From assembly GCA_030280995.1 (NCBI GenBank), contig JASXTE010000014.1, forward strand, positions 29,048,150 to 29,112,149: a DNA stretch of 64,000 nt, read 5' to 3'. This DNA comes from Hemileia vastatrix (taxonomy: Eukaryota > Basidiomycota > Pucciniomycetes > Pucciniales > Zaghouaniaceae). Under the pieces are notes generated by a model. It was not told the origin of the DNA and did no database searches. It was given only the letters and a program-made list of their open reading frames with translations. The position numbers and the translations under genes are program-made. This document shows, piece after piece, positions 1 to 64,000 of this stretch (position 1 is its first letter; each line of letters begins with the position of its first letter).

Positions 1-3000
1 TCAAGTTTAGCATGTAATTCAAAAATTATATTTTTAATAATTTCTTGAATAGTACACCTGAAATATAAACCTTGGGGATATCAAAAAACAAAACATCAGC
101 AAATTGAAATATTTTTTATTGATATGAATGGAATTAATGATTGAAAAACACCATTAGAGCAAGTTTGATTTTGAATAATAGGCATAATTTCTCATGTAAA
201 TTTCAATAAAAATAATTATAATTCTTACATAAGTTGAAGTGGATACATTTGAGCTCAAAAAGAATTAAAATTTACAAAATGAGACTTCAATAATTCATAT
301 TTAAAAATGAAATCAGCCTTCATTATCTACCTGTAAACTAAATAAAATTAAATAATTTCAAAGTCAGTATATACTGATGTTATTTTTTCTTCTAAAAGAA
401 TTTATTATATAGATTAATAGTCATAAAAAGTTGACATAGATTTTACTTTTATATAAGCAAACTTCAATGCATAAAATGATAAAACTATCTTTTATGTAAA
501 AAGTGAAGTAGGAAGAAAATATTGTTATAGTTTTGATGCACTATCAAAAGAATTGAAGATAGAGCATATAAAAAGTTTAAACTTAATTTCAATTTTTATA
601 TCATCATTTAATTTTATTTTACTTGAGTAGAAAACAGATTTTAAATCTCAATATAAGTATATATCCCATTAGTTTTTAGATTTAAACATTTGAAACTATG
701 AAATAAATATTTTTGAAAGAATTTTACAATATTTGCCCTTCTAAACACTCATAAATCCCACTTCAAATCTTCTAACCTTCACAAGTAACCACAATTCATT
801 CTGAAAATACTCTATATTTAAATAATTAAAGGTAAAAAAAAATGATGTTTTTATTTTTTATTTCAATTTTTGAAAAATAATATATATATATATATATAAT
901 TCCTTGAATAATCTAAGAGGGAACTTAAAAGTTTTTTTGGTATTAAATATATAGAATCAACTTTCAAAAAATTTGTTTGGAATAAATTACAAAGACAAAA
1001 AGGATATGTTTTGATGAAAGAATACTGATTTAGGTTCTCTGAAAATTTTATCAACTATTTTTATGGAATATCAATCCATTGTTATTATTCTTTATGATAT
1101 TATCATAGAGTTTTTTCCTTTTTTAATGTAATGATTTTCTATTGTGTGGTATGTAGGTTAAGATACTCTCAAAAGATTTATTGAAGATATATATACCAGA
1201 CACCGTAAAATCTGTAGATTTATAACTATAACTTACTTTTCTGATGTTTTACATTCTTGATAAGTAGCTCATGCATTACACAAGTAAATAATTATAGCCC
1301 CTGGAAATAAGTCCTTGTGAATTCCAAATTTTTTAGTATTCTTAAAATCGTTACTCAAATAAACTGAAACATCTTCAATCACTAATTGAAAGAAGGAGTT
1401 TCAAAATCTTTTTTTGTAGTTAGAAAAGTTCAAGTTATTTTTCATTTAATCAAATATAATGAATATTTGTAAATTTTTTCTTAAAAACTAGTGACTATAG
1501 CAAAGTAATGCTGGAACAATCAGATAAACAGGGTGGAATAAAGTAATATCACAACAGGAAATGATACAAAATTGTTGATTTTCGTCTCACAAAATTCAAC
1601 ATATTTTTGACATATTTTTCCAACATAAGATAATTTTTAGTGGATTTTAACATTATTATAACAAAAAAGCTTAACAATGTTTTTTTTTTTACAAAAATAA
1701 ATATCATTAGATCATTTTTTAAATATGACTTATTTTTATGCTTTATCTACAATAGTTAGTAGTTTTTTTTGCAGAAATCACTTGTTTTTATATTCTCATT
1801 TTGAACTTTTTAAGAAAATTCATTGCATTAAAGTTTTGTATCCATTTTTTCTTAAAACATCATATTTTAAATCTAGAGATTTGGGTTTTAAATAATATAT
1901 ATTTTTATGTTAATTGACTCATTATTTTGGGATTAATCAATTATGTTAAAATTGGAATTGCTTATTTCTAGTGAGTGTACATCATAGTTGGTTTTCAAAT
2001 CAAAGATTAATAAATGTTGAAATTTTGTAAAATTCTAAATATCTTTTAAACCTTTTTGATTTAAATAATGTTTAATGTTATGTAGTAATTCTATAAGTAT
2101 AAAAAAATTAAAATCAGATAATGGTACATTGATTTCATATTCTAATACTAAATTTTATTCTACTTGAAAAAATGTAAACTAAAGCTAGGTATCTCACATA
2201 AGAAACTCACAATTTGTAAAAATCATATATCCAACTTTTTAAACATGATACACATTAAAAAATATTTTTAGAAAAATTTTCTAATTTATTTCAATTACAA
2301 GAAAAAAATGACCTCAATTTATTTTAATACTTCAACCATTCTGATGAGTGAATTTCACAACCCTCTAAGTAACATATAGTTACCATTTATACACATATGC
2401 ATGATTGCTGCTTTTGTTTAATTTTAGCTGAATCTAATAAGGAAAATCTCATGTTGAATATAAGTTTAGATAAACTTCTCATATTAGAAGCTAACATTTC
2501 ATATGAGAAATTTGATATTGAGTTTGGGAAAAATTAATAAGTGAAGGGCATTATAATTGAGCCATTTTGTCAGCCAGGCTATACCAGGAGCCCAGTAAAT
2601 GTTATGTAAATTTATTGAAACCAAAAGAGGGCGTAAAAATATGCTTATTATGTTGATAAATTAATATTATATTGCATAATGAAATGATATAAGTATTTTA
2701 TTAAAAATATATAAAATAGGTATTATATTAATTTCATTTTTATATAAATTAAATATACATTAAAATTAAGCATAATAAATGTTATATTCTATAAATTATG
2801 GCGCATTCTTATGTATTTAATAAATATAAATTAATAATTAATTAATTATAAACATATATTATAATTATAAGTATAAAATTAACTTATAATGTAATTAAAT
2901 TAATTAATTAAATCTATATATTATATAAAACATTATATATGTTGTTAAAAATGATATTGGGCGCTTTTTTGATCCTTAATTGTGTCATCAAAGTATTAAA

Positions 3001-3611
3001 CAAGTTAAAACACTTATTTAAATATATTATTAATGTTTTATTCTAAAAATTAGTAATTTTGTTATAATAAGTATTTGTTTTAACTTAAATTAATTATTAA
3101 ACTAATAAAAGTAATTAAAATAGTTAATTATTCATGTTTTATACTAAATTAATTAATTACATTATTTTTCACATGTTAAAATATGTTTTTCTTCATGTTT
3201 CAGTTAAATTGTTATTATTTAAAAGATTATAAGACATGTTTTAAATTAAATTAATTATTTTTATGTGTCTAAAGCTTATTGTATTACTTGCTAAGTTTAT
3301 GGTAAATGTTTGAGTTTAAATTGGTGGATAATTGGTCTCTAAATCATGTTTTTTAGTTAATGGTGTCATATTTCCCCTTACACTTACTCAAAATCAGCTA
3401 TTTGTTATTATATTCTTATTATTGTTTTTATATACTTTATTGTGACGCTTCAGAGGGCCCCTTGCCTATATAAAAACCTTGGGTAACCCCCTGTAGCCTC
3501 ACCACTTATTATACACTCAAACTTGAATATATTTTTAATATAATACATTTATTACTATTTTTATTAGTATTACAAATCTAATTTAAATTTTATATAAATA
3601 TATAAAGGTTG
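1..3611. other. AT-rich DNA, no gene seen
   Basis: Very AT-rich sequence with stop codons in all frames. The short open frames here have low-complexity translations and no recognisable domain. A short (TA)n microsatellite lies at about 880-898. Around 3423-3490 a GC-richer patch contains a TATA-like string (CCTATATAAAAACC) followed by CCTGTAGCCTCACC. It could be a promoter of element A or of an older element, but no transcript unit can be shown. I see nothing else to annotate. Confidence 0.6.
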
Positions 3612-3853
3612 CTCTAAGTCTGTTAATAATAATAATTGTGAACCGTGCACTGATATATAACTTACAAAATTTGAATATTATAAATTGAACCTCCCGTTGT
3701 GTCACTCCTCCAAATTTTGTTGTTGCATTTCTTTATTTGTCACTCTAACTTTCTTACGCTTTTAAATCTAAATTTTTATAAGTTCTCTATTTCTTTACCT
3801 TTCCCCTAGTTCCTTTTATTTCCTTCTCCTTTTTACTCCTCCTTCTAGACAAC
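3612..3853 (+). repeat. Element A 5' LTR (about 240 bp)
   Basis: The sequence from CTCTAAGTCTGTTAATAATA to CTCCTTCTAGACAAC matches the rejoined sequence of 10502-10536 plus 20648-20860 with scattered substitutions. It includes the shared pyrimidine-rich stretch with TTGTTGTTGC and TCTCTATTTCTTTACC. The start is set by where homology to the 3' copy begins; the true LTR could start further left if the 3' copy is truncated, since a TATA-like site sits at about 3470. No convincing primer binding site was recognised just after it. Confidence 0.6.
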
Positions 3854-4549
3854 GGGCCAACAGTTGAGGGCCTTTCAAAACAACAACGACAATACGCCAA
3901 CTTGCAACAAACAACATTGTGCATGGACCACCTAAAAAAAAAAACAAATTTTTGCCACGGCCATGTTTTGAACTTGGGTTCAAAATTTTTGGTTTATAAT
4001 ATATTAAATAATATATAATTTTGAAGTGATTACTCAATCACTATAGTAAGTTAACCTTTGAACCTCTCACTTATATCATTAAATTTTTATTGCAATAACA
4101 GTGATTGGGGCTTAATTACTGAATCATTGAGTGTAAGTGTTCAAATATTTTTATTAATAATTTATTCCTAGTTGATTATAGTAGAGCTATACTCTTAGTC
4201 CTAGAAGATCATTAAGATTTTAATAAATCATTAAATTAATTTTTATTAAATTTTTTTTTGATATATTGGTTGACCATAATAGTACTCAGTGCTTAGTCCC
4301 AATATTGCCAATATATTTTTTGGTATTAATTATTTTTGGTTGATTTATTAAACCCTTTTTGGTTGGTCCCATAATAATTATTGGTATTTCTTAATAAACA
4401 GTTGTAATTACATATTTTTTGTATAACATTTTTTGTTAATTAATTGATTTTAGAATAAAAATTTAAATTTTTTGTTTTTGTTAAAAAATCATTTGATTAT
4501 ATTTTATTTTAAAAAAAACAATTTGAATCATTAAAATAATTTTGATTGA

Positions 4550-6031
4550 TTGTTCACAGTTTTTATTTCCAGTAGTTTGGCTAAAAGCATGGATAACTTA
4601 CATGTGGATGAAATTGTAGTGGTTGTTGACACTGAATCTGTAGGTTCTTCTAAATTAACTTACAAAAATTATTCAGCTGAAAAAAGACCTTCAGGAAGTG
4701 GAAATGGCAGGAGAAGTGGCAAACCCCCCTCACAAAACACCTCTGAAAGAAGAAGAACCTCAGATAAATCAGGAAAATATACTAAAGGGTAAAAGAATAA
4801 AAAAGATACCTCTGACTCAACAGATAAACAATCTTTCCAGTCACATAAAAGAACTGAAGGCAGAAAGTATGAAGTACAAGGCAAGAGTAGAAACACTCTG
4901 GCAAAAGATTCAGGAGTTATTAAATCGCAAACAAGTTAAACCTCCTCCTCTCCCAGCCTCTCAGTCTCAGCCTCAGTCTCAGCCTCAACCTCAGCCCCAT
5001 CAGGAACCCAGCTCCTTCACTCAATGTCAAAACACTCTGCAGGCGGAGCAGTTGAAATGGGATTACTTGATGAACCATTACCAACAGCTCAAAAACCTGG
5101 CCCATCCAGGACACCAACCTACCATCCATCTCCTCAGCCCCATCCTTATCAGGGAGGCAGAAGAAAGAAGGCACAGGGGAAATTTCCTCCCTTTCCATGG
5201 TAAGTAATTTGTTTGATAAACATGTTGTTATGTATAATAACAAATCCTCTTCCACAGGTAATATTGTGGATCATGGTGAGAGAACAGTTAAACCCATAAA
5301 AAGACAACTTCCTTTAATTAGTATCCCCAATGATGTAATTAGCAAATTATCATTTGATGAACCTTTAAATTTGACTTATACTTCTTTAATTAATCATTCT
5401 CTTGCAATTAAAAATGATTATGTTTCCCCTGAAGTCTGTACCTTGAGAAAACTTCTCAGAAGATATTGAAAGATACACTTGATTTTAATGTTGTGAAAGA
5501 CAAACATTTGAGAGATTTATTAGTAAATGAGAGTAATAGATTGAATAATTTGCACTTGCAATGTAAAGTGAGTTCTTCTGTACAGGATACAGCTTATTTT
5601 AAAATCAAAGAAACTTTGAATATTGTTCTTGCCAACAGAAACAAATAAGAAGTGACCATAGAGCTATTTCAGATCAGAATATCAATCTGCATAAAACCTT
5701 GAGTGAATTAAAACCCCTTATTGAGAAAAATTACTCATTGAAAAGTGAAATTAAGTGTCTACACAATGAGTTGAAAAAGGCTAAAAATTATTTCCATGCA
5801 CTGAATACCAAACACACAGCTTTTGAGGAAAGAAATGTTATATCCCTTGCAAAAATTAATTACCAGATGTCTGAAATTCCAAGGATAAGAAACTATGGGT
5901 CTTACCTACAGGAAAAATTTTCAGCCTTAACAATCAATCATTATGGTATAGATGAAAGTGCTGCCCATAAGCTGCAAAAGAATAAAGGAAAAGAACCTGA
6001 ACAGAGCAGCTCATATCTTCCCCATATTTAA
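4550..6031 (+). pseudogene. Element A, gag N-terminal region (fragmented)
   Basis: A run of open frames fills this stretch: 4550-4792, 4698-5207, 5197-5469, 5466-5648 and 5699-6031. The 4698-5207 frame encodes a Lys/Glu-rich segment, then a coiled-coil-like helix (INNLSSHIKELKAESM), then a Pro/Gln-rich repeat with SQPQPQ runs. The 5699-6031 frame is again helical and charged. This looks like the N-terminal spacer of a Ty3-type Gag broken by frameshifts. No catalytic domain is present. Overlapping frames a few bases out of register suggest small indels rather than separate genes. The region could also hold an extra element-specific ORF. Confidence 0.5.
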
Positions 6032-6163
6032 GAAATTAAAAAAACTGACAATGAGTCTGTAAAATCTTTTTCTACTAGCAAAAAATCTTTTAATGGTCAT
6101 GAACCAGCTGTTTCTGTAAATAATGAAATTTATGAATACCTGGCTAAGCTTCAAGAATTATTA

Positions 6164-7642
6164 ATGTTAAATAATTCAAACCAAAAGATGGACCATCCCA
6201 GTAGCCAGAAAAATTGGCTTAAACTGGATCAATATCCCACTTTTGATGGTGACTCTTCATCTGACTTGCAACACTTTGTTCAGAGATTTGATAATCTGAA
6301 CAACTCTTATAAATTTCCAGATGAAGAAATTGTCTCTAAATTAATTTCTTTATTTTCCAATGTAGCTTTAATGTGGTATGAATCTGTCTTACTGGAAAAT
6401 CAACATTATACTTGGAAAGAGTGGAAAACCTTGATTGAAAATCAATTTGGTGGTTCCGAATTCTGGCTTGCCCAGAAGAGATTATATGAGAATGCTAAAC
6501 ATGTGTCCTCCTCTCCCGAAAAACCTATTCTTTTCCTTATGAAAATTACAAAAATTTTTAGAGCCATGGATCCTAAAATGGATTATGATATTTGGAGGGT
6601 AAAAAGTCTCTATAAATTACCAAATTCTCTGAGAGATTTGATTGTGGCAAGGACTGAGCATGTGGGAGAGAATTCTTCCTTTATTCATATCTGTAATGAA
6701 GTCCTACTAAATCATAGATATGAACCAAGGAACTATCCTGTTAAATCTTATCATGAACAACAAAATATGTCCACAAAACTTCCAGAAAAAACTGGTAGAC
6801 ACTATGCCCCAGTTTCTCCAAAGAAATATGCAACTAATACTTTTTTTAAATGTAAAAAACCATGGCAAAAAGGACATATTTGTGACAAGAAAATTCATCT
6901 TTTTGAACAAAATGAGGAATCTGAAAATACTCATACTGGTCTTGATGATTCCTCCAGTGACTGTAATAGCAATATCTCTTATGACAATGAGTCTTCTCAG
7001 GAAGTTCTGGTTTTAGAAAAGGATATCCAATATTTAGACGATTGGTCTGATAATTGTGATATTGACTTATCTTCTGTAGAAAATTCTGAAGAAATTAGAG
7101 ATATTACTGACAGTTCCATTTTAATATCACCTTTGAGAGCACCAGTTATCATTAATGGTAAAAATGTTGATTTTATTCTTGACTCTGGTGCTGGAGGAAG
7201 TGTAGTGTCTGAAAAGTCACTGGCTTCTGTAGATAAGGAATATCAATGAAAATTATTACCTATAACATCTGAAAAATGGAAAGGTTATGGTTCTGTTTTA
7301 TGTCCCATTGACAAATACAAAACCACTGTATTCTTTAAATATAATGGTGGTTTTGTCAGAGCTATTTGTGAATTTTTTGTAATGAAAAATGACAATTTAA
7401 GCAACTGGTTTATCATGGGATATAATATTTTAACCATGTTTGGCATTAAATTGGATCCTGAAAACAATTGTTTTACTTTAGGAATGAATGGAAAAAGAAA
7501 ATTTAAAATTTCTTCTTCTAAAAAGCATTATGCACCCTTATTAAAATCTTTTCATTCCTTGATTCAATTTAAAGGTAGACAAACAGAGGAAATGAATGTA
7601 TTATTTCTGAAAACAAAACAGCTTCATTTGGTGATCAATTAA
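6164..7642 (+). pseudogene. Element A gag-protease reading frame with one internal stop
   Basis: The frame opens at 6164 and runs to a TGA at 7247-7249. It continues open in the same frame to 7642, so one stop splits it. Residues 20-140 match the retrotransposon Gag fold (YPTFDGDSSSDLQHFVQRFD, later ALMWYESVLLENQ and WKTLIENQFGG). A zinc knuckle is not clear: only a CKKPWQKGHICDKK remnant is seen. An acidic Ser/Asp/Glu-rich linker follows, then an aspartic protease with its active site (VDFILDSGAGGSVVS) at about residues 334-348. The downstream part (GYNILTMFGIKLDPENN) is the protease C-terminal half. Sequence beyond 7642 drops into other frames toward RT. Confidence 0.75.
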
Positions 7643-9160
7643 CTGATGACCAAAAAGATTCAATAGTAACGTTAATTACATCTTTACCAATGGCTTTTGC
7701 TCATGGTTTCCATGTGTTAGGCTTGGTTAAGGATGAAATGAAAATTTCTCTATCCTAAAATTTGGATGAAATACCTCCTAGACTAATGAAAAAACCTTAC
7801 CCTGCTTCTCCCACAAAGAGAAAAGATGTAGAATATAAAATCTCAACTTTATTGAGGATGAATATTATTGAAAAAGTAGATGTTACACCAAAATATTGTG
7901 TCATCTCTCAAGTTTAAATCTCTTATGAAAAAGATAAAGCTAGACTTTGTGGAGATTATAGAGCATTAAATACTTATACTGTGGATGATATTTACACATT
8001 ACCCAGAATTAGCTCTATACATGCTAACTTACAAGGTGCTAAAATCATAAGCTGTCTGGATGGTAATAAAGGTTATCATCAAGTACCTGTTTGACAGACT
8101 TCCCAAAATTTTTGCTAATTGCAACCCATATGGGAATTTAAAAATATGTTAGGATGCCTTTTGGCCCTAAAAATGCCCCTTCAGTATTCCAAAAAGAAAT
8201 GGATTACACATTTCATCAGGAAATAATTGAAGGTTGGTTAATGGTTTATATTGATGACATCATAGTTTCTTCTAAAACTTTTGATGAACATATAAAACAC
8301 TTGAATAGAGTCTTCCAAAAAATGGATAAAATTAACATCACTTTAACCTTAAAAAAGTGTAAATTTGGGTTTCAATCCTTGAAAGTCCTGGGTCTTGTTG
8401 TGTCTGGCTTACAGATCTGTCTAGACCAAGGAAAAGTTGCTGCTATCCAGAATGTGTCAGCACCAACTTCTATAAAAGAAATACAGAGTTTTTTGGGAAT
8501 GTGTGGCTACTATAGACAATACATAAAAAATTATCAAGTCATAGCCTTACCACTTACCAAACTAACAAGAAAAGATGTGGCTTATATATGGAATGAGGAC
8601 AGTCAAAGAGCTTTTGATACATTGAAAAGTTGTTTAATGTCAGCTCCAATCCTTGACCTTTCAGATTTTAATAAGCCTTTTGTTCTTTATACAGATGCAA
8701 GTTTTATTAGACTTGGAGCTGCTCTTCATCAAAAACAAATTTTTAATGAAACAGTTTCAGAATTAGTAATTTGTTATATTTCATGAACCTTAATAAAAAG
8801 TGAATTGAACTATGGGGCCACTCAATTAGTTTGCTTAGCACTTGTATGGGCTTTAGAAAAGCTTCATTATTATTTAGATGATCAAAAGCTTGAATTAGTG
8901 ACTGATTGAAGTGCTTTGAGATCCCTCTTAAACTTGAAAACACCAAATAGACATATGTTTAGATGGCAACTAGCTGTTCAAGAATACAGAGGTAGAATGA
9001 ATATTATTCACAGGGCTGAAAATTTCATTCAAATGTTGATATGTTGTCCAGATTACCTCTTCCAAATGATATATCCAATCCAGCCTGTGTAACTGAAGAT
9101 GATACAGTACCTATACATGGTATATACATTGTTGATATGGAATAGGAACTTTTACAATTA
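7643..9160 (+). pseudogene. Element A reverse transcriptase-RNase H, broken
   Basis: Reverse transcriptase segments are recognisable in order: CGDYRALNTYTVDD near 7950, CLDGNKGYHQVPV near 8060, MPFGPKNAPSVFQ at 8154, and the catalytic YIDDII at about 8249-8266. The connection domain follows (SFLGMCGYYRQYIKNY), then RNase H (FVLYTDASFIRLGAALHQ). Stops occur at about 7756, 7916 and 8092 and again inside RNase H. The longest intact piece is 8154-8786 (210 codons). The tryptophan-rich RNase H end lies in shifted frames up to about 9160. Not functional as it stands. Confidence 0.8.
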
Positions 9161-9190
9161 ATTTTTGATTCATATGATCAATATTCTGAT

Positions 9191-10506
9191 TTGAATAAAT
9201 TGGTTACAATCTTGAATGATCCAAAGAATGCTCCTATACAAGCATTGATAAAAACTCTTCCTTCAAAGTACCAGAGTGCTTTGAGTAAAGGAAAGTTTTC
9301 CATTGAAGATGGTTATATTTACTACAGGAGAAAACTGACCAATGTCATTGTTATTCCCCCTTCAATGAAAGAAACCATCTTAAAACTATGTCATGATGAC
9401 ATATTAGCAGAACATTTTGATCTTGAAAAACCATTATCAGAATTAAAAACACTGCTTGGTGGGCTAATATTTCTGAAGACACTAAATTGTATGTTGAATC
9501 TTGTGATTCTTTTCAAAAATCTAAAATATTGACAGGTAAAAGAGCAGGATTATTAAAAAATATTGAAGTACCTGATTCCCCTTGACAAATCATTAAAATG
9601 GATTTTTTCACTGGTCTTCCTGTAGCAGGTAAAGGCAGTTATAACTCTTGTTGGGTAATAGTGTATAGATTCACCAAAATGTGAAAATTTATTCCCACCC
9701 ACAAATATGTATCCACAAAAGAACTAGCTTTCTTATGGTGTTCTTACATGTTTAATATTTTTGGATTTCCAAAAGCCATTATCTGTGATAGAGATCCAGA
9801 AATTTACATCTGAGTTTTGGACCTCATTGATGGATATTTGTGGCTGTGAGTTAAAATTGTCTACAGCTCACCATCCTCACACTGATGGTCTAGCTGAAAG
9901 AATGATTAAAACTCTGGAAGATATGATTAGAAGGTATTGTGCCTTTGGATTAGAATATAAAGACAATGACAAATTTACTCATGACTGGGTCACTCTATTG
10001 CCTGGTCTTGAATTTGCATATAATAGCACTGTTCATTCTGTCACTGAGAAAAAGCCTTTTGAGATTTGGTTAGGTTATGTCCCAAACACTGCTGCTCAAA
10101 TTCTCAATAATAAATTACCTAAGTTGGAACTATACCCTGGTGTAAAATCTTTTATGCAAATGCAACAGCTATGCAGAAAACATGCTCAAAGCTGTATTGA
10201 TAAAGCATTTGAATATTAAAAAAAGAGATGGGATAAATCCCATAAAGATTACACATTTAACAAGGGTGATGAAAAGTTGATATCTACTGTCCATTTCAAT
10301 CTACAAGGTAAAAACAAATTAAAAGATCCTTTTGTGGGACCATTTGTTGTTAAAAGAATGGTTGAAGATAATGCAGTAGAAGTTGTATTGTATTCTTCAT
10401 ATGATAGGAAACATCCTGTTTTTCCCATTTCTTTGCTTAAACCTTATACTTCCAACTGTGAATTCTTTCCCAAAAGAAGGGGAAGACCTAAGAAAAACCC
10501 TCTCTA
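9191..10506 (+). pseudogene. Element A integrase, broken, with AT-hook-like C-terminus
   Basis: Fragments at 9191-9532, 9761-10219 and 10277-10507 form a Ty3 integrase. The HHCC zinc domain is partial (CHDDILAEHFDLEK near 9390). The catalytic core shows MDFFTGLP near 9599, CDRDPEI near 9784 and the Glu in HTDGLAERMIKTLED near 9890, with stops between. The C-terminal module reads GPFVVKRMVEDNAVEVV and HPVFPISLLKPY and ends in RRGRPKKNPL, an AT-hook-type GRP core. The purine-rich codons of this tail probably serve also as the polypurine tract, because the 3' LTR starts immediately afterwards. Confidence 0.8.
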
Positions 10507-10536
10507 AGTCTGTTAATAATAATAATTGTGAACCGT
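10502..10536 (+). repeat. Element A 3' LTR, left piece
   Basis: These 35 bases repeat the start of the 5' LTR (compare 3612). They are cut after GTGAACCGT by insertion of element B. The sequence resumes at 20648 with CCGTGCACTGATAT, so CCGT at 10533-10536 and 20648-20651 is B's 4-bp target duplication. Confidence 0.8.
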
Positions 10537-11629
10537 TGTAGACAATCCTATAGTGCTAGCTATAGGCCTTGACCAAGGGAGTTGGAGAAAAACCAGAGAG
10601 AAAATCCCCTGTCCCTTTAGAAAAATAGAGTGAGATTTACTTGCTAAAGTAAGTTGGTTCCTGTTTTGCTAAAGCCCCTTTTAAACACACTTGACTGCTT
10701 GATGAGCCAAGAAAGTAGTCCCCAGATAGACTACCAGACCAAAGAACTGAAATGTAGAACAAAGTCCACACCAGAGACAGCAAAGATACTTGATGTAGGC
10801 TGCAAATCCACACCAGAGACAGCAATAATACTTGCTATAGCTTGCAAGACTATAACAGAGAAAACAGTTGCTAAAGTTAAGTTAAATGAAGAACTTACTT
10901 GCAACAAACACAGCCAATTGTGGCCAGAAAACAGTGAAAACTGAGTGAGGAACAATGAGATCACCTCCGGATGGTTGTATGATGATTAAGGTTGCCCCAA
11001 ACTGTCTTATTCACTATGTACACACAGACCACCCTCTAAGAGCCCATGCGCACCCACCAATCTGGTGCCTGTACCCGCCAAATTGCACAAAAAACCCTCC
11101 TGGAGCGCTCCCCAACCTCCTAAAACAGAGGCGAGCGGGCCACCCGACGTTGGAGATGCCGCCTGAAGTGGCCCGGCCTCCCTGAAGCCAGAAAACCAAT
11201 AAAAACCACTTATCTACTTAGAAAAATTAGCTACAACTACTAAAACCTTTAAAACACCGAATTTCACTATAAAAACATTGAGACATGAAATATAGAGAAA
11301 AATTAGCTCTATCCAATGGTACTGAGCACTTAACCCTAAGACTTAAGGTTAGCCCGTAAAACACAAAAAACAAAATTAAACAGCACTCTTTTATAAATGA
11401 AAAATGAGGAAATGACCCCTTAAAACTCAGAATATGAAAAATGTCTTCAAGACATAAAATATAGAGAAAAACCAGGGCTATCCAATGATAGTACCCACAT
11501 ACCCGCAGACCCAATATCCACGGAATAAAACCAGAAAAATACCCAATTCTTTAGCAGATGTCAATTAAGACATGTACAAATCGCGCCAAATCACACAACA
11601 AAGGCCCCTGCCAATGTTGGAAGACCACA
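10537..11629 (-). repeat. Element B 3' LTR (in element sense)
   Basis: The plus-strand copy runs from TGTAGACAATCC to GGAAGACCACA and matches 19555-20647 over its full length. It carries a GC-rich patch (GCGAGCGGGCCACCC and nearby) in otherwise AT-rich sequence. Related LTRs occur at 24783-25866, 54303-55387, 56134-57034 and 58558-59648. The open frames at 10654-10944 and 11227-11514 are chance frames in LTR sequence. The LTR's end lies just upstream of the plus-strand antisense gene at 11678, so this LTR could supply its promoter. Confidence 0.9.
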
Positions 11630-11677
11630 TCCTCCCTCCAATTGAGAATGTCTGCATTCTTTCTTCATCCAACCACC

Positions 11678-12318
11678 ATGTTTAACCTTCTTCCCAAATC
11701 TGCCTCTGAATTGGGCCCCTGCCAATACTGCATTGACAATAATTTAATCTGCACCATCACACCACCTGTCCATCCATACAGAACGTACTGCAATGTCTGC
11801 CACTCCAGAAAGAAGACCTGCCACAGAACTGGTCCACTTTCTTCCACAACAGATTCACCTCCACCTCAACCTGGCCCTTCTTCTGCCAGCACCAAAAGAT
11901 CTAGGCCATCCATCCTGATACCCAGATTAATCAAAAAGCTCCACCCTTCCCAGAAGAGTGCCACAACCCATAAAACAACTAGTTCCCCCATCCCTGGTCC
12001 ATCTGATGGTAAAGAACATTAATTCCTTCCTTCAACTTTAAAGCTGATAACTTCTCAGTTCCTTCCTCTTCTGATAGTGATGATAACAATGTAGGATCCA
12101 TTGCACCACCAACACCAACGCACTTGCCCACTATCAAGGCCAAGTTCCAACAACACACATCTCAACAGAAACACCTTCTGCTTCACTACTTCCAATCCAC
12201 TCCTGCTAGAGATCCACAGGACATTGAGAACAGAAGACACCTCATTCACCAGTTCAAGGCTAATTCTGAACACTTCATTTCATCTCTTGATTCCCCCTGT
12301 AATTCCACTAGTACTTGA
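11678..12318 (+). pseudogene. Antisense gene 1 of element B: zinc-cluster-like protein, one frameshift
   Basis: A gene on the strand opposite to B's pol. I chose the ATG at 11678 (context ACCACCATG) because it lies close to the first Cys, as in D's homologue; the frame is open upstream into the LTR. The N-terminus has CQYC, a sixth-residue Cys (NNLIC), then YCNVCHSRKKTC: the pattern C-x2-C-x6-C-x14-C-x2-C-x6-C, like half of a fungal Zn2Cys6 cluster. A Ser/Pro-rich part and a basic stretch (IPRLIKKL) follow. Near 12012-12050 a one-base deletion relative to element F shifts the frame; the second half (12124-12318) is a helical domain (QQKHLLLHYFQSTPARD). DNA- or RNA-binding is inferred from composition only. 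Confidence 0.65.
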
Positions 12319-13032
12319 GTTTGATTCAGAAAAGAAAAATTGACCACACCCTCTATAGGATGTAACCACAAACAACCCTCAGTTTTAAGTCTTAGGGGAC
12401 CATCCTCATTTTATAGTCTTGGGGGACTCAAAAACCCTCAGTTTAAAGTCTTGGGGGACTCAAAAACCTAAATCATAAACCCAGAACCAGAGATCAACCA
12501 CATTAAGTCACAGAGAAAAAACTAACATTCTGGGGTAATTGTGAATAGAGCTGCCAGCCCATAAATTACCCCCAAACTTGCCTTTGCTAAATTTGGAGGC
12601 TCCTTCTGTGGATACCCTCCACCAATCTTTCAAAACCAACTCCAACAACAAAAACTCCTTTTTCCTCAGATTATAGTCTTGGGGGACTTACAACCCTCAG
12701 TTTAAAGTCTTGGGGGACTAACACAGTGTTCAGTTTAAAGTCTTGATGGACTAGCCTTGATAAAATCTTGAAACCATCCAGTTTAAAGTCTTGGAGGACT
12801 AACAGAAACCAGATTTCAGTTTAAAGTCTTGATGGACTGCTTTGATAATATAGCTTTTTCAGTTTAGAGTCTTGATGGACTGCCGGAATTTTGCATAAAA
12901 TGGACGCAGCTGATTTCATGCAGCACACCTCTACAGCCAACCTGCTGAACTTCCACCTTCACTTCATCATCTACCCATCACTGACAAAAATCTCCTCCTA
13001 TCCCTTTTCATCATCTTTTCTCACCACAGATC
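12319..13032 (-). repeat. Element B noncoding spacer with class I hairpin repeats and one class II hairpin
   Basis: Between the two antisense genes, the plus strand repeats CAGTTTAAAGTCTTGGGGGA, with variants TTGATGGACT and TTGGAGGACT, at about 12380-12870. Read in element sense these are the hairpin AGTC-CNNYAA-GACT followed by TTAAACTG. At 12532-12572 a longer inverted repeat (GGGGTAATT ... AATTACCCC) encloses AGAGCTGCCAGCCC. There is no coding potential. The promoter of antisense gene 2 would have to lie here; a CTCACCACAG just before its ATG could be a splice acceptor or chance. Confidence 0.75.
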
Positions 13033-14583
13033 ATGGCTGGATCTCCTGATGTTAACCCTTCTACTCTCCCTTTCTTCACTGCTCCCAAGGACTATGCCTG
13101 CAAACAGTGCATCCACATGTGCAGACCTTGCACATTCACTCTTCCAAATCCTGAATCCAAATTCTACAACAGGGCTTGTGACTCTTGCTATTCCAAAAAG
13201 AAAAGATGTGACAGAGACGCCAAATACCCTATTCCTCTACCTTCTCCTTCTCACAAATACATCTCCAGATCCCCTACCAGATCCCCAGAGCTTGGTCCTT
13301 CCTCTTCCTCTCTATCTTCTGCACCTTCCAGAAGATCCAGAAGCTCAGCTTCCTGCACTCTTCCCAAAAGACCAGCCTTAGACTCACAAGAAACTGCTTT
13401 TATCTCCGCCAATTTAACTCCAAAAGCTTCAAGATCAACTCCCAGGCTTCTAGACCGCGTCCAGGCGGCCCGCCCGCCTCACCAAATAGTGAAAATCAGG
13501 GCCAAAACCTCCACAACAGCCAGAAAACAGCCAAATTCATCCAGACAACAACAACAACTCAACCCAACTACCTCCAACTGTTCCCAGAGAAATGAAATCC
13601 ACCCTTCCAAAGTCCAAAAGCACCAAAATTTACCAGATTTCTAAGAGACCTGCCAGAGAATTTCAAGAAGAAACCAGAACACCACACACTGCTCCACAAC
13701 AACAACTTCGTCCCCAACTAAGACAAAGAAACTACACCTCTCCTCTGTCAGCCAACTACTCTTCTGACAGTTCCATCTCTTCAAATTCTCCATCCAGAAG
13801 AGAGCAGTCTGCTTCCAAATCCCCCTCTCCTGCTCCATCCTTTAACAACCCTGGTACTCCATCACCAGCGCCTCCTCCAACTGAATCCAACAGAAATAAC
13901 AACCACAACAACAACAACAATCTCACTGCTCCAACTAGGCCCCAGGAACCTCAGCATCCCAGTTCACCTTCTCAGGATCCTTCAGAGGAAGACCATGAGA
14001 ATCCATATATTTCCCTAGTTAATCCACCCACTATAACCATTACAAAATCGTCAGAGATCCAAATCTCAGCTGCTTACAGATTTGATGAGCTTCCAATCTC
14101 TAATAACCAAATTATTTATTCCATTTCTTCAACAAAAATAATTACTGATCCAATTATTCTTATCTAGTTGGCACCCCTCCTCCTAAATCTATTATTGGAG
14201 TTGGCCAACCTCTTGAAACTTCTTTGACCCTGGATTATGGAGACATGAAGAAACACCTAAGCACCATGTGTTCCAACATGCTAAAAACGTTTGCCCTCCA
14301 TGGACCTTTGAATGACTTTGAAAAATCCCTGAGAAAGACCCTACTGGACAACCACTGGGAAATGTCTAGGATCATTAAACACACCCTCCAGAACTCCATT
14401 CCTACCTCTTCTTCTTCCTCCTCTGAACTTCCCTCTAATCCAATTCCTGACCATTACAATCCCTATCATCTCTCCAGCAGGATGCACTTCAAAGAACAAA
14501 GTGCTTCCCACAATCCCAACAAAAAACAAAAACATCATCACAATCCGGACCAGCCTCCAGAAGCTTCATCATCCAGACAATGA
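13033..14583 (+). pseudogene. Antisense gene 2 of element B: zinc-cluster-like protein, damaged splice donor
   Basis: A second gene opposite to pol, paralogous in design to antisense gene 1. It starts at the ATG at 13033 (TCATGGCTGG). Residues 23-59 hold CKQC, a Cys six residues on (HMCRPC gives two candidates), then CDSCYSKKKRC. A long Ser/Arg/Pro-rich and Gln/Asn-rich middle follows (frame 13033-13644, then frame 13592-14167), and a helical C-terminus (DYGDMKKHLSTMCSNML) in frame 14224-14583. In element F the matching site reads GTAAGTACC...TTGTCTAG, an intron. In B the interval is 14100-14167, with donor GT changed to CT, so splicing should fail. The frame change near 13600 is unresolved: a further intron or an indel. 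Confidence 0.6.
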
Positions 14584-15848
14584 GCTCCTGCAAAAGATTA
14601 GAAAAATAATAATAATATAAAACAAATAATAAAAATAATTTCAGAATTTTTTTTTCTTTTTTTTTATGATGACTGATATACTAAAATAAAAAATTAATAA
14701 TTAAAATGAAATGAAATAACATAAATGAAATAAAATAAAATATAAAAAATAATACAAATGGTATCCCCCAGCCAATTGATGAGCTGATCCCCTGATACCT
14801 TACCCACATCCAAGTGCACCTTGATGTGGATACACAATTAATTCTTTTAAATGGTTAACAGAAAACAAAATTCAAAAAATTTAGAAATTCAGAAGATAAT
14901 AAAAATAATGAAACACAGAAAAACATGAAATAAATAATAAATAAAAATAAAATAGCATTGCCTGGCCAATTGATGAGCCTTTCCCCACCAATGCTTGCCC
15001 ACATCCAGGTGACCCTGATGTGGTAACACCCTATATTTTTGATTTTATAATTTTAAACAACCCCCATAAAAAATTAAAAGAAAAAAAGAGAAAAAAGAAA
15101 ATAATCTAAAACTGCTATCTAGCAAAAACATAACTTAAAAATCAAAGAAAGTCCAGCTCCATAGATGGCCCAATAAGAGAAAGTCCGGTCCATAGAAATG
15201 ATAACTGGGTGGGCTCCCTCCAATAAGTAAAAATGATGGGAGACCACCAGTGATCCACCACCAATCTGAAAGAACCAAAGATAAAGAAGCCAGTCCCAAA
15301 CCAGTTTAAAGTCATAGCGGACTGAAAACCTGAATAATAAACAACAGAACTAGAATTCAACTAGGAAAAAAAAAGACTTGAGACAGAAATTCTGGGGTAA
15401 CTGTTCTACAGAGCAGCCAGCTCATCAGTTACCCCCACACTTGCCAAAATGAAATCTAGAAGCCCCCCTGGGTACCTTCTAACAAAAACACAACATCCAA
15501 CACACAAAAAAAAAAAAAAAAAAAAACGAAAACCAATAAGAGTGAAGAGTCTGGCACTTGAAAACCAAAGCAATTTCCAGTTTAAAGTCATAGAGGACTA
15601 AAACCTGTGAAAAGAAACCAATACTAGGGTACAACCAAATTAAGAGAAAGGGTTGGAGACAGACAATCTGGGGTAACTGTTGATAGAGCAGCCAGCCCAT
15701 CAGTCACCCCTACACTTGCCAAGATCAAATCTAGAAGCCCCACCCATGGTTACCTTCTAACAAAAGTTTCCAACACAAAAGTTGCTCTGCAACACCACAG
15801 AATTCCAAAACAAAAAAGAACGTTCCATAGTTTATCCTCATTGCGGTG
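14584..15848 (-). other. Element B structured 3' noncoding region
   Basis: This is the stretch between the antisense gene and pol, noncoding on both strands. It contains A-rich runs (14600-14760, 14870-14950 and 15500-15530). There are two class III hairpins (CCACATC...GATGTGG at 14804-14829 and 14999-15023), each beside a loop with CCAATTGATGAGC enclosed by a different stem (GGTATC/GATACC and GCATTG/CAATGC). Two class II hairpins lie at 15394-15435 and 15670-15710 (GGGGTAACTG...CAGTTACCCC or a variant). Class I hairpins occur near 15305 and 15580. A last class I motif (sense CCGCAATGAGGATAAACTA) sits at the pol stop near 15830-15848. Confidence 0.7.
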
Positions 15849-18800
15849 TCAATCTTCTTCATGCCTAGTGCCTCTGGGATAAAACTTCTTCACTTTGTCT
15901 GCAGCCACCCTCTTTTTCAAGACTGCAGCATCCAACTCTTCCAAAACATAAGAACCTCCAGACACCTGAGATCTGACTCTGTAAGTTCCATTCCATCTGT
16001 CAGCAAACATTTTCCCCCACTGACTCTCCAAACTTCTATTTTATACCAAAACCAAACAACCAGGTTTCAAGGGATTCCTGAGTCTATGAGCCAACTTCTT
16101 GTCCCAGTATCTGACTAATTGATTCCTCATCTTCATCATTCTAGAGTATGCCTTCTCTTGACATTCCTCTTTACATTCAAACTGTTGCATCCTGGCACAG
16201 AGCAAATCTTTTGTTGAGTGCACGTCATCCCAATCAATTCCAAGATAAGAGACAGCTTCCAAGTCCACTGGTAGAACGGCTTTCTGACCAAACATTAACT
16301 CATAAGGAGAATAGTCAGTTGTCCTCCTCAGAGTGACCCTATCCGCAAATAAAACCAAGGGTAAAGAATGCCTCCACTTTTCAGCACTATCTCCACACAT
16401 CTTCACCAAAGCATTCTTGATAACTTGATGGCCTCTTTCAAACATGCCTTCAGCTTCAGGATAATATGGTGTAGCCACTCTAACCCTAGAACCAACATTA
16501 GCCACAGCTTCTTTAAATTTGGCACCAAACTCTGGCCCACCATCAACAGTCACCAACTTCATCAACCCATACCAATAAATCCACTCATTTTTCAAAAGCT
16601 CTGCCACATTCTTGGCAGTCAAATTAACCAGAGGCACTGCCTCAACCCGACCAGACAAATCATCCCTAGCAACAATCAAGAATTTATACCTGCCCTCTTT
16701 AATATGGACAGCATCCAGACTGACTCTTCCAAAGACAGTTGATTCACCAGTAGCACGGCCCACCTCTTTAGGTTTCAAATGACTTCTTCTTTGACATTCT
16801 TCACAAGATTGAACCCAACCCTGCACAGCCAACTTCATACCTGGCCACCAAAATCTGTCTGCTACTCTTCTATAAGTTTCCCCAAAGCCTCTATGACCAA
16901 GGTCTTCATGCAAAGACTTCAAAACCAATTCTTGACCCTTCTTCTGAGTCACCACCACTTGAGGATTAGGATGTATCCTTCTCATCAACCCCCTTCCTGA
17001 CACATAAACTTCAGGACTCTTCTTCTTGATTGCCAACCAAGTATCATCATCACAACTATCTGGCCTCTCCAAGGTCAACAGATATTCCACCAGGATAAAA
17101 TAAAACCCAGACTGACCCCAGGTCTCATCCTCAAAATCCAACAAAAAAACATCCAAGGGTACAACTCTGTCACCAAAATCACCAGTGTGAACATGAGCCA
17201 ATTGAGCAGCCTAACCAGGACACCAATCCTTAAATTTTGGCAAGTCCTTCTCTTTCCACTGAACCTTGTGAGAATCCAGTTCACTAACAAAAACACCCTT
17301 TTCCAATTTTGAGCTGTCCCAAACAACAACTCCATCTTCATCAACAAAAACATCCTGATCACCAGAATCAAGATCAGAACCAGCCAGTTTAGCCTCTTGG
17401 GGAACGTCAAAACAATCGTCCAGTTTAGCCTCATGGGGGAGGAAAGAAAAATCCTCAGCACCCTTTGTGCTAGCCCTAATGACTGGAACATCTTCTTCAA
17501 ACTCTTCAGAATCAGAATCCTCATCTGTAGGTGGCCTCCTTGATAATCCATCAGGAATAGTAAAAGTTTTACCTGGTTTGTGTATCAGGTCAAAAGAAAA
17601 ATGTTGAATAAATTCCACCCACCTAGTCATTGGAGCATTTGGAAGACTAGGTGCATTGATCATCTGAACCAAAGATTTTGCATCCACCTGCAGCTCGAAA
17701 TGCTGCCCCCACAAAACCGTCTGTAGCTTCTTTAAAATTTTAGCTACACCACACAATTCCAACGTAGGTTGAGAATACCTTGATTCTACCTAATTAAACA
17801 CCACAGACTCATACCTTACTGGCCTGACCCTCCCAGTCTTATCCTCCTGAGACAAAACAGCACCAGCAGCAATATAACTTGAGTCCACTGCCAGATAAAT
17901 CTTTCCAGCACCAACACCATAATCCAACTTGTGAAGAATTATATCTTCACCAACAACCTTTTTCAACTTCTGAAAAGCATCTTCACACTCATAAGTCCAT
18001 TCCCAATCTGCATCTTTTCTGGTCAACCTCCTTAAAGGTGAAGCCAACAAAGAAAAATCCTTAATGAAAATCCTGACATATACACATACACCCAAAAATC
18101 CTCTGACTTCAGTAGTATTTTTAGGCCTTGGCCATGACTGAATTTTATTAATCTTCTTCTTCGCCATAATCCTTCCCTCTTTACATACCACATGACCCAG
18201 ACTTTCTAAAGCAGGAACACAACAACAGAATTTTGACCCTGAAATGGTCAAACCAGCCTCTTCAATCCTGAACAACACTCTCTCTAGAGTTATTGCATAT
18301 TCTTACACAAACCTCCTTATGCCAGGGTTCTCCGCTAACACCTCATTACCATAATCAGTGGATGGTCCTTTAATTCCACCATCATCAATAAAAATACCAG
18401 CATGAGTAGGAACCTCATCCTGCAAAATCCAAGCCATCTGTGCTTGATAAACTTCCACTGAATTAGTTGCTCCTTGAGGCAACCTAGTAAGCTGAAATCT
18501 TCCCAAAGAAGTCTCAAAAGATGTGAGAGGCCTTGAATCTGTATGTAGTTCCCTCTCATCATAAGCACCCATAATATCACCCAACCATAACACACCCTTC
18601 CAGCAAAAGCCTCAACAAAATCCTCTGCACTTGGCAGCATACCAGCGTCCTTGATAGTGACTCTATTCAAGGCTCTAAGATCATGAACCACCCTCAATTT
18701 TCCATTCTGCTTCTTTACACAGAACACCGGACTTGAGTAACTGGATTTTGATTGTTCATATAACCCAGTCCTGACTCTTTCCCTAACAATCTCTACAAAA

Positions 18801-19554
18801 TCTTCTCTAATAGCAGCTGGAATTGGAATAGGTTTGATTTGCCAAGGCTCATGACAAACAACAGGAATCAAGTAAGGTTCCTCATTAGAGTGCTTCAATA
18901 CACCCCTTTCCTCCTCAACAAATGCCACCACTTTTTCCCTTAGCACAATAACGTGCAACAACAACTTCTTTTCTTCCTCACCAACCACCCATCAGGACCA
19001 AAATTAACAACTTTCAATCTTTCCACGGTCACCCTAGCCGTCTCTACAAATTCTGGAGGATTCTTCACCAAAGGAGTACAGTACAGATCTCTTGAAAAAG
19101 GAGGTCTCTTCAAAGGCGGATTCAAACCCACAGGCATAAGCTCATTGACAGGCCTAATCTTCTGCGCTACCATCTTATACTTTGCCGCTCCACCTTCAAC
19201 TTGAGGGATCTTCAGGAAATCTTCACTGCCAGACCTGGAACAAAAACCAAGGGTTTCCCCATTTCTCACATGTGTGGCCAAGGTAATGTTTTTGAAAAGT
19301 AAAGAAGAAACCCTAGCGGTGCACAATTGGGAGGACTTACTTTTACACCCCAATCTCACCACTCCAAAACGTTTCCGCAATTCCACATCTTCATCCTCAC
19401 TTCCAACTTCCAAATCTTCAAATCTTGATTCATCTTCTGAATCACATCGTCTAAAATTGTGCAGTTTATCCTCATGCTGGAGGCCCAAAAATTGATCTTG
19501 ATAATCTTCTCTCTTCAAAATTTTCTGCAGTTTAACCTCATGCTGGATGCGAAA
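15849..19554 (-). pseudogene. Element B pol (RT, RNase H, integrase), broken
   Basis: Minus-strand fragments from 19554 down to 15849 cover most of pol. The N-terminal spacer (IQHEVKL, LQHEDKL) is followed by RT (AFAGRVCYGWVI, FIDDGGIKGP near 18370), connection (GFLGVCVYVRIFIKDF), RNase H (YLAVDSSYIAAGAVLS), H2C2 (CEECQRRS) and the integrase core with LDAVH, TVDGGPEFG and AEGMFERGHQV. It ends with WNGTYRVRSQVSGGSYVLEE and FYPRGTRHEED. Two frameshifts lie in the first 1.2 kb. After that the reading frame is constant but has stops at about 18303, 17790, 17211 and 16041. The first codons read straight out of the LTR, so there is no native start. Class I hairpins lie inside the coding sequence near 17390, 17430, 19465 and 19540. 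Confidence 0.85.
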
Positions 19555-20647
19555 TGTAGACAATCCTATAGTGCTAGCTATAGGCCTTGACCAAGGGAGT
19601 TGGAGAAAAACCAGAGAGAAAATCCCCTGTCCCTATAGAAAAATAGAGTGAGATTTACTTGCTAAAGTAAGTTGGTTCCTGTTTTTCTAAAGCCCCTTTT
19701 AAACACACTTGACTGCTTGATGAGCCAAGAAAGTAGTCCCCAGATAGACTACCAGACCAAAGAACTGAAATGTAGAACAAAGTCCACACCAGAGACAGCA
19801 AAGATACTTGATGTAGGCTGCAAATCCACACCAGAGACAGCAATAATACTTGCTATAGCTTTCAAGACTATAACAGAGAAAACAGTTGCTAAAGTTAAGT
19901 TAAATGAAGAACTTACTTGCAACAAACACAGCCAATTGTGGCCAGAAAACAGTGAAAACTGAGTGAGGAACAATGAGATCACCTCCGGATGGTTGTATGA
20001 TGATTAAGGTTGCCCCAAACTGTCTTATTCACTATGTACACACAGACCACTCTCTAAGAGCCCATGCGCACCCACCAATCTGGCACCTGTACCCGCCAAA
20101 TTGCATAAAAAGCCCTCCTAGAGCGCTCCCCAACCTCCTAAAACAGAGGCGGGTGGGCCGCCCGACATCGGAGATGCCGCCTGAAGCGGCCTGGCCTCCC
20201 TGAAGCCGAAGAACCAATAAAAACCACTAATCTACTTAGAAAAATTAGCTACAACTACTAAAACCTTTAAAACATGGAATTTCACTATAACAACTTTGTG
20301 ACATGAAATATAGAGAAAAATTAGCTCTATCCAATGGTACTGAGCACTTAACCCTAAGACTTAAGGTTAGCCCTTAAAACACAAAAAACAAAATTAAACA
20401 GCAATCTTTTATAAATGAAAAATGAGGAAATGACCCCTTAATACTCAGAATATGAAAAATGTCTTCAAAATATAAAATATAGAGAAAAACCAGGGCTATC
20501 CAATGATAGTACCCACATACCCGCAGACCCATTATCCATGGAATAAAAGCAGAAGAATACCCGATTCTTTAGCAGATGTCAATTAAGACATGCCCAAATC
20601 GCGCCAAATCACACAACAAAGGCCCCTGCCAATGTTGGAAGACCACA
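19555..20647 (-). repeat. Element B 5' LTR (in element sense)
   Basis: A full-length partner of 10537-11629. In element sense it ends GGATTGTCTACA and is followed at once by pol sequence (TTTCGCATCCAGCATGAGG) with no primer binding site; element C keeps TGGAGCCCAACTTGGGG at the equivalent position. The right flank CCGT at 20648-20651 completes the target duplication. Confidence 0.9.
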
Positions 20648-20860
20648 CCGTGCACTGATATAAAAATTACAAAATTTAAATAATATAAATTGAACCTCCC
20701 ATTTTGTCACTCCTCAAAATTTTGTTGTTGCAATTCTTTATTTTTCACTCTAACTTTCTTACACTTTTAAATCGAAATTTTTATAAGTTCTCTATTTCTT
20801 TACCTTTCCTCTAGTTCCTTTAATTTCCTTCTCCTTTTTTCTCCTCCTTCTAGATAACCG
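20648..20860 (+). repeat. Element A 3' LTR, right piece
   Basis: Continuation of the LTR begun at 10502, matching 3645-3853: GTGCACTGATAT, then TTGTTGTTGC and TCTCTATTTCTTTACC, ending TCCTTCTAGATAACC. Homology to the 5' copy stops near 20860. Confidence 0.75.
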
Positions 20861-23800
20861 GCCCACACATTTATTCAAGTAAATAAATAAGGATGACCTT
20901 ATAAATATTTCATAGATATATATATTTATGTAAAAAAATTAATTATTTAGTAGAATTTGACCATGGTTTTATACTAATCTCATATAAAAAAAGAAATTGA
21001 ACTAAAAATTTAAGTAAAGAAAATAAAAATAAGATAAATTTATTTTCTTGTTTATATTTTCATATTTTTGAAAAGGCTTACGTAAGGGAGAAAATTATTT
21101 TGTTTTAGAGTACAATAATTTCTAGATAAAAATCTTCACAATTTAGTTTGACCCTCTTGAAAAGAAAATTGTAAAAATATTGCTATCACATTTTTTATAA
21201 TTTTTAATTAATAGAAAATGGTGTAGTTTCTTTGACAATGAAGCTCTAGAAAATGAAATAAATGATTTAATTTTATAATATAATTTTTGAAACGAAAAAG
21301 TATGTATTAAAAAAATATATATATCTTACAATCAAGATAGCAGTATGAATTAAGCAACTATAACAACTTTGGAAATAAAACAGGAAAAAAATAATTTGTA
21401 AAATGCATGAGTTATTTTTAGCAAATTAAGGAAACTTTATAGCTCTACCTGTAAAATAGCCTTAAAGCAGGTTAAGATTTAACGAGCAGAAATTCATACA
21501 TAGTAGCCTTGCATCATGAGAGCAGAATAAAATTTATGTAGTTTTATTTAATTAATTTATAATAGTATTTTTATTTTTGTATTTTTCATTAGTATAACTA
21601 TATATTTTTTTACTTTTTTGTTTTTTAGAACATAAGTTCAAAGCTGCCCATCACTGCTTCAAGTTGAAGCTCCATATGATGTAATAAATGAATGATATAT
21701 TATAATGAATTTTTCTAAAGACCTTTCTTAAATGTTGATTAAGAATACTTATTATGATTTTTTTAAATTTATATATTTATTCTATCTCTTGAAAGTAGAT
21801 GGCCATATTTCAATTTTATTAGTTTTTTCTCAGAATAATTTATTCTTAATCTAAATAAAATTGCATCACTATTAACTAGATATTATTATAAAATTTTACC
21901 AATTATTTTTTCTGATCATAGTTGAAAGTATGTATAAATTAAAGTGTTTCCACATAGTCTTACTATTATTCCACCATTAATTTCACATTTAGATTTCATT
22001 TTAATTGTAAAATAGGTTTTTCAATAATTTTAATAATACCTTAATATTTAATAATTTAGTTACATGGTAGATTTTTTTTCCAATTTTTTATATGAGGCTT
22101 ATTAAATAAACACCACTTTTAGATTTTTTCCATTTTGAAGTCTGAAGATTTTAAATTTTTATTTAACTACCCAAATTACATCAAAAAAAGTTCAAAAGTA
22201 TAATTTTTTAGTGTATTCTTTTTGATAAACTTTTTATTTCTTATAGGTTATTATTCAACAATTTATTGTAATTAATTACCCACTCATTTATGGTCTGTTA
22301 TTGTTGTTAGTTACATCCAGACAAAAAAAGGATACTTTAATATTACATTGGATTTTTAAATTAAAAACTATATACTAGTGGCTGTATTTAAATGTGAAGT
22401 TGTTATAACTAAGTTGACCAATAAATAATGATTAAATGGCATTTTATATTACAAATTTCATTGAGTGTATATAAAAATAACACTCGAGAAATATATATAA
22501 GATATACATATAACCATTGAATATCAATAATTAAGTACTTATCAACATTGTCTTTTTTAATGATTTTTGAATTTACTTAAAGAGACATTAATATTACCAA
22601 ATCAAATTTTATATCAAATATAACAATATTATTATTTCAATTTTAATTATTTTACAAAAAATTTGAGCTAAAAAGTAATTTACTTCAGTATTTAATGAAT
22701 GTTTTTGAAAAATATTTACAAAAATAATATTAACCCCTTACAAAAAAAAATATAATTTTTTTTACTTACAATTTGCAGAGTATTTCTAGCCTTAAAATAT
22801 TGGTATTCCTCTAAAAAAATATTTTTTAAATAAATTAAAATTTTTTACATTATTTTATTACAAAATGTCAAATTTAAAATTTCTTTTACCTTACTAAAAA
22901 ATTTAGTTGAGAATTTAATTTTGAATTTCCAAAAAATTAACTCAAAAGTCAAAAATTAAAAAACAAAATTATAAATATAATTATGAGAAAGGGGTAAATT
23001 TACTTTATAGTATTCATATAAAAAAATTTCATATATTTTATGGTGTTGCAATTTTAAATTTAATGTATTAAAAAAATTATTATTAAATAACCAAGCCAAG
23101 TGAAATTGGGGTGAGTGTTTGGTATCTCTATCACTTATTTATTTTCGTATACTCACATTTTATTTTTTTTTGTTTGGTTTCCCCCTTTCTCATTTTTTTT
23201 CCAAGATTACCTTTTTTTTTATAATTTTAAATGTTTTTAAGACAGAAGTTTCTTTCAAACAACTTTGCTCTAACTTGTCTCTCACTTCCCCACCAGATTG
23301 CATCTGGTGGGAAAAATTGCTTACCTTTTAGAAACCAGAGTCCCTTGCAGGGACTTTGGAGAATCTGTGTGCATTGAACAGCCAGAAAAAAAATGGCTGT
23401 GCAATGCACTGCATGCAGCATATGCAGCTGATTTCAAGTGAGCTACATGAAATATGGAAGCAAGTGTGAAACGCGCATCACATATAGATTTGGCCACCTT
23501 CCAGCCTATTAAGTTGGCTGGGAGGGTGAAAAATGTAAAAGGGAGCAGCCAAAGTCATTAAAAGCAGGTTTAATTCCCCAAAAGCAACACTTCCAGCCAG
23601 GTGAAACCTGGCTGGAAGTAATAAATTGAAATGTAAGGGACCTAAGCCAATTTCAAAGGCTTGGGTCATAAATTAAGGTTCCCAAAAAGCAGCCAGTAAG
23701 AATCTGGCTGCAATAAAAAGTAATTTTTTTAAATAAAATACATAAATAAATAAACATGTGTTCAAATAAGATATACAACACTCTTCAGCCTTTTAGAAAA

Positions 23801-24782
23801 AGCCTTCCATTGTTACACATAGAAGTAAAATCCAATGTTGCTTTTAGAAACATTGGTCATGTTTTTATATTTTGAGCCAAGTATAATCAGGAAAAAGGTC
23901 AAGGAAAAAAAATTGCATATTTAAAACTCTACCAATTTAATATGGTGGGGAGGTTTCTATTTTAAAAATAGGTGTTTCACATTATAGTTCCCTTTAAAAA
24001 AATTTGAAAATGAAATAATTTTGATGCAATGTAAATTTAAATGTGGTGAGTGTATGTTTTTTTAGCTAAATGAAAAATGGTAGCTAGAATTATGTGATGT
24101 CAATTTTTTTTTAGATGTGAAATGCAGCGTGTCACATACCTTCATCTGTAGAACATGCAGCCAAGTAAATTCTATCTGGAATTAGTATATGCATAACAAA
24201 AAATTATCATGCTGCGTACAGTGCCTTGGCAACATTATTCTTGGAATTTAGTTGAAGTTTATCATATGACTGGGAGAGCTTCATTTTTTTGAAAAAGAGA
24301 TCAGTGATAATTCATGATATCCACATCTGTTTGCCACCAAATATATTGTTCCTTTCTATGTCTCACTTACTTTCTTCAAAAATTATTGATCATATTTTTG
24401 CTTTATAGTTTAGAATTATTGGTAATATTTTCTTGATCTTATCCGATTACTAGTAAGCAAATTTTTCTTGCTATTTTATTTCATATCGTTTTGGTTTGTT
24501 ACTCTTTTTTACACTTTTGACAAGTTAATCTAATGATTCTAATTCTGAATTTATTTTAAAGGTATCTTTTACTGTGCCCTTTCAATTCATTATCAGAAAA
24601 TACTTTTTTGGTTAACTTAAAGATTTTTTATTTGATTGTCAATTTACTTTTCTTTATTCCTTATCAAAAATGTTCAATTTATTCATCTAACTATTTATTT
24701 TTTAAAACAGTGATTAAAAAATAAACTTTATAATTAATTTTGATCAATCAGCTACAAATGGAAGGAGATTTTATAGACACTT
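20861..24782. other. AT-rich DNA without genes, apart from a hairpin cluster
   Basis: Strongly AT-rich sequence. The small open frames (for example 23119-23331) are hydrophobic low-complexity translations of T-rich DNA. The only structure that stands out is the hairpin cluster at 23289-23856, listed separately. The right limit is the first base of element C's 5' LTR. Confidence 0.6.
23289..23856. repeat. Cluster of strong hairpins, unknown element or structured RNA
   Basis: At least eight inverted repeats follow each other in about 570 bp of comparatively GC-rich sequence. They are CCCACCAGAT/ATCTGGTGGG (23289-23311), AGTCCCT/AGGGACT (23339-23355), ACAGCCA/TGGCTGT (23378-23400), CACCTTCCAGCC/GGCTGGGAGGGTG (23495-23528, imperfect), ACTTCCAGCCAGG/CCTGGCTGGAAGT (23589-23619, 13 bp perfect with loop TGAAA), GACCTAAGCC/GGCTTGGGTC (23639-23667, one mismatch), GCAGCCAG/CTGGCTGC (23689-23711) and CCAATGTT/AACATTGG (23832-23856). 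Four share a CAGCC...GGCTG core. There is no open frame of note. It might be a noncoding RNA, part of an unknown transposon, or a fold-back array. Confidence 0.7.
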
Positions 24783-25866
24783 TGTGGTCTTCCAACATTT
24801 GCAGAGGCCTTTGTTGGGCTGTTTGGTGCTGTTTTGGTATGTCTTAATTGATATTGGTTGAATAAATGGGTATTTTTCTGGATTTATTCAGTGAATATTG
24901 AGACTATGGGTATGTAAGTAAAACCATTGGATAGCCCCGGATTTTCTGTAAATTTTATGTCCTCATGAAATTATTCATATTCTAAGTTTTAAGAGGTCAT
25001 TTCCTCATCTTTCATTTCTAAAAGATAGCTGTTTAATTTTGTTTTTTGTGTTTTACAGACTAACCTTAAGTCTTAGGGTTAAATGCTTTGTACCATTAAG
25101 TAGATCTAATTTGGCTCTATATTTTATGTCCCAATGTTTTCATAGCTTAATTTTGTGTTTTACTGGTTTTAGTAGTCATGGTGAATTTTTCAAATTATTT
25201 TGAGCTTTGTTGGAGGTTTTTGGTTGTTTTCTGGCTTCAGGGAGGTCTGGCCCTTCTAGGCAAGCCGCCTGCCCGCCTTTGTTATAGAAGTCTGGGAAGC
25301 GCTTCTAGAGGGTTTTTATTCAATTTGGCTTCCAAAAGCGCCAAATTTGCTGCTGTGCATGGATTTTTTAGATGGTGGTATGTGTGTACATACTGAATAA
25401 GACTGTTTGAGGCAACTTCAATTATCATAAAACCATCCAGAGGTGATATCATTGTTCTCACTCAGTTTTAACCATTTTTTTGCCACAATTGGCTGTGTTT
25501 GTTGCAAGGTTAGTTCTTCATTTAACTCAAATTTGGAAACTGGCTTCTCTAGTGTACTTTAAAACCTGAATCATTTATTATTGCTTATTCCTGTACAACA
25601 AGTGCACAGTGTTTTGTTTTTCTGGTGTGGATCTTTTTGCATTTAAGGTTTCAGGTTCTTTGGTTCTCAGTAGTATGCTATTGGCAACTTTCTTGACTTG
25701 TAAAGCAGTCAAGAAGTGTTTTGGAAGGGGTATAGTAACAGTCTCTAATTTTCTGTAGCAAATAAATCTCACCTGGTATTTCTTAAAGGGACAGGGGTTT
25801 TTCTCTCCAGTTTTACTCCGTTTCCCTTGTTCAAGGCCTATAGCTAGTACTATAGGATTGTCTACA
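24783..25866 (+). repeat. Element C 5' LTR
   Basis: The LTR begins TGTGGTCTTCCAACATTTGC and ends CTATAGGATTGTCTACA. It is the reverse complement of the B LTR with scattered differences and is 1084 bp long. The open frame 25178-25396 is incidental. The LTR is followed at 25871 by a primer binding site. Confidence 0.9.
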
Positions 25867-25870
25867 CTTC

Positions 25871-25887
25871 TGGAGCCCAACTTGGGG
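25871..25887 (+). promoter_or_regulatory. Element C primer binding site
   Basis: TGGAGCCCAACTTGGGG lies four bases after the LTR. It resembles TGGCGCCCAACGTGGGG at the same place in element D, with two changes, and would pair with a tRNA 3' end. The tRNA identity is not assigned. Confidence 0.7.
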
Positions 25888-25972
25888 TGAGGATTTGTTA
25901 GCTTTTGGACTTTCTGTTACTTTTGCACTCTCTTCTGTGGTTGTAAATTGGTTTTCTGGAATCTATTGGACC

Positions 25973-26950
25973 ATGGCTTCTGGAACCACTTTCTCTAGTG
26001 GTGGTAGTGACACTTTTGGTGCTACTGAAGATGGAAATCCTGCTTTTTCTGTTAGGCCTTCTTTGAGGATTAAGTCCTGGAAGGGGCCTATTTTTTTGGG
26101 GGAGGATGTGAAGTTGTTTCTGGAGCTGTTTGAGGCTTCTGGGAATGTGGATGGTGCTTCTCACTTGGATATGGTGAAGCAAGTCATCTTCTACATTGGT
26201 GACATAGTTCTGGTGAGGGAAGTAGCTGCTATGGAGGGTTAAAGGAGGAAAGATTTGAAAAAATTATGTCTGCAGATGACGGAAAGGTAGGAATCCAGGT
26301 ACTCTATGGTGGATCTCAATATGATTGCTAGTGAATTTAAATCTTATGGAGGTGTGAATAACCTCCACATTTATATGAAGTTTCTGGCTCAGTTGGGGCC
26401 AGTGGTAAAATATATGGTGGACATGCAGGAGTTGGAGAGAACTGAATCTGCAAGAGATATTTTCTGGTCTAATCTGGCCGGGAATGTCAGAATTTATGTT
26501 TTGAAGAAGTTGGCTAGGAAGGACAAGATGAAGGTTCTTCCTAATGGAAATCAGAAATTTCCTTCTCTATCTGTGGTGAAGGATTTTTTGGAGGGACATC
26601 TGAAACTATTGGCAGTGGATTCTTGCCAGGAGGCTAGCACTAAATATGTTAGCAAGGTCAGTGAAGCATTGGCTGAAGATGTGGAGGAGTCCAGAAAGAA
26701 GGAAGTGGTGAACAAGGTGAAGGCTCATGAGAAGCCTGGAGGTGGACCCTGTAGTGGAGCAGTTGGCTGATTTAACCATAAAGCTACATATTTTTGTTCA
26801 GGAGGCTCAGAAGGCCAATAAGACTCCTTCTCAGCCTAGAGATTTTGATAGGAGTGTTGGTAGGAGTGATCACTGGGTCTGCTCTTTTTGCAGAAGGAAG
26901 AGCCATAAGTCCAATGATTGTTGGGCACTGAATAGGGAAGTATCTTAAGG
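25973..26950 (+). pseudogene. Element C gag, broken
   Basis: The start at 25973 gives MASGTTFSSGG, then SLRIKSWKGPIFLGEDVKLF and VDGASHLDMVKQV, matching D's Gag (SWDGPKFDGEEVKWF, VDGASHVDMVKQV). Stops or shifts occur at about 26240 and 26770. Fragments continue at 26306-26770 and 26727-26948. The last carries a CCHC zinc knuckle (CSFCRRKSHKSNDC, pattern CX2CX4HX4C). Gag would package element RNA; this copy cannot make a complete protein. Confidence 0.8.
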
Positions 26951-28170
26951 TAAGGTTCAATTGGTTAGGAAAGTTTTCAAGTTCCCAGATGGTTCTTTTG
27001 GAAGCCTAATGATGGTCAGGCTCCAGTGGACTTGGTATGGAGGAGACATAATGTCAACTCAAGGAGGCCAAAATTTGAGGAGTTACCTAATAAGGCTTCT
27101 TCTTCTGGTAAAGGTGGAGATGATGGAAAGGGAAAGGGAAAGGTAAAGGAGGCTAATAGGGTCTCATTTACATCTTCCTTTGGTGGTTGGAGTTGTATTC
27201 TTGTGGTGGAAAGTCAAGTGGTGAATGCTTGGCTGGTGTTTATGGTGTAGAAGCAGGAAAGGAGAGATGGCCAAAGAGAAGTTTTCAGGCCCAGCCAAAG
27301 CCTAAGATTTAAAAGGTGGATCCTAAGATGAGTGCAGCTAAGAAGAAGTACAGCAAAGAGGAGCTTTATAAAATGCAGAAGGGTATGGAAGATATGTGCC
27401 CCCCTAGTTTTGGAGCATTGGACATGAGTCATGAGCCAATGTCTATGGATGTTGATTCTGAATCTAAAGAGGATATCCCTTTGGCTTCATTGCCAAAGCC
27501 TGCTGGAGTTAGAGGTTCTGGTGATGGATCTGGTTTGATTCCTGTTGATGGAAAATCTGTTGGTGGCTCTGCTCCTCAATAATCTTCTAGGACCAAGGTA
27601 GTGAAGCAAAAAGCTCACAGTGGTTTTTGCTCAAGTTAATGTTATGGACTCTGTCCTAGAAAGGATGAATAAGGGTCAGGCTTCCCTTAATTATGGGGAG
27701 TTTTATGCTATCAGACCTGGCTTGGCAGATAGTCAGAAAAATTTTTTGACCAGGAAAAGGGTTTCTTCTGGGGAGGTAGAATACATTTGTGATTCTGCTT
27801 AAAAATATGGTTAGGGGTTGGAAACTTATTTTTCTGCACCTCTGGGATATGTCAATGTCACTCTGAATGGTAGGAAGGCTAGTGCATTAGTGCTTTTAGG
27901 TTCTCAGATTACCTGATTTCTTTGTTAGAGGCTACTCATTTAGGTCTCCCTATCAAGACAGGAATTGGTGAAAATTTAAGAGTTATTGGTGGTCATGTCA
28001 CTGAATTTATTCAAACAGCTGAATTTGTGAAGCTGGATGCTGTTGGAGCCTATGGGAAGGTTCATTTTTACATTTCTAAAGGCACTGTAAAAGCTTTTTT
28101 GGGTGAGCCATTCTTGATGGATTTTCATGAAATAATTGGCTATCAATTTAATTTAGGAATCAGTTTGTAG
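26951..28170 (+). pseudogene. Element C gag-protease linker and protease, broken
   Basis: Fragments at 26961-27146, 27316-27582, 27620-27802 and 27922-28170 match D's linker (YKMQKGMEDMCPPSFG, EEDIPLASLP type) and protease. The active-site region reads ALVLLGSQIT where D has ALVDSGSQINL, so the catalytic Asp-Ser pair is lost. The C-terminal protease segment (GEPFLMDFHEIIGYQF) is intact. The frame ends at 28170. Confidence 0.75.
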
Positions 28171-31100
28171 CTTACTGGTGAAGATGAAAGGAGACTTGAA
28201 ATGAGGTTATCATCTCCTGGAGTGGATGGTTGGGAGAGAAGGCCTGGTTTGTCTTCAATGTGCCAGTGCATGGATTGTTGTAGGTGAAGAAGTGAAGTTG
28301 GCACTGCCTCTGGTTTTTTGGAGGGTGGCTCAGGCTCTAGTGGGGGTCTGCCTTTTTTAGATTTATGAGGGCTTTTCATCCAAGTGCTACAACCTCTCCT
28401 TAAGATAAGGAAATCCAAGCTTGTAGTAGGTAAGCTCCCTTGGAGATATACCAAGTGGAATTTCAACTTTCTCTTTTTAATTTTTCCCTTCTCTGCAAGT
28501 ATTCTTCAAGTTTTTTATCAAGTATCTGTTCTCCCTCAAAATTTTCAATTATTTTGAATTCAAGTTCAAAAAAGAAGATTGGTTATATATCTTTATTGAA
28601 AGATATGCGGAAAAGCTGTGGAGTGGTGAGATTAGAGTCTAAAAGTAAGTCCTTCCAATTGTGCACTGCTAGGGTTTCTTCTACACCTTTCAAAAACATT
28701 ACCTTTACCACGTCCGTGAGCATTGAGAAAACCCCTGGTTATTTTGGTAGGGTAGAAGAAAACTCAAGAAAAGAAAAAAAATCAAGATAACTGAAGAAAA
28801 TAAAGACAAAAATCTTATGATAATCAAGAAAGAGGAAAATAATTATTTTTGTCACTATCATCAAGATCAATTTTCTAGCCTCCAGCATGAAGTTAAACTG
28901 CATGAAATTTTGAAGAAAGAAGATCAGAAAGATCATTTTTTGGGCCTCCAGCATGAAGAAAACTGCACAAACTCAGAAGATGTGATTCAGATGATGAATC
29001 AAGATTTGAAGATTTAGAAGATGGAAGTGAGGTTGAAGATGTGGAATTGCAGAAAAGTTTTGGAGTGGTGAGATTGGGGTCTAAAAGTAAGTCCTCCAAA
29101 TTGTGAACTGCTAGGGTTTCTTCTACACCTTTCAAAAACATTACCTTGGCCACACATGTGAGCAATGGAGAAACCCTTGGTTTTTGTTCCAGGTCTGGTG
29201 ATGAAAATTTGCTGAAGATACCTCAAGTTGAAGGTGGAGCTGAAAGTATAAGAAGGTAGCACAGAAGATTAGGCCTGTCAATGAGACTATGCCTGTAGGT
29301 TTGAATCCTCCTTTGAAGATACCTCATAGGTCAAGAGATCTGTACTGTAGTCCTCTGGTGAAGAGTCCTCCTAATTTTGTGGAAACTGCTAGAGTGACTG
29401 TGGAAAGTTTGAAAGTTGTTAATTTTGGTCCTGATGGGTGATTTTCTGATGAGGAAAAGAAGTTTTTGTTGCACGTTATTGTGCTGAGGGAGAGAGCGGT
29501 GGCATTTTTTAAAGAGGAAAGGGGTGTGTTGAAATACTCTTATGGGGAACCTTACTTGATTACTGTGGCTTGTCATGAACCTTGGCAGATCAAAACTTAT
29601 CCAATTCCAGCTGCTATTAGGGATAATTTTGTAGAGATTGTTAGGGAAAGAGTCAGGACTGGGTTATATCAACAATCAACATCTAGTTACTCAAGTCTGG
29701 TTTTCTGTGTAAAAAAGAAGAGTGGTAAACTGAGGGTGGTGCATGATCTTAGAGCATTGAATAGAGTCACTATCAAGGATTCAGGGACTCTGCCAAGTGC
29801 AGAAAACTTGGTGGAAGCTTTTTCTGGCAGGGTGTGTTATGGTTTGGGAGATATTATGGGTGGTTATGAAGAAAGGGAACTTCACACTAATTCTGGGCCA
29901 CTTACAACAATTGAGACTCCCCTTGGAAGATTTCAGCTCAATAGATTGCCTCAAGGAGAAACTAATTCAGTAGCAGTATATCAAGCACAAATGGCTTGGA
30001 TTTTACAGGATGAGGTTCCTAATCATGCTGATATTTTTATTGATGATGATGGAATCAAAGGACCTTCCACTGATTATGGAAATGCAGTGCTTAAGGATAA
30101 CCAAAGTATATAGAAATTTGTTTGGGAATATGCAATTACTCTCAAGGGAGTATTGTTTAGGATTAAAGAGGCTGGTTTGACCATTTCTGGGTCAAATTTA
30201 TGTTGTTGTTTTCCTGCTCTGAAAATTCTAGGTCATGTTGTATGTAAGATGGGAAGCAATATGGCAAAGAAAAAAGTTAATAAAATTCAGTCATGGCCAA
30301 GGCCTAAAAATACTACTGAAGTCAGGGTATTTTTCGGGGTTTGTGTGTATGTCCAATTTTTTATTAAAGATTTTTCTTTGTTGGATTAACCTTTAAGGAT
30401 GTTGACCAGGAAAGATGAAAAGTGGGAATGGTCTGAAGAGTGAAGAGGCTTTTCAGAAGTTAAAGAAGTTTGTAGGTGATGATATTATTTTTCACAAGTT
30501 GGATTATAAAGTGGGAGCTGAAAAATTTTATCTGGAAGTGGACTCAAGTTATATTGCTGCTGGTGCTGTGTTGTCTCAGGAAGATAATATTGGGGGGGTC
30601 AGGCCAGTAATGTATGAGTCCGTGGGATTTTATGAGGTTGAATCTAGATATTCTCAACCTAAGTTGGAAGTGTGTGGTGTAGCAAAAATTTTGAAGAAGC
30701 TGAAAACTGTTTTGTGGTGGCAGAAGTTTAAGCTGCAGGTGGATGCAAAATCTCTGTTTCAAATGATCAATACACCTAGTCTTCCAAATGCTCCAATGAC
30801 TAGGTGTGTAGCATTTATTCAGCATTTCTCTTTTGACCAGGTACACAAATCTGGGAAAACCTTTACTATGCCAGATGGATTATCAAAGAGACCACCCATG
30901 GATAAAAATTCAGACTCTAAAGAATTTGATGAAGATTTCCAAGTTGTTTGGCCAGCACAAAGGGTCCTGAAGATTTTTATCTCCTCCCAATTGAGGCTAA
31001 ACTTGATGATTGTTCTCTCCTGCACCAAGAGGTTAAACTGGATGGTTCTGATCTTAATTCTGGTTATCAGGATGTTTTTTTTGATGAAGATGGGACCGTC

Positions 31101-31788
31101 GTTTTGCATGGCTCAAATATATATAATGGTGTTTTTGTTAGTGAACTGGATTCTCTTAAGATTCATTGGAAGGGAAAGGATGTACCAAAGTTTAAGGACT
31201 GATGTCCTGGAGGGGCTGGTGGTGTTGCTCATGTGTACACTAGAGATTTTGATGATAGTGTTGTACCCTTGGATGTTGTTTTGTTGTATTTTTAAGATGA
31301 GACCCGGGGTCAGACTGGGTTTTATTTTACTATTGTTGAATATCTGTTAACCTTGCAGAGGACAGATATTTGTGATGATTATACTTGAGTTGAAATCATG
31401 AAGAGGAGTCCTGGCTTCTATGTGTCAGGAAGGAAGTTGATGAGGAGGAGAAACACAAATCCTCAAGTGGTGGTAACTCAGAAGAAGGTTCAAGAGTTGG
31501 TTTTGAAGTCTTTGTATGAAGCCCTTGGTCATAGAGGCTTTATAGAGACTTATAGGAGAGTAGCTGATAGATTTTTGTGGTCAGGTAAGAAGTTGGCTGT
31601 GCAGGGTTGGGTTAAATCTTGTGAAGAATTTCAAAGAAGAAGTCACTTGAAACCTAAAGATGTTGGCTGTGCTACTGGTGAAATAACTGTGTTTGGAAGA
31701 GTCAGTCTGGATGCTGTTTATATTAAAGAGTGCAGGTATAAATACTTGATTGTTGCCAGGGATTATTTTTTTGGTTGTGTTGAGGCGG
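28171..31788 (+). pseudogene. Element C pol, left part (RT, RNase H, integrase start), broken
   Basis: After a spacer with an internal duplication (about 28610-28735 repeated at 29045-29170, sharing CCTTTCAAAAACATTACC), RT starts in the frame 29466-30113. Landmarks are SYSSLVFCVKKKSGKLRVVHDLRALNR, LPQGETNSVAVYQAQMAW and FIDDDGIKGPSTDYG. Connection and RNase H lie in 30153-30389 and 30415-31350 (YLEVDSSYIAAGAVLS). The integrase zinc domain is in 31398-31796 (YEALGHRGFIETYRRV, with CEEF in place of CEEC). Element D enters within the integrase core after GCVEA. Class I hairpins recur near 28880 and 28950. Confidence 0.85.
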
Positions 31789-32962
31789 TGTGGTAGCCTA
31801 AAGTTTAGAACGGCACCTAAATAAGTAAATGGAGTTATTACGGCATGCAAGATTGGCGTTATTATTTTTATTTTTTATATATAAAAGTGTTTTATTTAAT
31901 TTATTGGAGTTTAAAATATGAAGAAATTGGTCACGAGCGAATGCCTGCACAAATACAATTTATTTTACGGAGAAAACTTATTTTTACGGTCTGAAAATTT
32001 ATAAGTATCAAGTCGAGTAACTCAAGAACCTTGGGAAATTTTCCCAGAATTTTTACTATTTTTCTTATATTTTTAAATGAATTTTAAAGTTTTATAGAAA
32101 TATTTACGTTTTCAAAAATTACTTAACTTTGGTGAATTTTCACGGGGTAATTAGAGCTGCGCAGACTACGAAAATTAGTTTGGTATGTAAAGGGGAAGTA
32201 GTTCTATTATGTGTAATTTTTCTAGATTTTTTTATTATAGTTTTAAGGTTCTAATTGAGTCCGGAAGTCCGGACGGACTCCGTTTCGACTCCGTACGGAC
32301 TCCGTACGGACTCCGCTTTGACTCCGTACGGACTCTGTTCCGGCTCCGTACAGACTCCGTACGGGCTCCGGATTGACTCTGGAAGAGCTCTGGAGGGGAA
32401 AACTTAGGCACGTGACTGGGAATACTTAAGCGCTTCTCAAACTCGAAATTGAAAGGGGGGACACATCATACAGCTTAATCATTGACCACCACAGTCTCAT
32501 TTTTTATTACTCAACAAATTAAAATAACTTGTAATACCCTTATAACATTATTATTTTTTACATAACATCTTAGAAATACAATTCAACAGTTTAAATAACA
32601 CTTCATACAGGGTATCTTTAGAAAGGTCTTCATCGCTGGGACTTGATTATTGCTGTCTCATAAAAATTGAAATTATTATAAAAACATAAAAGTCAATCTT
32701 TTCAGATCTTTCACTGGTACACCTTAATTGTTGTTATCAGTATTTCTTTATCAACAGCCACGATCATTTAATCTCAATAAGCGTTAATTATTTTAGAGTT
32801 TCATTATTTTTATCAATCAGATCTAAGTAGATTGGTTAGCTTAGTGATTTAGAACACCTACTTTGTTATTTTTATTGGAAGGACGGGGTTTTCAGCTAAA
32901 TCCATATATCTCCTCCGGATTCTGCTTACAGCAAGGCGACTGTAAGAGTTTACCTTACCATA
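31789..32962 (+). repeat. Element D 5' LTR
   Basis: The LTR begins TGTGGTAGCCTAAAG and ends CTTACCATA. The TA rather than CA end is fixed by the GCGG and GTGT target duplications of two independent insertions. It is 1174 bp long. At about 32255-32395 it contains CG-rich tandem ACTCCGTACGG-type units, three to four of them forming the palindrome TCCGTACGGA. The LTR supplies the promoter, although no single TATA box stands out. Confidence 0.9.
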
Positions 32963-32964
32963 GT

Positions 32965-32981
32965 TGGCGCCCAACGTGGGG
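32965..32981 (+). promoter_or_regulatory. Element D primer binding site
   Basis: TGGCGCCCAACGTGGGG starts two bases after the 5' LTR, the expected place and form for a tRNA-primed minus-strand start. Which tRNA is not determined. Confidence 0.85.
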
Positions 32982-33033
32982 TTTGATTTCTCTAGCTTTC
33001 TTTAAAAGACTTACTTGGATCAAGAACGTTATT

Positions 33034-33097
33034 AGCCTGCAAGAGGCTTATTCTCTGGAACTCTAATTGGATTTTTGTTATTGGCCTGCAAGAGGCT
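33034..33097 (+). other. Two leader hairpins of element D
   Basis: AGCCT-GCAAG-AGGCT at 33034-33048 and GGCCT-GCAAG-AGGCT at 33083-33097 (the second with a G-U pair) lie between PBS and the gag ATG. A duplicated short hairpin in a leader is a plausible packaging or dimerisation signal; this is inference. Confidence 0.5.
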
Positions 33098-33139
33098 TGT
33101 TATTTTATCGATTGTTAACGCTTTTCATTACTTATTGGG

Positions 33140-34099
33140 ATGTCTTCTTCTGCTGTTGCTTCTGGATCTTCTAACCCTCTTACTCCCTCAGTTAGAATTG
33201 TTTCTTGGGATGGCCCAAAGTTTGATGGGGAGGAGGTTAAATGGTTCATTAGCAGGTATGAAGCTGCTGCTGCTGTTGATGGTGCTTCCCATGTGGATAT
33301 GGTGAAGCAAGTTAGGTTTTTTATTGCTGATAGGGAGGTGGAAAAAGAGGTTATTGCTATGCAGGCATTCAAAGACAAGGATTGGGTTAAGCTTTCTAAA
33401 GCTATGGTTGATAGATGGGGTGTTAGGTTTACTATGATGGACCTCAATAAAATTGTTGGAGACTGGCAAGCAAAAGGTGGTGTTTCTTCTATGGCTGACT
33501 TCAAAAAGCTCTGTGTTCATTTTGATGAAGTGGTGGAATATCTCATACTGGTGGACGAGTTAGTGCATGAGAACCAAGCAAAAGATTTGTTTTGGTCAGC
33601 ATGCAGCAGGGATATTCGTATGGACGTCTTGAAGGATCTTTCAAGAAAAGATTTGATGAAGGAACTGCCTAATGGTGAGCAGAAACTGCCGGCTCTGGAG
33701 GTTATCAAGGACAACATTCAAGCCCATCTAAAGTTATTGGCGTTGGACAAATATCAAGAGTCATGCACTCAATATGTTAGCAAGGTTAGCGAAGTTTTGG
33801 CCGAAAATAACGATATTATGGTCAAAGCCCAGGAGGCCAAGAAGGCTCAAATGGGATTACCTGCTGCTAAAGTTGAGGGTAATGTAGATAATAAGATGGT
33901 CGATCACCTGGCCGATTTAACTAAACAATTAAAAATATTTGTTCAAGAAACCCAGAAGGCCAATAAGGCCCCAATCGCTTCTTCGTCGACGTCGACTTCT
34001 TATCAGTCTAGAGGTTATGAACGTCGAAATTATAATGGCAATAACAACGGTAACCGCTTCCCAGGCAATGGGAGAAATGGTGGGAATGGTGGTAATTGA
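33140..34099 (+). CDS. gag: Element D Gag, N-terminal 319 residues up to an in-frame UGA
   Basis: Starts at the ATG at 33140, after the leader. Residues about 15-170 form the Gag fold seen also in C (VRIVSWDGPKFDGEEVKWF, VDGASHVDMVKQV, later LFWSACSRDIRMDVL). A Lys/Gln-rich helical part follows (QLKIFVQETQKANKAP), then an Asn/Gly-rich tail. The frame stops at TGA 34097-34099. The next codons in the same frame encode YRGGYDEPKV and then the zinc knuckle, so the stop falls inside what should be one Gag. It may be a TGG to TGA mutation or a readthrough site. Gag forms the particle that packages the RNA in the cytoplasm. Confidence 0.85.
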   Translation: MSSSAVASGSSNPLTPSVRIVSWDGPKFDGEEVKWFISRYEAAAAVDGASHVDMVKQVRFFIADREVEKEVIAMQAFKDKDWVKLSKAMVDRWGVRFTMMDLNKIVGDWQAKGGVSSMADFKKLCVHFDEVVEYLILVDELVHENQAKDLFWSACSRDIRMDVLKDLSRKDLMKELPNGEQKLPALEVIKDNIQAHLKLLALDKYQESCTQYVSKVSEVLAENNDIMVKAQEAKKAQMGLPAAKVEGNVDNKMVDHLADLTKQLKIFVQETQKANKAPIASSSTSTSYQSRGYERRNYNGNNNGNRFPGNGRNGGNGGN

Positions 34100-35749
34100 T
34101 ATAGAGGTGGCTACGATGAGCCAAAGGTTTGCTCCTATTGTAATAGGAGAGGGCACAGAGCAACAGTTTGTTTTGCTCTTGATAAGGATATGGATGCTGG
34201 GCGAGTTTTATTTGATGGTAAAGTTTATAAATTTCCCGATGGTTTGTTCATCAAGCCCAGTGATGGACAGTCTCCTTCTGATTTGTCAAGAAGAAGTTTA
34301 ACGGCTGAAAGGAGAGCCAGATTTGAAGAGGTGACGGATGAAGATGTTAATGCCAGGAGTGGCAAAAATGGTAATGGTAATGGTGGTAAAGCTGACAAGG
34401 GCAAGGAGAAAGAGGTCAGTAAAGCCACATTTTCTACTTCTTTTGGTGGTTTAGAGCTGGCGACGGTTGCCCAGGTGGAGGGTAGCTGTATGGCTGGCGA
34501 ATATGATGTTAATGCTGCTAGAAGAGCAGCTGCTACTAAGGCGAAAAGTAGCATTCAGAGCCAATTGAGGGCTAATCCTGGCAAGGCCAATAACAAAGTG
34601 AACCCTTACTCTAAGGACAAGAATTCTAGTGCTCAAACTGCCGCCAACAAATTGAACCCTTACTCTAAGGACGAATTATATAAAATGCAGAAGGGGATTG
34701 CTGATATGGGGCCCCCTAGTTATGGCAAGTTTGATTTAAATGGTGAGCCTATGCCAGAGGATGATTCGGATTCTGAGGAGGACGTACCGTTGGCGTCTCT
34801 ACCCAGACCAAGTTTTAGCGGTCCCATCCCAATGGAGGGAGTAAGAAGGACTAGCGATGGATCAGGATTAGTGCAAGAAGCTGGTGACGGAGTTAGGGTT
34901 ATAGAACGTGAAGATGTTATAATGGGGGGTGAAGATGGCTCAGTTGGACCTCAAGAGGTACCCAGGGCCAAGGTTGTTAAATCAAAGGTCCAGTATGAGC
35001 GGCCAGTAGTTTCCGGTCAAGCTAATGCGATGGACGCAGTTTTGAATAGGGTGAATCAACTTCAGATTCCCTTATCTTTGGGGGAGTTATTTACGATTAG
35101 TCCGGCACTTTCTGAAAAGCAAAAGAAGCATTTGACGAGGCGTCGGGTTTCCACTGGAGAGGTGGAATATATTTGTGAAAATGCTGAAAAGTTTGGGGAA
35201 GATGTAGATACACATTTTTCCGCTCCCCTGGGTTACCTGGTGGTAACTCTAAATGGTAAAGAAGTAAAGGCCTTGGTCGATTCAGGGTCTCAAATTAATT
35301 TAATTTCATTGGAGCAAGCGACAAGTATAGGCTTGCCAATTAAAAGTGGAACTGGGGGAAACCTCAGAGATATTGGAGGGCATGCAACAGAGCTGATGGG
35401 TACTGCTGAGCATGTCAGGTTAGGCATTGGTGGATCTGTTGGTAAGGTTCACTTCTATGTGGCCAGAGGAGCAGTCAAAACTGTTCTTGGTGGTCCTTTT
35501 TTGATGGATTTTGAGGCCAGGATAGGGTATCAAGCTGGCATGGGGATTAGTTTGGAGATCACTGGTGAAGATATGCGGAGGTTACATATGCGGTTAGCGC
35601 CTCCTGGAGATGAAGGTTGGGAAACACGGCCAGGGATTACTACTCTGTGCCAGTGTTGTGTTTGCACCAAGAAGCGGCATATAAAACGGACGGCTTCTGG
35701 TGAATTATGTTTGTTGGAAAGGGATGAATGCCCTCATTTTTTGGGGTAG
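34100..35749 (+). CDS. Element D Gag zinc knuckle, linker and aspartic protease
   Basis: Open in the gag frame right after the UGA; the first ATG is at 34190. Codons just after the stop give the CCHC knuckle CSYCNRRGHRATVC (CX2CX4HX4C). An acidic, Lys/Gly-rich linker follows, with two NPYSKD repeats and DSDSEEDVPLASLPRP. The protease lies near 35230-35550, with its active site in KALVDSGSQINLIS and the C-terminal half in LGGPFLMDFEARIGYQ. A Cys-rich end (CQCCVCTKKRH) precedes the stop TAG at 35747. If the UGA is not read through, translation would need the 34190 ATG and the knuckle would be lost. Confidence 0.85.
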   Translation, partial: YRGGYDEPKVCSYCNRRGHRATVCFALDKDMDAGRVLFDGKVYKFPDGLFIKPSDGQSPSDLSRRSLTAERRARFEEVTDEDVNARSGKNGNGNGGKADKGKEKEVSKATFSTSFGGLELATVAQVEGSCMAGEYDVNAARRAAATKAKSSIQSQLRANPGKANNKVNPYSKDKNSSAQTAANKLNPYSKDELYKMQKGIADMGPPSYGKFDLNGEPMPEDDSDSEEDVPLASLPRPSFSGPIPMEGVRRTSDGSGLVQEAGDGVRVIEREDVIMGGEDGSVGPQEVPRAKVVKSKVQYERPVVSGQANAMDAVLNRVNQLQIPLSLGELFTISPALSEKQKKHLTRRRVSTGEVEYICENAEKFGEDVDTHFSAPLGYLVVTLNGKEVKALVDSGSQINLISLEQATSIGLPIKSGTGGNLRDIGGHATELMGTAEHVRLGIGGSVGKVHFYVARGAVKTVLGGPFLMDFEARIGYQAGMGISLEITGEDMRRLHMRLAPPGDEGWETRPGITTLCQCCVCTKKRHIKRTASGELCLLERDECPHFLG

Positions 35750-38700
35750 CAGGGGCTGACCGCTCTAATGTTGTAATCTCTCCTCAGGATGAGATCCCGG
35801 ATTGCAATAGGTCAGCTCACTTGGAGATAATTCAAGTGGATTCTCAATTATTTTCTGTTAATATTACTTTGGAGTGCAAATACGTTTTGGACTTTTCTAT
35901 ATGTTTATTGGATTTACCCGGTTTTTCTATTAAATTTAAAAACGGTGAAAAAGGCAAAATGGGCCAAATTAGGTTGGATAAAAATTGGAAGGGTATGTTT
36001 TGTGACCTCCAGCAAGAGGTTAAACTGCAATTATCTCCTTCTATTTCGGACCTCCAGCAAGAGGGTAAACTGCAAAAATTACATCAAAACTCTATTAAAA
36101 ATCTCAGTATAAGTAAAACACAAAAAAATAACTTATGTGAAAATGTTATTCGGGGCCTCCAGCAAGAGGTTAAACTGAAATTATCTCCTTCTATTTTAGA
36201 CCTCCAGCAAGAGGTTAAACTGCAGTTATCTCCTTCTATTTTGGGCCTCCAGCAAGAGGTTAAACTGCAATTATCTCCTTCTATTTTGGGCCTCCAGCAA
36301 GAGGTTAAACTGCAATTATCTCCTTCTATTTTGGGCCTCCAGCAAGAGGTTAAACTGCAATTATCTCCTTCTATTTTGGACCTCCAGCAAGAGGGTAAAA
36401 TGCAATTATCTCATCAAAATCAAATAAAAAATCTCGGTATAATTAAAACACAAAAAAATAATTTTTGTGAAAATTCAATTCCGGTTCTCCAGCAAGAGGT
36501 TAAACTGCCAACTTTCTTTACGGGTGATTTACTGTTGGATAAGGGAAGCAAAGGTGTCGGAAAATCTGTTTATAAATTAGACGAGGGAAAGGAGAAAAGG
36601 GTAAAATTTAAAAATGAAATAAAATATTTTTCTAATTTTTCTTATTCCGATTCTGGCGATGAAGAAGATTCATTTGATGAAAGTTTAAATGGCGATACAA
36701 AAGAAAATGTTTTACCTCAAGTTAATTTAGATGTGGACGCAGCCAAATATAAGAAAGTAGCAAATAAAGTTCGACCTATTAATGAACCGCTACCTGCTGA
36801 ATTAAATCCACCTTTGAGAAGACCAAGGTTATCAAGAGATCCTTATGAAAGTCCCTTGGTAAAGAATCCGCCTGAATTTTCTGAGACGTCAAGAATCACT
36901 TTTGAGAGACTGGGTGTTGTTAATTTTGGACCTGATGGTTGGTTGTCTGGAGAAGAGAAGAAGTTGTTGTTGGATGTGATGGTCAAGCGAGAGAAGGACA
37001 TTGCTTTTGTAGAAGAGGAGAGGGGTGTGTTGAAGCATTCCTATGGGGAGCCTTACAAGATTCCTGTGGTATGTCATGAACCGTGGCAGCAGAAACCGAT
37101 TCCTATTCCAGCTGCATTGAAAGAAGCTTATATCGAAGTTGTCAGAGAACGGATACGCACTGGACTGTATGAGCAATCAACGTCAAGTTATTCTAGTCCT
37201 GTATTTTGTATCAAGAAACCGAATGGCAAGCTTAGAGTTGTTCATGATCTTAGGGAATTAAATAGGGTTACAATAAAGGATGCTGGGATACCGCCTAGTG
37301 CTGAGGAGTTTGTTGAAGCATTTGCAGGGAGAGTGTGCTATGGTTTGGGAGATATTATGGGTGGATATGATGAGAGAGAGTTACATCCGGACTCAAGGCC
37401 TCTCACTACATTTGATACGCCACTTGGACGTTTACAGTTAACAAGATTACCTCAAGGAGCAACAAATTCGGTTGCAGTTTATCAAGCTCAGATGGCTTGG
37501 ATCCTTCAAGATGAAATTCCACAATATTCTGGAATATTTATAGATGATGGAGGAATTAAGGGACCAACAACCGACTATGATAACCAGGTGTTGGAAGAGA
37601 ATCCCGGGATACGCAAATTCATTTGGGAGTTTGCAATTACTTTAGAAAGAATCTTGTTTCGAATTGAAGAGGCTGGTTTAACTATTTCAGGTTCAAAATT
37701 TTCATGTTGTGTGCCAGCCTTAGAAATATTAGGCCATGTGGTATGTAGAGAGGGTAGGATTATGTCCAAGAAGAAAGTTAACAAAATTCAGTCCTGGCCA
37801 AGACCCAAGAATACGACCGAAGTTAGAGGGTTTTTAGGCGTTTGCGTATATGTTAGAATGTTTATCAAGGACTTTTCTTCATTGGCAGCTCCATTGAGAC
37901 GGTTAACGAGAAAGGATGCAGACTGGGAGTGGGATGAAGAGTGTGAGAAGGCGTTTGTGAAGTTGAAGGAGGTTGTGGGGAAGGATTTAGTCCTGAACAA
38001 GTTAGATTATGGAAAAGATGCTGGTAGAATTTATTTAGCAGTTGATTCAAGTCAGGTTGCAGCTGGGGCGGTTTTGTCTCAGATGGATAAAGCTGGTTAC
38101 ATCAGGCCAGTTAGGTATGAATCTGTAGTATTTACTGAGGTTGAATCAAGATATTCTCAACCAAAATTGGAATTATGTGGTGTGGCAAAAATACTGAAGA
38201 AACTTCAGCATATTTTGTGGGGGCAACATTTTGAGTTGCAAGTGGATGCGAAATCGTTAATCCAGATGATTAATTCCCCAAGTTTACCGAACGCACCCAT
38301 GACGAGATGGGTAGCTTTTATTCAACATTTTTCGTTTGATTTAGTTCATAAGCCTGGCAAGACTTTTACTATGCCAGATGGTTTATCAAGGAGACCACCC
38401 ACTGAAGAAGATTCAGACTCAGAAGAGTTCGATGAAGATATACCTATTATCAAAGCCAGCACTAAAGGAGCTGAAGACTTTCCATACCTCCCCCATGAGG
38501 TTAAACTGGCAGGGCTATTGTGTTTAGATTATGATGATGATGACCTCCACCAAGAGGATAAACTGGAAAATAGTTTTTATGTTAATAAAGGTGTTGAAAA
38601 AGGTGTAGATAAATTCGGCAGAGAGGAGGTAGAAGAAGATGTGGTGTATGTAGAGGAAAATGGATTGGTAGTGTGGGATAGTAGTAAATTAAGGAATGGT

Positions 38701-40200
38701 GTATATGTTGGAGAATTAGAGAATTTAAATAAAAAGGTGGATAAAGAGAAAGAGGTATTTTCAAATACGGTTTTCGAAGGATCCAAAGGTTCAGAAGAAA
38801 AACGTCAACATAGCTCGATTAAAGATTTATTTAGGGGTCAACGATTATTGGCTCATTCATGTGCAGGTGATATTGGTGATAGAGAAGTCCCTATTGATGT
38901 TATATTAATCGATTTTCAAGATGAAGTCTGGGGTCAGACTGGTTTTTATTTTTTGTTAGTCAAATATTTGTTGACTTTAGAGAGGCCAGAAGATTGTGAA
39001 GACGATGAATGGGTGGCTATCAAGAGGAAGTCATCTACGTTTTACCTATCTGGTCGACGTTTAATGAGGAGAAGGTATCCAAATCCTCAAGTAGTTATAA
39101 CTCAACAGAAGGGGCAAGAATTAGTTTTGAAATCACTGCATGAAGATCTTGGGCATAGAGGCGTTGGAGAAACATTTAGAAGAATTTCTGATCGATTTTG
39201 GTGGCCTGGCATGAAGATGGCTGTTAAACAGTGGGTTCAGTCATGCGAAGAATGTCAAAGACGAAGTTATTTAAGGCCAAAAGAACCTGGACGCGCGACC
39301 GGTGAATATACGCTCTTTGGAAGAGTTAGTTTAGATGCTGTTCATATGAAAGAGGGACGGTATAAATATTTAATTGTGGCCAGAGATGATTTATCTGGTT
39401 GGGTAGAGGCAGCGCCTCTTATTAATTTAACTGCCAAAAATGTGGCAGAATTTTTTTTGAATAATTGGGTATATAGGTATGGGGTGATGAAGTTGGTGAC
39501 GGTAGATGGAGGTCCTGAATTTGGGACAGAGTTTAAAGAGGCCGTATTGAAAGTTGGATCAAAGGTTAGGGTAGCAACCCCATATTATCCTGAAGCTGAA
39601 GGCATGGTTGAAAGAGGGCATCAAGTTATTAAGGATGCTTTAGTTAAAATGTGTGGGACAAGTGCTGAAAAGTGGAGGCACTATTTACCTTTAGTTTTAT
39701 TTGCTGATCGAATCACTGCCAAAAGGACAACCGGATTTTCACCTTATGAACTTGTTTTTGGACAGAAAGCAGTTTTACCGGTTGATTTAGAAGCTGAATC
39801 ATATCTTGGAGTTGACTGGGATACGGTCAAAACTACTGAAGAATTATTGTGTGCAAGAATGATGCAGCTAGAAAAGAAAGAAGAATATTTAGAAAAGGCA
39901 TATTCGCGGATGATGAAGATCCGAAATCAATCAGTTAGATATTGGGATGAGCGGTTGGCACATCGATTAAGGAAACCTTTGAACCCGGGAGATATGGTCC
40001 TGGTGTATAATAGGAGTTTGGAAAGTCAGTGGGGAAAAATGTTTGCAGATAGGTGGAATGGACCGTATAAAATCAAGGAGCAAGTTTCCGGCGGTTCATA
40101 TGTGCTAGAAGAGTTGGATGGAGTAGTATTGAAGAAGAGGGTAGCGGCCGATCAAGTGAACCGGTTCTATCCTAGAGGCACCAGGAGTGCCGAAGTCTAA
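35728..40200 (+). CDS. pol: Element D Pol: RT, RNase H and integrase (1490 residues)
   Basis: An uninterrupted frame, -1 relative to protease. Residues 1-260 are a spacer with repeated LQQEVKLQLSPSIL units. RT covers about 450-660 (SYSSPVFCIKKPNGKLRVVHDL, LPQGATNSVAVYQAQMAW, catalytic FIDDGGIKGP at about 602), then the connection with GFLGVCVYVRMFIKDF. RNase H is at about 760-890 (YLAVDSSQVAAGAVLS, VESRYSQPKLELCGVA, PDGLSRRPP). The integrase has H2C2 (HEDLGHRG ... CEEC) near 1136-1175, Asp in SLDAVH (about 1201), Asp in TVDGGPEFG (about 1258), Glu in EGMVERG (about 1293) and a GPY-type tail (WNGPYKIKEQVSGGSYV), ending FYPRGTRSAEV. All catalytic residues are present. Confidence 0.95.
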   Translation: MPSFFGVAGADRSNVVISPQDEIPDCNRSAHLEIIQVDSQLFSVNITLECKYVLDFSICLLDLPGFSIKFKNGEKGKMGQIRLDKNWKGMFCDLQQEVKLQLSPSISDLQQEGKLQKLHQNSIKNLSISKTQKNNLCENVIRGLQQEVKLKLSPSILDLQQEVKLQLSPSILGLQQEVKLQLSPSILGLQQEVKLQLSPSILGLQQEVKLQLSPSILDLQQEGKMQLSHQNQIKNLGIIKTQKNNFCENSIPVLQQEVKLPTFFTGDLLLDKGSKGVGKSVYKLDEGKEKRVKFKNEIKYFSNFSYSDSGDEEDSFDESLNGDTKENVLPQVNLDVDAAKYKKVANKVRPINEPLPAELNPPLRRPRLSRDPYESPLVKNPPEFSETSRITFERLGVVNFGPDGWLSGEEKKLLLDVMVKREKDIAFVEEERGVLKHSYGEPYKIPVVCHEPWQQKPIPIPAALKEAYIEVVRERIRTGLYEQSTSSYSSPVFCIKKPNGKLRVVHDLRELNRVTIKDAGIPPSAEEFVEAFAGRVCYGLGDIMGGYDERELHPDSRPLTTFDTPLGRLQLTRLPQGATNSVAVYQAQMAWILQDEIPQYSGIFIDDGGIKGPTTDYDNQVLEENPGIRKFIWEFAITLERILFRIEEAGLTISGSKFSCCVPALEILGHVVCREGRIMSKKKVNKIQSWPRPKNTTEVRGFLGVCVYVRMFIKDFSSLAAPLRRLTRKDADWEWDEECEKAFVKLKEVVGKDLVLNKLDYGKDAGRIYLAVDSSQVAAGAVLSQMDKAGYIRPVRYESVVFTEVESRYSQPKLELCGVAKILKKLQHILWGQHFELQVDAKSLIQMINSPSLPNAPMTRWVAFIQHFSFDLVHKPGKTFTMPDGLSRRPPTEEDSDSEEFDEDIPIIKASTKGAEDFPYLPHEVKLAGLLCLDYDDDDLHQEDKLENSFYVNKGVEKGVDKFGREEVEEDVVYVEENGLVVWDSSKLRNGVYVGELENLNKKVDKEKEVFSNTVFEGSKGSEEKRQHSSIKDLFRGQRLLAHSCAGDIGDREVPIDVILIDFQDEVWGQTGFYFLLVKYLLTLERPEDCEDDEWVAIKRKSSTFYLSGRRLMRRRYPNPQVVITQQKGQELVLKSLHEDLGHRGVGETFRRISDRFWWPGMKMAVKQWVQSCEECQRRSYLRPKEPGRATGEYTLFGRVSLDAVHMKEGRYKYLIVARDDLSGWVEAAPLINLTAKNVAEFFLNNWVYRYGVMKLVTVDGGPEFGTEFKEAVLKVGSKVRVATPYYPEAEGMVERGHQVIKDALVKMCGTSAEKWRHYLPLVLFADRITAKRTTGFSPYELVFGQKAVLPVDLEAESYLGVDWDTVKTTEELLCARMMQLEKKEEYLEKAYSRMMKIRNQSVRYWDERLAHRLRKPLNPGDMVLVYNRSLESQWGKMFADRWNGPYKIKEQVSGGSYVLEELDGVVLKKRVAADQVNRFYPRGTRSAEV
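35737..35743 (+). promoter_or_regulatory. Candidate -1 frameshift site between protease and RT
   Basis: In the gag-protease frame the codons read CAT TTT TTG GGG TAG. T TTT TTG fits the X XXY YYZ pattern for a -1 slip, the next frame (pol) is -1, and the upstream stop is only four bases further on. A downstream ATG-independent fusion of protease and pol would result. The alternative is internal initiation at the ATG at 35728. Confidence 0.6.
36006..36507 (+). repeat. Tandem 45-bp repeats in pol, each carrying a class I hairpin
   Basis: CCTC-CAGCAA-GAGG followed by TTAAACTG starts at 36006, 36051, 36156, 36201, 36246, 36291, 36336, 36381 and 36486. The spacing is exactly 45 bp within each run. 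Each unit encodes LQQEVKLQLSPSIL(D/G). The copy at 36486 begins TCTC, still pairing with GAGG through one wobble. Two further copies in pol lie at 38487 (loop CCCCAT) and 38544 (loop CACCAA). Confidence 0.9.
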
Positions 40201-40612
40201 CTCCGAAATGAGGATAAACTACAATTTTAATGACTTTTATTAAATTTATGGATTCCTCCGCAATGAGGATAAACTATGATATCTACGAAATTTTATGGAT
40301 TCCTCCGCAATGAGGATAAACTATGATATCAATGAAACTTTATGGATTCCTCCGCAATGAGGATAAACTATGAAATTTCTTAAATTTTATCAACTCCGAA
40401 ATGAGGGTAAACTACAATTTTAATGACATTTATCAAATTTTATAGATTCCTCCGCAATGAGGATAAACTATGATATCAACAAAATTTTATGGAATCCTCC
40501 GCAATGAGGATAAACTATGATATCAACAAAATTTTATGGAATCCTCCGTAATGAGGATAAACTATGATATTGATGAAATTTTATGGATACCTCCGCAACG
40601 AGGATAAACTAT
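40201..40612 (+). repeat. Class I hairpin array 1, element D 3' region
   Basis: Nine units of about 45-55 bp start directly at the pol stop codon. Seven have CCTC-CGCAAT-GAGG or a one-base variant followed by ATAAACTA; two have the variant ACTCCGAAATGAGG. Between units lies AT-rich filler with TTTTATGGATT. No open frame is present. The same motif is found at the pol stop in B, C and F. Confidence 0.9.
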
Positions 40613-41280
40613 CTTCTTTTTTTTATCAAATAATTTACTATCGTTACACTGCATATGGGCAACGAAACTGTGACGAAACTTAACGAAATGCAAGAAGACC
40701 TTCTTTGAAATTTTCAAAAACTTAAAATACTTAAAATATGGGTGAAGATAGTGTTGGAAAATTTTAAAATTTATTGGAAGAAGTGTTCACAGGGGAACCT
40801 TCTTAATTAAATATTGGCAAGTGTGGGGGTAATTGATGGGCTGGCTGCTCTATACACAATTACCCCATAATGTTCGTTTCCAAAATTTTCCCTGTTTCTA
40901 GTTGAATCCTGGCTTTGTCTTTTAATTTTAGGAAGTCCACTAAGACTATAAACTGGAACGAATCAAGAGACACCGCTCTCAACGCCAGATTCAAGATTTT
41001 CTTATTTTGTTTTTGATTTTTTTTATGTTAGATTGTGATTTCTTTTCTTTAATATATATTATGAATTATTGTAAAGGTGATGCTCACTGGTGGTCTCTAA
41101 TCATTTTTATAAATTGGAGGGAGCCCACCCAGTGATCATCATTATAAAAAATTATCTGCTAAAAACTTTCATTTATTTTCTTTTCTTTTCAATTTCTTAA
41201 AATTGTGTAACCACATCAAGTTGCACTTGGATGTGGGTATGATGTCGAGGGTACGGCTCATCAAATGGCCGGGGGGCATC
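40613..41280 (+). other. Element D 3' noncoding region with class II and III hairpins
   Basis: At 40826-40866 GGGGTAATTG pairs with CAATTACCCC around GGGCTGGCTGCTC (class II). A class I unit (AGTC-CACTAA-GACT, then ATAAACTGG) lies near 40926-40950. At 41211-41236 CCACATCAAG faces CTTGGATGTGG (class III), followed by GATG...CATC enclosing GGCTCATCAAATGGC. The same order of parts is seen in B and F in their own sense. The remaining sequence is AT-rich and noncoding. Confidence 0.75.
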
Positions 41281-41640
41281 TTTTAAAATTTTATTAAAAA
41301 AAAATTTTTTTTTAGTACTTTTTTTTATCTTTCTTTTCACATTCATTTATCTTTCTTTAAAATTAAATTTTAACTTTTATTTCAAAACTATCTTTTCTAA
41401 AATCTTTTATTTTAAATTTAAAAAAAAAATAAATAAATAAATAAAAAAAAAAAAAAATAAAAAATTCAAATTAAAAAAAAAAATAAAAAAAAAATAATAA
41501 AATAAAATAAAAATAAAATAAATAAATAATAAAAAAAAAATAATAATAATAAAAAAAAAAAAAATTTAAAAAAAAAAATTAAAATTAAAATTAATTAATT
41601 AAATCAAAATTATTATTATATTTCTAAGTTTTATTTTTTT
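41281..41640. repeat. A/T low-complexity run in element D
   Basis: Long stretches of A with occasional T (AAATAAATAAATAAA type) and AATAATAATAAAA runs. The same place in B and F is also A-rich. No other content is seen. Confidence 0.85.
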
Positions 41641-41738
41641 TAGTTTTCATTCTATTAGTTTTATTCATTTAGTTTAGACAGGAAACAGGGTCTAGGAGAA
41701 CTCGATACCAATGGGATTTTACTTCAAGATATATGTTT

Positions 41739-42124
41739 AGTCCTCCAAGACTTTAAACTGGCTACTGTTCAAGACTTTCTTTAAGGTTCTTATACGTATT
41801 TTGGATCTGTTAGTCCTCCAAGACTTTAAACTGGCTACTGTTCAAGACTTTCCTTAAAGGTTTTATACATATTTTGGAGCTGTTAGTCCTCCAAGACTTT
41901 AAACTGGCTACTTTTCAAGACATTCTTTAAGTTTTTTTTTTTACACGTATCTTGGATCTTTTAGTCCTCCAAGACTTTAAACTGGCTACTGTTCAAGACT
42001 TTCCTTAAGGGTTTTATACGAATTATGGAGCTGTTAGTCCTCCAAGACTTTAAACTGGCTAATTTTCAAGACTCTCATTAAAGATTTTATATTGGAGCTG
42101 TTAGTCCTTCAAGACTTTAAACTG
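41739..42124 (+). repeat. Class I hairpin array 2, element D
   Basis: Six units of about 70-75 bp start at 41739. The hairpin is AGTC-CTCCAA-GACT followed by TTAAACTGG; the last copy has loop CTTCAA. The stem differs from array 1 (AGTC/GACT instead of CCTC/GAGG), yet pairing, loop length and the TAAACTGG tail are kept. Filler includes TTCAAGACTTTCCTTAAGG. Confidence 0.9.
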
Positions 42125-42195
42125 AATTTCAAGGATGATTAAGATTTTATGGATATTTTTGGAGACGGATTTTTTTTTATATAAATCAAATGTTA

Positions 42196-42703
42196 GGTCC
42201 ACCAAGACCTTAAACTGGAGTGTTATCAAATGTTAGGTCCACCAAGACCTTAAACTGGACTATTATCAAGTGTTGGGTCCACCATGACCTTAAACTGGAT
42301 TTCTTATCGATTAAATGTTTGGTCCACCATGACTTTAAACTGGTAGTTCATTCATTGTTTAGTCCACTATGACTTTAAACTGGAAAATTAATATCTGAAG
42401 GATAATTCAACATTCATTGGACCACTATGGCCTTATACTGGATTACTTGTCGATCAAATGTTTGGTCCACTATGACATTAAACTGGATTATCAAATTTAT
42501 TCAATCTTTGGTCAAGCCTAGGCCTTACTTAGGAATTTATCAAGTTATTTATGCACCTAAACGATCTTTGGTCCACTAAGACCATAAACTGGCAATCGAT
42601 TATATGTTTGGTCCACCAAGACTTTAAACTGGAATGTCAATCTTGTTTGGATAACTCAATTCAATCTTTTAATTTATCACTGTCCACTAAGACTTTAAAC
42701 TGG
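42196..42703 (+). repeat. Class I hairpin array 3, element D
   Basis: About eleven units with stem GGTC/GACC or its variants, loops CACCAA, CACCAT, CACTAA and CACTAT, then TTAAACTGG or ATAAACTGG. Some copies pair GGTC with GACT through a wobble or use AGTC/GACT; two are degenerate (near 42416 and 42509). No coding potential is convincing in the open frame 42551-42760. Confidence 0.88.
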
Positions 42704-43293
42704 TTATTCAATTATTTCTGGAATTGGGTGCTGATAAGCTTTAGGAGGTTAAAATTTTAGGTGGTAATGATGCTAAAGAAAGCATAATGGTTAATTAGGT
42801 GAAATTTGTGGCGCTTTAACATGGTCTAAAGTTGAAATTATTATTGGAAGCCTGGCAAAAGTATTTTATGGGTTTGCTGTATAGCAAAGTTTGAAAATTG
42901 TGATGAAGGAATCAGAAGTTAGGATGGTAGTTGGATTTTAGGGAATGATTCTTTTTTAGTGCCTCATAGTTAGGCCATTTTTTTTGGTGTGAAGCTTGGA
43001 GGACCTTATGGCGAGATTGGAATCATAGAATTCGGCTCAGTGGGGGGCCCTATGAGGTTGGAATCAGGAGTATTCGGCTCATAGGAAGATCCACTCTCTC
43101 AATGCTGTGACAAGAAGGAAGACTGGTATATGGGAGTCTGAAGGGATTCAAACCTTGCTCTCAGTAGTGGAATCATCACAAGATTTATATTATTTTATTT
43201 TATGTTATATCAAGCCAGAGAAGAAAGAAAACATCATTTATGTTGAAAGTTTAAGAAGACCAAGCAAAAACAAAATTTTATCAAGTTATACTG

Positions 43294-43986
43294 TTAGAAA
43301 AGATAATTTCTTTGAAATTGTTCAACTTCATTATCAAAGCTTTGCATTAAAATTCTTCTTTTCATGAGGTCTTCATGGTTATTAGCTGGAGTTTCTTGAA
43401 AATAGGCCAGCATTTTTCGTTTCAACTCATTAGTAAAGTCAAGAAAAAGATAGCGATGAAAATTTGGGTAATGATTGATATAGTCCGTCTTCACTCTACC
43501 AACATCATCAGTGTTGGTTATTTCGACAGCTAGAAGTTCAAATCTGTTATTAAGTCATAGGTTTAGTCAATTTTGATTAAATGTTTTTTTTAGTAAGATA
43601 AATAGGGTCTTACATTTAGAGTCAGGAAACATAGTCTCAGCAAAGTTAGTTGGGGGTACTGGCGTTATAGGATTAGGATCTTGTGAAGGCAAAATTAGGC
43701 CGGGATCCGTTGATGAAGATTGAACTTTTGAAGCTGTTTTTGATCTTATTCGTTTTAAGAAGACAGGAATTTTGGATCGCTTTTTAGAAGTTGAGGGATC
43801 AGGGAGAGCTGCTGGTCCTAAATATACGTTTGTTTTAGAAGGAACTATTTGCCGGTTGCATTTGAATTTTTTTACACGGCATAAGTCGCAAGCTGTCCTG
43901 CCAGGAAGATTAGGATTGGACATTAAACAAGGTACCTGGTATTGAGCGCAGAGTTCACATGGAGCGACAAGTTCTTTGGAAGACAT
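43294..43986 (-). CDS. Antisense gene of element D: zinc-cluster-like protein, probably spliced
   Basis: On the strand opposite to pol, near the 3' LTR. Exon 1 (43986-43614) starts with ATG and encodes CELC, VPC, then CDLCRVKKFKC, the pattern C-x2-C-x6-C-x13-C-x2-C-x6-C, resembling half of a fungal Zn2Cys6 cluster. A Ser/Pro-rich, basic middle follows (RSKIPVFLKRIRSK). A likely intron is 43613-43530 (GTAAGA ... TTCTAG, 84 nt). Exon 2 (43529-43294) continues in frame with a helical domain (LKRKMLAYFQETPANN, MKRRILMQSFDNEVEQF) matching antisense gene 1 of B and F. The spliced product is about 202 residues. The function is unknown; nuclear nucleic-acid binding is only inferred. Confidence 0.65.
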
Positions 43987-44099
43987 ATTGATGAAGATGA
44001 ATTTTATAGTTGATTAAAGAAGATGGTGGTTGAAGGTTAAAGATGAATATTGTGTTCAACCACTTATGCAAAGTTTTAAGAATGGGGACATTCTCGATT

Positions 44100-44109
44100 G
44101 GAGGGAGGA
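44100..44109 (+). promoter_or_regulatory. Element D polypurine tract
   Basis: GGAGGGAGGA lies immediately before the 3' LTR start TGTGG, the usual place for the plus-strand primer. The antisense gene's start codon is about 115 bp to the left, so the leader of that gene passes through this tract. Confidence 0.85.
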
Positions 44110-45252
44110 TGTGGTAGCCTAAAGTTTAGTACGGCACCTAAATAAGTAAATGGAGTTATTACGGCATGCAAGATTGGCGTTATTATTTTTATTTTTTATA
44201 TATAAAAGGGTTTTATTTAATTTATTGGAGTTTAAAATATGAAGAAATTGGTCACGAGCGAATGCCTACACAAATACAATTTATTTTACGGAGAAAACTT
44301 ATTTTTACGGTCCGAAAAATTTATAAGTATCAAGTCAAGTCACTCAAGAACCTTGGGAAATTTTCCCAGAATTTTTACTATTTTTCTTATATTTTTAAAA
44401 TGAATTTTAAAGTTTTATAGAAATATTTACGTTTTCAGAAATTACTTAACTTTGATGAATTTTCACGGGGTAATTAGAGCTGCGCAGACTACGAAAATTA
44501 GTTTGGTATGTAAAGGGGAAGTAGTTCTATTATGTGTAATTTTTCTAGATTTTTTTATTATAGTTTTAAGGTTCTAATTGAGTCCGGAAGTCCGGACGGA
44601 CTCCGCTTTGACTCCGTACGGACTCCGTTCCGGCTCCGTACGGACTCCGTACGGGCTCCGGATTGACTCTGGAAGAGCTCTGGAGGGGAAAACTTAGGCA
44701 CGTGACTGGGAATACTTAAGCGCTTCTCAAACTCGAAATTGAAAGGGGGGACACATCATACAGCTTAATCATTGACCACCACAGTCTCATTTTTTATTAC
44801 TCAACAAATTAAAATAACTTGTAATACCCTTATAACATTATTATTTTTTACATAACATCTTAGAAATACAATTCAACAGTTTAAATAACACTTCATACAG
44901 GGTATCTTTAGAAAGGTCTTCATTGCTGGGACTTGATTATTGCTGTCTCATAAAAATTAAAATTATTATAAAAACATAAAAGTCAATCTTTTCAGATCTT
45001 TCACTGGTACACCTTAATTGTTGTTATCAGTATTTCTTTATCAACAGCCACGATCATTTAATCTCAATAAGCGTTAATTATTTTAGAGTTTCATTATTTT
45101 TATCAATCAGATCTAAGTAGATTGGTTAGCTTAGTGATTTAGAACACCTACTTTGTTATTTTTATTGGAAGGATGGGGTTTTCAGCTAAATCCATATATC
45201 TCCTCCGGATTCTGCTTACAGCAAGGCGACTGTAAGAGTTTACCTTACCATA
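44110..45252 (+). repeat. Element D 3' LTR
   Basis: 1143 bp, from TGTGGTAGCC to CTTACCATA. By eye it differs from the 5' LTR at only a small number of bases, mostly transitions, and by a shorter ACTCCGTACGG repeat block (about 44580-44680). It is followed by GCGG and then the rest of element C's integrase. Confidence 0.92.
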
Positions 45253-46041
45253 GCGGGGCCTCTTGTTAATTTGACTTCCAAAAATGTGGCAGAACTTTTG
45301 AATAAGGAATTGGTGTTTAGGTATGGGTTGATGAAGTTGGTGACTGTTGATGGTGGGCCAGAGTTTTGAGCTGAATTAAAAAAGGCAGTGACAAGTATTG
45401 GTTTTAAAGTCAGAGTGGCTAAACCTTATTATCCTGAAGCTGAAGACATGTTTGAAAGAGGCTATCAAGTTATCAAGAATGCTTTGGTTAGAATGTGTGG
45501 AGATAGTGCTAAACTAGAGGCATTATTTATCCTTGGTGATATTTGCTGATAAGGTCACTGTGAAAAGGACAACTGTCTATTCCCCTTATGAATTAATTTT
45601 TGGGAAGAAAGCTGTTCTACCAGTGGATTTGGAAGCTGTCTTTTATCTTGGAATTGATTGGGATGATGTGTGCTCAACAGAAGATTTGCTCTGTGCCAGG
45701 ATGCAACAGTTGGAATGTAGAGAGCAATTGCAAGAGAAGGCATACTCTAGAATGATGAAGATAAGAAATCAATCTGTCAGATACTGGGACAAGAAGTTGG
45801 CTGATTGACTCAGGAATTCTTTTAAACATAGTTGTTTGGTTTTGGTGTATAATAGAAGTTTGGAGAGTCAGTGGAAAAAATGTTTTCTGACAGATGGAAT
45901 GGACCTTACAGAGTCAGATCATAGGTGACTGGAGGCTCTTATGTTTTGAAGGAGTTAGATGGTGCAGTCTTTACAAAGAGATTGGCTGCTGATCAGAAGA
46001 ACAGATTTTAACCAAGAGGCACTAGAAGTGAAGAAGATTAA
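45253..46041 (+). pseudogene. Element C pol, right part (integrase end), broken
   Basis: Continues the integrase interrupted at 31788: LTSKNVAELLNKE, TVDGGPEF followed by a stop, YYPEAEDMFERGYQV, then the frame 45533-45808 with YSPYELIFGKKAVLPVD and NQSVRYWDKKLAD. The end (VTGGSYVLKELDGAV, PRGTRSEED) runs to TAA at 46039-46041. Several stops and one frameshift break it. Confidence 0.85.
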
Positions 46042-46768
46042 CTCCTTAATGAGGATTAACTATGGACCATTCTTTCATTTTTGATTTTGATGATGCTGTG
46101 AATATGTTTTGTTGGTAACTTTTTTAGAAGGTACCATTGGGTGGGGCTTCTAGATTTTATTTTGGCAAGCGTGGGGGTAACTGGTGAGCTGCCTGCTCTG
46201 TAGAACAGTTACAACAGATTGTCTGTTTCCAACCACTTCCCTTATTTTTTTTGAATCATAGCATTGTTTTGTCTTCACAGGTTTTAGTTCTCAATGAATT
46301 TAAACTGGCTATTCTTTTGGTCTTCAAGTGCTAAACTCTTCACACTTATTAGTTTTGGTTTGTTTTTTTGGATGTTGTGTTTTTTTAGAAGGTACCCAGG
46401 GGGGGCTTTTAAATTTTATTTTGGCAAGTGTGGGGGTAACTGATGAGCTGGCTTCTCTGTAGAACTGTTACCCTATAATGTCTGTTTTAAGTTTTTGTTT
46501 GTCCTAATTAAATCCTAGTTCTGGTTTTTTTTATTCAGGTTTTAAGTGCATCAAGACTTCAAACTGATCACTGTAGTCAGTTCATCCAGACTGTAAACTG
46601 AAAAATGGTGCAGTCCCCCAAGACTATAAACTTAGGATTGTTTCATGGTTGAGACCTTCAGGACTATAAACTGAAAATGTGGTGTTGGTCTAATTCTGGA
46701 AGAGTAGAATGAGATGTTTTTGTTGATAAGAGTCCTGTTGGAATTTGTCTTTATGGTGGGCAATCAAT
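46042..46768 (+). other. Element C 3' noncoding region, left part
   Basis: It begins with a class I motif at the pol stop (CTTAATGAGGATTAACTATG). Two class II hairpins follow at about 46174-46214 (degenerate) and 46433-46474 (GGGGTAACTG with a weakened partner). Class I copies with AGTC-CCCCAA-GACT then ATAAACT lie near 46610. The class III hairpins and antisense gene 2 found in B and F are absent, indicating a deletion. AATCAAT at 46762-46768 is repeated at 52672-52678, across element E. Confidence 0.75.
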
Positions 46769-47537
46769 ATTGAAGACCCAGTGTCTTTTAATTTATTAAT
46801 TGTAATTCAACTGTTAGTAATATCTCCACGCTGCTAGAATATTTATCAATCACCTGTCCCCAGTGATTGATGAATGGGCAGCGATATTAACGTAAGACAA
46901 ATAATAATTAAATGAATTAAAATAGAGAGAGAAAAATGATTTATTATGATCAATCAGTTTTCAGTGGAAAGAAAAGAAATACGAGATTGGATCGCATTGA
47001 CATAGAACAGAGAGTAAACTATAACAAATTATATACCTTTTAATTTATTAATTGTAATCCAACTGTTAATAATATCTCCACGCTGCTAGAATATTTATCA
47101 ATCACCTAAAATCATACCATGATTAGTTATCAGTGAAAACAAATATAGTACACCAATAATACCTGTCCCCAGTGATTGATGAATGGGCAGAGATATTAAC
47201 GTAAGACAAATAATAATTAAATGAATTAAAATAGAGAGAGAAAAATGATTTATTATGATCAATCAGTTTTCAGTGCAAAGAAAAGCAATACAAGATTTGA
47301 TAGGTAACAAGTACAAACTCTATCAACTATATATAATCTCATACTATAACTTTTCACCCTTACTAACAGATCACAACATAAATCTATACTCGTACTAAAT
47401 CTAGCATTGTGTTGAGCATGTGTAGAAGATGTAGGAACTTGACCACCTATCCAGACGCATTCTTCAAATCTAGTATCGTGTTGAGCATGTGTAGAAGATG
47501 TAGGAACTTGACAGCCTATCCAGGCACATTCTTCAAT
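46769..47537 (-). repeat. Element E 3' LTR (in element sense)
   Basis: Contains two copies of a block with CTTTTAATTTATTAATTGTA and CTCCACGCTGCTAGAATATT, and two copies of GTGTTGAGCATGTGTAGAAG near its right end. The pol stop codon lies about 20 bp inside the LTR. Confidence 0.9.
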
Positions 47538-50500
47538 ACCCCCCCTGCTTCACACATGATAAGATTTAAAAGTCTTTTGTAATTTTCATATTGTATGCGA
47601 GGTTTTTGTTTAGTAAACATGTCTGCCAACATATCATGAGTTGGACAATAGACAATATGAAGTTCATTTTGTTTTACCTTTTGCCTTAACCAGTGATAGC
47701 GAACATCAATATTTTTGGACCACTCATTAATTTGAGCTTCTTTAGATAGAAATATTGCACGGCTATTATCACAAAACAACTCAGGAGCATTGATACTACT
47801 TAGAATTTGAGGAGTGTGGAAAGAAATATTTAGTGAGAGAAATAGCTTTGAGATCCAAATTAGCGTTTTTGCACAATCACACATAGGAATATATTCCGCC
47901 TCTGTAACAGAAAGGGTGACTACCTTCTGACGTCGACTTTGCCAGGAAATAGGACTATTGTTCAAAAGAATGACATAACCCGTGATAGAACATCTTGTAG
48001 ATTTGCAATTGGCATAATCAGCATCACTGTACAATTGGAATAAAATGTTTTCTTCATTTCTTTTATACTTTAGACCTACAGACTTATTGGTAACTACATA
48101 CTGAAGAAGTTTAAGAGCAAGCTTCCAATGAGTCGGTGAATGATTAGCATTAAACTTTGACAGGGCATTCAGTGCTTGACAAATATCAGGTCTAGTTGAG
48201 ACTGCTAGATAATTGAGTGAGCCAATTAATTCTTGGTACAGGTCATTCTTTCCATCTTGAGTTTCCTGGGGTGATGGATCAAGCAAAACACAGCCAACAG
48301 GAAGAGGAGTTGACAATTTTTTACAGTCACCAATATCAAAACGTCTTGCTAACTCATCAACATACGATTCTTGACTAAGGGTATTAAAGTCATCAAGATA
48401 AGTAATTTTGATACCAAGATGATGTGTTGGCTTGTCCGTCCATTTCACTTTAAAATTTTCAATTAAGTCATTGTGAAGTTTTTTAACAAGATAAGGATTT
48501 TTTGAGAAAACTAAACCATCATCCACATGAAGATGTATAAAAATGAATTTATCATTCTTCTGAAATATAAAAAGTGACTCATCACCCTCAGCTTTGGTAA
48601 AATTTAGTTGATTCATGACAGCAACAAATTTTTCTTTCCATTGCCGAGGTGCCTGCCTGGTGCCATACAAAGATTTACGGAGTTTCCATACTTTATCCTT
48701 CCCTCCTTGTTCATAACCCTTTACTTGAGTAACATACACATCATCTTTCATGACACCATGAAAGAAGGCCCTTGAGATATCAAACTGAGAAACAGACCAG
48801 TTCCTAGCAGTGGCAAAGGACATTAACAATCTGAAAGTTTCAGTGCGTCCAACAGAGGCATAGGTCTCCCCATAGTCAATACCCTCCTTTTGAAAATTAC
48901 CTAGTGCTACCCAACGAGCTTTATATCTAATGACCCTGCCAAGTTCATCCTTCTTTTTTGAAAAAACCCATGTACCCCCTATAACTTTCATGCCCTGTTT
49001 CTTTGTGACTAGATCACCCACATTATGTTCACAGAGAGATTCATACTTGGTATCCATGGCTTCTTTCCATAACTTAGCTTCAGGACTACACAAAGCTTGT
49101 TTATAGGTAGGATTATCTGGTGGGAAGCTGGCAGCAAAGCCATAGTAAGATGGAGGCCTTCGTTGTCTAACTTGTCTCCCTTGAGTCGGAAAGGATTGGT
49201 TAAGAGTTGAATCCTCATCTTTGATATCATCAGAGTTGGAAAGTGGAGATTCTTCTTCTGATGAAAATTCAGGTGTAACCTGTCGCATAATTACTTTTAG
49301 TCGTTGAGGATTTTTGGAAGATTTCTCAACAGCATCACTCTCTGATAACTCCAAAGCTTCTCCCGGGACAAAGATTTGCTCAGGAGTTATAGAATTTGAT
49401 TCAGACGGTAAACTAATAGGTACATTGACACTTGTAGAGGTAGGAATTACAGTAGTATTAACTCCATTAGCTGGAAGAAGAACATAATCTGGTACCTGCA
49501 GTATTGAACCCATTTCATTGAAATAATTTTTTGATTCAAAAACATCAATATTCCAAGAGATAAAAATTTTCCTAAGCTTTTGATCATATAGCCTATAACT
49601 TTTAGAGTTCTGTTCATAACCAACAATAGCACACTCGGTACCTCTTGGTTGAAACTTCTGTGTTTGATCTTCTTTTGCAACATATCTTATAGCCAGTGAA
49701 CCAAATTGTCTAATAAAGCTATAATCAGCTCTATGACCTCCTTCACAAGGCATATAATCATTAACAACTTCTTGAGGAGTTCGTGATTTCAATTTAGAAT
49801 GTGGAAGAAGATTCAACAAGTAATTGCAGCTTATTGCACATTCACCCCAAATGCAGGATGGACAGGCTGAGTCAATAAGCATAGTACAGATTTTATCAAT
49901 CAGAGTTTTATTAAGTCTTTCAGAAACTGAGTTATGCTGAGGTGTTCGGGCTGGTGCCTGTTCATGAGTAATAGCACTTTTGTTCAAATGATCAACAAAA
50001 ATATTGCTACCATACTCTCCACCCCTATCACATTTCAAGAATTTAATTTTTCGTTCAAGTTTATTCTCAACATCAGCTTGATATTTCAAAAACTTGGAAA
50101 AAACCTCAGATTTGCATTTCATAAGAAAAATAGTAGAAAAACGTGTGCAATCATCAATAAAGGTCACAATAAATCTATGGCCACCAATAGAGGGAGGATC
50201 AATCGGTCCTATAACATCGGAATGAATTTGAAACAACGGGACAGAGGCTCTTGGAAAGGTAGAAAGAAAAGGTATCTTCACGATTTTTCCTTTTGAACAT
50301 GTCACAAAACTGAATTTTTCATCAACAAAATCAATATCCTTTGACCTAAGAAATGTCCGAGTAGATTTGACATTAAGATGTCCTAGCTGTTGATGCCATT
50401 GATACAAGGTTAGAGTCATGGTTGTGATCATTAAAGCTTGATTATTTACATACCATAAGTTGTGTTTTTGGCCTTTCCGAGTGAGTTTTACAACAAGCTG

Positions 50501-50752
50501 ACAGCTGGAGTTAACAACTTGTGTCTCATTAGGCTCAAAGTTCACACTGTAGCCCATATGATTCAATTTATTAACTGAGATTAAATTTGCCGAAATATCA
50601 TTGACAACAAGCACATTCTTGAGTGTTAGATGAGGACTGATAGAAAAATCACCAGCGTAGTCAGCAGTCAACACCTGAGATCCAGCCGTGTCGATATTGA
50701 TAGTGGAGGCTAGTTTCGTAACATTTGACAGCAGTTGTTTATCTTTGACCAT
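47516..50752 (-). CDS. pol: Element E Pol: protease, integrase, RT and RNase H (1078 residues from first ATG)
   Basis: The frame is open upstream of the ATG at 50752 back to a TAG at 50821-50819, and those codons encode the protease active site (YILDSGATSHM), so the ATG is not the true start. The GAG-pre-integrase zinc region has HQQLGH and FVTCSKGK, where the first of the two Cys appears as Phe. The integrase core shows HSDVIGP, KCDRGGEYG and SVSERLNKTL. RT has VSQFDISRAFFHGVMKDDVYV, LYGTRQAPRQWKEKF and LHVDDGLVF, then RNase H (YSDADYANCKSTRCSITGY, SVTEAEYIPM). It ends CEAGGVLKNVPG. The CAGGGGGGG codons near the end double as the PPT. Confidence 0.92.
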   Translation of the reverse strand: MVKDKQLLSNVTKLASTINIDTAGSQVLTADYAGDFSISPHLTLKNVLVVNDISANLISVNKLNHMGYSVNFEPNETQVVNSSCQLVVKLTRKGQKHNLWYVNNQALMITTMTLTLYQWHQQLGHLNVKSTRTFLRSKDIDFVDEKFSFVTCSKGKIVKIPFLSTFPRASVPLFQIHSDVIGPIDPPSIGGHRFIVTFIDDCTRFSTIFLMKCKSEVFSKFLKYQADVENKLERKIKFLKCDRGGEYGSNIFVDHLNKSAITHEQAPARTPQHNSVSERLNKTLIDKICTMLIDSACPSCIWGECAISCNYLLNLLPHSKLKSRTPQEVVNDYMPCEGGHRADYSFIRQFGSLAIRYVAKEDQTQKFQPRGTECAIVGYEQNSKSYRLYDQKLRKIFISWNIDVFESKNYFNEMGSILQVPDYVLLPANGVNTTVIPTSTSVNVPISLPSESNSITPEQIFVPGEALELSESDAVEKSSKNPQRLKVIMRQVTPEFSSEEESPLSNSDDIKDEDSTLNQSFPTQGRQVRQRRPPSYYGFAASFPPDNPTYKQALCSPEAKLWKEAMDTKYESLCEHNVGDLVTKKQGMKVIGGTWVFSKKKDELGRVIRYKARWVALGNFQKEGIDYGETYASVGRTETFRLLMSFATARNWSVSQFDISRAFFHGVMKDDVYVTQVKGYEQGGKDKVWKLRKSLYGTRQAPRQWKEKFVAVMNQLNFTKAEGDESLFIFQKNDKFIFIHLHVDDGLVFSKNPYLVKKLHNDLIENFKVKWTDKPTHHLGIKITYLDDFNTLSQESYVDELARRFDIGDCKKLSTPLPVGCVLLDPSPQETQDGKNDLYQELIGSLNYLAVSTRPDICQALNALSKFNANHSPTHWKLALKLLQYVVTNKSVGLKYKRNEENILFQLYSDADYANCKSTRCSITGYVILLNNSPISWQSRRQKVVTLSVTEAEYIPMCDCAKTLIWISKLFLSLNISFHTPQILSSINAPELFCDNSRAIFLSKEAQINEWSKNIDVRYHWLRQKVKQNELHIVYCPTHDMLADMFTKQKPRIQYENYKRLLNLIMCEAGGVLKNVPG

Positions 50753-50818
50753 ATGGGAAGTTGCGCCTGAATCAAGAATATAACATGTGGTATTCTCCTT
50801 TAATCCTGCTAAATATGT

Positions 50819-51679
50819 CTACTCCTCGTGTTCTTGTTCAGTAACTAAAGAGACAGACTCAGTAGTTTTGTTGGCAGTCTTTGCTTTATCATTTTTTGAG
50901 TGAGATGGAATTTTCAGCTTCTTCAACTCCTCACGCAATTGAGTGATACAGTTTTCATCACTATGGCCAGTGTGACCCAAAAGACACTTCAGATTTTTTT
51001 TACTCTTTTTATCGGGTGAAGTTTGTTGTTGTGAGTTTTTCTTTTTAGACTGAGCCTTAAGAGCATTAGCATTATCTGTTACATCGGTGTCACACAATTG
51101 TCGATTTGCCTCAGACTTAAGGCTATCATAGACTTGCTCAAGAGTAAGATTTTTAAAATTTTGAAAAAGATTTTGAGTGATTCCCAGCATAGATTCATGT
51201 TGAACACTCTTGATCAGAATCATCGCAATTATTTTTGAGGAAATAACTAGCTCCAAATCACTGGATGTGCTATCAAATAATAAGCTTTCTATTTCTTCAA
51301 ACTTTCCAAGATGTTCTCTTAGAGAAGAAACACCATCCCACTTTAAATAAACCAAATGGTCTAAAAGATCAGACACTGTTGATGCGTTTCCTTCACCATA
51401 ATCTGACAAAATTTTTTGATACGCAAGATAGGTAGATTTTGCCTTGGAGATGAGTAAAGAATCCCTAGGACTGACCGCATTGATAAGAATAAGTTGGGAT
51501 TTGGATTCGCCCTTACGCCAATCATTGGAGTCAACATCAGTGGGTTTACTGGCACACTTTATATGATGTTTTAAGTCGATAGAATCAAAGTAAAACTCTA
51601 TCATTGATTTCCACAATGACACATTACTGGAGGTGAGAACCGGTACTCTCAATAATTTATCTTTTGACTGATCAGACAT
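50819..51679 (-). CDS. gag: Element E Gag (286 residues)
   Basis: A copia-type Gag: LTSSNVSLWKSMIEFYF near the N-terminus, then LLDHLVYLKWDGVSSLREHL and a helical body. The zinc knuckle reads KCLLGHTGHSDENC, one residue short of CX2CX4HX4C: the second Cys codon has been deleted in frame. A Lys-rich tail follows and the frame ends at TAG 50821-50819. The pol frame continues in the same register after this stop, so Gag-Pol would need readthrough, or the stop is a mutation. The start is the first ATG after a 154-bp leader. Confidence 0.9.
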   Translation of the reverse strand: MSDQSKDKLLRVPVLTSSNVSLWKSMIEFYFDSIDLKHHIKCASKPTDVDSNDWRKGESKSQLILINAVSPRDSLLISKAKSTYLAYQKILSDYGEGNASTVSDLLDHLVYLKWDGVSSLREHLGKFEEIESLLFDSTSSDLELVISSKIIAMILIKSVQHESMLGITQNLFQNFKNLTLEQVYDSLKSEANRQLCDTDVTDNANALKAQSKKKNSQQQTSPDKKSKKNLKCLLGHTGHSDENCITQLREELKKLKIPSHSKNDKAKTANKTTESVSLVTEQEHEE

Positions 51680-51833
51680 ATTTGAGAAACCGTAGGGCTG
51701 TATTGGATCAGGCAGAGATGTAGACGCAGGTCAATATGTAGAGGCTGATGATGTACTATCCAAAGCAGCAGAGGGAGAATTAGGTAGGTTGTCACTCAAA
51801 GAGCTCATAAAGCTCTTTTCAGACTTTTAATCT

Positions 51834-52671
51834 ATTGAAGACCCAGTGTCTTTTAATTTATTAATCGTAATCCGACTGTTAGTAATATCTCCACGCTGCT
51901 AGAATATTTATCAATCACCTTTTAATTTATTAATTGTAATCCGACTGTTAGTAATATCTCCACGCTGCTAGAATATTTATCAATCACCTGTCCCCAGTGA
52001 TTGATGAATGGGCAGCGATATTAACGTAAGACAAATAATAATTAAATGAATTAAAATAGAGAGAGAAAAATGATTTATTATGATCAATCAGTTTTCAGTG
52101 GAAAGAAAAGAAATACAAGATTGGATTGCATTGACATAGAACAGAGAGTAAACTATAACAAATTATATACCTTTTAATTTATTAATTTTAATCCGACTGT
52201 TAGTAATATCTCCACGCTGCTAGAATATTTATCAATCACCTAAAATCATACCATGATTAGTTATCAGTGAAAACAAATATAGTACACCAATAATACCTGT
52301 CCCCAGTGATTGATGAATGGGCAGAGATATTAACGTAAGACGAATAATAATTAAATGAATTAAAATAGAGAGAGAAAAATGATTTATTATGATCAATCAG
52401 TTTTTAGTGGAAAGAAAAGCAATACAAGATTTGATAGGTAACAAGTACAAACTCTATCAACTATATATAATCTCATACTATAACTATTCACCCTTACTAA
52501 CAGATCACAACATAAATCTATACTCGTACTAAATCTAGCATTGTGTTGAGCATGTGTAGAAGATGTAGGAACTTGACCACCTATCCAGACGCATTCTTCA
52601 AATCTAGTATCGTGTTGAGCATGTGTAGAAGATGTAGGAACTTGACAGCCTATCCAGGCGCATTCTTCAAT
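51834..52671 (-). repeat. Element E 5' LTR (in element sense)
   Basis: Matches 46769-47537 but is 69 bp longer, because the block with CTCCACGCTGCTAGAATATT is present three times (two of them in direct tandem at about 51848-51990). The interval 51680-51833 between it and gag is the leader; no familiar primer binding site was recognised there. Confidence 0.9.
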
Positions 52672-54302
52672 AATCAATTGGGTGGTGGTGTTTTAATGGT
52701 TCCCACATTGTAATCATCACTTTTTAAATAGTTATGAACTGGCAATTCATCAGTTTAAAATTTTGTTTTGAGAAGCATTTTTTTTACCATCAGAAGGACC
52801 TGGTATGGTAGAGATAGTGGATTTAGTGGTTTTGGAACTCTTTTTGAAAGGGTGTTATGGTAAGGTAAACTCTTACAGTCGCCTTGCTGTAAGCAGAATC
52901 CGGAGGAGATATGTGGATTTAGCTGAAAACCCCGTCCTTCCAATAAAATAACAAAGTAGGTGTTCTAAATCACTAAGCTAACCAATCTACTTGGATCTGA
53001 TTGATAAAAATAATGAAACTCTAAAATAATTAACGCTTATTGAGATTTAAAGAAAGTGGCTGTTGATAAAGAAATACTGATAACAACAATTAAGGTGTAC
53101 CAGTGAAAGATCTGTAAAGATTGACTTTTATGTTTTTATAATATTTTAAATTTATATGAGACAGCAATAATCAAGTCCCAGCAATGAAGACCTTTCTAAA
53201 GATACCCTGTATGAAGTGTGATTTAAATTGTTGAGTTGTATTTCTAAAATGTTATGTAAAAAATAATAATGTTATAAGGGTATTACAAGTTATTTTAATT
53301 TGTTGAGTAATAAAAAATGAGACTGTGGTAGTTAATGATTAAGCTGTATGATGTGTCCCCCTCTCTCAATTTCGAGTTTGAGAAGCGCTTAAGTATTCCC
53401 AGTCACGTGCCTAAGTTTTCCCCTCCAGAGCTCTTCCAGAGTCAATCCGGAGCCCGTACGGAGTCAAAGCGGAGTCCGTACGGAGTCCGTACGGAGTCGA
53501 AACGGAGTCCGTCCGGACTTCCGGACTCAAATTAGAACCTTAAAACCATAATAAAAAATCTAGAAAAATTACACATAATAGAGCTACTTCCCCTTTACCT
53601 ACCAAACTAATTTTCGTAGTCGGCGCAGCTCTAATTACCCTGTGAAAATTCATCAAAGTTAAGTAATTTTTGAAAACGTAAATATTTCTATAAAACTTTA
53701 AAATTCATTTAAAAATATAAGAAAAATAGTAAAAATTCTGGGAAAATTTCCCAAGGTTCTTGAGTGTCTCGACTTAATACTTATAAATTTTTTAGACCGT
53801 AAAAATAAGTTTTCTCCGTAAAATAAATTGTTTTCGTGTAGGCATTCGCTCGTGACCAATTTCTTCATATTTTAAACTCCAATAAATTAAATAAAACCCT
53901 TTTATAAAAAATAATAACGCCAATCTTGCACGCCGTAATAACTCCAGTTACATATTTAGGTGCCGTACTAAACTTTAGGCTACCACAGTGTAACTTGTTT
54001 ATTAATCTGGGTATCAAGATGGAAGGCCTAGATCTTTTGGTTTTGCTGGAAGAAGGGTCAGGTTGAGAAGGAGGTGAATCTGTTGCAGATTATAATGGAC
54101 CAGGTCTGGAGCAAGATTTCTTTCTGGAATAGCAGGCATCATAAGCAGATCTGTATGGATGAATTGTGGGTGTTATGGTATAGATGGGGTTATGGTCAAT
54201 ACATTATTGACAGGGACCTCTTTCACAGATTGATTTTAAAAAATGTGTGAAAATTGTGGTTTTGGTGAAAGAGAATGTCGAAATGCTCAATTGGAGGCAG
54301 GA
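52672..54302 (-). pseudogene. Element C antisense gene 1, remnant split by a solo LTR
   Basis: The minus strand of 52672-52855 and 53988-54230 matches antisense gene 1 of B and F. The right piece contains the complement of ILIPRLIK, the Pro-rich QPDPSSSKT-like part and the degenerate Cys region; the left piece contains the GPSDG junction. Stops and substitutions are frequent and the first Cys pairs are not preserved. A D-type LTR has inserted within it. 54230-54302 runs to the 3' LTR and ends in a purine-rich stretch (TTGGAGGCAGGA) that would be the PPT. Confidence 0.7.
52856..53987 (-). repeat. Solo LTR of element D type
   Basis: Reverse complement of the D LTR, from TATGGTAAGG to GGCTACCACA on the plus strand. 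GTGT at 52852-52855 and 53988-53991 is its target duplication, and the flanking sequence is continuous antisense-gene sequence once it is removed. No internal region remains, so it was left by LTR-LTR recombination. Its CG-rich block (about 53445-53525) again varies in unit number. Confidence 0.9.
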
Positions 54303-55387
54303 TGGGGTCTTCCAAAATTGGCAGAGGCCTTTTTTAGGCTGTTTGGCGCTATTTTGGTATGTCTTAATTGACATTGGTTGAATAAATAGGTGTTTTTCTG
54401 GTTTTATTCAATTATTATTGGGTTTATGGGTATGTATGTACTACCATTGGATAGCCCTGGTTTTTCTTTATATTTTATGTCTTATGACATTTTTCATATT
54501 CTAAGGTTTAAGGGGTCATTCCCTCATTTTTGATTTCTAAAAGATAGATGTTTAATTTTCTATTTTTGTGTTTTATGGGCTAACCTTAGGTCTTAGGGTT
54601 AAATGCTTAGTACCATTAAGTAGAGCTAATTTGGCTCTATATATTATGTCCCAATGTTTTCATAGCTTAATTTTGTGTTTTAAGGGTTTTAGTAGTCGTG
54701 GTAGATTTTTCTAAGTATTTTGGGCTTTATTGGAGGTTTTTGGTGGTTTTCTGGCTTCAGGGAGGGCTGTCGGCTTCTAGGCTGTCCGCCCACCTGCCTC
54801 AGTTATGGAAGGCTGGGGATTGCTTCTAGAGGGTTTTTATTCAATTTGGCTGCCAAAAGCGCCAAATTTGTTGCTGTACATGGATTCTTTAGATGGTGGT
54901 CTGTGTTTAAACACTGAATAAGACAGGTTGGGGCAACTTTAAATATCATACAACCATCCAGAAGTGATATCATTGTTCTTACTCAGTTTTCACCATTTTT
55001 TGGCCACAATTGGCCGTGTTTGTTGCAAGGTTAGTTATTCATTTAACTCAACTTTGGTAATTGGTTTCTCTGGTGTACTTTGCAACCTGAATCAATTATT
55101 ATTGCTGTTTTCTGTGCAACAAGTTCAGAGTGTTTTGTTTTTCTGGTGTGGATCTTTCTCCATTTCAGGTTTCTGGTTTTTTGGTTCTCATTGGTCTGCT
55201 ATTGGCTACTGTCTTGACTTGTAAAGCAGTCAAGAAGTGTGTTGGAAGGGGTATAGTAACAGTCTCTAATTTGCTGTAGCAAATATATCTCAGCTGGTAT
55301 TTCTCAAAGGGAAAGGGGTTTTTCTCTCCAGTTTTACTTCAACTCCCTTGGTCAAGGCCTATAGGTTGAGCTATAGGATTGTCTACA
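54303..55387 (+). repeat. Element C 3' LTR
   Basis: Begins TGGGGTCTTCC (TGTGG in other copies) and ends CTATAGGATTGTCTACA. It is a B-family LTR and differs from C's 5' LTR at many positions, fitting C's decay. ACGT follows it; ACTT precedes the 5' LTR. Confidence 0.88.
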
Positions 55388-56133
55388 ACGTAAGTTCAAG
55401 TTTTGCTTATCATCTTTTCATATTTCTTTAATACTATTTCAACCATTATATTATTAATATGAAAAATAAAAAATCATCTCAAAATTGCTGAAAGTATACA
55501 GGAGAATGTTTTGCTTTTCATAATAATAATTGGATTGTTTGTGCTTTATCTTTAATTTATTGATTTTTAAGTTTTTTAAAAGTCTATTACTTTCTGAAAT
55601 TATACAGGACAATGCTACAATTTGAAAATTAATTATTAATTTTAGTATATATTTCTAAGTCAATATATAGGTCAGAGAAATATTTTTCATTTTGTATATG
55701 TGGATATGATAATTCTGTCAATTTTTTAATATTACTAGTGTATTGGAGTTATACTTTCATAATCTTATTAATATTAAGTGTAGAGCCAAATATTGTACTT
55801 GCCGAAGGCATACAGGATAATTCTATACTCTTTATATCTATAATTTAATAGAGTACACCTTTGAAACACTTTCCTAATACTTGAAATAAAGAAAAAGCAT
55901 GTAAATCTACTTATATGTAGATATGCTAATTTTATATTTCAAATATTGAAGATAAGATAAAGTTAAAGGTATCATTGACTAATGATTGAAATACGGTCTA
56001 ATTTTTAATTTTTTTCTATTTTAAATCAAAATTTTATTCTATTAAGATCAAACCATCAATGAGTAACAATTTGAAAAAAAAATGGCCAGGAAAGAACTCT
56101 AACAATAGGTGGGCAAAAGACATTGTTACTGGT
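55388..56133. other. AT-rich spacer with a degenerate repeat of about 105 bp
   Basis: No gene. CTGAAAGTATACAGGAGAAT at 55488 recurs as CTGAAATTATACAGGACAAT at 55594 and CCGAAGGCATACAGGATAAT at 55802, spacings of 106 and 208. A related TATATGTGGATATGATAATT at 55695 recurs as TATATGTAGATATGCTAATT at 55912, spacing 217. This suggests an old tandem array with units near 105 bp. Confidence 0.5.
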
Positions 56134-57034
56134 GTGGTGATCCAAACCTGGGTTGGCCTTTGGAGTGCATATTTTGGGGTATTTGGTATGTGGGGTGTTA
56201 TTAGTGGAATTTTTTTCATCTTTAGGTGATAGTTAGTAGTGTCTATGGAGGCTTAAGCTAGGGTCACTTATTATGTCTCAACTCAATTTCATTTCTTTTC
56301 TCTTCATTTTGGTATCCTTAAGGGTGGTTACCTTGTTTTATAGGGTAGTTATGGTGTTGTTATTGGTATTTATTGGAAGTTTATTGTTAGTGGCTCTTAT
56401 GTTAGATTACGCTAGGGTCACTTATTATGTCTCAGCTTTTTTTCCTTTATTTTCTTTTTATTTTGGTATGTCTTATGGGAGTTTATCTTTTTTATTAGTG
56501 AAGTTATGGGTTTTTAGGGTTTTTATGGGTTGTATGGGTGTTTTAGGGCCTAGAAGAGGCCTGCCCGCATCTAAGAGGAGGCCCCCCTTGAAGTGGGGTG
56601 GCCGCCTGGGCACTGGGGAAGCGCTAAAATGCACTTTTATGCATGAAAAATGCTGGGAAAGCTGGATTTTGGGCGGGGAATCGGTCAGGGTGGTCTGTGC
56701 ACTGGCTGTATGATACGTGTGTGGGAAGATTTTTAGGGAATCATCTTATCTCTTTAATCATCACTTCTCTGTTCCTCACTGTCTCATTGGCTGGTTTTTT
56801 GTTTGAATATATTACTGTTCATTCCAACTCTTTCTGGTTGTCTTTCTGAGACTATTATCTTTCACTTTTAAAGAGGTCAAGAGTGTTTAATTAGGGGGTC
56901 TAGCAAACAGATCTCCAATTTGCTGCAACACGTAAATCTCACTTGTTTTTCTAAAGGGATATGGGTTATTCTTTCTTGTTTTTCTCCAACTACCTTGGTC
57001 AAGGCCTATTGCTAGTACTATAGGATTGTCTACA
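56134..57034 (+). repeat. Solo LTR, divergent relative of the B family
   Basis: Starts TGTGGTGATCC and ends TAGTACTATAGGATTGTCTACA, the B-family end. It includes a GC-rich patch (GAGGCCCCCCTTGAAGTGGG) and the motif GGGGAAGCGC. Flanks are CTGG and CTGA, a 4-bp duplication with one change. The 146-codon open frame at 56273-56713 is hydrophobic, lies wholly inside the LTR and is probably chance. Confidence 0.75.
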
Positions 57035-57036
57035 CT

Positions 57037-57640
57037 GAAATGAAACTTGTAAACGCTCTTGGAATGGATACAAACAGAAAGATGCCACATTTCCATGCAC
57101 GATCTTATGAAAAAAATATGACAGATTGCAATAATTATTAAAATTTTATTCCTGCTTGTAGTATTTATAAACAAAAAGGTGTCTTAATACCTAATGTTCT
57201 TGTGCAGGCTTTTGAAATTCATGAGCTCAAACAACTAGATATGTTTGATGCTATGGTGCAATGAATTAAGGATCTTACTGTGAACATGAAATTAAAAATA
57301 ATGGTCCTCATCAAAGATCTGGTGGTTTTGGAAATATTTTTGGTGGTGGCTTTATTTTGGATAGGAATATATCTTTATATATTTGTAAGTATCACTTTTT
57401 TAATTTAAATACTGAATTTTTGGATGCTTTTCCTTGCAGAAGAATACACTGATGATATTGTACACACAGATGAATATAAAAAACATATGAAGAGGATCAC
57501 AATGAACTTTGAATATTTTTTTAAAAAAATATTATATGTAAAGTACAACAAGGCAACTAATCTTTCTGAAAAACTTGGTATTCCTGGATTTTAAAAAGAT
57601 TCTAGTGAAGAAGAGTGTCAGACAGGCTTCTAGACTCACC
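57037..57640 (+). pseudogene. Unrecognised coding relic
   Basis: Several short open pieces follow each other in one direction: 57040-57138 (MKLVNALGMDTNRKMPHFH...), about 57146-57263 (ACSIYKQKGVLIPNVLVQAF), and after a TTTCCTTGCAG at 57430-57440 a stretch up to 57594 (EYTDDIVHTDEYKKHMKRI). GTAAGTATC at 57386 would be a donor for that acceptor. The amino-acid mix looks coding rather than random, but stops interrupt it and I recognise no family. It may be a host gene relic or part of an old transposon. Confidence 0.3.
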
Positions 57641-58557
57641 CAGTAAAATAATTAATTATTTAATGGGATGAAGCCATGCCTTTATAACTCTCATATATTA
57701 CGAATATTTATAATGAATTTACTCTAATTTTACTTGTAATAATTTAACTAGTTACAAAACAGTAAAATTAGTAAATAATTAATATTTATTTTAAATGTTC
57801 CTTATATTTTTATCTCCTAACACTGTGCTCGATGACAGGTTAAGAGAGATAAATATTAATTTTAATTAAAATTTAATATTGAAATAAAAATAAGTATAAA
57901 CAAGAAATTCAAATAACTTATTTAAAAATGAAAATTACAGTAATTTTAAAATAAACCAACTTATTTCTGATATATACAGTAAATACACATTTTTAACACA
58001 TTCTTTATAGAAAAACCTTATTATTTGAAAATATCTTCTGGGATATTTTTTTTCATCTTTTATACACCTGCATATAAGATTTTTATTCCATGCTTTGTCT
58101 CTCTTTTGCCTATATAAGGCCTCCCCTTTCCTGGTTGTTTGTATCATCATTTAACTTACTTACTACTCCCTTAAAACATTTATCATATTAACTATTTTAT
58201 TAATATTTATTACTTAAGTATTTACATCTCTGTAATTCTAATATTTAAAATATAATAATAATTATATTAAAATTTATACCTCTTTCAAATTGAGTAAAAT
58301 AAATAAAAGATAATTTATACATACCCTTGTCTCTTAAACCAAAAATTCACCTATCACCGCGGTTGGAGCTCTGTAAAAATCTTCTAGACCATCAGGACCC
58401 TTCAACACTTGAGGCCCTATCTGAATCACTGACAGCGCATTGATATCATGAAGCCAGAAACCAAGGGACCATCAAAAACAAAGTACCAGTAGGACAAGCA
58501 GACGACAAAAACGACAAGCCTCATTGACCATGTGACTTATTTTTTCGCTGAAAACGG
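57641..58557. other. AT-rich spacer with possible remnant of another LTR element
   Basis: Mostly AT-rich. At 58110-58140 TTGCCTATATAAGGCCTCCC is a TATA-like promoter string, similar in layout to the one near 3470. From about 58355 to 58557 the sequence becomes GC-richer with a coding look (a frame containing LDHQDPSTLEALSESL, then stops), then element F begins. This could be an LTR followed by the start of a gag region, but no partner copy lies in the window. Confidence 0.35.
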
Positions 58558-59648
58558 TGTAGAAAATCCTATAGTACTAGCTATAGGCCTTGACCAAGGG
58601 AGTTGGAGAAAATCCAGAGAGAAAAGTCCCTGTCCCTTTAGAAAATTAGAGTAAGATTTACTTGCTAATGTAAGTTGGTTCCTGTTTGCTAAAGCCCCTT
58701 TTTCAACACACTTGACTGCTTGATGAGCCAAGAAGGTAGTCCCCAGAAAGACTGCCAGACCAAAGAACTGAAATGTAGACCAATGTCCACACCAGAGAAA
58801 GCAAAGATACTTGATGTAGGCTGCAAATCCACACCAGAGACAGCAATAATACTTGATATAGCTTGCAAGACTATACCAGAGAACCTGATGCCAAAGTTGA
58901 GTTAAATGAAGAACTAACCTTGCAACAAACACAGCCAATTGTGGCCAAAAAACAGTGAAAACTGAGTGAGGAACAAGGATATCACCTCCAGATGGTTGTA
59001 TGATAATTAACGTTTCCCCAAACTGTCTTATTCAGTATTTACACACAGAACACTATCTAAGAGCCCATGCACACCAACAAATTAGGCACCTGTACCAGCC
59101 AAATTGAATAAAAACCCTCCAGAAGCGCTCCCCAACCTTCTAAAATAGAGGTGGGGGGGCTGCCCGACATTGGAGGTGCCGCCTGAAGCAGCCCAGCCTC
59201 CCTGAAGCCAGAAAACCAATAAAAACACCTAATCTACTTAGAAAATTTCACTACAACTACTAAAACCCTTAAAACACAAAATTACGCTATAGCAACTTTG
59301 TGACATGAAATATAGAGCTAAATTAGCCCTATCTAATGTTACTAAGCACTTAAACCTAAGACTTAAGGTTAGACCGTAAAACACGAAAAACAAAATTAAA
59401 AAGCTATTTTCTGTAGCAGAAAAATGAGTAAATGACCCCTTAAAACTTAGAATATGAAAAATATTATCAAGACATGAAATATATAAAAAACCAGGGCTAT
59501 CTAATGATAGTACCCACATACCCGCAGTCCCAATATCCACGGAATAAAACCAGAAAAATACCCAATTTATCTACAGATGCCAATTAAGTCATGCACAAAC
59601 AGTGAAAAACAACACAACAAAGGCCCCTTCCAATTTTGGAAGACCACA
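58558..59648 (-). repeat. Element F 3' LTR (in element sense)
   Basis: Runs from TGTAGAAAATCC to GGAAGACCACA, 1091 bp, matching the B LTRs along its length. The minus-strand frame 58537-58938 and others are incidental. Confidence 0.9.
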
Positions 59649-59693
59649 TCCTCCCTCTAATTAAGAATTTACACATTCTTTCTTCATCAAACC

Positions 59694-60338
59694 ACCATTT
59701 TCAACCTTCTTCCCAAATCTGCCTCTGAAATGAATACTTTCCAGTACTTCATTGACAATAATCTAATCTGCACCATCACACCTCCTTTCCATCCATACAG
59801 AACATCCTGTGATGTCTTCCAATCCAGAAAGAAGACCTGCTACAGACCTGGTCCAATATCTTCTGCAACAGCTTCACCTCCACCTCAACCTGGTCCATCT
59901 TCTACCAGCACCAAAAGATCTGGGCCATCCATCTTGATTCCCAGATTAATCAAAAAGCTAAACCCTTCCCAGTAGAGTGCCAAAACCACTAAAACAACAA
60001 GTTCCACCATCCCTCGTCCATCTGATGGTAAAAACTTCCATTTCTTCTTTCCACTTTATAAAACTGATGACTTCTCTGTTCCTTCATTTTCTGACAGTGA
60101 TGATAACAATGTAGGATCCATTGAACCAACAATACCAAACCACTTGCCCACAATTAAGGCCAAGTTCCAACAACACACATCTCAACAGAAACACCTGCTG
60201 ATAAACTACTTCCAATCCACTCCTGCTAGAGATCCACAGGACATTGATAACAGAAGACACCTTTTTTGCCAGTTCAAGTCTAATTCTGAACACTTCATTT
60301 CATCTCTTGATTCTCTTTGTAATTCCACTAGTACTTGA
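59694..60338 (+). pseudogene. Antisense gene 1 of element F, start and cysteines lost
   Basis: The position equal to B's start reads ACCACCATT instead of ACCACCATG. The Cys-rich part is eroded: FQYFIDNNLIC keeps one of three Cys, and SCDVFQSRKKTC keeps two of three. A TAG follows KKLNPSQ at about 59973. Beyond it the frame is open without a shift across the GKNFHFFFPLYK stretch, which shows that B's frameshift there is a one-base loss. The helical domain is retained (QQKHLLINYFQSTPARD), ending at 60338. Confidence 0.7.
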
Positions 60339-61010
60339 GTGTGATTCAGAAAAGAAAAATTGACCACACCCTCTATAGGATGTAACCTCAAACAACCCTC
60401 AGTTTTAAGTCTTGGGGGACCATCCTCATTTTATAGTCTTGGGGGACTCAAAAACCCTCAGTTTAAAGTCTTGGGGGACTCAAAAACCTAAATCATAAAC
60501 CCAGAACCAGAGATCAACCACATTAAGACAAAGAGAAAAAACTAACATTCTGGGGTAATTGTGAATAGAGCTGCCAGCCAATCAATTACCCCCAAACTTG
60601 CCTTCGCTAAATTCAGAGGCTCCCCCTGAAGATACCCTCCGCCAATCTTTCAAACCTCTTCCAACAACAAAACCCATTCCTCAGTTTATAGTCTTGGGGG
60701 ACTACACCATCAAACAATCCTCAGTTTAAAGTCTTGGGGGACTAACACAGTGTTCAGTTTAAAGTCTTGATGGACTACTCTTGAAACAATAGATTTTTCA
60801 GTTTAGAGTCTTGATGGACTACCAGAAATCAGATTTTATTCTATAGTCTTGATGGACAGACAGAATTTTGCATAAAATAGACCCAGCCAATTTCATACAG
60901 AGTGCACCTAAAGCCAACCTGCTGAACTTCCACCTTCACTTCATCATCTAACCATCACTGACAAAATTCTCCTTCTTACCTCTTTCCATCATCTTTTCTC
61001 ACCACAGATC
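60339..61010 (-). repeat. Element F noncoding spacer with class I and II hairpins
   Basis: Class I copies (plus-strand CAGTTTAAAGTCTTGGGGGA and TTGATGGACT variants) lie at about 60398-60860. A class II hairpin (GGGGTAATTG...CAATTACCCC) is at 60552-60592; here the right arm pairs fully, unlike B's. Confidence 0.75.
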
Positions 61011-62579
61011 ATGAGCAGATCCCCTGATGTTGACCCCTCCAATCTTCCTTGCTTCACTGCTCCCAATGACTATGCCTGAAAGCAGTGCATCCACATATGC
61101 AGACCTTGCACATTCACTCTTCCAACTCCTGAAGCTAAATTCTACTACAGGGCCTGTGATTCTTGCTACTCCAAAAAGAAGAAATGTGACAGAGATGCCA
61201 GCTACCCTATTCCTCCTCCTTCACCTTCTCATAAATACCTCTCCAGATCCCCTACCAGATCCCCAGAGCTTGGTCCAGCCTCTTCATCTTTACCCTCAGC
61301 ACCATCTAGAAGATTCCAGAATTCAGTTTCCAGAACTTTCCCAAAAAGGCCTGCTTTAAATTCCAAAGGAACAGCTTTTATCCCTGCTTAATTAGCTCCA
61401 AAAGCTTAAAAGTCAGCTTCTAGGCTGCTAGACCGCGTCCAGGCAGCCTGGCCAACGTTGGGTGGCCCACCTACCTCACTAGACAGTGAAAATCAGGTTT
61501 AAAACCTCCAAAAATAACCAGAAAACAGCCAAATTCCTCCAATCAACGAAAACAACTCAACGCAATTACCTCCCACTGCTCCCAGAGCAATACAGCCAAC
61601 CTCTCCAAGGTCCAAAAATTCCCAAATTTCCCAAACTTCTAGGAGACCTTCCAGAAGACCCCAGGAAAAAACCAGAACACCAAACACTGCACCAAAGCAA
61701 CAACTTTGTCCCCAGTTATGGCAAAAAAACTACACATCTCCTCTGTCAGCCAACTATTATTCTGACAGTTCCATCCCTTTAAAATCTCCATCCAGAAGAG
61801 ATCAATCAGCTTCCAAATCACCCTCTCCTGCTCCATCTTTTAACAACCCTGGTACTCCATCACCAGCACCCCATCCAACTGAATCAAGGAGAAATATTAA
61901 CAACAGCAACAACAGACCTGCTGCTCCATCTAGGCCCCAGGAACATCAGACTCCTAGTTCACCTTCTCAAAACCTTTCAGAGGAAGACGAAGAGAATCCA
62001 TATCTTTCCCTGATTGATCCACCTACTATCACCATTCCAAAATCTTCAGAAGTCCAAATTCTGGCCACTTACAAATTTTATGAGCTTCCAATCTGTAAGT
62101 ACCACATTAATTCATCTAATTTCTTCAACAAAAATAATTACTGATCCAATTTTTCTTGTCTAGTTGGCACCCCTCCTCCAGAATCTACTATTGGAGTTGG
62201 CCAACCTCTAGAAACTTCTTTGACCCTGGATTATGGGGACATAAAACAACACCTCAGCACCATGTGTTCAAACATGCTGAATGCCTTTGCCCTCCATGGA
62301 CCTTTAAATGACTTTGAGAAAACCTTGAGGAAACAACTATTGGACGACCACTGGAAGATTTCTAGGATCATTAAGCACACCTTCATAAAATCCATTCCTG
62401 CCTCTTCTTATTCCTCTTCTGAACTTCCATCCAAACCCATTCCTGCCCATTATAATCCATATAATCTCTCCAGCAGGATGCACTTCAAAGAACACAGTGC
62501 TTCCCACAACCCCAACAAAAAACAAAAACAACATCATAATCCGGACCAGCCTCCAGAAACTTCATCATCCAGATATTGA
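61011..62579 (+). pseudogene. Antisense gene 2 of element F, splice sites intact but several stops
   Basis: ATG at 61011 (MSRSPDVDPSNLP). The first Cys codon of the cluster is TGA at 61076 (B has TGC); the rest reads KQCIHICRPC then CDSCYSKKKKC. The Ser/Pro/Arg middle has more stops near 61387-61410. The intron is clear: GTAAGTACC at 62095 to TTGTCTAG ending at 62163 (69 nt), with TTACTGAT as a possible branch site. Exon 2 runs in frame through DYGDIKQHLSTMCSNML to the stop at 62577. The preserved splice sites support a once-expressed spliced gene. Confidence 0.65.
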
Positions 62580-63839
62580 CCTCCTGCAAAAAGATTAAAA
62601 ACAGAATAATAAAAAAAATAAAGAAAATTAATAACTATAAATTCTAATTTTTATTTTTTTACAGTCTACTAACATACTAATATTAAAAATTGATAAATAA
62701 AATAAAAATAAAAGAAATAAAATAAAAGATATAAAATAATACAAAGGGTATCCCCCAGCCCATTGATGAGCTGATCCCTTGACACCTTACCCACATCCAA
62801 GTGCACCTTGATGTGGATAAACCTTAAATAATTTTAATAATTTGAAATAAGAAACATAAATTAAGGTTAATAATGAGAATAAAAAATAAAAAATGTTATT
62901 AATGAAAATTAAAATAAATTAAAATAAAATAAAATGATAAAATAGCATTGCCTGGCTAATTGATGAGCCTTTCCCCACCAATGCTTGCCCACATCTAGGT
63001 GACCCTGATGTGGTAACACCCTATATTTCTGAATTTAAAATTTTAACAACCCCCATAAAAAATTAAAAGAAAAAAAGAGAAAAAAGAAAATAATCTGAAA
63101 CTACTATCTAGCAAAATCATAAATCATAAATCAAAGAAAGTCCAGCTCCATGGATGGTCCAGATTAAGAGAACATCCAGTAAGAGAAAGTCCAGTCCATA
63201 GAAATGATCACTGGGTAGGCTCCCTCCAATAAGTAAAAATGATGGGAGACCACCAGTGATCCACCACCAACCCAAAAAAACCAAAGATAAAGAAGCCAGT
63301 CCCAAACCAGTTTAAAGTCATAGTGGACATGAAAAATGAATAATAAACAAAAGAACTAGAATTCAACTAGGAAAAACAACAGACTTGAGACAGACATTCT
63401 AGGGTAACTATTCTCCAGAGCAGCCAGCTCATCAGTTACCCCCACACTTGCCAAAATAAAATCTAGAAGCCCCCCCTGGGTACCTTCTAACAAAAACACA
63501 AAATTCAACACAATAAACCAAAACCAATAAGAGTGAAGAGTCCAGCACTTGAAAACCAAAAGAAATTCCAATTTAAAGTCATAGAGGACTAAAACCTGTG
63601 AAAAGAAACCAATACTAGGTTTCAACCAAATTAAGAGAAAGGGTTGGAAACAAACAATCTGGGGTAACTGTTCTACAGAGCAGCCAGCCTATCAGTAACC
63701 CCTACACTTGCTAAGATCAAATCTAGAAGCCCCACCCATGGGTACCTTCTAACAAAAAGTTTCCAACACAAAAATCGCTCTGCAACACCAAATATTACAA
63801 AATTTTAAGAAAGTTCCATAGTTTATTCCCACTGCGGAG
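62580..63839 (-). other. Element F structured 3' noncoding region
   Basis: The same parts as in B: A-rich runs, class III hairpins at about 62791-62816 and 62990-63012, class II hairpins at about 63403-63444 and 63659-63700, class I copies near 63305 and 63575, and a weakened class I motif at the pol stop near 63820. No coding potential. Confidence 0.75.
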
Positions 63840-64000
63840 TCAATCTTCTTCATGTCTAGTGCCTCTGGGATAAAACCTCTTCACCTGATCTGCAGAAACT
63901 CTCTTCTTTAAGACTGCACCATCCAACTCTTCCAAAACAAAAGAACCTCCAGACACCTGACATATGACTCTTTAAGGTCCATTCCATCTGTCAGCAAATA
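63840..64000 (-). pseudogene. Element F pol, C-terminal end only
   Basis: Minus-strand translation gives FADRWNGP, then VSGGSFVLEELDGAVLKKR and FYPRGTRHEED with stop TGA at 63842-63840, the end of the integrase. A stop just after WNGP already marks decay. The remainder lies outside the window. Confidence 0.85.

Follow-up and report, generated by a model that had tools for sequence, protein, structure and literature searches.

What is the short repeated unit that occurs tens of times within one retrotransposon in the window (the whole 64,000-nucleotide stretch of DNA analysed here), and is it the letters of the unit or its folded shape that has been kept? A preliminary description of the sequence had proposed about 38 copies of a hairpin with changing stems and a constant tail, all in one element. 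The carrier, at 31789-45252 on the + strand, is a 13.5 kb Ty3-type LTR retrotransposon; its LTRs and the order protease, RT, RNase H and integrase place it in Ty3/Gypsy, and reading of its flanks gives a 4-bp target-site duplication, GCGG. Its parts are:

31789..32962, + strand, 5' LTR, starting TGTGGTAGCC, 95.9% identical to the 3' LTR
32965..32981, + strand, primer-binding-site-like sequence TGGCGCCCAACGTGGGG directly after the 5' LTR, read from the sequence
33140..34099, + strand, gag ORF of 319 aa, ending in TGA
34190..35749, + strand, aspartic protease ORF (Pfam Asp_protease_2, 4.5e-9)
35728..40200, + strand, pol ORF with RT, RNase H and integrase (Pfam RVT_1, RT_RNaseH and Integrase_H2C2 over cut-off)
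44100..44109, + strand, polypurine tract GGAGGGAGGA adjoining the 3' LTR, read from the sequence
44110..45252, + strand, 3' LTR, from LTR comparison and reading of the sequence

The primer-binding role of the sequence after the 5' LTR is one that we assume from LTR elements in general. The gag ORF gave no Pfam match, a zinc knuckle lies in frame 3' of its TGA (about 34130-34171), and an rve match within the pol ORF (2.1e-6) falls under the curated cut-off. An Rfam 15 scan of 30000-46000 (E up to 1) found no family at its curated score, the only two matches being far under their gathering scores (22 vs 42 and 21.9 vs 60).

A search for the core NNTC-CNNYAW-GANN-N-TAAACT that tolerated up to two mismatches gives 36 units in this element, and about two more, clearly degenerate, were read by eye near 42424 and 42512, so that the total of about 38 stands. 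The repeat unit is 23 nt long, and besides a single unit there are five blocks:

36006..36508, + strand, array of nine units in the pol ORF (protease-RT spacer), CCTC/GAGG (one TCTC), loop CAGCAA
38487..38509, + strand, RNase H-integrase spacer unit with CCTC/GAGG, loop CCCCAT and tail TGG
38544..38566, + strand, RNase H-integrase spacer unit with CCTC/GAGG, loop CACCAA and tail TGG
40200..40612, + strand, divergent array of nine units directly 3' of the pol stop, CCTC or ACTC/GAGG, tail CTA
40934..40956, + strand, single unit, AGTC/GACT, loop CACTAA, tail TGG
41739..42125, + strand, array of six units, AGTC/GACT
42196..42703, + strand, array of nine strict and two degenerate units, GGTC/GACC drifting to GGTC/GACT and AGTC/GACT

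The three stem types lie where the preliminary description placed them, CCTC in or just after coding parts, AGTC further on and GGTC closest to the 3' end. No AGTC or GGTC stem lies in coding sequence, 25 of the 36 units lie at or past the pol stop, and neither LTR holds a unit at two mismatches or fewer. The unit is less uniform than had been described. The change of stem between arrays is real for the outer two pairs, to which major change is confined, but the inner two are nearly always TC/GA, and the outermost pair is missing in two of the nine strict units at 42196-42703. The supposedly constant tail WTAAACTGG ends in CTGG in just 17 of the 36 units, the tails at 36006-36508 being CTGC (seven), ATGC (one) and CTGA (one), and those at 40200-40612 being CTA. 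The loop formula CNNYAW does not hold at 40200-40612 (claimed earlier as 40255-40612), where the loop is CGNAAT, once CGCAAC, the outer stem pair is missing in two of nine units and the second helix discussed below is absent.

Nor are the units confined to one retrotransposon. They occur in three further element regions of the window, some on the - strand:

10537..20647, - strand, second related element, LTRs 10537-11629 and 19555-20647 (96.6% identity), units at about 12379-12881, 15302, 15578, 15828, 17385-17441 and 19462-19549
28879..46677, + strand, related element into which 31789-45252 has inserted, leaving it in pieces; units at 28879, 30983 and 31019 and in the interval 46041-46677 (several degenerate)
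60399..63590, - strand, third related element, sharing 85% identity with 10.5-16.0 kb, units near 60399-60857, 63308 and 63568

Chance can be excluded as the source of the units because both the window and the genome counts are far above background: the window holds 45, 62 and 72 matches at zero, one and two mismatches, compared with means of 0, 0.2 and 3.1 in 40 dinucleotide-preserving shuffles, and the 748 Mb genome holds 106,683 copies of the core pattern compared with 10 of the reversed pattern. A genome sample of 20 stretches was placed with the help of an earlier genome search and is enriched for element-rich places; five arbitrarily placed 10 kb stretches held units (at most one mismatch) in two cases, 15 in L029 and one in L033, and none at that threshold in the other three. 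Where a gag or pol match was available to compare, the orientation of the unit agreed with the nearest one in 248 of 258 units (261 in all). No published description of such a module was found in the literature searched.

The persistence of pairing through changes of the stem was assessed against a phylogenetic null of 285 distinct units and 120 simulations, with a tree built on short flanking sequences and weak in its deep branches. The outermost pair of stem 1 shows 14 co-changes, 11 of which keep pairing (null 0.7), and the next pair shows 13, of which 12 keep pairing (null 1.1); none of the 120 simulations was as high for either pair, so that covariation of the stem is stronger than array-wise descent of the repeats would give, and the earlier claim that pairing persists while the stem changes holds. 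Pair contrasts at a threshold of 0.5 agree for the outermost pair, with 28 double changes that keep pairing and one that breaks it. In nested folding of seven units, stem 1 alone gave only -1.9 to -4.5 kcal/mol in six, the seventh preferring another fold.

The selected shape appears to be more than the hairpin first described, as the loop covaries with the tail too. Loop bases 3-5 are complementary to the first three bases past TAAAC (CCA/TGG, GCA/TGC, UCA/UGA), and the last unit of 41739-42125 is compensated at the second helix, a U-A pair replacing C-G (CTTCAA...TGA). Under the same null, the variable pair of this helix, L3-T22, has nine double changes that keep pairing where 0.9 are expected, and L4-T21 has five where 0.7 are expected, with 0/120 simulations as high in both cases; six control column pairs gave 0-2, some of them with an excess of co-change that does not keep pairing, and L2-T23, which is outside the pseudoknot model, gave four compared with 1.0 expected. 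A cluster test using 57 cluster representatives of 76 and 500 shuffles points the same way, with 91.0% of cells paired compared with 75.5% after shuffling, a covariation of 0.416 compared with 0.152 (0/500 shuffles as high) and slid partners just 20-36% paired, while two of its five measures were unremarkable (double-change pairs 4 vs 3.8; pair types 16 vs 13.7, 32/500). Stem 2 was complete in 44 of the 76 clusters compared with 22.3 expected (0/2000); it was supported with 31 and with 76 clusters, and two lower thresholds, which gave one and three clusters, were uninformative. Genome counts at L3-T22 are 11,016 for T-A, 147 for T-C and 197 for G-G. Conservation falls to flank level just 3' of T22, where the second helix ends, and loop base 2, which the model leaves unpaired, varies at the flank rate. 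In the carrier element, all the same, all three pairs of stem 2 are present in only 26 of the 36 units and both stems are complete in only 24.

Several observations sit less well with a second helix. In the 40200-40612 class stem 2 is absent and stem 1 is frequently mismatched. A large class with loop CCCCAA and tail TGAGG has C-A at L3-T22 and could pair only with a bulged A; C-A is found there in 31 of 171 exact-core copies, 22 of them of this class, and the best nested fold of the class pairs CCC with GGG. By parsimony L3-T22 passes to C-A 11 times and to G-U six times, contrary to RNA expectation. Pair contrasts for L3-T22 (threshold 0.5) gave eight double changes that keep pairing, nine that do not and 55 single changes that break it, and further contrasts for stem 2 gave p of 0.03-0.25, with some control columns equally strong. 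These contrasts have little power for stem 2 and do not separate it from all controls, and we therefore prefer the tree-based test for this helix. With a loop complementary to its 3' flank and both helices covarying, outside the 40200-40612 class, the unit is probably a compact H-type pseudoknot made of a 4-bp stem, a 3-bp stem and an A-rich crossing loop. As modelled from the sequences, it would be a sense-strand 23-nt RNA whose stem 1 (NNTC/GANN) closes the 6-nt loop CNNYAW. Stem 2 would form between loop bases 3-5 and the TG[N] after TAAAC, with stem 1 spanned by the A-rich strand WTAAAC and stem 2 by CN, the first bases of the loop.

A simpler fold, a 4-bp hairpin with a protein-bound single-stranded WTAAACTGN tail whose match to the loop stems from protein contacts or lineage, seems to us distinctly unlikely. 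The 40200-40612 class, which keeps the 3' half and TAAACTA in the absence of stem 2, would suit it, as would the mere 3 bp of stem 2, the CCCC/TGAGG class that is unpaired in register and the weak stem-2 pair contrasts; it does not explain why L3-T22 and L4-T21, and not the six control pairs, co-change as base pairs above the phylogenetic null, and the shuffle test on the 57 representatives also speaks against it. Gapped palindromes with co-changing half-sites would also arise at the DNA level, if a dimeric protein read inverted half-sites in an enhancer, silencer or insulator array, of which the binding-site array of Drosophila gypsy is an example. We have lowered this reading to improbable and favour an RNA-level rather than a DNA-level role. 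Half-site mismatches should be symmetric in a duplex, yet the genome has 5,287 GGTC..GACT and 257 AGTC..GACC; as 93 of the first 100 listed GGTC..GACT copies resemble two inherited unit positions, this amounts to about two fixed G-U states versus none. By parsimony stem 1 has 23 passages to G-U and 11 to A-C. A dyad has no place for the sense orientation or for an asymmetric tail that covaries with the loop, and the LTRs of the carrier element hold no unit at two mismatches or fewer.

A functionless origin, in which three unrelated or hitch-hiking repeats were duplicated in tandem and their pairing passed on by descent, could draw on the close relatedness of copies within arrays and on the rarity of change in closely matched pairs. 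It is very improbable and largely refuted by compensated changes in excess of the tree null, by unselected stem columns that change at 0.13-0.27 compared with about 0.4-0.6 in the flanks and at loop position 2, and by the sheer number of core copies in the genome. Selection on a peptide LxxExKL, with the noncoding copies as by-products, is more improbable still and is not needed to explain the units. The units at 36006-36508 do share a reading frame, LQQExK(L/M), and among the 37 units that lie in an open frame of 150 codons or more, many of them close relatives, 34 use frame 1, [LIV]xxExK(L/M), TAA being a stop in frame 0; this frame is partly forced by the TAA of the core or common by descent, and most units of the carrier element lie at or past the pol stop, its AGTC and GGTC stems all being noncoding. 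Of more weight, if still rather unlikely, is that the same RNA module acts not in packaging but in the nuclear export, stability or translation of the element's unspliced RNA, much as constitutive transport elements and 3' pseudoknot domains do. The structural evidence fits this equally well, three of the five blocks and the single unit lie past the pol stop, in noncoding 3' sequence, and elements that lack pol likewise require export and gag translation. Against it, ribosomes would cross the units in the translated pol spacers (36006-36508 and 38487-38566), and a single export or stability element usually has no need of about 36 copies.

The reading we lean to, tentatively, is that the pseudoknot module is repeated on the genomic RNA and bound for packaging by Gag or by a host protein that partners Gag. 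Tens of modules in the pol spacers and the 3' noncoding region would make the genomic RNA a multivalent ligand; Gag of the element, or a host protein acting with it, would bind them, and binding would gather full-length RNA and package it into particles. Non-autonomous relatives with gag and modules would share the particles and the reverse transcriptase of autonomous elements. Two such relatives that lack pol, L021 and L014, lie on different contigs, are 91% identical across 4.9 kb and retain 20 and 23 units. L021 has both LTRs (93.4% identical) and a target-site duplication, ACGT; no RT or INT match was found in either, and no zinc knuckle was seen in the part of their gag ORFs that was inspected. 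TR-GAG elements are defined by LTRs and gag, absence of pol, and mobility, and both copies examined show this combination. In the papers listed on these non-autonomous elements the cases are from plants, and the present family differs in keeping its 20-23 modules as well. Retention of units in the absence of pol points to a cis-acting RNA function.

Among known structures, the compact H-type pseudoknots of luteoviruses and poleroviruses (beet western yellows, sugarcane yellow leaf) have stem and loop lengths similar to the module and an A-rich loop. Those act singly, stimulating frameshifting next to a slippery site, whereas here about 36 copies per element are mostly noncoding and the closest unit is 257 nt downstream of the likely pol frameshift; the ORF overlap lacks the arrangement of a luteovirus-type stimulator, a slippery heptamer with the pseudoknot a few nucleotides downstream. 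Common ancestry is not suggested. Frameshift stimulation was rejected because no unit lies near the overlap at 35728-35749, the first being at 36006. In plants, elements of the Ogre type carry tandem repeats in their 3' noncoding region. As in the present element, these are arrays in Ty3-type elements, and the portions consulted of PMC7004042 treat them as satellite seeds and mention no common structured unit; here, unlike those repeats, a single structured unit is found again and again at separate sites, some of them coding. In yeast, Ty1 Gag binds its 5' pseudoknot and Ty3 RNA packaging requires UTRs and/or POL, with signals 'not precisely defined', according to passages of PMC4974528 and PMC11381356. 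These determinants of packaging and localisation are, as proposed for the module, cis-acting RNA structures of LTR elements; the passages describe for Ty1 one long-range 5' pseudoknot with a packaging role that was not demonstrable, compared with a reiterated module here. No reiterated module appears in these Ty1 and Ty3 passages, nor the word 'tandem' in the main text of PMC11381356. The UTR and POL regions needed by yeast Ty3 are also where the modules sit in this element.

A wider proposal, which we regard as doubtful though worth stating, is that the module is a barcode of the whole Ty3 clade, dozens per RNA nucleating condensation of Gag or a host protein. The base pairs of both stems vary systematically with position along the RNA, and such differences might allow sub-families and pol-less parasites to share particles or to keep out of one another's. 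We know of no earlier instance in which a multivalent code for recognising a Ty3/Gypsy genomic RNA has been defined, and the barcode, if true, would be one; its more than 100,000 copies would also make it a very abundant structured RNA motif of the host genome. The module offers a sequence handle with which to annotate this Ty3 clade and, being short, countable, covarying and present in autonomous and pol-less members alike, it can be tested by single mutations. Ty3/Gypsy retrotransposons are very common, and the module may provide a concrete candidate for the signal by which they recognise their own RNA.

The module, a 23-nt unit in which a 4-bp stem 1 (NNTC/GANN) closes a loop CNNYAW and is followed by WTAAAC and TGN, is carried by a Ty3-type LTR retrotransposon at 31789-45252 on the + strand. 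The carrier has the Ty3/Gypsy domain order protease, RT, RNase H, integrase (Pfam), a primer-site-like TGGCGCCCAACGTGGGG directly after its 5' LTR and a purine tract ahead of its 3' LTR, and by self-comparison it is nested in a related element with pieces at about 28.6-31.8 and 45.3-46.6 kb. The preliminary description had counted about 38 hairpin copies; these units are indeed present, 36 being found on the + strand of the carrier (up to two mismatches to NNTC-CNNYAW-GANN-N-TAAACT), 32 of them with all four stem-1 pairs formed, and two degenerate further units lie near 42424 and 42512.

Carrier element and placement of its units
31789-32962 and 44110-45252, + strand: LTRs of the carrier, 95.9% identical by self-comparison
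31785-31788 and 45253-45256: 4-bp target-site duplication GCGG flanking the nested 13.5 kb carrier
protease-RT spacer of pol: 9 units
RNase H-integrase spacer: 2 units
from the pol stop onward: 9 units
deeper in the 3' noncoding region: 1 + 6 + 9 units

The carrier LTRs hold no units at up to two mismatches, further window elements on either strand have units at comparable places, and no four-stem-pair unit was found in the Copia-type element that spans about 46.8-52.7 kb. The ends of this Copia-type element (46785-52672) are near-identical (98.4%), and it is likely young. Several other features of the window were noted. The carrier gag ORF ends at TGA and is followed in the same frame by a CCHC zinc knuckle (CSYCNRRGHRATVC; 34097-34171), as if by stop-codon readthrough or else in a decayed copy. 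The protease and pol ORFs share 22 bases and stand in a -1 relation, with a T-run (CATTTTTTGGGG; 35728-35749) that is a possible frameshift site. Palindromic 11-mers TCCGTACGGAC stand in tandem in the LTRs (32268-32370, 44591-44660) and in a third LTR copy (53448-53517), and an A-rich low-complexity run (41420-41594) occupies the 3' noncoding region between unit 40934 and the AGTC array.

Matches in the window at zero, one and two mismatches number 45, 62 and 72, compared with means of 0, 0.2 and 3.1 in 40 dinucleotide shuffles of the window. Across the 747.6 Mb genome the exact 20-base core TCCNNYAWGANNNTAAACTG occurs 106,683 times (53,390 + 53,293), about one copy per 7 kb, while its reversed control matches 10 times (7 + 3). 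No Rfam family matches window 30000-46000. No such module was met among the papers listed on hairpins or pseudoknots in tandem repeats of retrotransposons, on rust-fungus elements and on Ogre elements, within a scope holding a minority of subscription papers and no bioRxiv preprints; the main text of a 2025 paper on rust-fungus transposable elements (PMC12210899) does not contain 'tandem', 'hairpin' or 'motif'. Both this class of fold and the concept of RNA signals acting in cis have precedents.

In stem 1 the inner pairs U-A and C-G are almost invariant, while outer pair 1 is A-U, C-G, G-C or, in a few cases, G-U, and outer pair 2 is G-C or C-G. We examined 285 distinct units on a tree whose input was their flanks and the columns not under test; 120 runs simulating independent evolution served as the null. 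Double changes that keep pairing numbered 11 for pair 1 and 12 for pair 2 against 0.7 and 1.1 under the null, counts that none of the 120 simulations reached. The compensated stem changes proposed in the preliminary description thus exceed the phylogenetic null, and with it what array-wise descent, the objection which it had itself raised, would predict for stem 1.

A second helix, which is new here and has no counterpart in that description, would pair loop bases 3-5 with the three bases after TAAAC (CCA/TGG, CUA/TGG, GCA/TGC, UCA/TGA), and stems 1 and 2 together would form an H-type pseudoknot. Setting aside stem 1 and the neighbouring flank columns 23-24, loop 3-tail 22 is the top coupling in a mutual-information scan (tail positions being unit columns). 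On the tree, pairing-keeping double changes number 9 against 0.9 for loop 3-tail 22 and 5 against 0.7 for loop 4-tail 21, with 0-2 at six control column pairs and 4 against 1.0 at loop 2-tail 23, unpaired in the model. Among 57 cluster representatives (19 of 76 omitted), the seven-pair pseudoknot has 91.0% of cells paired, compared with 75.5% after shuffling, and a covariation of 0.416 compared with 0.152; sliding the partner along lowers pairing to 20-36%. In the same representatives neither the pairs with double changes (4 versus 3.8) nor the pair types (16 versus 13.7, 32 of 500 shuffles) stand out from the shuffles. Stem 2 is complete in 44 of 76 clusters (expected 22.3 +/- 2.7) and, with coarser clustering, in 19 of 31 (expected 8.8). 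Raw genome counts for loop 3-tail 22, relatives included, are 11,016 for T-A, 147 for T-C and 197 for G-G. Loop 3 is G in 18 of 100 among the core matches listed, and in 171 exact-core copies a G at loop 3 stands opposite a tail-22 C 21 times, A 3 times, T once and G not at all, again with relatives included.

For the edges of the module only unselected columns are evidence, as units had been picked by their core columns. In 142 pairs of relatives the flanks change at rates of about 0.4-0.6, against 0.01-0.12 for the fixed core and 0.13-0.27 for outer stem-1 positions; loop 2, unpaired in the model, changes at 0.46, and tail 21, 22, 23 and 24 change at 0.18, 0.34, 0.53 and 0.50. The conserved stretch therefore coincides with the proposed pseudoknot at both ends.

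Some units fit stem 2 poorly. One class, seen at 40200-40612 and in relatives elsewhere, has a loop end that is mostly AAT, a tail CTA and no stem 2, and its stem 1 often has an A-G opposition. The post-pol array itself, with GNAA-type loops (CGCAAT, CGAAAT, CGTAAT) and without pseudoknot features, is perhaps a second structural class. Another class, CCCCAA...TGAGG, places C opposite A at loop 3-tail 22 and could pair through a bulged A (C2-G24, C3-G23, C4-G21); 22 of 31 C-A copies have the form of this class. By parsimony, changes at loop 3-tail 22 lead to C-A 11 times and to G-U 6 times, and at loop 4-tail 21 to G-U 15 times and to C-A 4 times. Stem-2 pair contrasts were weak: at threshold 0.5 they gave 8 pairing-keeping double changes versus 9 not keeping it, with 55 single changes breaking a pair; further contrasts gave p 0.03-0.25, with some controls equally strong.

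Whether the module acts as RNA or as DNA can be approached through the half-site mismatches GGTC..GACT and AGTC..GACC, which are equivalent in duplex DNA and amount to G-U versus A-C in RNA. The genome holds 5,287 of the former and 257 of the latter. Among the G-U matches listed, 93 of 100 share their loop, CACCAA or CACCAT, with the units at array positions 42610 and 42321 and were therefore probably inherited, while the A-C copies among the matches listed are scattered; the effective tally is therefore about two fixed G-U states versus zero fixed A-C states. Changes in stem 1 lead to G-U 23 times and to A-C 11 times. The window and 33 further stretches from this genome (3 kb each for L001-L008, 10 kb each for L009-L033) together have 261 units at up to one mismatch; 258 of these have a gag/pol match within 4 kb, and 248 lie on the strand of the nearest one. 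Three of the ten exceptions are window units at 12401-12460, whose nearest match (8124-9059) is outside their own element, and seven form a single array in L020. The fixed G-U states, sense orientation and loop-tail pairing favour action in RNA. Two stretches, L022 and L032, whose RT matches are all distant (about 26-27% identity), have zero units, and the module therefore seems, from these two unit-free stretches only, to be tied to one clade.

The function of the module may be approached through relatives without pol.

L021, 3106-9064, - strand: LTR element of 6 kb that carries a gag ORF, LTRs 93.4% identical, target-site duplication ACGT

No RT or integrase match was found in L021, and an element on another contig (L014, up to 6517) is 91% identical to it across 4.9 kb; L021 retains 23 units and L014 retains 20. 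A solo-LTR-like relative of this family lies at window 56133-57034. Loss of pol with gag and modules kept is the pattern expected of a cis-acting signal, and the retention of gag at most suggests Gag as the module's partner. Because no zinc knuckle was found in either gag ORF, Gag, if it binds the modules, must do so via another domain or be supplied by a helper. We regard multivalent recognition of genomic RNA for packaging as a tentative reading, with somewhat less than an even chance of being correct. The main rival is that the module serves export, stability or translation. In yeast, Ty1 Gag contacts the Ty1 pseudoknot, for which a packaging role could not be demonstrated, and Ty3 RNA localisation and packaging require UTRs and/or POL, the signals not being precisely defined (PMC11381356, PMC4974528). 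Modules placed, as here, in the spacers of pol and in the 3' noncoding region would account in this element for dispersed, redundant requirements of that kind.
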